Positions 1 to 64,000 of a DNA stretch of 64,000 bases are shown here, one piece after another. Both the position numbers and the translations under genes were made by a program. Every line of letters starts with the position of its first letter. The first letter of the stretch is position 1. Origin of the DNA: Strigops habroptila (lineage: Eukaryota; Chordata; Aves; Psittaciformes; Psittacidae); contig NC_044289.2 in NCBI RefSeq assembly GCF_004027225.2, forward strand, positions 5,941,761 to 6,005,760, in the 5' to 3' direction. Under the pieces are notes generated by a model, which was not told the DNA's origin, made no database searches, and worked only from the letters and a program-made list of their open reading frames with translations.

Positions 1-3000
1 GAAGCCCACCCTTTAGATTCAAATGCTGTAGCCAGAGTATCTCTCTCCTTCTACAAGGTCCTACCCTGCTGAACAATATGTTGAAAAAATGAGTAGTTAT
101 TTATGAGGAACACTCAAAGGCCCTAAGCCCATCCCTCGCAAAAGAAAAATATTCAGTGATTTCTAGAAAAGTCTCCTGAGGCTACAGGAGATGCCAAAGA
201 AGAACATGAACAAATCACCAACTAGTACAAATGCTTGTAGCAGTAACACTTGACATCAGTTTCAGCAGTGCCATTGGCAGACTAACGGGCTAAGGTGCAC
301 ATAAGCCCCTCTAGCTTTGCATGGAAGTTTTCTGCAGGATAATGACACACCTGACCATGATGGCGCAGTGTATACGTGGAGTCAAGGTGGGATGACATTC
401 TACAAACTCAGAAGAGAAATTTCTCATCCCTCCTTCCCAAGGAAGCCATATACAGAACAAAGGTTAATGGGGGGGGGGGGTGGGGAGGAGGGAAACATCA
501 AAAAACCCAACACCCAACAAACACCAAACAAACAAACAAAGAAAAACCAGGGAATGCCGAGTAGCTTGCCTGTCTTCTTCCTATGAAATTGTAAAATGAG
601 AGCAGGAGAAAAGCCACTTTTCTAAGTGACCTAAAGCATAGATGTGCAAATGCTGAAGACATTGCATTGCTCTAAGGTTCAGTAAATGTTGACCAAATCC
701 CATCAGAGGTCCTGGAGCCAGCACTGCTAGCATACTGGGTAAAGCTTTGTTCAAGTTTGCAAAGCTTTCCAGGTATTTTTGTTCAGGGTGAACAGAAGAT
801 CTCTGTTTACCAGCACTTTACACCATAGAGTGCATTTTGTATACAGTAGTAGGAACTGAGTAGGACTCATCTTGCAGAAACTCTTCATCGTAAAGGAAGA
901 CCCATAATTAGCTACCACCTCCTAGTGCCTACAGCAGGATCATCAAGTCTGCACTGGAAAGTACTGGGCAGATGGAAACCACAGCGATTCCCATATCCAA
1001 GTGTTCTTGTAGTATCTGGTAATTACTGGGAACCCTATTGGAAAATATTGTAATTCCTTCACCACTAATGACAGGCCATTTGGAGAACAATGGTGTACTG
1101 CTGCCCTGCAAGCTGCTATCGCAGCGTGTGGGGGGCAGGTTGTAAGAGGGCTGCTCCACTGAACAAGATACTCACATCACAAGCATCCCCTAGGACAGAA
1201 TCGGAAGTTTTTGGTTTTATCATTCTTGCTCTTCTTAAAGGGGAAATTAAATACCAACTTGGTATAAAATGTTTAGTGTCAAATATCTTGTTCTCAAGAA
1301 TCAGGAAGCACCAAGCTAAAGGTTCCTTCTACATTTTTACTCTGTTCTGCACATCTTTTACACAATCTCCTAATAAGGATCATACACTTTTCTGCAGGGT
1401 GTATGCCCCCTCTTCTAGCTCACAATACATGGGGAGCAAGAAATAAATCAGTTGTAAGCGAATGAAACTATTGTCAACACAGAATTTCATCAACTGGTTG
1501 AACACGTGCCTATCATCATAACTGAGTCTCTTCCCCTCCTCACCTGCCTGATCCCCAAGAGTGTCAGGATAACACTACACTGTAAGTAAGCAAGGTAGGG
1601 AATCACAACAAGAGAAAGAGTATCTTGTGGGATGTGCCATTAAATGCTGCCATGAGAACCAGACCAGCTTCATCCTGATACAGAGCTGCTGTGGCCAACC
1701 GAGTAGCAGCAGTTTCCATAGCGGGCACCCATTTGCTCCCTGGGATGCACTTCCAAGCGTCTAAAACTCACATTGCAAAAGTGCTGAGCATTCACAAGCA
1801 TGAGGTCCATGCTCTAAACACATGAAGTGTTACTAGGAAAAAAGAAAAAAAAGTTGAGTACTACAAAGAAAATTTAGCATTAGGCAAAGACCAGGCATTT
1901 AAAATCAGTGGTAGCTTCCAACAATTTTAGCTTTAGTCTTTGGTGGCATTTCTCTTTCTGGCATCCACTAAAGAAGGAGAATGATACCACCTCATTTCAC
2001 TGTAGTGCCGTGCGCTGACATTTATGAACCATTCAGTCCCTGCAGTGATCAGTACTACAGAAAAGCCCATGAGGAGTTCAACAGTTCTTTATTCAGTACA
2101 GGGTATGGATGGTGTGTCATAAATAGGGCACAGGGTGACACATTGTATGAGGAGGATAAGAATATTGAATAGCTGCTCATTCACTGCACAACATCCGTCT
2201 TGTGCCCTGAATGAAGTACCAGCCCTGTGGAAAAAAAATACAATGTAAACCATACAAGACAGTCTTTAATTATATGGTATGGAGGGGCTTACCATGCAGC
2301 ATACACACAGAGAGGGTGACTGTGGTTAGTCTTCACGCTGATATTTCCTAGCGTTTTAAAGTATGTTTTTCTTCCTGTATAATATATTCTCTCTATAAAA
2401 ACTTCAAATTTGCATGCCCTATATTCGTATTTCTACCAATATAAATATTTCTGTTAGAAACATTTTTATTTAAGCACTGATGTAGGTAAGATTCAGAATG
2501 GCCACCATTTGATACATTGTAGTTTAATATAAATACCTAAGATAAGTGCATGTATCTATATTGGTATATCGATATCCACATTTCCTTTTCAATAAAATAC
2601 AAGTATTTTTTATATGGGTGAGCCTGAGAGAATGAAAAAACCTAAGTACACAAAGATTGGCAAAGCATTGAAAGCAGACCAGCCCAAGTTCACTCTCTTA
2701 CAGCAAACCAGATCACAGAAGAGGAGGAAACCAACACACATTCACCAGGAGAGCTGAGCAACAGTTTTGGACAGAGTGGGGTTTTGTTGGAATATAGTAA
2801 CTTATCAAAAGCATGGAAACCCTCAGGCAGGGCTACAATTCTTGTTTTCATATGTTTGTTGTAAGATAAAAAACACATTTTATATTGAATTATACATTAA
2901 AGTCTTAAAAAAAGATAGAGGAAGACCCACATTACTATCACCAGTAAGAAAGAACATGCATGGAACTGTTTTATGGCAAAGTTTAAAATCATTTCTCCCA

Positions 3001-5640
3001 TAAGCTTTCAATTTTAAAGGTAGGATTGTTCTCAAATAAAAACCAACTCCCCTGCACAGCAAAATCACGCTCCAATACCCAGCAGTAACCCTGAACTTGC
3101 ACCACGTTGCCAACATTAACAGTTGTAATCTTGAAGTTATGACTCGTACAGTACACTAAACAAAACCCAATAAGATTACACCCAATGGTGTATTTGCCTT
3201 GCATAAAAACAAAGCAAAAAACTACTCTACTGTATGTACCAAGTCAGATAATTGCTTTAAAACCAGACCAGATGTAATATCTTTGTGCTACTGAAATCAA
3301 GAGAAGTTTCAGGAATTAAGAATTTACCTTATATATCTGTGGTGATGAAATCAAGTTACGGGACATACAGAAATCCACTGAGTAGTTACACCCATGCACT
3401 GCACATCCCCAAATGCTCCAATAAAGTGAGGAACTTCTCCTTTCAAAAAAGGAACTGCAACACAGGAACATAAGTATCTGTTGTGCTAAAGAACACTAAT
3501 CTGAGTAATAAATACTCTGAGTAACAGGCTAGTAACATACTGCTGTAAGGTATGTTACACACACACTACAACATCAAAACAGAAACCTGTGACTGTGCAT
3601 TCCCTGTATTCTGTACAGCCAAGTATGCGATAGGGAGAAACACACCAGGGTTGCAGCCCATGGAAGCACATTAGCTAATGCAGCCAGATGTTAAAAACAG
3701 TTCCGTTTTGGGGACAGATCAGACCTGAAACATAAGTACATTTTTAATTCAAATTCTGTTACACTCAAAGAAAGAGCAGCCACCTGTGGTGTCCTCTGCT
3801 GTCTACAACAGCAGTATACTCCTGCAGGAGCACATGAGCCTAAAAAGTTGGTAGCACAAGTAAGAAACCACAAGTAGCTATTGCAGTTTTGTCATTGAGC
3901 CTTCAACCCTGAGTGAGGAGACATCTCTGCCTCTGCATTTGTTCAGTCTTTCTTTTCCCCTCACCCAAACTCCGTTTCTGAGAAGACTCAGTTGCAGCTT
4001 CAAATCCCATCTAGATGCTCCTGCCCTTCTCATTCAATGTAACTCTCCTGCACTGTTTGTGTGTGCAATCCATGAGCATCCCAGCAAAGGCTCAGCACAG
4101 GGACACTCAGCTGTGGCAGCAACATCTGCAGATCTACATAAAGTATAACCAAATATACCCCAAACTTCTTATTCCAGTTTAGAAACTGAAAATTCACCAA
4201 GTAACAGTGAGAGTGGGATGCAGGAGAGAAGCAGCAAGGGAAGGAAGCTAACTGGAAAACTGACAGTCCCTGTGCAAGCAGCAGGGAAATGGGTCTCTTC
4301 AGGCATCCCAAGATTTACAAGAGGGCCAAAAAGTGACTTCCTGCTATTCAAGTCCAGGCTGAAATATAATAAACCACTGCCAGCATAACACTGACTCACA
4401 TCCATCAGATTTATAAACCAGTACTTTGACAAAGAATGCTCTGTTGGCTTCACCACAGAGAATTTTAAACTACTAAAATACATTGTTTAACCCGCTTGAT
4501 GTTTAATGGCATTTCTGCAAAAACCAGTTCTGTGGCACAACATGTTAGAAGCAATATTATAAAACAGGCAACTGAAACATCACAAATACAGAAGCCTATC
4601 AGACATCCTTTGGGACTTAAAGACTTGCAGATTAACATCAAAATTAGCCCTACTTTTTTGTTTTCCCTTAATCTACAAACTAAAAACAACTCTCACAGCT
4701 CCTTCTTCAAGCACTTGCTCACTACACAACAAACTCGAAATATATCTAAAAAAGACAAAATCTCAAAAATATGTTAAAAAAACCCCAACAAAATCCCAAA
4801 TGGTAAAATACCTGCCACATAACCACGTTGGATAGAGGTGTGGTTTCTTACCCACACAGACCCAGCATACAAGCTTTAGTCTTTACGCAAGTGATGCTCA
4901 ACCCTCTTCTCAGAAGAAAGTACACCTTTGTGAGCAGACTTACATCCAGACAGCTACAACCACATCAAAAGAAGCTGTGCTTCTAGAACAAAAACTTTTA
5001 CCACCAACTCTCTGAAAACTATGTCCAATATTGTTTTCTAAAGCTCCTCAAAGCTCAGCTCCTCTATTACAGGCTACAAACACATTCCGAGGTTAAATCT
5101 CACGGTTTATCACGTGTGGTAGCACGCACGCCCCAGGGGTAGGATGCTCTTAAGTTATTTGCAGACATTCAAAAACGTTCTCTATTATTCCAAGAAGTGC
5201 AGAGTTTAGCAATCCAGCCGTGCAGGACAACCTGTGCTCCACCTGCATTGTGCTGGGGTGAGGAGAAACATTTCCAGAACTCTTGGACTTACCTGGAGAC
5301 CAATGCATGACTTTCTATGACCGTTTGTGTGGGGGTTACACACCACACGAGCTCAGATATCGCACAAGCGGATAAAGAGGCCTTTCCAGAGGCGCATCCA
5401 TGCAGGAGCATCTCCCACCCGGGAGCGCTCACAGCCCAGGGCAGATGCGCAGCCAGCAGCGCATGGGAGCGCAGGGCAGTGATGGATTAAACAAGCCTCA
5501 GCCTTAGAGGCTGAAACTTCCCCAGTGGATACCTGGGGAGGTGGGGAAGGGCACAACAAATTAACGCTCACAGGAAAACCTGGGCTTCCTCCTTACAGAG
5601 CAACTGCAGCAGCTCAACGAGCTCTCCTGTGGTCCTAGCG
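1..5640. other. GNAS intron, no exon recognised
   Basis: This stretch lies downstream of the XL-type first exon in the direction of GNAS transcription (leftwards). I looked on the minus strand for the conserved second exon (the P-loop GAGESGKS coding sequence) and for a second CpG-rich first exon and saw neither. The open frames here are short, are not conserved-looking and lack coding character. A run of 12 G at 469-480 and a CAAA-rich stretch near 525-542 are the only obvious low-complexity pieces. The intron is therefore at least 6.1 kb long. Confidence 0.6.
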
Positions 5641-5983
5641 AGTGGCTTTATGCCAAGCACCAGCTGAGGTAAAGCGGACACGGCACCTTTGTGCGGGGAG
5701 AGCAAGCACCTTCAGCGCGGTGGGTGGGGAGGGCTGCCGCGGGCACTCCTCCCTCAGCCCGGCTGCCGGCTCCTGCCGCTGCCGCACGCACGGCCGAGCC
5801 CCGGGGTCCCGCCGAGCCCCCCCCGGGCCGGGGACCCCCCGCCGCAGCCCGGGCGCGCCGAGGCGCTGCCGCCCACGTGAGCGCGGCCCCGGCCCCGCCC
5901 CGGCCCACCGCGGCCACCGCCCACCCCGCGAGCGCGGGGCACCGGTGCTGACAGCGGCTTCCGGGCGGCCCCGCACCTGCCAT

Positions 5984-6069
5984 GCCGAGCCGGGCAGGGC
6001 CGAGCCGAGCCGAACCCGGCCGAGCCGAGCCGAACCGAACCGAACCGAACCGAGCCGAACCGAACCGGA
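5984..6069. repeat. Pentanucleotide minisatellite (CCGAG/CCGAA)n
   Basis: About 15 tandem, slightly degenerate copies of CCGAG or CCGAA (CTCGG or TTCGG on the minus strand) lie just inside the intron that follows the GNAS XL exon, about 30 bases beyond its splice donor. On the transcribed strand this gives regularly spaced GG pairs separated by three bases. The array inflates several overlapping open frames in this island, which are artefacts. Confidence 0.85.
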
Positions 6070-6100
6070 GCCGGGCAGCCCCGCTCCCGCCCTCGCTCAC

Positions 6101-6347
6101 CCAGCAGCAGCAGCCGGTGTGTCTGCTTGTACTCCCGCTTCTCCGCCTTCAGCGTCTTGTCGATGCTTTTGCTCCGCTTCTTGTCCGCCCGCTCCTTGGC
6201 CACCAGGTCCTGCCGCAGCCGGTGCCGCACCTGCGGGTCTCCGTGATCCGCCGCGGAAGCGGGGATGTCCGCCTCGCCGCGGCTGCCGTAGGGCGCGGAG
6301 GGGTGCGCGGCGGCCAGGCGGGAGCGCAGGCTGTAGCACAGCCCCAT
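6101..6347 (-). CDS. GNAS: GNAS alternative first exon, XL-alpha-s type (partial gene)
   Basis: This exon encodes the first 82 residues, plus one base of residue 83, of an extra-large-type Gs-alpha. The ATG at 6347-6345 has a strong Kozak context (GCACCATGG), and an in-frame stop lies upstream at 6534-6536. The exon ends in the invariant THRLLLLG stretch followed by a GTGAGC donor at 6100. The split phase is the one used by all Gs-alpha first exons to join the P-loop exon. Residues 50-75 (ADKKRSKSIDKTLKAEK) resemble the end of the mammalian XL-alpha-s exon (EKKRSKLIDKQLQDEK). The start MGLCYSLR is that of the GNAL (G-olf) XL exon. Gly2, Cys4 and Ser6 suit N-myristoylation and palmitoylation, so membrane anchoring is inferred. 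The long proline/alanine-rich region of mammalian XL-alpha-s is absent. Neighbouring NPEPL1 and STX16 identify the locus as GNAS, not GNAL. Confidence 0.9.
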
Positions 6348-7097
6348 GGTGCCGGAGCTGCCCGCCTTACCGCGCCGCGGGCATGCTCTCCGCCGGGCCG
6401 GGCAGGGCGAGGCGGCGGCGCCCGGCGGCCTCTTCAAGTGGCCCCGCTCTGCCGAGCTGCGGTGTCCCGTCCCGCCCCTCCCCTCGGCCGGTCCCCGCGC
6501 CGCGGCCGGCGGCCACACGTGACGCGGACATGTTTACCGTATTCTCTGGAAAGCGGCCCCCGCCGCAGCCTCCCGGCGGAGGGAGCGGGGACAGCGGCCG
6601 CAGCCCCCGCCGCATCCCCCGTGCCCCCGCGGGGTGACGGTGTCGGTGCCTCGCTGAGCCCGGGGCGGGCGGGGGCTCTGCGGGCTCCCCCTCTGCGTCC
6701 TGCCCCGCGGGAGCCCGGGGAGACGTTGGCCAGTGCTACCCATCTCCAGCGCCCCAAAGCTCCGTCCCTATCGCTGGGTTGGTATTTCCCCCCGTTCCCG
6801 GTGAGGATCTCGCCCCAGCCACGGGTCCATGTCAGGAGCTGAGGTGACATCCAGCCCCAGGGATGTCGTGGGGATGTTGTGGCGGGCGGGAAGAGCCCTG
6901 GTCCACGGTGGAAGCTCATGTCCAGGTTGAACACGGCCGAGCTCCTCCACCACAACATCTCAGCCCACTGAAAATAAGGATGTGACACCGAGACATGCGC
7001 CATTTTCACACCCCAGTTGTTCTTCACTTCCTGCCACATACGTATTTGTCAGTGTCTTCTTATTTTCTACAGTTATTTTCTACATCCAGTGGAGAAG

Positions 7098-7523
7098 TTA
7101 ATGATGGTGCCTGCTCTCCTGCTCTTCCCCTCTCTTCTGGAGGCACCACATCTGCTTTCTTGCAACAAGCTTCAAATTGACCTCCTCAGTTGCTATCGAT
7201 GTACCTGGCCTGGGGTGCTGATGCTGGTTGTGGTCATATCCCCCCCTCTGGCCACACACTCCATGCACAGTACTGCCAACTTTGTCATACTGTATTTTAT
7301 ACTTATCTCCGGCCAGCTCTGAACATTCACTCAGAATATGACTAATGCTCTCTTGGGCATGGCCACACATCCTGCACTCTGGAGTTAGAGCTTTCCAACC
7401 AGCTATCTGTGCTGTAGCCTGTCTTCTGCAAATAGCCTCTGTGGTTCTCACTGAAATCTCAGTTTCTCCTTTCGGTGCTTTCCCACAAGTTAGATGTCTT
7501 CTTGATAGGAATTTCTCTTTCAA
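7098..7523 (-). mobile_element. Fossil fragment of an R2/R4(Dong)-like LINE, C-terminal region
   Basis: A 141-codon open frame on the minus strand contains the zinc-knuckle pattern C-x2-C-x8-H-x4-C (CRMC...H...C), followed by a stretch like LAGDKYKIQYDKVGSTVHGVC. That resembles the region between the reverse transcriptase and the restriction-like endonuclease in site-specific LINEs of the R2/R4/Dong type, whose usual form is EYxxRHDxVAxxxHWxLC. The preceding TTEAICRRQATAQIAG stretch resembles the segment before the knuckle in the same families. Neither the reverse transcriptase nor the endonuclease catalytic motif is seen, so this is an inactive scrap. The family assignment is from recalled motifs only. 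Confidence 0.45.
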
Positions 7524-7559
7524 AATCTCTCACAAGTCTGTGTCAGCAGGATAGATCTG

Positions 7560-10500
7560 TTAAGAGGGCTGCAGTGACTCTCTCTTCCCTTTTTATTCCA
7601 CCCAAAGGCTGAGCAGTTCACATACCCTACATGAAATGTTCAAGTGTTTTTATTGCTGATTTGGCAGGGCAGCTTTGACAGGGTAGGAGTTGCCCTGCAG
7701 GAATGACAGAGCTGCCCACTGAGGTAACTATTAACCAGGGGAGCTAACCAGCTCTCTTTTTTTGTACCTTTTGTTACTCCTAGTCTTGGGACCCAGCCTT
7801 ATATCAACCCCTTTGGCTTTGTACTGAAGCAGAGGAGGAGCAGCACCCCTGGTCTGGCCTCCACTTGAAGGCAGCAACAAAGAGCATGGTCCTGACAGGC
7901 GGTAGCTACATTTTGGTGAGGGTCACCCCGTGCCCCATCCTGCAGAAGGGAGCTCAGGCATCCCTGCAAACTGGCTTGCACTCTTTTCCCAGAGTGGTTC
8001 CAGGAACTGAGTGACAGCAGGTGGGGATGCCAGAATGGAGTTCAGGAAACGTGTTTAAATGGTCTGTGAGTTTGGGCTCAGGCAGACATGAGCAAATGCT
8101 TCACAGTGGGGACATGCCTGGAAAGACTTGCATCTATTCTGTAACGAGACAAGCTATGTGTGTGTCCCTCATAGGAAGGATGTTAGTTATTTCAACAAGT
8201 TTGTTTCTATTTCACGTGCTTTCAGTCAGGTCTGGTAAGTGATGGCCAGGTACTTACCTCTTCCCTCCTGCAAGTTATCCTGTGGAAAGTCAGTGGGTCT
8301 TTTCCTGGAGAAAGACATCACCTGAGCAAAGGGAGAGGACATCTCCTTGTTCACGTTTATCATGTTGCCTATGTAGCACTCCAGGCATCTAATTGATACC
8401 GTGCTGCCTGGCTGTTACAGCAATTAATAAGTGTACAAATTAAATCATTTCACAGCAGACAAGTTCACTTTACACATCACTGTGAGCCCGAGCTTCAGCA
8501 GCAGTTGCTGCCTGTTGCAGGAATTAATCCACCTCACATCAGGCTCAAGATGCCCACATGACTCACTCTGTCTCCACTGCTGTAATGCCTTTTCCTCTGG
8601 GACTGAGAGTTCATTCTGCTGATGAACACACCCCTGAGAATGTAATACACCAAGAAATGTAAAGGTCAGCCTAGAGGATTATTAATAGCAGGTTTTTTTC
8701 TTCCTGTGCTTTTTGGAGAGGCACTGGAACAAGAGGAAGGTTATACTTACAGATAGGACAGTTCTCTGAAGCTTGCTATGTTGTAAGGATCTGTCCATGT
8801 GCCACCTGCAGAAGGCAAGAGAACTCTTGAGGGCTGGGAAGAAAACAAACCCAAACAAACCCGAAAGGTAGAATGAGAAAGTAGAAAGCAGCATTCATGC
8901 TATGAATCTGCTGCCCTGGTTCTGTGGGTAGGCAAGCAGTTTTCCTACTGGTGCAACTTACAGCAAGGCAAGTTTAAGATTGGTCCATCTTGGTTTGGTT
9001 ACTTTGAAAACCTTTCCAGTGCAGGTGACAAGTTCTGCAAAGCACACCAAGCCTATCTTGACTGTGATGGGCACCCTCTCCCAGGTATGATCAGAAGAAG
9101 AAATCTGAAAATGAAGTAGGATTTCAAACTGGAAGACAGGCTTCCTCTTGTACTATTATTGTAAACCTCTAGAATAACTCATAAAACTTAGGAATTACTT
9201 CTTTCAGGAAATTCGAAAGTTCACATCCTGTATAGTCCTGCCTATTGTTAAAGTATAGATATAGTTACTTGAATTCCATTTGTTAACGATGTCAATGGCA
9301 CAGTTCATCAGCTTCCTAGCTTACACCAGTTTTAGTTGGTGGCAAGAAGTGGCAGCAAGGATAAGGTCACATATTTCATCTAGGTAAAGAGTGTATGAAA
9401 CAGATTGACAGCTTTTTGAAATCACGCACAGCTTCAAAGGTAACAGAGGAAATTGCCTCAAAGATCAAACCATCTTCTGCCCTATAAGAATATTGTTCAT
9501 CTGCACTTGGAGCATTTGTGCTACAGGACAGATTCAGGCTTAAAAAGTACAGATTAAGTAGGTTTCACATAATGCAGTTAAAAGAATATGTTTCTAAAGG
9601 GCACTGGTCATGCCCACAGACACAGGCTATGTATCTACTCCACTCTGCATGTCAAACTGCACAGCTTGTGGCAACATGTTCAGCTTCATTCAAGCTCCTT
9701 AAGCAATAGCCATTACAAGAAGCAAATGTCCATGTGTATTGAACTGAGAGCTTTGTACAGCCCAGCTCCTGCTGGGTCAAGGCACAGCTGTACCAGCCCA
9801 GGAGGAGTTCTTCACATCAGGGACATAAGAGGTCTTCCTGAGGCACTGAGGCTGCAGCAGTGTCATGACTGTACAATTTGCTGCTCCTCCATACATCTCT
9901 ACTGCTCCCACCTCTCTGGCGACTAAGCAGAGTCGGGATGACTTAAGACTCTGCCTCTTACTAACTCCCATCAGGGAGGGAAGGGAATAGAGTCGTCCTT
10001 CCCCAAGGACTGAGCTGAAGGTCCTTCTATATCTTTATTTTGTTGTTTCTACCATCTGCAACATCGGGGAGAGAAGTGGAGAGGTTAAAAAGCAGAGTGT
10101 GCCATCTGGGAATGCAAAAAATACCAAGGAAGAAAGAAAGAGAGGCAATAACTGAGAGTGCAGGGTTAAGAGAAGATACATGGACACATAAGCAAAAAAA
10201 CTTGGATCAACACCAGGAAATATGTCAGCAAGAGCAATGTAAATGAGTAAAATTTGCATATATTTGTACCTAGGGAGGGAAAATAATTGATTGAACTCCA
10301 GCTCCCACCCCTGTTACTGTAAGCGATCTATACATGCAATGTTCACTTCCTGTAGCAGAATGCTGGTGCGTCAGCCCCACTCAGGAGCTGCTGGTGCTGC
10401 CCTCCCGCAGGCAGCCCTTCCTCCCTCTAGTATGTGGGTTCACACTCAGCTTTTCTGATGTAGGTGGCTGTAGCCTGGCACCTCTGCCAAAAGCATCTCA

Positions 10501-12270
10501 AGTAAAGGCGTTAGGTTTTCAAATGGGCTTGTGTTTGCTGTTCACAGTGTGGCTGGAGCAAGAAAGGGTGCTGAGCACCCCTGAAAAATAAATCACGCCA
10601 TCCAGTTGCCAAACAAGGCTTTTAGGGCACAAGGAGAGGAATCTACATTTGTGGAGTTTGCTCAGTGTCTGTATGATTGAACACCCACTACAGACTGGAA
10701 GTGTTTTTCATTAATTTCACCTGAAGCGGGTTCTATCCAGTCTCTGCTTTTGGTCCTTTGCTTCAGGTTAATACTTATTTTGTTGTCATTCCTCTGTTTA
10801 CCACATTGAAATCTAGATTTAAAAGGGTGATTAAGCACCTAATTTCAATCTTGGATTGAATGGAATAAATCTTGGCTCTAAATCCTTGTTTACATATTGA
10901 TCCAAACTGCTAATTTCTTGTCTTCTTTCAGAAAGTGTGAAAGCCAAGAGTTCCTGGTACCTATAACCACAAAGCCACCATCAGTTGCCTTGTCATACCT
11001 CTTAACTTAAAAGCCGGTGCATCTGTAAAATAAACATCGTGGCACACAGATAAGGCACGAAGGGTAGAATTAGCTGCATTTGAATTGCATCTCAGATATA
11101 AAATCACGAAAGGTATTAGTGCTTCTAGTCATGGGAAAGTGTTCTGAAGACATGGTCAACAAATGCAGTATTACTGTAATTGCACAGCATTGGGCTCATG
11201 AGGACATAGTGTGAGCAAAGCCATCTTCATCTAGGGAGATGAAATTCAAGTCCATTCCATGTATGAAGAGGGCAAAGTCTTTATGTGGGAAGACCAGAGC
11301 GTGCAGATATGGCTGTGGGAGGAGACCACATCCTTGTCTAAATGTGAGTTCTGACTGACACCCTTCCAGTCCACCTTTGGTTCCCTTTAAGTCGCAGGGT
11401 GAAGTCCTGGACTCCAGGAGCAAAGATTCACTGTGTGTAGCTGAATAGATAAGCGTCCAACTTATTAACATCCCGTTAGTTTTATGCAGATGTTAGTTAT
11501 CCCAAAGCAATTGCCATGAGATCTTTTATCACCTCATCCAGCATTTATCTTCCCTCTGATCCTGGCAATGCTGTGAGGGACAAAAGACTGGCTGTGGCAA
11601 GAAGGGGATTCAGGTGTGGAAGTGGGACTTGGATATCTGTATCCAAGTACTGTATTATGGGTTCAGACTGACATTGTGAGTATAAAATGTGACTGTTTGC
11701 TCCTGGGTCTCTTCCTCCTGCCAAACTTCTGAAGGCACTCATATGTAGGTGTCTTTTAGCAGTAATGATAGCCTGTGCTCTGGGGAGACTAACTGTTCCC
11801 TGACAGGTAGGCTTCACTGGGCACAGAACCAACCAGTGTCACCATCCAAACTCCAAAGTACAAACTTTTCACTCTGCTGAATACAATAAAACTTGCTACC
11901 TTTCCCCTTGACTATCTTTATGGTTGATTTCCCCTCAAATATCTTGGTTTTCAGCATCATGCCCCAGTTTTCCTCCACAGTTTTCCCTTGTGTGAGGTTC
12001 CCTACAGTGGCTTTTTGGGTCCTAGAGCTGTCACCTGAAAAAACAGCGAAAAAGAGAAAAGCATATTGTCAAATTCCTTCCATTCAGAAATCACTTAACC
12101 AGATGACCTGCCCAATTCCACTGATTTTACTGGACTTTATACACATATCTAGCATTCACCTGCTGCATAGGACGTGTCCTGAGTAGGGCTTGAAAGCCAC
12201 TGGGATTGCGCTTGTGACAACAGTAAATCAATACTTTGATAAAGCAGCTTATTTCCACTTCTTAACTGCT
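7560..12270. other. Intergenic, nothing recognised
   Basis: No exon with coding character, no RNA gene and no clear interspersed repeat was recognised. The expected first exon of the PIEZO-like relic should lie between the CpG island and about 12 kb, but I could not find a segment encoding the conserved PIEZO amino terminus. Confidence 0.5.
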
Positions 12271-12280
12271 TTTCCTACAG

Positions 12281-12345
12281 CCTGCATATACTTCCTGCTT
12301 CCCCTCTGTCCCTCTCCAGCAGATAAAGTGACACATTTGTTGTTG
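12281..12345 (+). pseudogene. Possible PIEZO-like relic exon 2 (tentative)
   Basis: After an acceptor-like TTTTCCTACAG, the frame reads CIYFLLPLCPSPADKVT. This can be aligned with the PIEZO2 exon 2 stretch FVYLIYLLLIPLFSEPTKTT with one gap, sharing the IY-LL-PL-P skeleton. No in-frame stop is present. The position is right for an amino-terminal exon of the relic, but the match is short and hydrophobic and could be chance. Confidence 0.3.
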
Positions 12346-13721
12346 AGATCATTGTGGCACCTTCAGCAAGCTGGGGTTGTCATGGGACTCTCCCTGCATA
12401 CACAGAACAGGTTTTCAAGGATAATACACAGCATAAATGAGCAGTCTTGTTCTGTCAACAAAAGTCTGGGTGTTTTTAGGACCCTCAAATGTGTTTTTAA
12501 AAACACTTGGGTGGGTATTTTTAGCTGCGAGAGCCTCTCCAGCCTCCCCTAACACGCCGATACTGTTCCCGGCGCCATTCTCCCCCTCTCCCAGACATGC
12601 TGCAGTCGTCTGATGGTGAAACTCCCACCGAGGGATGTTGCTGCAGAAGCAGAGCGCTGAGCAGCAACACGGCCTCTTGTTATTCAGGCTACACTGACAT
12701 CTGTTGGCTCTTATCAACCGAGGTAGGAAAAAACAAACCCTGTTGGTTTCATGGACTGAGATAGCACTCGAGGGCAGAAGTAAAGCAGGCAAGCAATCCT
12801 GCAATAACACTGGCTTGCATCCAGGAGTGATAAGTAATTCATAGATGGCACTGTCCAGTGGGCAGGGTCAAGTCAGTTTAAAAGCTCAGGGCCTATTATA
12901 CAGTTGGCTATGTACTGTGTTCCCTGTGAAACATGCAATTCCCAGCAACTGTCCTTCCAATTCTGTGGCTCTCAGAAAAACACGAGCTGCCTTTCTGAAG
13001 GAGAAAGCTCAAGCCAACTTGAAGAAGCTGTGTGCTGCGCTGCAAGTATGTTGTTCAGTCCATGTGACTAAACCAGTAGGACATGAACACTCATTTCTGA
13101 ATCAGTGTCTGAAAAGATCACAGAGCCTTTTGGAAAAAAAAAAAAAACCCAAGTAAATGAGCAAAGAGTTTCACTTCAACTAGTAAAAGTCTTACTTGAA
13201 TGTACAATTTTCGTAATATAACTGTATGAACTGTATGTTCAGTGTAAAAAGCGAAAAACAACTGGATGTCCTGGAGTTTAGCCAGCATCCTGCTTTGGTT
13301 AAAAGGTCTGTCCTGCAAATACTGTACTCATATGTCAGTGCTCTTATTCAGACAATTAACACAAACTTAACTGAAGTGGGTAACAGTGCTGTAACACTTC
13401 TCTGTCAGGTTTAGTGATGAAGCAATCATGAAGCTCTTGTTTTTTAAGTGACTAATGCCAAAAGCGTGGCAAGTCCCAAGTCTGACTGTACAGTCAGTCC
13501 AAAGGGTTTTCTGAGAAACACTCTGCAGACACAGTGCCCAGCTGATTTGGGCACTGATGTGAGAGACAGAGCAAACAAATAGCACAAATGTGAGCATGGG
13601 AGGAAGTTACACAGAAGAGGACTTTAGGACATTGGAGTGGAGGGGCAGATTGAGAGACATGCAGACTACCACCAGTTCCTTTTTCAGTGGAAACAATTCC
13701 AGAAATCATTTTTCCTGCTAG

Positions 13722-13807
13722 TTGAAGATGTCCCTGCTCATTGCAGGGGGTTGGACTAGATGACCTTTGAAGGTCTCTTCCAACCCAAACTATTCTATGA
13801 TTCTATG
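13722..13807 (+). mobile_element. CR1 LINE 3' end
   Basis: The sequence GGGTTGGACTAGATGACC, the AGGTCTCTTCCAACCC block and the terminal TTCTATGATTCTATG repeat are the diagnostic 3' end of bird CR1 elements in the sense orientation. Only about 85 bases remain, as is usual for 5'-truncated CR1 copies. Confidence 0.95.
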
Positions 13808-15164
13808 CTATTCCTCACAAATATTTGTTAAATGGTTGGGTCAACAACATTTCATTTTGACCTTACAAAGTATAATCTAATTCTTAAAAGTCAAATCTGA
13901 CCTTCAATTTTAAAGATGGTTTGTGCTGTTCATGTTTTGAAATAATTTAAAACAGAATTAACTTACTTTACAGTTTTATAAATCTCTCCTGGTTGGCTCC
14001 AGTGTAAGTAGGTTGTTAAATTCTACCAGTAAAGATTTCATCATTTCTCTGAGTGATGCAGTTTAATATTTCCCATAGAAGCATTGGGCTAGGCTGACTC
14101 TGCCTGCTAGACTTTGTTGTTCTCATGCAGCTTTAAAGGAAAACATGGCAGAGGAACAAGGGATCTACTTTCTTGGTAAAAAAAAGCACTGAACATGAAA
14201 GCATTGCTGGCTGCACAGGACGGGGGAGGTGGAGAAGGCTGGTGTATCCACCGCCAGCAAGCCCCTGCTGAACGCTTCTGTGCCAGGACTCTCAAGAGCC
14301 AAGGTAAAGAGTTGGAGCTGCCAGGACCAAGGAGGCTGAGTGAACTCAGGGCTCTCAGGAAGGTACTGCAGCAACATGCCTCAAAGAGATGGGAAGCAGC
14401 AGCCCTGCAGAGGAGTTTAAGCTCCCACTTACACCTCTTCACATAGTCACATTGCCTGAACGCTCTTGCCTCTCACTAGGACTGCAGCAGAGACCTCAAT
14501 TCACCATAGCTGTAGCTGTAGCCATAATTCTGATTATCTGTGCAGTGGTTCCAGTGCAAGATACCATCGGTGACTGGGAGGGGAGCAGTGGAAATACTCC
14601 CCAGAGCACAACAGCTGCATCTGCCCTGCATCACACACCGTCACTTCGCCCAGCTCTGGGAGCATTGTCAGAGAGTTTCCCCAGACACAGGCCTTCTGAT
14701 AAGTCAATCAATCACAGCAGTGAAGTACCAGATTTTGCTCTTCTATTCTTCGCTTGCGGCAATATAGTTTACATCATTAGTTAATGAAATATGAAACTAC
14801 AGTGGGGGCTGCAGAGTGAGGAAAGCACAGCGTTTGCTCAGGAGACAGTTACATGTGCACATGGAGAGTTTTTTAATGTTTTCCTCTGCTACATCACTGT
14901 GAAATTGGTTGAGCTGGCAGCGGAAAGGCTGTCCTTCCAACTGTGCGGAGTGGTGGCCGCCGCAGAGAGCTGGAGTCCTCTAGATGTCACCACTGCAGCG
15001 GACTTGCAGGTATCTCGTCCTGCATTAACACAGCCCTGAACGTGCCCACCAAGAGCAAAGGCAAGACTCACTGCCTTTGAGATGGCTTTAAAGCCGTTTC
15101 TAAATTGCTAATGTGGCCCCAGTATTAACAACCGGTGTATTAACACCGGCCTCATTGAAGGTTA

Positions 15165-15218
15165 AAAAAAAAAACAAAAAGAAAAAAACAAAACAAAACA
15201 AAACAAAACAACAAAACC
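15165..15218 (+). repeat. A-rich (CAAAA)n microsatellite
   Basis: A poly-A-like stretch is followed by tandem CAAAA units ending near 15218. It may be the tail of a degraded retroposon, but no body is recognisable upstream. Confidence 0.8.
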
Positions 15219-16132
15219 AGTTTGTTTCTTTTTCACCTTTTGGCTGTTATTTCACCATTTGCTTTCTCACATCTGGTGTCTAATCAATCCAAGTGTCTGC
15301 AGGTTCTCCTGTCCTAACTAGTGCTTGATGTGTGCAGGCTGTGGGCACAAAAGGGGAACGATCAGTAATTCACAACCTTTCTTCTTCTGGTGCAGCAAAA
15401 AACCACAACATCCTTAGAAAAATACAATCTTCCTTCACATCCTCTTCACAAGATGTATTTTGCTGTTGTATTGCTAATTGCTATATTTTCCAAGTTCTCA
15501 ATGACTTCCCTAGAGCAAGAACTGGTTAACTGTTTACCTGGATAGATCTGAACCACATCTGGTTGGAATGCCCAAGCAAGACTTGTGTTTGCTGAGACGG
15601 ATGGCTGCCCCTCACTCTGGAGGATCCTTCTATGCCAAGCTGAAGACCTGCAGTATCCAGTGGACCGAATAGAAAGGCCCCAAGTGAGAGAACAGAGGTG
15701 TCAAGGAAAAAGACCTCAAGCTTCTCATTTATAAAGTCCTTCTGGAAGTGCAAAGTATTCATGATTCCCCTTGTTATTGCTGCTGAAAAAAATACAAGAG
15801 AACAGAGCAGTGAAGACGATGAAGTCTTTTCATGTTAAGAAACTGTTTCATCTGGCAAAAAGGACACCAAAGGCTGTATCAGCAATGGGTACAAAGGTTA
15901 CAAGAGGAAAAAGACAAAAATCTGTAATCTCCTGGATGTGAAAGCAAGTACTGCCAAAGGACTCTTGCTTTCAGAGCCACAAGCCAGACTTCGAGTATTC
16001 CACACCAAGGAGGTTTTTTTGCCAAACCTATATCTGCATTATGAATTCAGCCATCTTGTATATAGCTGGTTAGAAAGCACAAAACCAAGATTTTTAAAAC
16101 ATTCCATTTTCTCCAGAGTTGGCCTGTGCCAG

Positions 16133-16235
16133 ACAAAAAACAAACAAACAAACAAAAAAAAAAATCCCCAAAAAAGCCACAAAAAAAAAAACCCCACACA
16201 CCAAAAAAAAAAGGCAAAAAAACCCCCCCCCCAAT
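16133..16235 (+). repeat. A-rich and C-run low-complexity tract
   Basis: CAAA units, long A runs and a C9 run follow one another. The tract generates spurious lysine- and asparagine-rich open frames. Confidence 0.8.
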
Positions 16236-19200
16236 CTTTTTTAAGAGTAAATTTTCATCTATTTCTTGAGAAGTTTGTTTAAAATTTTACTGCCACATCT
16301 CAGTGATGCTAGAACATATGCAGGATGCACAAAGACGACACCTTGCTGAGAACTTCTGCAACCTCCAAGTTCCCAGGGCTTGTGTCTTCCTTACAGTCCC
16401 CTATTTCCCACTTCTCTATAATAAACATAAAAATCAATCTGTAAATCACTGCAGCATTTTTCTTTAAACCACTTGAGAACCTTTAATCTGTTTCCACAGA
16501 TTAAACAAAGTAATTTGTGCTATTACAGTGGGAGAGTCCAGCATGCCTGGCTAGAGGTGACGCACGGGCAGCTTTCCCTCATGTTATACCAAGGTGGAAG
16601 TGCCAGAGCCTTGTCCCTGTCATACATTGTGCTTTTATGCAGCCACAGGTTTTATACTTGCCAAATAGGGGATGGTGAATAAAGAGCTCTCTGCTCTAAA
16701 ATGAAAAGCTGCTCACTAGCATGCCATGCAGAAAGCTGGATATGGGGTTTTCTGAGCAGAGCAATGCTCTCTGTGCTGCTGGGGTGTGATGAGCTGGACT
16801 TTTAAAATAGCACTCAGGTCCCAGTGGTGTATCTCAGACCGTTTCATACTAATGCTGAGTTGTTTTTAAAAAGCCCTTACCTTCCATAGGATATATAACC
16901 CTCATGAGTTAGCTTGTTTTGGCTTTTGGATAGAATGAAATCTGTGATGATATTTACAAGTTCACATTACAACACACTGACTAGAGGCCAAGTCTGAAAC
17001 CTGCCCCTGCCATGCCATGGCCAAGTTTCCTACCTAGGGTCAACCACAGCTGCACCAGCCCTGCTGGAGGGCAAGTCAGGCAGTACAGGGAAAAGCAATG
17101 CAGGACAGTACATTAGCTTCTACTAGTTTCCTGAAACTGCTCTATAGGAAAGGGCAAACATTTGTATTTTGGATTATAACATTGCCTTATCACTTTAATC
17201 ATTCCTTTGTTTATATGATACAAGAGACTTTGGTTTCTTTTCCATGAAAAAAATGTGCTTTTCCATGTAATGATGTCAGTCATATTTTAAATGGTATTTG
17301 TCACTGGACAACAAAATGAGCTTTGTTAATTTTTGCTGATGACATTTACTTGCGCTCCCATTATGAAATAATTCTTCCTACAGCCAGCACCAGGGAAGGT
17401 ATCTGTGGTCTTTCCAACAAGATTTTAGATGCAGAATAAAATGTTAGCTATCATTCAGCTTTCACATGTCTCAGAGAGGTTTATGGGACTGAAAAAAATT
17501 CCACCGAGAGTAGAAATAACTTGGAGATGAAATACATTAATAGATGAGTGCAATGTTGCAGAGTGTCATTCCTTAATAGACTCACTTACGCTAAGGACTT
17601 TAGAAAGACTTGATCCTCTGCAGGACTGATACTCCACAGAGACAAACGCCCTTTGGACAGACTGTGTCAGGCACAGTCCCTGAACTAATTCCTGTTCCAG
17701 TGTGGGAGCAGCACGCAGCTGCCCAGGGCTGGAGGAAGCCCTGGGAATCAGTGTGACTCAGGGTACAGTCCGGCCACCTGCATTATTTCAACTGAACATA
17801 TGCATCCATTTGCTAACTAGTACAAACATCTTACAGCATTCTGGCTAGTCTCTGGGATGAGAGCTCTGGTTCACCCTGTGATTAATTTCCTTTAAAGCTA
17901 ACAATAACGTAAAAGGAGACTGCACACAAGTACCAGCCTCAAAACAGTTCGTAATTGCTTTTTGGCAAATCGTTGTGAAGAGCTTTGTGTTTTCAGAGCT
18001 GCAAAGTTCATTCACAGATAAATTTGGCAACAAAAATCATAGACCTGCCATATACTCCATGTTGGATTATCTACTACAAAATTCTTAGCCAAAGATTAAG
18101 ATTAAAATTAACAGATATATTTCAGCTTTCACAGTTTAAGTACTAAATGACGTCAGTAAATAATTAATACAACAGGAAGAGGATTTACTGAGGCAACAGG
18201 ACCAGTATTACTATATCAACTCAACTGTGTTCTGCCTTGCTAGTTAATCCTGCCCTGAGTATTACTAAGGATATAAACTATTCTCAATCTCCAGGCTAGT
18301 TTACTCAGAGTTGGGTAGGTGTCTTCATGCACAGACACTGGTCTGTGTGAGCTCAGAGTTCTCACTTGGAATGGTATGGGGTTAATAGCTGAAAATTTTG
18401 GAACATTTAATACTGTAGCTGTTAATCAAAAGCATTTGAGATAATTTTGGGACATAATCATGTCCATAGACAGCTGATTTCTGTTTCACTCCAAACACTT
18501 GTGTCCATGTATCAATGCCTTTCTTTGGAATAAGCTTTCTGGAGGATCATCCAGGCAGCTGTATGTGGCCTTTGTGATGCTTGAGTTTATGCTTTGAATT
18601 TTCTTTAAAGCCTCTTCACTCGGCTTGTTAAGCATTTAAGGATGTGTTGTATACAGACTGTCTGCATTTGTCTTAAACTCAAGAATTAGACTGTTGAACA
18701 TTAATGAAAAAAAGATTTATTTGGTTTTGGTTTTTTTTTCCAATTTGAAGAACACTTCTGTTCTGACTAGTATCTGGAAAGAAACCAAGCAAAGAAACTC
18801 TGATTTAGAAAGAATCATCTGACAGCCACATTTCAGAATACTTGTTCAGCAATAAAGAGTCTGGATTAAAGTGAAGCATAAGGGATCGATAGTTCCCATT
18901 TCAGAGAAAATGAGGATTATTGAACAGAAAACAAATCCCAGCATTTGGTTTGATGATTAGCAAGCAATGTATACATTAAAATTACCTGTAAAGCAATCGA
19001 TTAACACAGTTTGTGCTTTGCATTTGAGAGAACTAAAGGGGAAGAAAACAGTAACAGCTCACTATAAGGGTGCTCCTCTGTTTTTAAGCAATGTGAATGT
19101 TTGCTGCTAGCCCACATTTTGTGGAAGCCTCAGAGTCTGCTACACCAGCCACAGAAGTGACATGACAATCATGGAGAATAATTTAGCTTCTGGGTTGATT

Positions 19201-21358
19201 TTTCAGAATAGTTTTGCCATTTACCTGTGAGTGAGACAAGTTATTCACTGCTAGGATAATGCAGCAAGGTGGTGGGAAGAGATGGCAGAACTTATTCCTA
19301 ATCATACAAAGTTCAACAGAGATGAAGCAGGATTGAAATTGAACCACGTTACAAAAGATGAAAAGAAACAAAATTAGAAATATGAATTTCAGGAGGTGCA
19401 TTGGCTTAAGAAAACCCCAGCAGTGTTACACCGTGTGGGAAGATAAGGCGTGTTCTGGACAAAGAACTGCACAGATCTGGAAGGAGGGAGAACTAGATGC
19501 AGCCTTGGAAGAAAAGTTGAGGGTTTTTTCCAGAAGAATTTTCTTGCAGATAATTTCAGAGAAGGGGGGGACAGGGAGAGAGAGAACGATGGTGCTTGGA
19601 AAGGAAGAGTTGCTATAAAAATGTCATGTTCTTGGCACAGGGACACTAATTGCAGCTCACCCTCACCAGCAGTTGCATTTCTTTTTTCATAAAGGATTTC
19701 TTCCTAAAACAGCCTTACTCATAAGATGTAAAACTTTAGTATATCATTTGTATTTTCATTTGCCATGTCAAAGCTTTAGCATTCATACAGTTCTTGTACA
19801 TGAGGGTAACTTAGCATGGAAAGCTTTCCTGGAAAAGAAGGATAATTTTTTCTGTTGTTCTATTACAATAGATTTCTCAAGCTTACTTTAAATCCTCATA
19901 GTTTAGTTTTTAATTATCTGATTGAACTTGTATTCCTGTGCTTATTATTTTTGGAATCTTGTTTTGAGGAACCATCTGTACAATATACCTTTGGTTATTC
20001 TTTATACTTAAAGAAAATACCAGCTCAGTAAACTCTGATGGTGTACTGTATAATAGTACAACTTTGTAGATGAAACAATTGGACAATGTGAAATATATGA
20101 CCTAATTTATGAGTGTTGGGTTTTTTTTGGCACAACTTACCTATCATTGAAGGTAGCACCCCGTAACTGCATAATTAGCTTGGCAATACCAAGTACACTG
20201 AAGAGGTAGCTAAAATGTGTGTTTCTGTGTTTCATTAATAATCCAAACTCTCTACAGACCCACACCTTGAAAGAAAAATTAGCAATAAAAATTTGCTGTG
20301 TTACAAAATGTGCCAGTTCTTAGTTTGTTTTGAGCTGGCATTGTTTTAGCTTTGTATCTGAAGAAACAAAATTAGTATTTCAGGGTTCTTCATGTGCTAT
20401 TGATTAATTTAAATACAGGTTTTGTTAATTAAAGGTTATTAGCTCAGTTCTACTTTCATTGGTTAGGCAAGAAGCGCTCTGATTTCAATAAAAGAAGGTT
20501 TACATGTGGGGCAGAAGAAAACCCAGGAACTGTATTTCAGTTTGAACACGATCTGAGGATCAGGCAGTCTAAATCAGAAAACACGTATCCATCCTTCTAA
20601 AGCTTCAGATTCACTATGTTGATTGCTTAGCTTTTATTCCTACTGACACACTGGTGGATTAGAAGATGCCATCACCCCACTTGTAACTGGAAGTTAATGT
20701 GAAGAGCTGGGGTCACTTACTCTTGACCACACAAGCCTGTGGCACTGCAAGAAGCTGGTGCATCTCAGGCTGGAACCATCACCACTGGGCCACTTTATTC
20801 TTTCCTATCCTTGGTGTTGGCTTCAAACAGGAAGCCCTCCAGGGAAAGGGTCTAAGGACATTCTGGTTATGACAATTGAGAGGAAAGGAATGAAATACAG
20901 AATAATTTTCATAATAAGATAAATATTAAAGTTACTATCAAAACTAAGTAGTAGAGAAGGTCATGTTCCAGACTGTCTTACAAAGGCATGATACGGCTTA
21001 TGGAAAGATCAAAACCAGAAATGGCTTTGAAATGGAATACCTCATTCCCAGCATCAACAGTATTGCTGAATAGATGTAGGATTTCTTTTCATTCCATTAT
21101 CCCTCTCAATTAAAGCCACATCAAAGCTATACCATACTATACAAAGAACTTTGTTGCTATCTTTGTTGCCTATCTCATCCTGCTGATTTTCACATGGTTT
21201 CCAAGACCTACAGCTGATACAGTAAAAGGTAGAAGACCTCTTTCAAATTCGTGATGAGCAATACTGCATAATTACACACTAGTTACTAACTAGTTAAGCA
21301 TTGTGTACTAGACCTATATAAATACATCATCACCTATGTTCTTACAGACCTCCTTGAT

Positions 21359-21408
21359 ATGGTGTCTAAGGACACCGTGTCTTAGACACTGTCTGGGTAT
21401 GACACCAT
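21359..21408. repeat. Nested inverted repeats
   Basis: An outer pair ATGGTGTC (21359-21366) and GACACCAT (21401-21408) encloses a nine-base perfect pair, GTGTCTAAG (21362-21370) and CTTAGACAC (21381-21389). The arms overlap, so more than one hairpin is possible. No mobile element body was recognised around it. Confidence 0.6.
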
Positions 21409-21619
21409 TATTTTGTAAGCTTGTGCATTCTTCTCTCCTGCTGCCTCTGCAGTGAGGACAAACAGGAGTTTTCCTCTCCACATGATATGCCAGGATCTTC
21501 TGATGTGGTTTTAGCTGAACTGTGATTGAGAAGGGGACATGTTTGTGGTTGCCCTGGTGTAGTGTATCTAGGTGACACAGCCTATTACATCCTTGGAGCA
21601 AAGTGCTTGCTTCATCATA

Positions 21620-21715
21620 TGTTCTGCTTTATATTACACACATTTTTCTGTTGGCACAACAAAACCAGTATCTACTGTTTCAGGAGGCACCCACACCCTT
21701 ACTCAGAGCAATTGG
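21620..21715 (+). pseudogene. Possible PIEZO-like relic exon (amino-terminal third, tentative)
   Basis: One frame reads NQYLLFQEAPTPLLRAIG, which can be laid over PIEZO2 YQFQFFQEAVPPNDYYARLFG. FQEA is identical and the proline that follows is close. The segment stands before the stronger relic exons in the expected order. Identity is low and no clear splice sites were assigned. Confidence 0.3.
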
Positions 21716-22411
21716 TAGATCTCCCAGACGAGGTTCTCCCACACCAGCTGTGGATGTTCAATACAGCATTTAGAGACTCAGGCATACCTTGACCTTTCTG
21801 GAGACTCTTGTGTACTGTTCTGCATGTCACCACATCCAGATTGCATCACATTTGCCCTAATGAGAAAGTGCATCAAAGATGTTTGGAGCTTTGCTTAGCA
21901 ATAGCTTAGTTTTCACATTGCTCTTCACGCTGATGTTTGACTCCTGCTTTTTATGGGACCGCTAATAGAACACGTTTTTAGGGGTTGATGAAACTGTACT
22001 GCTACTTTCAGATAGTGGTACTGGATAGTGTGTAGCTGTGATATTTAATGCAGGAGTGCAGGCAAGAAGTCTTGATGTAACCAGCCGAGAGCAGAAGTCT
22101 GGAGTAGGATAATGTGCTACAGGCTGACCAAGAATGAAGAGAATAAGGTGGACTGGCAATATCTCTTGTCAGCAGGAATGTGTCAGAGAAATTGAGAGCT
22201 ACTGTTTTTCCTTTCCTGCTTTTTCCCTCCACCCATGTCTGTTTCTTAACAAACAAATCCAATATTCAGAAAACTAACATCTTGATAGCCATGCCAACAC
22301 ACAGGAACAGTGAATCATTAGAAAGCAGTTCCAGCTTCCTGTACCAGTGCACTAGAAATCTCTGTGGGAAGATGAGGTTGCACCTACAACATCCTTGCGT
22401 TTCATTTTCAG

Positions 22412-22520
22412 GCAGCTCATTTTGCAAGTGGAAGCTGGCATGACGCTCCCATTTACTGTGTGTACGCAGCATTTCCTGCACAGCTCCTGCCAACATAGCA
22501 AAGTACACAGCTCTTCTTTA
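22412..22520 (+). pseudogene. Possible PIEZO-like relic exon with in-frame stop (tentative)
   Basis: The acceptor TTTCATTTTCAG is followed by a frame reading GSSFCKWKLA then a stop (TGA), then PANIAKYTALLYQL further on. PIEZO2 has CSSTWKIIVNPDLSWYHHANPILLLVMYYTLATLIRI at the corresponding place. The SS...WK start and the AN...YT order are shared. It would be a damaged exon. The match is suggestive only. Confidence 0.3.
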
Positions 22521-23456
22521 TCAGCTACAATGCTCTAAGAGTGATAATTACATGACTAAACATGACACAAACCAAAGCACAGTTGCCACCTAATCCCTCT
22601 TAAAAATGGAGGTGGTCGTGTTGTAATTTCACAGCCTTGGGGAACACAGAATCGTGAAGGCAGCTTGCCTGCCACTCATGGATCAGTACTCGTCAGCCAT
22701 ACACGGGCTGTAAAAGGGACTTATTTCCCTTAGTATTACCTACACAAGCAAACACGAATGATTCTTTCTCAAGGTTGGGTTGTTGGGTTTTTTTTGCAGG
22801 AATGGAGCCAAGGAGGGAGTGAAACACATCTGATTTCACAGCAGGGGCTATGTCCACTGACTTTTTGACCATTGCTAGGCAATATATGATTGAAAGAGGA
22901 AGTTCAAGTGCCAGATGAGCTCCAAAAATAGAACTTCACTTGCAAACTTCTTTTGCAAAAACTTTATGATGATGAAGAGCATACAAATAAAACATGCTTG
23001 TCTGGTCAGTTAAGTCTATCTAACCTGACTATGCAACACACTAACTTGTTATAATTTGTATAAAGTTTGCAAGTAATTTTAAGGTACTTTCCAGTGTCAC
23101 ATCTGCTTCCTACCGAAAAGGGACAATAATGGCATTTGGAAGAGAAAATGAAAGGCACAGGGACTGCATACACAAACTCTTAAAAGTCCCAGAGACCATG
23201 ACCAGAAGGGCCAAGAAACATATTTAAAAGGTGCTGCTCCCTGGTTCCCTAAAGAACTATCTGTCCTACCTCATCCTCACAGACATGCCAAATGAAACTT
23301 TCGATACCCATTTATTTGGTGCAGACACACAATGTTTTTACTTTGGAGCTGATTAATCCTTAATTTTGCTTTGCACAAGAGAATCAAAAGGGGTAACATA
23401 GCACATAGCTTTTTTGGCATGTCTAACTTTGATGCCCAGTGAAATTTAAATGGCAG

Positions 23457-23720
23457 TATTTCTTCCATTGTGTTTCTGTTGCCTTGAAGGTTTGGAGCAT
23501 CACACATTACAGTTGTTTGGCTTTTGTTCTGCCGATTTGGTCCTGCATCATTTGGATGGCTCGTGACCAGAGGCATAATGCTTTGCGTAGTTCCCCTATT
23601 CCTTCCTGCTTATGGGAACATCCTGCTTGTCCTAAGTTTCTTTTCAAGGCTAAATATCTCCCCAGAGTAATTCTTCCCTACAATCCCACAATCAGCTCTC
23701 ATCAAGTTTGGCTTAAAACC
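23457..23720 (+). pseudogene. PIEZO-like relic exon (VWSITYHS block), frameshifted
   Basis: The acceptor at 23455-23456 is followed by an open frame with ALKVWSITHYSCLAFVLPIW and then CIIWMARDQRHNALRSSP. This matches the PIEZO2 block MMAWSITYHSWLTFVLLIW followed by SCTLWMIRNRRKYAMISSP, with about half the residues identical. Near 23600 the homology moves to another frame: PLFLPAYGNILLVLSFF matches PFMVVYGNLLLILQYIW. So there is a frameshift inside the exon. A further weak match (NISPE, stop, then FFPTIPQS) fits PIEZO1 RPELPTTLGPVS. This block corresponds to PIEZO1 residues around 430-510. Confidence 0.9.
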
Positions 23721-24582
23721 ATACTGACTGCCAAGCACGCCTCTTGGCATGGAGGTCGAATTCCATATATTCTCATTACCTAGTTAGGTGAACAGGCCTT
23801 TTAGAGAAAAATAAAACTGTATTTTTATTCTTGTGCTGTACTGTACTCTCCCTCAACCTGCAACACCCAGCACCATGCTTGGAATGATACGAGGAAGAAA
23901 CCAAAATTATTTGGCAAAGGCATCAGTGAAATACATGCATGGTTTGGTGTGTATGCTTTCAGCCTCTGAAGGCAGGCCACACTCAAAGTCCAATTCTTGT
24001 TGTTGTTAAAGCCTAGGAGCTTGTTCCAGACCTACTACTTTATCGTAGCACAAGAATTTGGCTTGTAAGAGAGCCTGGAGTGGTGAATGGCAAGTCCTGG
24101 AGCCAGCATGGGAGAATGCTGTGGCATAGGAAACACTTGTCTTTTGATTTGTCAAAGACACTTCAGCGTGGGACACGGAGCTCAGAGGGAGTTGTGCTCT
24201 ACAGCCAAGCTAAACTTTCTTCTTCCTAAGCTAACTTAATTAACTGTCAGGGAAAACAGTCATTTGTTGTTACTGAAAAGTACAGCAATTAGACTTTGCG
24301 CCCCATTTTGTGATAATGCTCAGACCTTACAAAGTTCTGTGCAATACTGACACAAAGCAACTCTTGCCTCCAAAGTCTTTGCAACCCAAACTCACCAATT
24401 TATATATATATAAGATACAGCCACTGGGACATACATCCCCTCTTAAGTATGCTAGTTTCTTAACTTGTTTAGATAGTTTGTGAGGATCTAAATCTCTATC
24501 AATTACTAAACAAGGAAAGGTGTTTCTTGTGTACCTCTGTGAGTTCTATGGAAACTAAAGTGCAGGTGTGGTTTAATTTCAG

Positions 24583-24688
24583 ATCCTCTATGCATTCAGA
24601 GTCTGGCTGTTGCTAAGGCAACATGAGATTAAGAGACATATGAAGGATAGTCAAGAATTTCTGCAAGAAGCAATATTGATTGAGAACA
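24583..24688 (+). pseudogene. PIEZO-like relic exon, intact
   Basis: The acceptor TTTAATTTCAG precedes a stop-free frame reading ILYAFRVWLLLRQHEIKRH and so on, ending at a GTAAGG donor. PIEZO2 has ILFTITFWLLLRQHLTEQ at the same place, and the acidic/lysine-rich continuation is also similar. This segment shows both splice sites and a complete reading frame, so it has decayed less than its neighbours. Confidence 0.88.
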
Positions 24689-25480
24689 GTAAGGAAACAA
24701 CACAAATTCATCCTAGTGTGGTTCTCTGACCTTCTCTTCAGTGATAGTTAAGCATTTAGTCTTGCTAAACTAAAGCTGGAACCTGTTACCAAAATGCTGT
24801 AAGGATAGCTTTACCAAGTATCAGTTGTGCAAACATGAGCACTTGATTTGCAGACAGCTACCTGGCTTGTCTGTGCAGTTGCATATGTGCAAACAGCTCA
24901 GCCGTGTGTTTGCTTCACTGTTGTAATGAGAACAGACTTCTTGAACACCACAAACTTCATAACACCACGTGGGACAGAGATGGGTGATGCATTCATGATC
25001 ACAGTAGAAACATTCCATCGTTCTGGGAGCAACACAGAATATTGCAAGGACCATACGTGACTCCTGAAGCAGAAGTTTCTGCTGCCAAGAACATACCTTT
25101 GCTTCTACCAATTGTTCAGTTCTTTCTGGTTGCTTTTTTGAGTAAGTGAATTTTGGACAGACAAGTGGAGGCCGGCCATGTATAGTAGAAGAGGGCATGT
25201 TACCTGTACTCAGGAGCAGCAACCACTTTATGGGACTGCATTTTCAGTCTCTTGCTATGGGGCAATGTTTAAGGCAAGGTAAGTCACCTACCAAGAGAGG
25301 TGTTTGCAGCCGTAGGCAGGGATAACTCTAAAAAGGTGTCAAGACAGTATGGTGATAGCACCGTGTGCAACAGATTTGTTTTCTTCTTGTTACAGAAGGG
25401 GACAAACCACATAATGTTCTTCTAGAAATCCTTGGCTCTCTGCTTAAGGGAATGCTAATTAAACACCAGAGCTATTTCAG

Positions 25481-25576
25481 TGCTTCCATGTTTTTAATTC
25501 TCAGCTTCAATGGCAGCACAGTGGGATAGGAAATACTTCCGTGGTGCTCTTGCATGTCTGTGTGGCTCGGTATCAG
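25481..25576 (+). pseudogene. PIEZO-like relic exon with stop codon and 1-base deletion
   Basis: After the acceptor CTATTTCAG the frame reads ASMFLILSFNGSTVG and then TAG at 25527-25529. It matches PIEZO2 GGMFFFVSFEGKIVMYKII, so the TAG replaces a tyrosine. Just after EI one base is missing, and the match resumes in the next frame as SVVLLHVCVARYQ against YMVLFLFCVALYQ. The segment ends at CAG followed by GTAAGC, a good donor. Confidence 0.88.
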
Positions 25577-25689
25577 GTAAGCAGAAAAATAAATTAACAG
25601 CATCCTTTAGCACAGATTTTCAGAGGCAGTAAACTGTCACATGTCTCAAATGTTGGGGGGGAAAGAAAAAGTTTCTGAAGTTGACTTCA

Positions 25690-25749
25690 GTTCAGTGGAC
25701 GCCATTGGGGGACTCTGGGGGTGCAATGACTGTTCTACCCTGCCTCAAG
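25690..25749 (+). pseudogene. Possible PIEZO-like relic exon (GLWQN block, tentative)
   Basis: A frame reading AIGGLWGCND ends near a CAAG/GTAAGA donor. PIEZO2 has NFPGLWQNMTG in the following exon. Only GLW and N are shared, but the position between two secure segments is correct. Confidence 0.35.
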
Positions 25750-26275
25750 GTAAGAGACTTATCTTAATAATTGAAAGATTGCTGGAACACTGTCATATGA
25801 GGTCCAAGTAGTACCAAGGTCTGCTGCATATCAGGCTGTGTTGTTTGCCAAGAGAAGGAAGTCCTTGCAGTATTAGAAGGATTTGTACCAATTGGGTTTT
25901 TTATGGAAAACAGAGCTGCACTAATTTCCATTCTTCTGTTTTGTTTGGTTTTCTCTTTTATAGACAACTGAAATATACTTGCCAGTTGGCTAGAAATTGT
26001 TTGAATGACTTCTGGTTCAGTCAATGGGCTAAATAATCCATAATCCATTATTTGCATGGGATAAACAGGGTGCAAAAGATTCTTCAAAAATCCTTTTTAG
26101 ATCCTTGTGACAGCAAATGGAGGAGAGAGGAGATTTATGAAACAATATTTTTCTCAGCTATCTTAGTGCTTAGTTCTTAATTCACTTTGCTTTAGGCCCT
26201 TTCCCCCTAGGACCCTTATTACACAATTCCATAAACAGTATTCCTTGAAATTACCACTGGCCCAAATTCCTTTAG

Positions 26276-26351
26276 TTTTTGTTGTTACTGCAGTACTACG
26301 AGGAGGATCTTTCTACATCATGATATCGGACATGTTCTGGGCTGGGAATGG
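26276..26351 (+). pseudogene. PIEZO-like relic exon (EVSLFNYVFLISWA block, tentative)
   Basis: The acceptor-like CCTTTAG precedes FVVTAVLRGGSFYIMISDM followed by FWA. This aligns without a gap inside the core with PIEZO2 IIWVTVKEVSLFNYVFLISWA (S, W and A identical, most others hydrophobic). The placement in the series is right. No donor was assigned. Confidence 0.5.
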
Positions 26352-26541
26352 GCGATCCAGTTCTCACTGGGCTCCTGTTCCTAAAAATTGCCCAGAGAGC
26401 AATAAACACAGTTTTGCTTCCTAGCAGAGGGAAGCACAGCATTTTAGACTATGAGTTTTGACTGTCCTCATCTTTCTCAGTTCTTCTTGCTTACTGTGAC
26501 ATTTATGATTTCTTTATGCCTGAGACCATTTTGCACTGATC

Positions 26542-26748
26542 TTGAAGAACCACATAGTTGTTTTGAGGCTAATGGCATTGGAGATGACAGTGTATTGCTA
26601 TCAGCATGTCTACTGGGTTCAAAACCAGCTGCCACCACTCCTGACAGTGATTGTATTTGAGAGTGTTACTCTGGAGCACTGGGATGATGAGTTACTCTGT
26701 CGTGTCAAACATTTTCTCAGCTAAAGATTTTACAGATTAGGATTGGAG
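26542..26748 (+). pseudogene. PIEZO-like relic exon with in-frame TAA
   Basis: The frame LKNHIVVLRLMALEMTVYCY, continuing through VFESVTLEHWDDELLCRVKH, aligns along its length without gaps with PIEZO2 LRNNLLMLAILAFEVTVYRHQ and its continuation to DDGLINCAKYFVNYFFYKFGLE. A TAA at 26722-26724 interrupts it just before RFYRLGLE. A GAG/GTGAGG donor follows exactly at the PIEZO2 exon boundary. The true exon start is probably a little upstream of the given start. Confidence 0.85.
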
Positions 26749-27328
26749 GTGAGGAAATATAAGGAGAGAAGTACCCTTGGGAAGTGGGCATCGGGCCTCA
26801 GTTTGTGGAGGCATTAAACTCAGCTAAACAGAGGCCAAATGCTCTGATGCCATAAGCATACATAACAGCATTGACATACACAAGTCATCTCTTCCCTCGC
26901 TCTGTCCTCCAGTGATACCAGACGCTGCAGGTGCACCCTGTGCTCTGAGGGTTGCACAGCAGGAGGAGGCTTACAGTGTCTGGTGTTCTCATCAATTCTC
27001 AGGGCTATAACCATCTTGTGCAGAGAAACAGAATATTGCTTTTAGTGTTTCACTCTGTGAAGAACAGCATCACTTGCTGACTTCTATAAGCACAGCTCTC
27101 ACTAACAGGGCAAATTTTTATCTGTATAGTTATACTGCTTTATTTATACAAGTAAACTCCAAGTATAGACACTCTTATTCCAGGAGTATTTTTCTTTTTA
27201 ATCCTTAAGTGTTTCTTAAAACTGTTCTCAAGCTGCACAAACCAAGTCAGGATAATTTTCTAAATGACAGTACATTGTAAACCACACAGCATGCCTTCTT
27301 GTTTGCTTGGCTTGCTGTGCTCTTGCAG

Positions 27329-27534
27329 ATGCGCCTCACTGCTGCCATCAATGTTGCACAGCACCTTATGGATTCCTATGTGCTGCTCCATGTCTGTTGG
27401 GCAATCTATCTGCTCTGGAGCCAGAGGAGAAAAGCAGTGGCTGAAGTCTGGCCAAGATATTGCTGTTATCTGGCCCTCATCATGGCCTTCCAATATTTGC
27501 TGCATCCTGGCCCTCCCTCCTGCTCTCTGCAAAG
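27329..27534 (+). pseudogene. PIEZO-like relic exon (best conserved), frameshifted near its end
   Basis: The acceptor CTCTTGCAG is followed by INVAQHLMDSYVLLHVCW and RRKAVAEVWPRYCCYLA. These match PIEZO2 VNVIGQRMDFYAMIHACW and RRKAIAEVWPKYCCFLA. At about 27497 the frame slips, and CILALPPALCK continues in the neighbouring frame against CIGIPPAPCR, up to a GTTTGT donor. The long open frames on both strands here (27260-27761) owe their length to this old coding segment; the opposite-strand frame is a shadow. Confidence 0.95.
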
Positions 27535-28772
27535 GTTTGTGCAGTGCAAATTTTAGGTTTGGAAAACTGAGAACACAGAAAAGATCCAGAAAAGAATTGG
27601 GGAAAGCGCAGCAGAGGAGGATTGCAGGGTTGCTGCCTTTCAAGCTCTGCAAAGGGAGAGCACCTACATGGCAAAGCAAGAGCAGGAGGTGGATTGCAGT
27701 CAGTAGTGCCCCTCGCTGTTCTTTAAGCTCCCACGGGATGCTCGTTCAAGAGCAGCGGTAGGCTGGTCAGAGGACCCCACCAGCAAGTAGATGCAAATGT
27801 CCCTTCAAGCCTCAGGCCACCAAGGTTGTTTCCTTAGGTTTGGCTTTTATCTGCCCAAAAATCAGAAAAGCAGCAATGGACTGTGATCTGCACAATAATC
27901 ACCAAAATCTGGTCTTGCTCTGGAAGACATGCTTTTTCTCTGTTCCCTTTCAAACAGCCTCCTCTCCCTTTCTCCCCTGCATCCTAAGCACCCATGTCTA
28001 AAGAGGGGTTAATTACTCATGATAGAAAATCACCATCCAAATCAAAAGTTTTTGAAGCCTAAGCTGTTTGGCTGAAACCCACATACATAAAAGAATCAAT
28101 GGCATAGCTTCATGCTCCTGACCACTTTATGGCCACAATTAAAAAGTCTGGAAGCAGACATGTGCATGTGCAAAGGACACACAGTGCATTTTGGGAATCT
28201 GTAACCTAAGTGTGTAAAATAACAATCACTGGCATAGACTGTTCTCCCATCAGCAGCCTTTATTTCTCTCTACAAAGCAAAATGGGGAGTGCTGGACTGA
28301 GTTCCTCCTCTAGCTCAGCAGACACCTAAGCCCTCTCCCTGCGCACAAGCAGCCCAGACACTAGCATTCAATCACCAGAGAGTGGCAGAAGGTGGCAGCC
28401 ACTGCAATGAAATATTTAAACCGAGGAAGAATAAAGGGGGAAGGGGTATCCCAGAGCTAAGTTAGCAACTGGCAGAACTCAGCTAGCGCTAACTAATGAC
28501 AAGACCAGAAAGCATCTTGGAGTAGATCCTGATGAACTATTATATCCCCAAATCACCAGTTGCTAAGCACTGAACTGTATGCAGAGTATGCAGCTGTAAA
28601 CATCCGTTTTCCATTACAAAGGCTCTTGTTGATTTTTCCCAGGGCTGAAATCAACTCACTTAGCATCTCCCATCACTTTCCACCAGCGCTAGAGCACTGT
28701 GAAGGTAGGTACATGTTTATGGACAGCCACATTAGCTCTGCACATCTCACTAGATGCATCTTTTTCCTTTAG

Positions 28773-28818
28773 AGGAATGTCTGTGTTTGCATATCACAAG
28801 TACAGAAACTGGCTTGAG
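28773..28818 (+). pseudogene. Possible PIEZO-like relic exon (KWLYFPDF block, tentative)
   Basis: The acceptor TTTTTCCTTTAG and the donor GAG/GTATTG bound a frame reading MSVFAYHKYRNWLE. It could correspond to PIEZO2 FKGAYFNDNIIKWLYF. Similarity is slight. It is listed because it lies in order between two secure exons and has both splice sites. Confidence 0.3.
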
Positions 28819-29012
28819 GTATTGTATGTGATGAATATAACCCCTCTGCTGATAGCTTACCCATGGAGGGCCTCTCCCCTGCCCATCCATCCATTCCAAC
28901 CTGGTTGAATGGCTTTACCTGCCTGGTTTTGCAGAGACCTGAAGCTGCCGAGTGCAATCCTACAGCTAAAGCTAAACTCTGACGTACTTGTCTGGCTCTT
29001 CTGTCTTTCCAG

Positions 29013-29180
29013 ATGACTTCCAACTTCTGCTTTCTGTCTCCCTCCAGTGGCAAGCACCAAAGAACAAAGACAAAGCTTGCGTGAGAACACGGGCAGGATG
29101 CATCGTGTGCAGATCAGTCATGATTTAGACCTGGCTGCCCTCAGCCACTACAGTCCTATGCCAAATGTGGTGCACAGCAG
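29013..29180 (+). pseudogene. PIEZO-like relic exon, frameshifted
   Basis: After the acceptor TGTCTTTCCAG the frame reads DFQLLLSVSLQWQ, matching PIEZO2 DFMLLLCASLQRQ. From about 29090 the match continues in another frame as DLDLAALSHYSPMPNVVHSR against NLDAASFSQHNPVPDFIHCR. It ends at an AGCAG/GTACGA donor that corresponds to the PIEZO2 exon boundary. Confidence 0.9.
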
Positions 29181-30919
29181 GTACGAGCAAGGGAGCTGTT
29201 ACAGTGGAAAGAGAGGATCTTTTGATGCTGATTGAGGAGATTAAGGAAGAGGAAAGCAAATGCTACCAGCTTAGCTTTTCATTTACTCTGGTTATCCCAC
29301 TACAGAGTTTTCTAAAAGAATCAAGAACTGACTGCAGTTTGCTTGAGTCATTACCTCATGTGTGACTGTTTGACCAAGCTGTATCTTCAACATACAGTCT
29401 TAGCCTCAAGAAAGCAGGAGACACTCCCATTTCTCCTGACAGTTTGCTCTACCATCTAATGACTTTCTCCCTTTAAATAATAAAATAACCCAGTGTTGTC
29501 CAGTTCTTCTCCCAGACAGCAATTACCTAGTATTACCAATCCAATAAAGTGCCCATGTCTTAGTTTGGAAATAACCTAAACACCATCTAGTTACTTGGAG
29601 CCAGAATATCAGAAAACAGGCTTGATATCCCCCATGATACTTCAAAACAACATATTATATAAAAAATTTTATCATTTCTAAGTATAGTTCATGCTGCATG
29701 GAAAACTTCCAAGCAGCACTATTCTCTATATACTATATCTACAATGAATAGTTGAAAATATTTATGAACTTTAAGCCATTCTCAAAAGCAGCATGCAATC
29801 TTTGAACTCCTTTTGCTTGATGGCAATACTGCCTTGGGATCACAATTCTGAAATTCTGAAAAGTGGAAGGGTTTGGGAAGCGCATTGTCACAATTCAGAG
29901 TGTACATTCAGAAAACCCCACCTGTGAGGACTGTTGGGAAGATGTGCCTGAAAACAGGCAGCATTCCCTTCCGTTTATCCCTGTGACCTATCCTTGAGCC
30001 ACAAGCTGTTAACCTGGCATGGTGGCTGCAACCTCAGAGGCAATGTCTTGTGTTCACCAAGAGGGTGTTTTTCTGCTAGAAGACACCTGTCTCTTCTGTC
30101 TGAAGGGACACCGTTTTGCAGCGAAGAGCGAATGGCTCAGTGCTGAGGTCAAGGCCATCTGCATGTTAAGGGTTTAGTTGATACCCTAATTGCACTGGTG
30201 CAAACAACTTGCATAAACACACTGTGTTAGTGTAAACTGGGATTGTCTCTCCGAGAAGCCCTGGCGCTATGACAGTATGTTCTGTAGATGTACCAGTGTG
30301 AAAGCCTTAAAATAAACAGAACATAAACAGAGCTCATCAGAATCCTTCACTGGAGATGCCTCTCTGCAGATAAGAGAAAACAAAGTAGTAGAACTTCCCT
30401 TCGAGACTGAGGGGAAGCATGTTAGATCTAGGTCTGCATAATGACCCTGCTCCATGGCCCAGCAGGGGTATAACAGGGTTGTCCTGGCCCGTGTTTATCT
30501 GCTTGGGCACTACACCACCATTTCTTGGTGGAGCATCGCTAGAGACAGCACATGGGCTTTTCATGTTGGAATAATGAGACACATTGATTTTACAGTTAGG
30601 ACTGAGTGAAGCAGCCTAAATGCCTTTGTGGGTGAACAAAGATTGATCAAACATTTCACGTTATCTGCGACAGAATCTCACAGATGTTTCCTTGCAGAAA
30701 CCTTAAGCAGAATACCAAACGTTTCAAAATCACATACAAAGCTGGTCCAGAGCCAAACCTTTACAATGTTGTTTTGTGTTTGCCTATAGTATTGCCTGTG
30801 CCTGTCAAATCCGCTTCCTGTTTTGGATATTAGATCTTGCAATGGAGAGCTTCCAAATACTAGCCAGGTCCAAAGTAAGCTGTGCTCTGCAAAAATAATA
30901 CTGATAATATCAGAAGAAG

Positions 30920-31090
30920 TATAAATGGTCAGATGAATAATTGTCTCTTTATTATTTCCTGGCTTGCAAGCTTACATGTGTTCATAGGAGGGGGCAATTT
31001 TAAAAGACATATGCTAAATTCCTGCTGGCCAAAGATACTAAAGCCTCTGTTACTCTCACAGTCTTTACATCTTTCCAACAAAATATGCAT
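30920..31090 (+). pseudogene. PIEZO-like relic exon (HNSCW block)
   Basis: The frame NNCLFIISWLASLHVFIGG followed by HMLNSCWPKILKPLLLS matches PIEZO2 YNVFVITMKNILSIGACGYIG followed by LVHNSCWLIQAFSLA. NSCW is identical and the spacing is close. Splice sites were not assigned with confidence. Confidence 0.7.
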
Positions 31091-31451
31091 TTAAGACCCG
31101 TCCCATCTCTTTTGATATTCTTACAATGGGCTTTGGATTAGGTGGCTATGTTATGAAACTGCTTGTGAAGTACAATTCAGAAAGCACGTTGGTGGGATAT
31201 CAAGTCTTATAAGAAAGACTGTGGTAGTCAGATGGGAAAGAAAGTCATGTGTGCGAATGTGAATGTCCATAACAAACAAATGGCTGGCAATTTAAACACC
31301 AGACCTACAGCCAGTGCCTTCTTGGGTTTAGTTTTAATCTTACATCTTTGGGAAAAATACTTCCAGATTTGCAATCTGAATTTGTTAGGGCTGGTTTGAC
31401 AGGAAATAAAAAAAGTTGTAAAATACAATAGAATAAAAGTATTTGACTAGT

Positions 31452-31466
31452 GGGGGGGGGGGGGGG
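31452..31466 (+). repeat. Poly-G run (15 G)
   Basis: Fifteen consecutive G bases. Runs of this kind often vary in length and are prone to assembly error. Confidence 0.95.
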
Positions 31467-31807
31467 AAGTAGACTAAAAATTAACATTTCTCATTTCTTC
31501 AGTAATTTCTAAATCAAATCTGAGTTTTCTGGCCATTTCTATAACACTGAAGTTGCAGATTCTATGCCACAGAGTGGTGACAAGGACAGTGTTTGTAAGA
31601 CATTGAATTCAGATCAAGTGCACACCTAATTTAGAGCAGTTATTGCCTTAATTTGGTTTTCAACCAATAGGATGATTGGTTGAAATCTGAGAGTTTGAAG
31701 CAAGCCTCTACCCCTTCCACCAGAGGAAGAGCAGCATCTTCAAGATGCAGGTAAAACAGCAGCATCATGTTGTGTCTCTGTTTGTGCTCTCTCCTTGGGT
31801 TCTACAG

Positions 31808-31859
31808 AAAAATGATGGCAAAAAGAAGCGGTGGCAACCCTGGCAGAACCACACCTCGG
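31808..31859 (+). pseudogene. PIEZO-like relic exon, intact (WQPW block)
   Basis: The acceptor TTCTACAG and the donor GTAAGT bound a stop-free 52-base segment reading KNDGKKKRWQPWQNHTSG. PIEZO2 has KGKKKQWWRPWVDHASMVRSG here. The last base is the first base of a glycine codon, and the next relic exon begins with the other two, so splice phase is preserved between them. Confidence 0.9.
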
Positions 31860-32541
31860 GTAAGTTAAAAGCCAGCGAGCTGTTACTAGTGGGAAAGATT
31901 ATGTGTAGAAGTGGAAACAACACACCCTGATGGAGACGTGTCTCTGCACACAGCCATGACCCACAGGAACAAAAACCCTGCTTCTGTCCAATAGCTGCAC
32001 CAAGACCCACCCTCATTTAAGGGGGGTGTATGTATTTTAGCAAGATGTGTACGATTTTCCACTCTGTCCCTCCCAAACTTTACTGCTGCCCAACATACTT
32101 CAACGTACATGGAAAATTATTTTCTTCCCAGATGTTCCTATGTAGACCTCAATAACAGCCTCAAACTATATTAAAATTACATTAAGATACTAATAAGGAG
32201 AATAAAAACATTAACTGTATGTTCCATTACGCTATAGTTAACTTGTGCTAAAAAGTTAAGCATATGTACTAAGATGTCCAACAGCACATGCATCATTCAC
32301 GGGCAGTTCCTTTGGATTTTGAGAATTGTCTTTCTAAATCATCTACACAGCTCTGAACTCCACTGGGTATTTTTAGGTTGTTTAGTGATTTGAACTGGTT
32401 GTTACCACCTCTTCGAGGCTGATTGTGAAGAGGAGGATGACCCGGGGCACACAGGAAAGCACAGGTGGGGTATTTGCCACTTGGCAAGAGCCTTCCATTA
32501 TCTCTAAAATGATCATTGTCTATTAATTTTTTTCCTGATAG

Positions 32542-32588
32542 GTTCAGACATGTTCAAAACAACACCATTGAGCCAGGATGGTGGAGAA
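32542..32588 (+). pseudogene. PIEZO-like relic exon, intact, phase-matched
   Basis: The acceptor TTTCCTGATAG is followed by GT-TCA-GAC, completing the split glycine from the exon at 31808-31859 to give SGSDMFKTTPLSQDGGE, and then a perfect GTAAGT donor. PIEZO2 continues SGDYYLFETDSEEEE. Sequence identity is modest. The exact phase match and splice sites are the main support. Confidence 0.65.
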
Positions 32589-33430
32589 GTAAGTGGAGAT
32601 GAAGCAGCAGCAAAGATAGAAGCCCTTGCCTGCTTCCCAGCCTGGAGAGCCATTCGTTAGCTGCAGCAGATCACATCCCTTCCCCATCAATTCAGAGGCT
32701 GGCCAGTAAATGAAGCTCCTGTTACGATCACTGCCAGTGACTGAACAGGCAAGAAAATAATAAAAAGTAAATCCAACTGTTACAATAGGCATGTGGTCGG
32801 TGCAAAAAATCTAAATAATAAAATAATAGCACTTAATAGTTTGCAGTTTTTTAACTTGCTCCAAGAAGCGTTTGAGTCACATATGAACTGAAAAGATGGT
32901 GTAAATCAGTTGTCCTAAATCAGCATTACTTCCTTGACAGAGCTTGACAGTACCAGTTGTGTGTGTCTTCAGATGACAGCCTCTGCCAGGGCTGTCAGTA
33001 GCACCGTGTGCAGGAACTGATGCTCATCTTCACATTGTACATGGTCTTAAACTTTTGCCAAAGTAATCTGGCAACTGCTTAGTGCCCTGTTTGACACGTT
33101 AGCGTAAACAGACCCTTGTAATTCAGGGGGTTGCGGAGTAGGTGTAATTTAGATGATTTAACTCATATCCTTTTACTACCTATAAATCAGCCCTAGTATC
33201 CTAGTCTGTGATTATCAGTGACTGAGTCAGCAAAAGCTTTTATGAAAGCCCTGGTTAACATGCAGTTACTGCCTCGCACCAGCAGTTCTTAAGAGGTTCC
33301 ATTATGCCATCCGCTGATCTGATTTATTTAATTGTCTGGGTTACAAATGCTATTTAGCAGTCTTGCACCCTATTTCCTAGAAAATAAAAATGCTTCATTT
33401 CAACTCACTTTCCCTCCCCTCGTGGTTCAG

Positions 33431-33671
33431 GATATTTTATGACAATGAACTGGAGGAGCTGGAAAGGTTTTGCCAGTCTGCCTTGTGCTTTGCTTTGTAC
33501 TATGGTGTCCAAGTCAGAAACACTTTGCTGGTTTGTGATCATTCTGAATCACAGGATTTCTGCTTCAACTCTCACTTTAGTTGTGCCAGTTTTTATTTCT
33601 TTTTCAGAGTCACCTTATCAGTTCCAAGGCCAACAAAATCCTTCTGGATGACAGCTATTATTTATACACAG
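33431..33671 (+). pseudogene. PIEZO-like relic exon, two frameshifts and lost donor
   Basis: After the acceptor TGGTTCAG the frame reads IFYDNELEELERF (PIEZO2 MFHDDELEESEKF). Near 33515 it moves to another frame with SETLCWFVIILNHRISAS (PIEZO2 SEMVCYFVIILNHMVSAS). Near 33605 it moves again, with TLSVPRPTKSFWMTAIIYT (PIEZO2 MLSVPRPSRRFWMMAIVYT). At the expected exon end the sequence is CAG/CTACGT, where GTACGT would be a donor, so the donor appears lost by one base change. The next relic exon resumes precisely at the following residue. Confidence 0.95.
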
Positions 33672-34045
33672 CTACGTTTTTCTTACTACTGCTAAAGTTT
33701 TTCTTGGTATTGAAGTGAGTAACTTTGCAAACAAGACATTTTCAATGTCCTTTAGGATCGTTGTTGGAGTGGATTAGCAAGAACATATGACTTAAAATGT
33801 TTTGTTCGTGAACTGTTGACAATTCATTAACCTGAAAATGAGAACTAAATTGAGTAAAAAGAGAAAATATTTATTCACCCTAAAGTTTCACTGGCTTTCA
33901 GAGCAAGACTTGTTCTCCAGAGTTTCAAACCATTAAGAATGCCTGTTGGAACGATCCCCTATACTTAAAAGGTCTGCAGATTCCTCTGAGAATAATTACA
34001 GCCCCAAATTCCAGCTAATTTGGTTTTTCCCCCCCTCCCCCTCAG

Positions 34046-34233
34046 ATAACAGTAGTTGTCGAGTATTTTCACGGCTTGGATTGTTTCCCTGCACCACTGA
34101 ATTGCATTGTGCCATCACTGCAGAAGAACCATTTGTTCTGCCAAATACTGTTGGGATTGAGAAGGCAGCCGGCTACGTGCACTTTGGTCTCCTCCAGCTG
34201 CCTGCTTTGGTAGTTCACAGGTCAATCCTGAAG
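34046..34233 (+). pseudogene. PIEZO-like relic exon, one frameshift
   Basis: The acceptor CCCCCTCAG begins ITVVVEYF (PIEZO2 VAIVVKYF). About 20 bases on the frame changes, and LGLFPC, then VGIEKAAGYVHF and HRSILK follow against FGFFPW, VGVEKKEGYVLY and HRSILK. It ends CTGAAG/GTAAAT, at the PIEZO2 exon boundary. The shift lies at about 34064-34072. Confidence 0.95.
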
Positions 34234-34635
34234 GTAAATTTTTATACATTTGGAGAGGAACTTTTTTCCCCTAACTCTGCTGCGTGTTTGCAGTTAAATC
34301 AAGTGCTGCTGAATGCACGTTGTCTTAATTTTTGTTATAAATTCAAAATTTGCTTTTCTGCTCTAAGGAATACAGCCTCAGCATCTGAACTTTGACTTGG
34401 AGGTATTTCTCAGCTTTATAAAAGTCTAAATCACACACCTAAGAACTGCTGTTCCTGCTTCCCATGCTACACCACACAGAGGCCTGAATAAGAGATACAC
34501 TTCATTCCCTTTAGCTGACTGCTTTGCTCTACTACTAAGGACATGAAGGGAATTTCCTCTGATCTGCAGCCACTCTTCTTTGCTTGCTTTTGATTCAGTC
34601 TTAACAAAGAGGTAAAATCTGTTACTTTTAAGTAG

Positions 34636-34778
34636 TCACATCCCTGGCAGTGTTCAAGGCCAGGTTGGACACAGGGGCTTGGAGCAACCTGGTCTAGTGG
34701 AAGGTGTCCCTGCCCATGGCGGGGGGTTGGAACTGGATGAGCTTTAAGGTCCCTTCCAACCCAAACCAGCCTGTGATT
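34636..34778 (+). mobile_element. CR1 LINE 3' end within the PIEZO-like relic
   Basis: The blocks CAAGGCCAGGTTGGACA, GGTGTCCCTGCCCATGGC and AAGGTCCCTTCCAACCC are the conserved 3' region of CR1. The terminal ATTCTATG repeat has decayed. It lies in the interval where the pore-region exons of the relic should be. Confidence 0.93.
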
Positions 34779-35274
34779 ACCCCTTCCTGTTCCAATTCTA
34801 AATAATTCCTCCATGAGTATTTCAGACACATGGTCTCATTTCTGGCAGCCTCCCCTACGCTAAATTCTCTCTGGTGCCTGGAACAGCTGCTTGTTCCTCC
34901 AGCTTGGGCCTTTGAGATGTAAATAGTGTAATCCGACTTCAAGAGGCAAGGAAATATTAGCAGAATTTAATGTAAATATTGTATAAATCATCCCAAAATA
35001 GCATGGCCATGGGATGAGCCAAAGACACTAACTGAAAGTTAAACAGACTAAGTAAATATAGACTAAATATATTCCCCTCCTGTAATTGCCACTGGAATGG
35101 ATCCAGACAGGAAATAGGTTAAAATGCAGTCTTGTGGCAGTGATATTAAAAAGCCATTGGCCCGTTTGGTGACATTTATAATGAATTTTATGTACTCTAT
35201 ACATTTTTAATACATGCTGAGTTAAATATTATCAAATCTATAAAAAGATTATGGAAAAAATGTCTGGTTTCATA

Positions 35275-35350
35275 TGGGTGGACACTGCCTGGAACTCTCT
35301 CTGTGGGTTTTGTGTAAGAGAAGTGTTTGAAAGAAAACATGAAAGGGAAA
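35275..35350 (+). pseudogene. Possible PIEZO-like relic exon (pore-proximal, tentative)
   Basis: The frame WVDTAWNSLCGFCVREVFE aligns without gaps with PIEZO2 WTDTTLSLSSWICVEDIYA (W, D, T, C and V identical; the last residues are similar). The place just before the KYPRP exon is correct. Confidence 0.5.
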
Positions 35351-35724
35351 ACTAAAAATCCCCACACTGCAGTTTTGGAAAACTTGTCCAGAAGGCACCA
35401 TCCTTCAAGGCAGCAGAATTTCCAGGACACAAACCTCAATGGGGGCCAAGGAATGAGATGCATTAACTCCATCCCTTACACATGCAAATGGAGAAAAATC
35501 AATTTGGTTGTCCAGCATGACTTTGTGCAGCTTCTGATTCAGTGTAGTGTAAGTATAAAAGGACCCTTTTCCTCTATAGATGCTTTTTTTTAACAAGTCC
35601 CTAGCCCTGCTGTAGCAAACATGATTAATACTAGTTTCGTACGTAGGTACCAGAAGATAAAAGAAGCCCTGGCCGACCTAGAACAGTCCTGGAATACAGG
35701 TGCTTGTCCTGATGTCCCAATTTT

Positions 35725-35832
35725 TTTGATTACATAATTTTTAATTACTTTTAATTTTTTAATTATTAACTAATTAAATATTTTTAATGACTTAATTTTT
35801 AAATAATTTTTTAAATATTAATTTTAAAATTG
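35725..35832. repeat. AT-rich low-complexity tract
   Basis: More than 100 bases consist almost entirely of TAATT/AATTTTT motifs. It is not coding and contributes stops in all frames. Confidence 0.85.
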
Positions 35833-36188
35833 GGCCCAATCACAAGCAGAATGGGATTCCTGTGCTCTCACCTTCATCCTGTACCAAAGAAAGCAGTAGG
35901 TGGCTATGATGCTTCTACCCCAGACAGAGCTCAGCTACCCAGCAGAATTCAAACCAGAAGCTACAGATAAAATCTGACATACCCAAAGGGAACCAGAATA
36001 GGTCTGGGCTAATACAAGCCTCAGCTTCTTTAGCTGGATCTGTGTTTATACGATTTATGTGCTCACATTTTCATCATGAAAGGATGGAGAAAGCCCAAGA
36101 AGGTGAGCGGCTCCTGTTGTGCAATCCCTTTTCACAAGAACTTCTGAACCAGCTGTGGCAGATTAACTAAAACCTTATTTCTTTGCAG

Positions 36189-36345
36189 AAATATCCTCGG
36201 CCTATGGGGCAGGAGAGGAAAATGATTGAGAAATGCAGAAAGTGGAATTACTCTAATCTGTATTGTGTGGCCTCCTTTGCTTCTTCTGCCTCTTCTTCAG
36301 TCCATGGCAGGGGTGACCAACCAGCCCTGGGACATCTCTGGACTC
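36189..36345 (+). pseudogene. PIEZO-like relic exon (C-terminal), one frameshift
   Basis: The acceptor TTTCTTTGCAG precedes KYPRPMGQERKMIEK (PIEZO2 RYPQPRGQKKKKVVK). Around 36235 the frame shifts, and ICIVWPPLLLLPLLQSMAG and GVTNQPWDIS follow against ICIVWFPLLFMSLIKSVAG and GVINQPLDVS. This corresponds to the last transmembrane pore helix (the inner helix of PIEZO channels) and its exit into the extracellular cap. The match is among the strongest in the relic. Confidence 0.95.
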
Positions 36346-36831
36346 CTTAAAGGAGTGATTACAAGGGAGGGTGTTCCTCTGGCTGAAACATGACACACAG
36401 CTACAAGTTCAAAACTCAACCGCTAAGAGACTTTAACACATCACTACAATGTTAACTGAAGGCTGTTCAGACCCATGTATAAAGCAGCAGGAAGGAAAAT
36501 TACAGGAGAAAAGTAAGGGCGAATGAGAAATATGGATGTGGCGAGTCTCACTTTAGTTTCTTTCTGCCTTCCAATATCACAGATTTTGTTGTCTTTAGTA
36601 AATGCTGTCCCAGATGTGGGAGGAGGTATTTGCAAACACCCACCAACACGGGCTCCCCATAGTCAGTGGGAAAGCTTTTATCCTCCGGAATAACTTTTCT
36701 CTCTGTATTTGCTGTAAGGGACTAGGCTAATCCACCAGCACAGGCTACATGTAGCCCCAGTGCTATAAAGGCTGCACTTAGCGCACCCTGTCAGACTCCT
36801 CTCCAGGTCACCATTCTGCATGAGTTTTCAG

Positions 36832-36950
36832 CAGAGGACTTTGGTGCCTTTTGCTCAGGCAGCATACAACAGCCTGACAAAGCACTATGCCCTTCACCCA
36901 GAAAGCACTGTCCAAGAATGTGATACACATGAGTGCAACACTCCTGTATG
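36832..36950 (+). pseudogene. PIEZO-like relic exon (cap domain)
   Basis: After TGAGTTTTCAG the frame reads TLVPFAQAAYNSLTKHY and then ALHPESTVQE. PIEZO1 has SIIPFTAQAYEELSRQF and then DPQPLAMQF at the start of its extracellular cap. The reading frame stops soon after, at TGA near 36950. Confidence 0.7.
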
Positions 36951-36979
36951 ATTTAAAGATGTGCACACAGCAGAGTTGT

Positions 36980-37090
36980 GGTACTTGTGCATGGCACTAT
37001 ACTAGCTCCTCTACTCGACCTGGCCAACAAATTGCATCCAGCACCATGAGACACCATGAAGTGCTGTATCAACACATCAGAAGAGCGTGC
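36980..37090 (+). pseudogene. Possible PIEZO-like relic exon (cap domain, tentative)
   Basis: The frame AWHYTSSSTRPGQQ followed by HHEVLYQHIRR can be aligned with PIEZO1 LWRISPPSRAQM followed by TLRFTWNFQRD. Few residues are identical. Confidence 0.35.
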
Positions 37091-37770
37091 CCATCGCTAT
37101 CACACCATGTAAACACCTTCACAGAGCCAGTACTGACCAGCAAGTTAATCCATAAGCAGTGTTTTGTATAAGTCCATCTTTTCCTCTAGGGACTGAGCCT
37201 CCAGTAAAACCCTGGTGATGTGCCTGTTGCCAGTCCCCAGTTCAGACAGCATCTGGCAGCACCAAAATATGGTAAAAGATGCCATTGGTTTAATTTGCTC
37301 CTGCTAAAAACGCAGCAGTCAGAAATGGCCTTTCCTGCAGTAAGGTTTACAAGTTGAAAACATCACAGGCAGGTTTTTCCCTGACAGCATGTTGGCCTTG
37401 GACAATCCATAAAACACCAACTCCACTTCAACAAGCAAACCAGCAGATCATCCTTGTCCTCCCCTCCTGAGTCTGCCACAGAGTTCATAGCAATCTACTG
37501 TCCAGAGGACATTGGTTGTCCCCAAATCTGCGCTAGTCTGCTGCAGATCTCATCCCCCAGATTAGATGGCCATAGCACAGGAGCTTGCTAACTCACCTAC
37601 TGCTTATGTCAGCTTCCACTGGGCCGTTCTCATGTAATAGCAGCCCAGCTCCAAGGAGGAAATGAGAAGGAAATCTCTTAGGGGTGTGTATTAGCTCATG
37701 CTTAATTGTCAACCTCCTCTTCAAAGTGCTGGGCCCACAGCTGTAGCAATGTAAGCTCTACTTCCTGCAG

Positions 37771-37986
37771 AACAACCTAGACAAGCACCTCCCTGGCTTT
37801 ATGCTGCTTCTGGAGCCTGGTATCAGGTCCTCTGTGACACTGCTCCACCTCCTATGGTTGCTCAGAAGGCACCTGAGGAGCGTGAGGACATGTGGGAACC
37901 TGGAGCTTGGGAGCCCCCAAGGTTCAGTTCTCTGGTTATATACTGAGGTGATCTCCAGCAACCCAGCGAGCCCTGTGCTGCTTTGA
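37771..37986 (+). pseudogene. Possible PIEZO-like relic last exon
   Basis: The acceptor TACTTCCTGCAG opens a frame that runs 71 codons to TGA at 37984-37986. PGFMLLLEP fits PIEZO2 HSIMFEELP without a gap from the exon start. VRTCGNLEL then VLWLY fits VRETGELEL then LIFLY of the cytoplasmic C-terminal domain. Length and termination suit the PIEZO last exon. Identity is low, so this is moderately supported. Confidence 0.5.
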
Positions 37987-37989
37987 TAT

Positions 37990-40320
37990 CTTTGAGGGGT
38001 TGATCAGGGTACCCACAGCATGGAGGACCCAGCACCTAGCAGAGTTTTACAACACTCTGCAGCCACACATTGCCCAGTGCCCGAGTGTTTCTATTTGAAG
38101 TTGCTTAAATGGTGCCAGAATATACCTCAAGTGTAGTCACCTAAATCCACTGAAGTCAACCTCTGGTGTCTGGAACTGTTTCCTGTAAATACCTGCTGCT
38201 TTGTCACAGAGAGGGGACCGTAAAGCTAAATGCATTAGTCATTGTGGAGCGCTGGGTCAGGATGGCCATAGAGGCAGTAAGAACATCAGACAATTGCACT
38301 CTGCTTGCTTCAGGCCGGGCAGTGGTTAGTAGAAGTGGGTGGCAGCTGCAGAGACCAAATTCCAGCTTTGCTGCTCAGCACAGTCTTATTTCTGTTTGGT
38401 GACTATCCCACATACTGATTTCTGACACTATCTGCTGCTTCTAAGAAAGTTTTGGGATCTCCTCTTTTGTAGATTGCTTCCAGGTCTCATACCACGATAC
38501 TTCAGGGCAAATGCTCCAGCAGGTTAGAAGTGCCCAGCACCTGAAAGTAGGTAAGTCAATCCAGGTGGTGGCAGTGGGTCTTGAAGGAACTAAAATGCTG
38601 CTCATTAGGGGGTTAAGAAACATTGTGAGCTTAACAGCAATGATCCCAGTGCAAGCTCTGTGAAACGCAGAAGAATAATTTATGTGGTAAATACAGCTCA
38701 CAATCCATTGCCTTGTGTAGGTCCTGAGCTTCTGCTCTAGAGAGTAGACCTCTTAGCTAAACGGAAGGAAATAATAATGTACATTGGGAATAGCAAGAGA
38801 TTCTGTTACAGAATTGAAAGCAAAAAAAAAAAAAGCCTTGATTTTTATTTTGTATGTCTGAAACAGAGGCAGCATCAGACCTTTTTACTGTTAGGTGTTG
38901 GATTGATTTTATTTTACTCTGTGTAATGAAACTTAAGCTGGTTTTCAGGTTTTGATTTTTAATATTTATCCTGTTTGCTTTTCAGGTATTTCATATTAGA
39001 TTTCCTTAATATTAGGTATTTCTTTTGAAAGATGGCTTCTATTAAGTTCCTTCCAAATGAAATCCAGCAGAAGGATATGCTCTGAGACACAGCAAAATCA
39101 AAGAATATGGTAATCAGTCGTCAAAATTGAATTTCTTCTTTATCTGGGCTTGCTGCATTCAGGGAATAACAGAATTCAGCCTTATGGCACAAATTCACAG
39201 GCGACAGTTTTACGTAAAAAATCCACCTCATTTTGGCAAAACCCTAAATTTCAAAATTAGAATTGATTAATTTGAAGAGTGTTTCTAAAGGATGGAGACT
39301 GAAGACGTGATTTCAGAGCACTGAAATTAGAACTTTTTGCCATTAGCTTCAGTGGTCAGACTGAGTCTGTAATGAAAGTAACTCTTCACCAACGCATCTC
39401 CCTTAACATTTTTTGGTACCAGATAGTGCTTTACACTGAGTGTCTCGAACGACCAAAGGCAGAACTAATTTATATATAAATGTCTTAAAACTATGATCAG
39501 TGGACCAGGGAACCAGAACAGCAAGGGAGAAGCCAATATAGAAAATAATGAAGTTCTGGTTTTCTTTTTCTCTTAAAAAAAGTTACATTCTGCCTAACAG
39601 TCAAGTATTACCACAAAACCAGAAGGAAAAATGTTTCTTCTCCCTTCTGCATTGAGCTTTCCATGAAGTCTTTAGTCAAAAAGACTCATGCCTAAACCTC
39701 ATTGTTGGAACGCCATCTAAAACCTAGCACCAGTTCCCTCCAGAGATCACCTCTGAAACAGGGAAAGGTGTAATCCATCACAGCGCAGCTTGACTTTATC
39801 TGCAGAGCAGCCAAGAGTGTGTGCTGGGTGGGATTTATCACCATCAACACTCTGGTTGAGCCAAGAAATGTTTCCAAAGGCTGACGCTTGAACTGCTGGG
39901 CAGGGACCAGCACTGATTAAAACCTGGTCACTCTGTTCCCAGTTCTGCCACTGACATTACATAAATTGGGGCAAGTCATTTCCCATGGGTGTCCAAGCCC
40001 AACTAGCGCTTGTAAGATCCTTGTGACTGGCTTATACAGGAACAAATACTATGCATCCCTGATTACAGTTGAATCAAACAAATGAAGTGAATCAGCACAA
40101 GTTCTTCAGGACCTCCTGAAACATTCGGTATAAGCTGTTACTCTATTAGTAACATACATGTTTTCACATGTATGTGAGAGTTCTGAGAAAAGGAACTGGA
40201 ACAGAGTAATGATGTCGCACACAAACTTTTGGAGCACTCAGTGTCCTCAGAAGTGTAAATAACACCATGAAACACCACATGGGATATGTAAGCTGCTTTA
40301 ATAATAATAATAATAATAAA
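37990..40320. other. Tail-to-tail intergenic region, nothing recognised
   Basis: This stretch separates the end of the PIEZO-like relic from the end of NPEPL1. No exon or element was recognised. Both neighbours are transcribed toward it, so it should hold their polyadenylation regions. Confidence 0.5.
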
Positions 40321-40321
40321 T
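40299..40321 (+). repeat. (TAA)n microsatellite
   Basis: Seven tandem TAA/AAT units. Confidence 0.9.
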
Positions 40322-40326
40322 TTATT
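40321..40326 (-). terminator. NPEPL1: Candidate NPEPL1 polyadenylation signal AATAAA
   Basis: AATAAA on the minus strand lies about 700 bases beyond the NPEPL1 stop codon. It abuts the TAA microsatellite, so it may be incidental, and other A-rich hexamers occur nearby. Confidence 0.3.
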
Positions 40327-41029
40327 AAGTGGCAAGAAGCCACTCTGCTTTGTAAACCGATTTTACTCAATCACAGTCCCTCTATTGTTTTCCTCATTTA
40401 ACATGAATACATCCTGCAATTTGTATGTGAAAGATTTACGTAGAGATACGTTCTGGACCACTCTCGCTGATTTTACTGGTCAGAAAAATATTAAACATGC
40501 GGAAAGAGCACCGTATTTTCCATAGGTCTTTCTCATTACATCTCTTTTGCTGCTAAGCTAAATTGTTACTGAATAAACCAAGTCTACAGAAGTTTCTCTC
40601 CTTGTCCTGTGTTCTGAGATGTAGTGAGGCCTGCGGAAACGTCTGATAAAACCTCACATTTAGTAAGTAATTCAGAAGGCTTCTTAAGCAATAGCTGCAG
40701 TTGCTTCTTCAGACTAGCGAGAGCTTCTCATGCATTAATGCACTTAGGTTTTGTGAGGAGCTCAGAGGAGAATGTATCCTTTTCCTGATACAGTTAGTTG
40801 AGCCTGGACTCTGCACCACTGATATTGTTCAGCAACTGTGTGCACCAATAATTTAAAAAAACACAAGTAATCAGGCTGTTTTTATCAGAAACAAGTAATA
40901 AATCTTATCATAATAGTAATAAAAAAAAAAGACATGGCAATTTCTGATGTGTGACATTTTCATTGCTTGAGAATGAATCAGTGCAAAGTGAGGTAACCCA
41001 CGCACCCCAACACTTAGGGCTGGGGTGCA

Positions 41030-55889
<14,860 letters not shown>

Positions 55890-56370
55890 CTTCCTGCCCC
55901 CAGCCCGACCCGGCTCGGCTCGGCTCGGCCCGGCCCGACCGCTCGGCTCCTCCCCAGCGCCCGGCGCCGGCTCCGCGGGGCGGGCACCACGGCGGCGCGG
56001 GCGGCCCCCGGCGGCAGCGCCGGGCACCGCAGGCGGGCAGCGCGCCGGGCCGGGCGGGCCGCGGGACCCGGATGCGGCGGAGGGAGCGGGCGAGGTCCGC
56101 GAAAACGGAGGCCCCCGCTGTCGCCTTCCGACCCGGCCCCACGTTTGCAGCGGGGTTTCCCCGCACCGCGCTGGGAGCTCTGCTCTGCAAAAAGGCTTCG
56201 TGCCAGGCCTTTGTGTTTGACCCGGGTTTCGGAGAACGCACGGGTAGATCAGGGGGTTATAGAGGGAAATGGTAAAAACACCCGGTAACGCTGCTGAGCA
56301 AGGCGCTCATCCTACTGCAGGCATCAAACCGTACGGAGAGGGAAAGGTCCGAGTATTAACCCAGCTATCT

Positions 56371-56483
56371 CAGGTTGGACAGGGCTTGGAGCAGCCTGGT
56401 CTGGTGGAAGGTGTCCCTGCCCGCGGCAGGGAGTTGGAACTGGATGAGCTTTAAGGTCCCTTCCAACTCAAGCCACTCGATGG
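56371..56483 (+). mobile_element. CR1 LINE 3' end
   Basis: The CR1 blocks GTTGGACAGGGCTTGG, GGTGTCCCTGCCCGCGGCAG and TTAAGGTCCCTTCCAAC are present. It lies just upstream of the NPEPL1 promoter island, in the STX16-NPEPL1 spacer. Confidence 0.93.
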
Positions 56484-57515
56484 AAGTCTGTATTTCCCCT
56501 TCATAATACCATTTTAGGATGGAAAGCCTGCATCTTGGAAGTGTGAAACTAGAAAGGGATAACAATGGAAAAAGCTAAATTCCCCTTTTTTTTTCTCATG
56601 AAGTTAAATATCAGATAAAACATACACACAAAAAAAAAAAAAAAATTACAGAAAGAGAAGAGAAATTGTGGTCAAGCCAACAGGTTTATAGGTCATTCCC
56701 ACCAGGTGAGGAGCCACAGATTCTTGGCAGACGCTCTACCGATGCTCTTCTGTTCCTTTGTAAGGAATCAGAGGTTAAATACAATCCAAGAAGAATCCAG
56801 TAACCATGAAGAGGGCACAATCTGCAGAACAGAGTGCACCAGCCTTCCCTGCAGCAGCGCATGGGGATGGTTCCGAGGTGGACGGCAGCGCAGTCAGTGG
56901 GTTCAGGCAGTTTCAGTGATACCTGAGTAGGCAGCAGCCACTACTATAGCCCAGCCACTCCTCACTTGCAGCAGCTTTTCTGGGCTTTCATGGCCCAGTG
57001 GCACAGACAGTATGCCTGCTGCAGCACACCGTGTGGAGATACTCTTACAAAGCACAGCATAAGGGTTTGATTGAGCTGCTGATAGTTACTTATACTGGCT
57101 CATAAGGTAGACACCTGCAATGATTTAGAAGCCTGTTGTAGTTTGGCTTTTTTTTTCCCCTCAATATAATCAGCTTCAATAAATCCCAGCTCAAGTTACA
57201 CAGGTCAATTTACCACCGAGTTTAACCTCGTCTGATGCGTATTAAAAACGCATTTCCTTTTACAGAATTTGGATAGAAAATATGTAGCCAGTTACTTCAG
57301 TGGAGTTAAGATACCATGGGCATAAATCATGCATCTTTAACAATGCAAGTTACATCGTGCTACAGAAAGTGACTTTTTTCCCCAAAGATATTTTATGTCA
57401 CTGACACTTTCATTTAGTTATAAAGAACATACAGAGATGCATTAACATCACACAAGTATCTTTCAGTCTATACCTTTTTAAAAAATGAGTAATTGCTCAA
57501 TTAGGCTGGAAGTGT

Positions 57516-57521
57516 TTTATT
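57516..57521 (-). terminator. STX16: Candidate STX16 polyadenylation signal AATAAA
   Basis: AATAAA on the minus strand lies about 1.8 kb beyond the STX16 stop codon. STX16 transcripts have long 3' untranslated regions in mammals, so the distance is plausible, but other signals cannot be excluded. Confidence 0.3.
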
Positions 57522-59346
57522 ACTTCTTTGAATTCATTAGCCATGATAAAATGTCAAAAGCACCAGTCAAGACAGAAATAAATAACACGATCTCATGTTA
57601 GGGAGAAAGTTGCAAATACAGTATATTAAATTATAGCAATATGCTGCTTCACACCAACTGATGTATACAGCACACACGGGAAACAGTAGTTTTACTCATG
57701 ATCATTGAAGAGATCCATTACCAGAACATGGGAGCTGCACACCCAACTAGAAGCATCCTTCTTTCTTTTACTAACTCAAGAATTCAATCAAGGGTTTGAA
57801 CTAGCAGTTTAGGAAGTCCAACATCCCCTTTGTCTAGAGGTAACAAGAGTGGTACAAAGCTTTTCACGAGAAGCCAAGGCTTTCACATCTTTGTAGTCTT
57901 CACTTTCAGGTTCATTCCTGCACCATCAGTTTAAAGCCTCATCTTAAGACCTCCTTAATAAACTCAGGGCAAGCAATATATGCAACATTTATAGTATTAT
58001 AAAACTGCATTTCAGGGGCTTTGAGCAGAGTATCTCTGCAAGTTTATGGGGAGCACTCTATCAATCTGAAAATGAAGGAAGTTACAGCCCCTTTGGGGGG
58101 AAAAAAAAGTCCCTACAGAAAAGCTGTATTAAAAATATTAAGACAAGGCCTCTACAATTGCACACCACTTCAGGCCTGAATTAAATCAGGAGTGTTCTAT
58201 TACTTTGATATGGCCCTAATTTCTCTTTTATGGCCTACAGTAAAGTTTTTCACTGAAAAAAATTAGTGAAAAAAACCCAAATTCTCTACTGAAGGCCTAG
58301 TAACATGTCACTTGCATGACATCTCTCATGGTCAGTCAAAGACCATAAACATGTCCTCTTTTGGGCAGACATGTGAAAGAAAATCTTCTGTCAGGAAAAA
58401 TGGATGTAATAGAATATGTAGCAAAGTCAGTTCTTACACAAAACCCGTAACACATAGGACAGATGCACTTGTAAAATAAACAGCTTATACAACTATAATC
58501 TGATACACACTAAAGCGGGTCAGGTAGAGATTCTCTTTTCAGTTTTCTACTCCATTTTTTAGGTTTAACTTCACCACTGCTTTAATGTAATGTCTATACT
58601 TGAAAGTAAAAAAAAGGTACATGAAAAAATATATATGATCATTCTGGTGAGGAAAAACCTTCCCACGATTACTCAAGCTCAGAAAATTTTTTAATTAACT
58701 GTGTTAAATTACGCCAGTGATTAGATCTTGTTATTTACAAGATCAAGTACTACTCTGATTCTTAGTAATGGTGCAGTATCTAAATTAAGATCACAGGGGC
58801 TGGTTTACACTCTGGTAGCTAAAAGCTTTCTTTTTTAGCTGTCTTTGCAGTTCTTTGGAGTTTTTGAGTCTGGAAGAAAGGAGATTAAGTCAAACATTTT
58901 TGTGCCTTAACATATTTTTCATCTAGATCAATTTTTGTTATCTAGTCTCCTGACTCAGTAACATGGTTTAAATTTGAAGCCTGTAACAATTGTGACATAA
59001 GAATACAGCAGACAACACATTTTTGTTCACAGTAACACACTAATTACTGTACTCACTGGTAAACTTCCATTTTGTAATTAAGTACTGGATTTCCAAATAG
59101 CTCTGCATAAAGCGCCAGATTATTTGTGTGGGAGCACCAAATTTCCTGACATTTTCCATATAATCCTTACAAACACCTCACAGACCACCAAACTTGTACT
59201 TTAAAGAATTCTACAGAAACATTGCACAGACTTTGCACCACAAGGGCTTATACATTCAAAGGCAGCTTTCTGGAGTGCAGGTCCATCCATTCACATTGGG
59301 GAAGAAAGTTCACATAAACTCCAAAAATGAGAAAATGAAATGAAAC
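57522..59346 (-). other. STX16: Probable STX16 3' untranslated region
   Basis: The stretch follows the STX16 stop codon, is AT-rich and has no coding character. Its downstream limit depends on the polyadenylation site, which I can only guess. Confidence 0.4.
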
Positions 59347-59451
59347 CTAGTGTGACTTGACACCAATAAGAACAACAATAAGGACAATTACTATAACAAA
59401 CAAAATTAAAATAACAAGCATCTTCCGATTCTTCTTTTGATATTGCTCTGC
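59347..59451 (-). CDS. STX16: STX16 last exon (tail anchor and stop)
   Basis: [19 protein letters not shown] through VKSH, with TAG at 59349-59347. TTTCTATAG acceptor. It encodes the end of the SNARE helix and the single membrane segment. Confidence 0.97.
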   Translation of the reverse strand, partial: AEQYQKKNRKMLVILILFVIVIVLIVVLIGVKSH

Positions 59452-62400
59452 CTATAGAAACAGAAAAAAAAGAGTTAATACCTAGATTTCTGCAAAGCTA
59501 CGAAGTACACTAAACAAGAGCCTGTAAGGAAAGTGCATGTATCTCAGAACTGTTCTTTGGCAACCTGACACTTCTTACATCTATTGCAAGCAACTCTCAC
59601 AAAATAACTCTGGTCTGCACTGCAGGCTCCAGTGAAGGTAAGTATACACTGAAGTCGCATTTATCTGTATCAAAGAGCAGACTCTATAAAGAAGAATGCA
59701 TCCTCATGTTGGTTAAGCAACCTTACTGTGATTTCTTCTCAGCAGTACTAGAGAGGACCCTGTGCCTCCACAGGACACATGAGCTACACGGAAGGACAGT
59801 ACTTCACTTGGAAGAACACTTGGCTATGAAGACCATGGAAACAAGATCAGGCAACTGGGTATGTGAAAGTCTGAAGAGTAAAAGCTAGAAAGGTGTTTTA
59901 ACTCTTTTTTCTGATATAAGATTCCTGTATATTTGAAGGACATTAAAATTCACAACAAAACTTAATTTTTAATAGGCATTTTTGTTGTACCTGATTCAGC
60001 TGTGCATTTTCATTTAATTTCAATTAGAACTGAAAGCTTTCTTTTTGATTTGGTTCTCTGCTTCATTCCTTCTTTCTTCTAACCACATTTTCTCATCCCT
60101 TTCCTCTTTTTCTCAGGGGAATTAAAAGGAGGCAACGTGGAGAAAACTCTCCAAAAGCCAAATGAAAGTCTGCTAATAGAAGCTAAACAAAACAAAACTT
60201 GCATTTAATTCTTTTTAAATTAATAAACCTTCAAAATGTAAAGGGAAAAAGATATTAATTCTTCTCCTTTATAGTCCCTAGAAAGTAATTACTTATTATC
60301 AGATCTGCTAAAGAGGTTTTGACCTGAAATTATGTAACATTCAACCCCTGTAATTATTTACTTAATTAGACTTTAAACATCAAAGCCTGACAAAGTATCA
60401 CAACTGACTCCTGTTTTCATGTGAAGCAGGAATTGGTAACTATGATTCGTTATCACCAGCCTTCTGCAATGAGATACTGCAATTTCTGTGAAAGTGCTGT
60501 CTCAGTAGTTTGTAATAATTATGCCAATTAAATCAGAAAAGAGAAACGACATTAGACATGCTAAATCAGAATAAAACTACCTACAGTATTAGAAACAGCA
60601 AGCTATCTGTGTTTGCTGTTACTATTCAGACCTCTGTGTGTGTCTTCCATGATAGGTAAAGAAATTGCTATGCTTACTGAAAACAGGTATATATTGCATC
60701 AGAAATCCATACCCTAGTCAGCAGTCCACTCAGGGGCTTGCTGATGATTCATCACCTACCATTAACTAGAAATAGAATTGATTCCAACTGATTCATTTAT
60801 TTCCAGTTCAGTTTGTGCAAATTGCTTGCAATTACTTTAAGCCTTGTTCACCAATGGTCAATGCCTTATTTTAGTGATCTCCAGTTTACTTTTACCTATA
60901 AGAAAAATAAACCTATAACCAATTTATTCCACTTTTCCTCAAATGGTATTTTTCGGCTCTCCATATATTAAAAGTCTATGATAATATGAAGAAGTTGAGT
61001 GTGTAGTAGTATGTCCATGTTTCTAAACAGAATGTTTTACTTGAGGCTTTTGTATAAATCTCTCACTCAATGTCCAGCAAAGGAAGGACTGAACTGAGCT
61101 GACAAGTCAGAACTCAGCTTAAAATCAAAACAAAAAAGCCAACAAACCAAAACAACCACAAAACTCTCTGTTCTGCTGCCAGTTCAAACTTTTCAGATGT
61201 TCATAGTAAAAACTTCACATTAAAAGCATAAGGCCAGACCTAACTTTTTAACATGTGACAGATGGTAACAGAAAACATTAAAAAGTATTCTTGCTGCTCA
61301 CATTATTGAGATAATGTTTTCAAAGGAGGATATATCAACTCACTGAAATCTAAAATGAGGTACCCAATAACCAGTCTTATTTCACAAGTGCTGGGCTCTC
61401 CAAACAGAGAAGGCATTTCAGATACAACCATCCAGGTCAGCAATACAAACATCAAAGCACATCGCTTGGATGCCCAGAAAGTTATTTCAGAAATTAACAC
61501 TTGGCATCAAGCACAACATTAACAGAAGTTACACAGAAAGTTCCTACTACAGTACAGCTGGACATTTTATACTGCACAGCAACCATTTCTGAAAGGGATG
61601 ATGTCCAGTTGAAAAATGACTGAATAACTTAATGGCTATTAATTTATAAAAGATTACTAGATATGCAAGGCTGCTTAAGTATTCCGTCAGCTTACCTTAT
61701 GTAGTTGTTTTAGACCCTCTTCAGTTTTCATACATGACTGTTCAACATTGTAGTCAATTCTATCTAGAACTGTTCCCTGAATAAAATGAAGAGAATGAGC
61801 ACCAAACTGAACCTAAATGAACTTCATAAAGCAATTATTATTATGAGCAGCAGAGTCATTAACAATGCTCACAGCTCAGATGTAAACTATGAACTTTTAT
61901 GGAGGAACTAGGTGGGACTTCACTAAACAACCTCCTTGCTCAATGCCTAACTGGCAGCTCTGTCACCATCTCACATCTCATCCCTTAATAATCACCTTAC
62001 TTCAAGTTCAGGTGCGAGAAATACCCAACAGAACTTTTGCATTCTATTTTTTTAGCCTAACAACTATAACCAGTTGAATTTTTATGTACTTATTTATTTT
62101 CATTAACTCATCTTCTGGCAGATTTCAAGCAGAGGAAATCTAAGCCTGAAGAGGTAAATTAAGAAAAGTGAGAAGCACATGAAAACAGGATGTTACAACA
62201 GGAAGAGTCCGGAAACCTTAACACTATGAGAAATCTCCTATTTCTTACTAACACTGTGATGTCAATGTACCTGTTCTACTATCATTGCTCCCAAGTCCCT
62301 AAATATTTCATTGAGATCGGAGATTGACTGTACAATCTGACGGATTTCTCGTTCCCGCTCTTCCACCATTAATGTGTTTTGCTCCACCAGTGCTAGCTGG

Positions 62401-63649
62401 TCATCTGTAAAACCCTGTTGAAATAGAAGATTTATATGGTGAACTAACATTAATAGCATGAAAACACTAGAAATCATTATAAGGATAAGATTTTGTAACA
62501 CAACAGTCCTTTTGGAATATCCTTAACAGACACGTATCTAAGAAAAGATATTTTTGTATTTTGAAGACAGAGTTTCAGGGTCACTAAAGAACTCAGACAG
62601 CTTGAGCAGGGAAAATACATATCTTGCATCCTGCCCAAACACACGAACAACTTTTTAAAATACAATTTGTCTTAAAACAGTGTTTTTATTAGAGTACAAA
62701 ACCAATACATGCAAGTGTGTAGTAGTTACAGAATATTTACTCATTGATCTGTGTTAGAGTCCCATTATGCCAATGTGTAAAGACACAGCAGCAATTCTGA
62801 TTATTTTTTAATAAACTATAGACACCTTACTGGTTTTGTCTCACAAGGCTATTCACAACTGAAAATTATCCTTCCCCTATAAGTCTTATTTAGAAACACA
62901 TGAAAAATCTCTTACACACAAAATTAGCCGAAAAATTGCCTTGACTTTTTCAGCAAGTTTTCAGTTGAACATTAAACATTTATAGTTTAAGAGTATTTTG
63001 CAGCACTATTAGATAGGACACAATAGAACAGATCCCACCATTGCTTAAAAATGCAATCCCCAGACTCTACAACAAAGTGGGTCTGGTACAGCTCTACAAC
63101 ACAGCAACTTAACTGTGCAGAACCAAATCACTACACCATTATTTGCAACAATTTGTAATACTGAAAACCTTCAGTTACACTTTAAAGTTCACTTTAAAGA
63201 GTGCCACCTTCCATCCAAACTCAAAATCACATACTTTTCTAGTAATTACTCTTGCGTCTGCCCAGAAAGGTGGTATGATAAAAGACAGCACTGTATTTAC
63301 AGACTTTCTAGTCCCTGTCAGTCAGGTAAGGAGAATTCAGTAGTCAAACTGAGTTCTCTCACGCTGCAGCACTGAGGCTGATAGCATGATCACAACAGCA
63401 ATACTAATTAGGAAAATGCATCACAGAAATCTGCAGAAACAGAATTTCCATGTAGCTTGGTGCTCATGGCATATCATTTTGATATTTTCATACGAAGATT
63501 AAAGGTACATTAAAAAGTTTCTTCATATTGAACTTGTGTTGTAACATCTTAACTTACTCTATCGTAAAGTGTATCATCCTCCCCATCATCCATCAGTGGG
63601 ACTGAGGTGTCGAAGAAGTGTTTGGATCTTTCTTCTCTACTCTTCATGC
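59347..63649 (-). CDS. STX16: STX16, syntaxin-16, last four coding exons (partial gene)
   Basis: The four exons below join in frame to the last 140 or so residues of syntaxin-16, a Qa-SNARE of the trans-Golgi network. It takes part in fusion of endosome-derived carriers, partnering syntaxin-6, VTI1A and VAMP4. The visible part has the [10 protein letters not shown] linker, the SNARE helix, and a C-terminal tail anchor, [20 protein letters not shown], before VKSH. The zero-layer glutamine is the Gln in [13 protein letters not shown], at the junction of two exons. Residues match human STX16 nearly one for one (human ends VKSR). The amino-terminal Habc region is encoded by exons to the right of the window; no exon is visible between 63650 and 64000. 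Confidence 0.97.
61696..61776 (-). CDS. STX16: STX16 third-from-end product exon (SNARE C-terminal half)
   Basis: Twenty-seven codons, [20 protein letters not shown] and GLKQLHK, between TTATTCAG and GTAAGC. Confidence 0.97.
62271..62414 (-). CDS. STX16: STX16 exon (SNARE N-terminal half)
   Basis: Forty-eight codons from [20 protein letters not shown] to DLGAMIVEQ. The final Gln is the zero-layer residue. Acceptor TTTCAACAG, donor GTACAT. Confidence 0.98.
63558..63649 (-). CDS. STX16: STX16 exon (linker before the SNARE motif)
   Basis: After TCTTTTACAG, two bases complete an arginine codon. Thirty codons follow: [20 protein letters not shown] and [10 protein letters not shown], ending at a GTAAGT donor. 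Confidence 0.97.
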
Positions 63650-64000
63650 CTGTAAAAGACAAACTATGTTTGAACATAATATTTATGCATGCTAAAATCA
63701 AGAGTAAGGTCTGAAGCACCAGATAGAAAATCACAAGAAAGAAAAATCTGGCTAATAAATGACAAATAGAAGTATCTAAATTTTAACTGTCACGCAGGCT
63801 TACTATTTAATGAAGCATAACAAATTCAACCCAACTTATAAGAGTATTAAATCAGTGATCTTAAGTCATTGCTTTTCATAAAGTTAAAAAAATCAGTTAA
63901 TTAAAAGCCTTCAAGTGTGATCACTCGAGGCTATTTTCTAACACATTCTCTTAGGAACATCTCTTGTCTGAATTGTGATGTTAAGTTCCACCTGCGTCAT

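Follow-up and report, generated by a model that had tools for sequence, protein, structure and literature searches.

The window, a stretch of 64,000 nucleotides from Strigops habroptila, carries the broken exons of a PIEZO-family channel gene on the + strand (Table 1). On the two sides of these exons, on the opposite strand, are a piece of a Gs-alpha-type gene and the complete set of coding exons of NPEPL1; the latter were located with the human NPEPL1 sequence as query. We take the Gs-alpha-type piece to be GNAS, by its position and by XL-alpha-s letters. The location between GNAS and NPEPL1 given in the original prediction was borne out.

Table 1. Features of the window. Residue numbers refer to the Caretta PIEZO2-like protein unless another protein is named.
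Feature	Coordinates	Strand	Residues matched	Match and splice signals	Lesions
Gs-alpha-type gene, first-exon piece	6099..6197	-	human GNAS 15-47	48%, E 3.9e-5; G-alpha Pfam match E 0.085, below cut-off	
Probable N-terminal PIEZO exon relic	21075..21230	+	Pelodiscus P0127 7-54	tblastn E 0.002	stop TAA 21111
Relic exon(s)	23478..23775	+	380-477	70% and 53% identity	frameshift near 23598; stops 23668, 23725
Relic exon	24580..24696	+	471-509	56% identity; acceptor TTTCAG retained	
Relic exon	25395..25538	+	507-554	60% identity	stop TAG 25527
Relic exon	26524..26751	+	875-950	46% identity, 71.6 bits	stop TAA 26722
Relic exon, open	27329..27520	+	~950-1013	within an 84-bit match (27260-27568) whose ends extend into non-homologous flank; acceptor cttgcag intact	
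Relic exon(s)	28886..29181	+	1027-1107	56.2 bits	insert ~28934-29008; frame change between 29098 and 29107
Relic exon	31805..31858	+	1348-1365	61% identity, 29.3 bits; then donor ggtaagt	
Relic exon	32385..32459	+	1366-1390	52% identity; LFExDxEEE motif	stop TGA 32391
Relic exon	33429..33674	+	1689-1776	54.7 and 53.5 bits in two frames	frameshifts near 33476 and 33600
Relic exon	34046..34233	+	up to 1838	67% identity over 58 aa, 85.5 bits; acceptor cccctcag and donor gtaaat retained	frameshift ~34069
Relic exon	36002..36070	+	2139-2161	52% identity	
Relic exon	36180..36339	+	2169-2225	61% and 69% identity	frame change between 36233 and 36253
Relic exon, cap region	36808..36906	+	2235-2267	61% identity, 46.6 bits	
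Relic cap exon(s)	37472..37631	+	~2266-2321	weak, 22-29 bits	frame change near 37556; stop TAG 37563
Last detectable relic piece	38474..38515	+	2362-2375	14/14 identical to Crocodylus	
NPEPL1, whole coding sequence exons	41033..55889	-	human NPEPL1 1-523	12 tblastn matches	

With the turtle protein (Caretta P0123) as the tblastn query, we found 19 matches at E <= 1, all on the + strand and spanning 23478-38515; across the queries from four relatives there was a single minus-strand match (Podarcis, 31425-31303, E 0.83). The top collinear chain on the + strand of 21000-39000 joined 18 pieces and reached 803.8 bits, whereas 100 dinucleotide shuffles scored on both strands averaged 39.4 bits and never exceeded 114.3; the real minus strand of the interval gave 60.9 bits. 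When the + strand frames of 23457-37987 were searched against the PDB at E <= 10, PIEZO chains made up 10/10, 11/11 and 10/11 of the distinct sequences matched, the sole exception being ThyX (E 0.53), and the PIEZO matches followed the gene order. The exon pieces are therefore members of the PIEZO family by homology in order along its length; they are collinear on one strand between ~23.5 and 38.5 kb, and a further exon probably lies at 21.1 kb.

The original prediction had claimed PIEZO segments in a consistent order and orientation, to be checked by a collinear translated search, and such matches do exist. Its four strongest segments (27329-27534, 33431-33671, 34046-34233 and 36189-36345) proved real, and both in-frame stops that it named, at 25527 and 26722, were confirmed, as were its several frameshifts. 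For the claimed span, 23457-37986, the PIEZO identity stood but the ends did not, as the relic reaches 38515 and probably extends back to 21075.

Support for the probable N-terminal exon was weaker than for the other pieces. It was matched by 3 of 11 relatives in the interval-restricted search, with E-values of 7e-4 for Pelodiscus P0125 (21165-21236 only), 0.002 for Latimeria and 0.014 for Mauremys. The second half of 28886..29181 was matched by all 11 relatives (E 1.6e-8 to 9.8e-5), and 26524..26751 was matched with human PIEZO1 as well. Searches of restricted intervals on the + strand with the 11 relatives at 22 bits or more gave no match for aa 540-880, 1832-2142, 2315-2368 and 2370-2548; the last of these, the conserved C-terminus, was not found in 38450-41030. 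Comparison of 27329-27521 with the protein database gave no candidate with three words in common, and Rfam gave no match. Several weak candidates were not accepted as exons: 22409-22503 (E 0.005 to 0.09, 3 relatives), 32508-32741 (E 9e-5 for Emydura and 0.001-0.01 for three others, one of them in a different frame), and a number of weak matches upstream of 21 kb that varied between relatives.

A database search with one stretch of the relic produced 558 matches, of which the best 16 were from turtles (12) and lizards (4), with 59-62% identity, followed by sturgeon (46%) and crocodile (58%). The relic was 56.6% identical to the Caretta protein, 54.4% to that of Crocodylus, 38.0% to human PIEZO2 and 36.3% to human PIEZO1. 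In the tree it fell inside a 13-row sauropsid clade (support 100/99), itself part of a 29-row third clade (100/100). The third clade took in ray-finned fishes, coelacanth, lungfish, amphibians, sauropsids and a marsupial, while human PIEZO2 and the mammalian PIEZO1 sequences lay outside it. The trees contained one PIEZO2, the human sequence (which agrees with PDB 9vee from end to end), and PIEZO1 from mammals only; the relic row entered the alignment through pairwise comparison with a guide sequence. The AU tests rejected a grouping of the relic with PIEZO2 (p 6.25e-5) and with PIEZO1 (p 5.25e-6).

We observed that this placement was robust to the choice of guide. The same sauropsid set joined the relic when PIEZO1 or PIEZO2 served as the alignment guide (100/97 and 99/98), and again when 41 doubtful guide positions were masked (100/98); after masking, the AU p-value for the relic with PIEZO2 was far lower. 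At 38 columns diagnostic of the third clade, the relic carried the third-clade letter at 26, the PIEZO1 letter at 2, the PIEZO2 letter at 2 and another letter at 8; the respective counts were 14, 3, 1 and 10 at 28 columns with the PIEZO1 guide, and 12, 0, 1 and 5 at 18 columns with the PIEZO2 guide. Because of its long branch, the exact position of the relic among sauropsids is unsure. A grouping with Crocodylus was neither shown nor rejected (AU p 0.49), and with the PIEZO2 guide the relic grouped with crocodile and lizards to the exclusion of turtles (87/84). In the trees made with PIEZO1 and PIEZO2 guides, coelacanth and lungfish joined the ray-finned fishes, contrary to the species tree.

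These sequence comparisons place the relic in the third PIEZO clade; it fell outside the PIEZO1 subfamily and outside the PIEZO2 subfamily, the latter as represented by one sequence. The third-paralogue reading of the original prediction is supported in the same way, and its check for a recent duplicate grouping with PIEZO1 or PIEZO2 ended in a separate clade. The overall PIEZO similarity, and the annotation of many of the relic's kin as 'PIEZO2-like', would also suit a recent duplicate of PIEZO2 or PIEZO1 from the same bird that was inserted at the GNAS locus and decayed; however, with identity falling from 56.6% for the turtle third-clade protein to 38.0% for human PIEZO2, with the AU tests, and with the diagnostic columns under three guides, we give this explanation hardly any credence.

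Seven in-frame stops interrupted the relic, and its reading frame changed six or seven times. It was changed at 109 of 274 columns that are identical in all three PIEZO types (92 of 250 after masking), and its branch in the protein-level tree, 1.05 (0.94 masked), was about four times that of the crocodile. Turtle aa 555-875 would need to fit into less than 1 kb of the locus. The exon pieces extend over 15 kb with splice sites retained, which does not agree with a processed, intronless copy. Some exons, such as 27329-27520, have kept an open frame and good splice sites, as would be expected if the locus were still an active gene (with a short or non-coding transcript) or if the lesions were assembly errors. 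Either reading is very improbable given the stops and frame changes, the missing blocks (the squeezed turtle aa 555-875 and the C-terminus), the branch length and the altered type-invariant columns. The claim that the gene is dead in this genome thus holds, and we are highly confident that on the + strand of the GNAS-NPEPL1 interval a third vertebrate PIEZO paralogue survives as a pseudogene, unprocessed and probably unitary. The function of the gene would have been lost long ago in the lineage, with stops, frameshifts and exon losses building up afterwards. Such a loss may have been a single event early in bird history and may be common to all birds.

With respect to its origin, the third clade may be the ohnolog of PIEZO2 from 2R, the early vertebrate genome duplication. 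Since the clade spans ray-finned and lobe-finned lineages with human PIEZO2 outside, the split is older than the bony vertebrates, provided that the clade does not contain the root. A later PIEZO2 duplication within bony vertebrates would find room in this tree, which was built from bony-vertebrate sequences. We consider it unlikely, as both lineages are in the clade with human PIEZO2 outside at 100/100, and as the synteny (PIEZO2 near GNAL, the relic beside GNAS) would fit 2R.

Touch, proprioception and pressure sensing depend on PIEZO channels, and mouse and human have two PIEZO genes. A 2024 review gives the number two for vertebrates (PMC11526382); an ancient and widely kept third paralogue contradicts that statement. 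Judged by titles and abstract starts, the literature matches listed described neither a third clade of vertebrate PIEZO genes nor a PIEZO pseudogene at GNAS, and the papers containing 'piezo3' were unrelated, going by title. Mouse, human and the relic's lineage would lack a channel that other vertebrates have, and results labelled PIEZO2 in fish, frog and reptile would need sorting.

In zebrafish, the pair piezo2a and piezo2b already brings the number of piezo genes to three (PMC10801085). The piezo2a guide target, as printed, reads ATLIRLW, like ATLIRIW of human PIEZO2, and this motif was absent from all 120 listed matches of the relic search (best 120 of 558); piezo2a was not accepted as a third-clade gene, as this short target speaks for PIEZO2. 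Treatment of piezo2b simply as piezo2 in PMC9901935 argues against piezo2b being the third-clade gene. The text examined in PMC10801085, PMC9901935, PMC12652723, PMC11395407 and PMC12346124 contained no piezo2b sequence.

On balance, we slightly favor a history in which jawed vertebrates began with a third PIEZO next to GNAS, which 2R had produced as the counterpart of PIEZO2 next to GNAL. The channel would still be in use in fishes, amphibians, turtles, crocodiles, lizards and some marsupials at least, birds and placental mammals would have lost it separately, and touch data for non-mammal 'PIEZO2', possibly including zebrafish piezo2b, may partly belong to the third channel. The vacated NPEPL1-GNAS interval is presumably the site of the imprinted NESP55/GNAS-AS1 region in placental mammals.

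A whole third PIEZO appears to be kept in turtles, crocodiles, lizards, frogs, fish and at least one marsupial. Their predicted PIEZO proteins reach ~2,800 residues and in most cases carry the annotation 'PIEZO2-like' or 'PIEZO2'. Among the best 120 of the 558 matches, 108 had all five PIEZO Pfam domains (including the PF12166 cap and PF24871), while 12 lacked at least one. The best 120 of 2751 matches in the PIEZO1 search were mammals except for one fish (P0021) and the two rows P0072 and P0111. The pore glutamate E2133 (mouse PIEZO1 numbering) was present in all 35 non-relic rows, including 28 from the third clade, at a column outside the relic row. With the pore glutamates kept, the whole copies would very likely form trimeric cation channels that are gated mechanically, as PIEZO1 and PIEZO2 do.

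The PIEZO2-like proteins of turtles, crocodiles, lizards, frogs, fishes and Petaurus (e.g., P0123 of Caretta and P0138 of Crocodylus) belong to the same clade as the relic and have the same exons in the same order; with the sauropsid rows, the relic shares 51-57% identity over the placed residues. They are open predicted proteins, ~2,500 aa in the best models, whereas the relic is broken and truncated. Human PIEZO2 and mammalian PIEZO1 have the same family and domain order as the relic, but, at 38.0% and 35-36% identity, respectively, each stands on a separate branch, and its grouping with the relic was rejected.

When the three forward frames of 23457-37987 were translated and compared with the PDB, PIEZO1 and PIEZO2 chains were matched in ascending gene order, and the sole unrelated chain was ThyX (E 0.53). 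In tblastn, human PIEZO1 gave ordered matches on the forward strand that started with residue 426 (position 23469) and reached residue 2283 (position 37558); its other matches in the window were scattered and at chance level (E of about 1 or more). Positive scores of a PIEZO1 profile were confined to the forward frames. A turtle protein (P0123 from Caretta, to which turtle residue numbers refer) had 19 matches with E <= 1, all on the forward strand. The best collinear chain joined 18 pieces with 803.8 bits, compared to a mean of 39.4 and a maximum of 114.3 bits in 100 dinucleotide shuffles on two strands. The translated search against PIEZO proteins that the original prediction had proposed thus produced collinear forward-strand matches, and its claim of at least ten segments in PIEZO order and orientation was borne out.

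Features of the locus and of its surroundings
Feature	Position	Strand	Evidence or description
NPEPL1	55889 to 41033	-	12 matches, whole coding sequence recognisable
First-exon piece, Gs-alpha-type gene	6197-6099	-	sequence match
GNAS-type first exon	5754-6533	-	long N-terminal reading frame
Probable N-terminal exon of relic	21075-21230	+	tblastn
Relic exon pieces	23478-38515	+	tblastn
ATTCTATGATTCTATG, copy 1	13792-13807	+	exact copy
ATTCTATGATTCTATG, copy 2	49596-49611	+	exact copy
Reading frame before copy 2	48914-49525		
Reverse-transcriptase-like reading frame	7098-7529	-	PF13966, E 5e-4, below cut-off

The relic is flanked by a Gs-alpha-type exon on one side and by NPEPL1 on the other. 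We took this exon for GNAS by its position and by its KKRSK-IDK letters, presumably similar to human XL-alpha-s, which agrees with the predicted location between GNAS and NPEPL1. The predicted interval, 23457..37986, does hold PIEZO pieces, but its ends were too narrow, as the relic extends to 38515 and probably begins at 21075.

Seven in-frame stops (21111, 23668, 23725, 25527, 26722, 32391 and 37563) were counted over the 24 listed relic stretches, 808 codons with slight overlaps; flank or insert parts of raw matches (27260-27328, 28934-29008) were omitted. Frame changes, called where adjacent residues of the relatives resume in another frame, were seen near 23598, 29100, 33476, 33600, 34069, 36240 and 37556. 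Acceptors survive upstream of 24583, 27329 and 34046, and donors downstream of 31858 and 34233; the relic is unprocessed and intron-bearing. Turtle residues 555-875 (320 residues) had no counterpart in the relic, where the available space is below 1 kb. Between the relic and NPEPL1 there was no match to the C-terminal 170 residues, which are among the best conserved in the aligned PIEZOs. Judged by these comparisons, parts of the relic appear to be lost or decayed past recognition, and a channel cannot be made from it. The gene had been predicted to be dead, with stops at 25527 and 26722 and several frameshifts; both stops are among the seven, and the frame changes and missing blocks lead to the same verdict.

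Searching 5.8 billion proteins with a relic stretch of 142 residues gave 558 matches at E <= 1. The best 120 of these were headed by 12 turtles and 4 lizards (identity 59-62%), followed by a sturgeon (46%) and a crocodile (58%), with further lizards, gars, frogs, lungfish, coelacanth, teleosts and one marsupial (Petaurus) at lower ranks; no bird or placental mammal name occurred among the 120. Genes of this third clade, a PIEZO group apart from PIEZO1 and PIEZO2, are already annotated among the matches listed, mostly as PIEZO2-like or PIEZO2. Mean identity to P0123 exceeded that to human PIEZO2 in 118 of the 119 other proteins among the best 120, over aligned lengths that differ. The sole exception, P0137 from sturgeon (Acipenser), looks like a joined model. 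Both P0137 and P0021 (Coregonus) resemble two PIEZO copies or types fused in one database model.

A recent duplicate of this bird's own PIEZO1 or PIEZO2 was the alternative named in the original prediction. The main tree had 36 rows and 733 columns (28 of the 120 listed relatives, 6 of the 120 listed PIEZO1 matches, the relic, and human PIEZO2 as the only PIEZO2). There the relic fell into the third clade (29 rows including itself, support 100/100); grouping it with PIEZO2 cost 89.9 log units and with PIEZO1 71.8, and both were rejected. At 38 columns setting the third clade apart from both other types, the relic has the third-clade letter in 26, the letters of the others in 2 and 2, and neither in 8. 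Third-clade letters were found at 14 of 28 such columns with a PIEZO1 guide and at 12 of 18 with a PIEZO2 guide.

Within the third clade, the main tree had groups of ray-finned fishes (8), amphibians (5) and amniotes (14), with the marsupial outside sauropsids, coelacanth and lungfish without a firm place, and the relic among crocodile, turtles and lizards (100/99). This sauropsid set was recovered with the PIEZO1 guide (541 columns, 100/97) and the PIEZO2 guide (501 columns, 99/98); coelacanth and lungfish then joined ray-finned fishes, contrary to the species tree (97/91 and 85/87, respectively). The PIEZO2 guide placed the relic with crocodile and lizards, not turtles (87/84), and constraining it to Crocodylus cost 0.27 log units, which was not rejected. 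Masking 41 guide positions of the main tree's relic row that came from flank or poor alignment left 694 columns; the sauropsid set stood at 100/98, and the relic with PIEZO2 was again rejected.

Residues E2133, E2495 and 2496 have roles in PIEZO. E2133 is kept in 28 of 28 rows of third-clade relatives and E2495 in all 27 reaching it, while position 2496 is D in one eel. By their sequences, these relatives are most likely working PIEZO channels. The marsupial protein (P0211, Petaurus breviceps papuanus) is a 2520-residue third-clade model with all five domains and a long branch (0.46); therefore, the gene once existed in mammals and has probably disappeared from placentals.

Of 274 columns at which PIEZO1, PIEZO2 and the third clade all agree, the relic retains the shared residue in 165 (158 of 250 when masked). 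The bird neutral rate is about 2e-9 per site per year. Assuming neutral drift, the relic's age as a pseudogene is roughly 100 million years, a low and rough figure because only recognisable exons enter the count. This suggests that the gene died before living birds arose or close to that time.

The GNAS-type first exon contains MGLCYSLR, a start that we take to resemble the GNAL long form, and ends in KKRSKSIDKTLKAEKREYKQTHRLLLLG, presumably similar to mammalian XL-alpha-s; thus, an XL-type exon may be older than the split between GNAS and GNAL. The sequence ATTCTATGATTCTATG, which we take for a 3' end of the CR1 LINE type, is present in two exact copies (0.03 expected). Together with the relic's place among sauropsids and the open gene copies of turtles, a crocodile and lizards, these two ends point to a bird genome. 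The reading frame preceding the second copy, presumably CR1-like, had no Pfam match and shares part of its span with an NPEPL1 exon of the opposite strand (48822-48971). The reading frame with the weak match to a zinc-binding reverse-transcriptase domain may be a fragment of an ancient non-LTR retroelement, lying between GNAS and the relic.

Zebrafish piezo genes are counted as three, piezo1, piezo2a and piezo2b, in PMC10801085, and the piezo2a target printed there reads as PIEZO2. Consequently, piezo2b would be the candidate if zebrafish kept the third clade; against this, another paper takes piezo2b as zebrafish piezo2 (PMC9901935). On origin, the tree shows only that the third clade split off before bony vertebrates. 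In human, PIEZO2 lies near GNAL, APCDD1 and VAPA at 18p11, and GNAS, APCDD1L and VAPB lie together at 20q13. By this analogy, a relic adjoining GNAS would look like the twin of PIEZO2 expected from 2R, the early vertebrate genome duplication.
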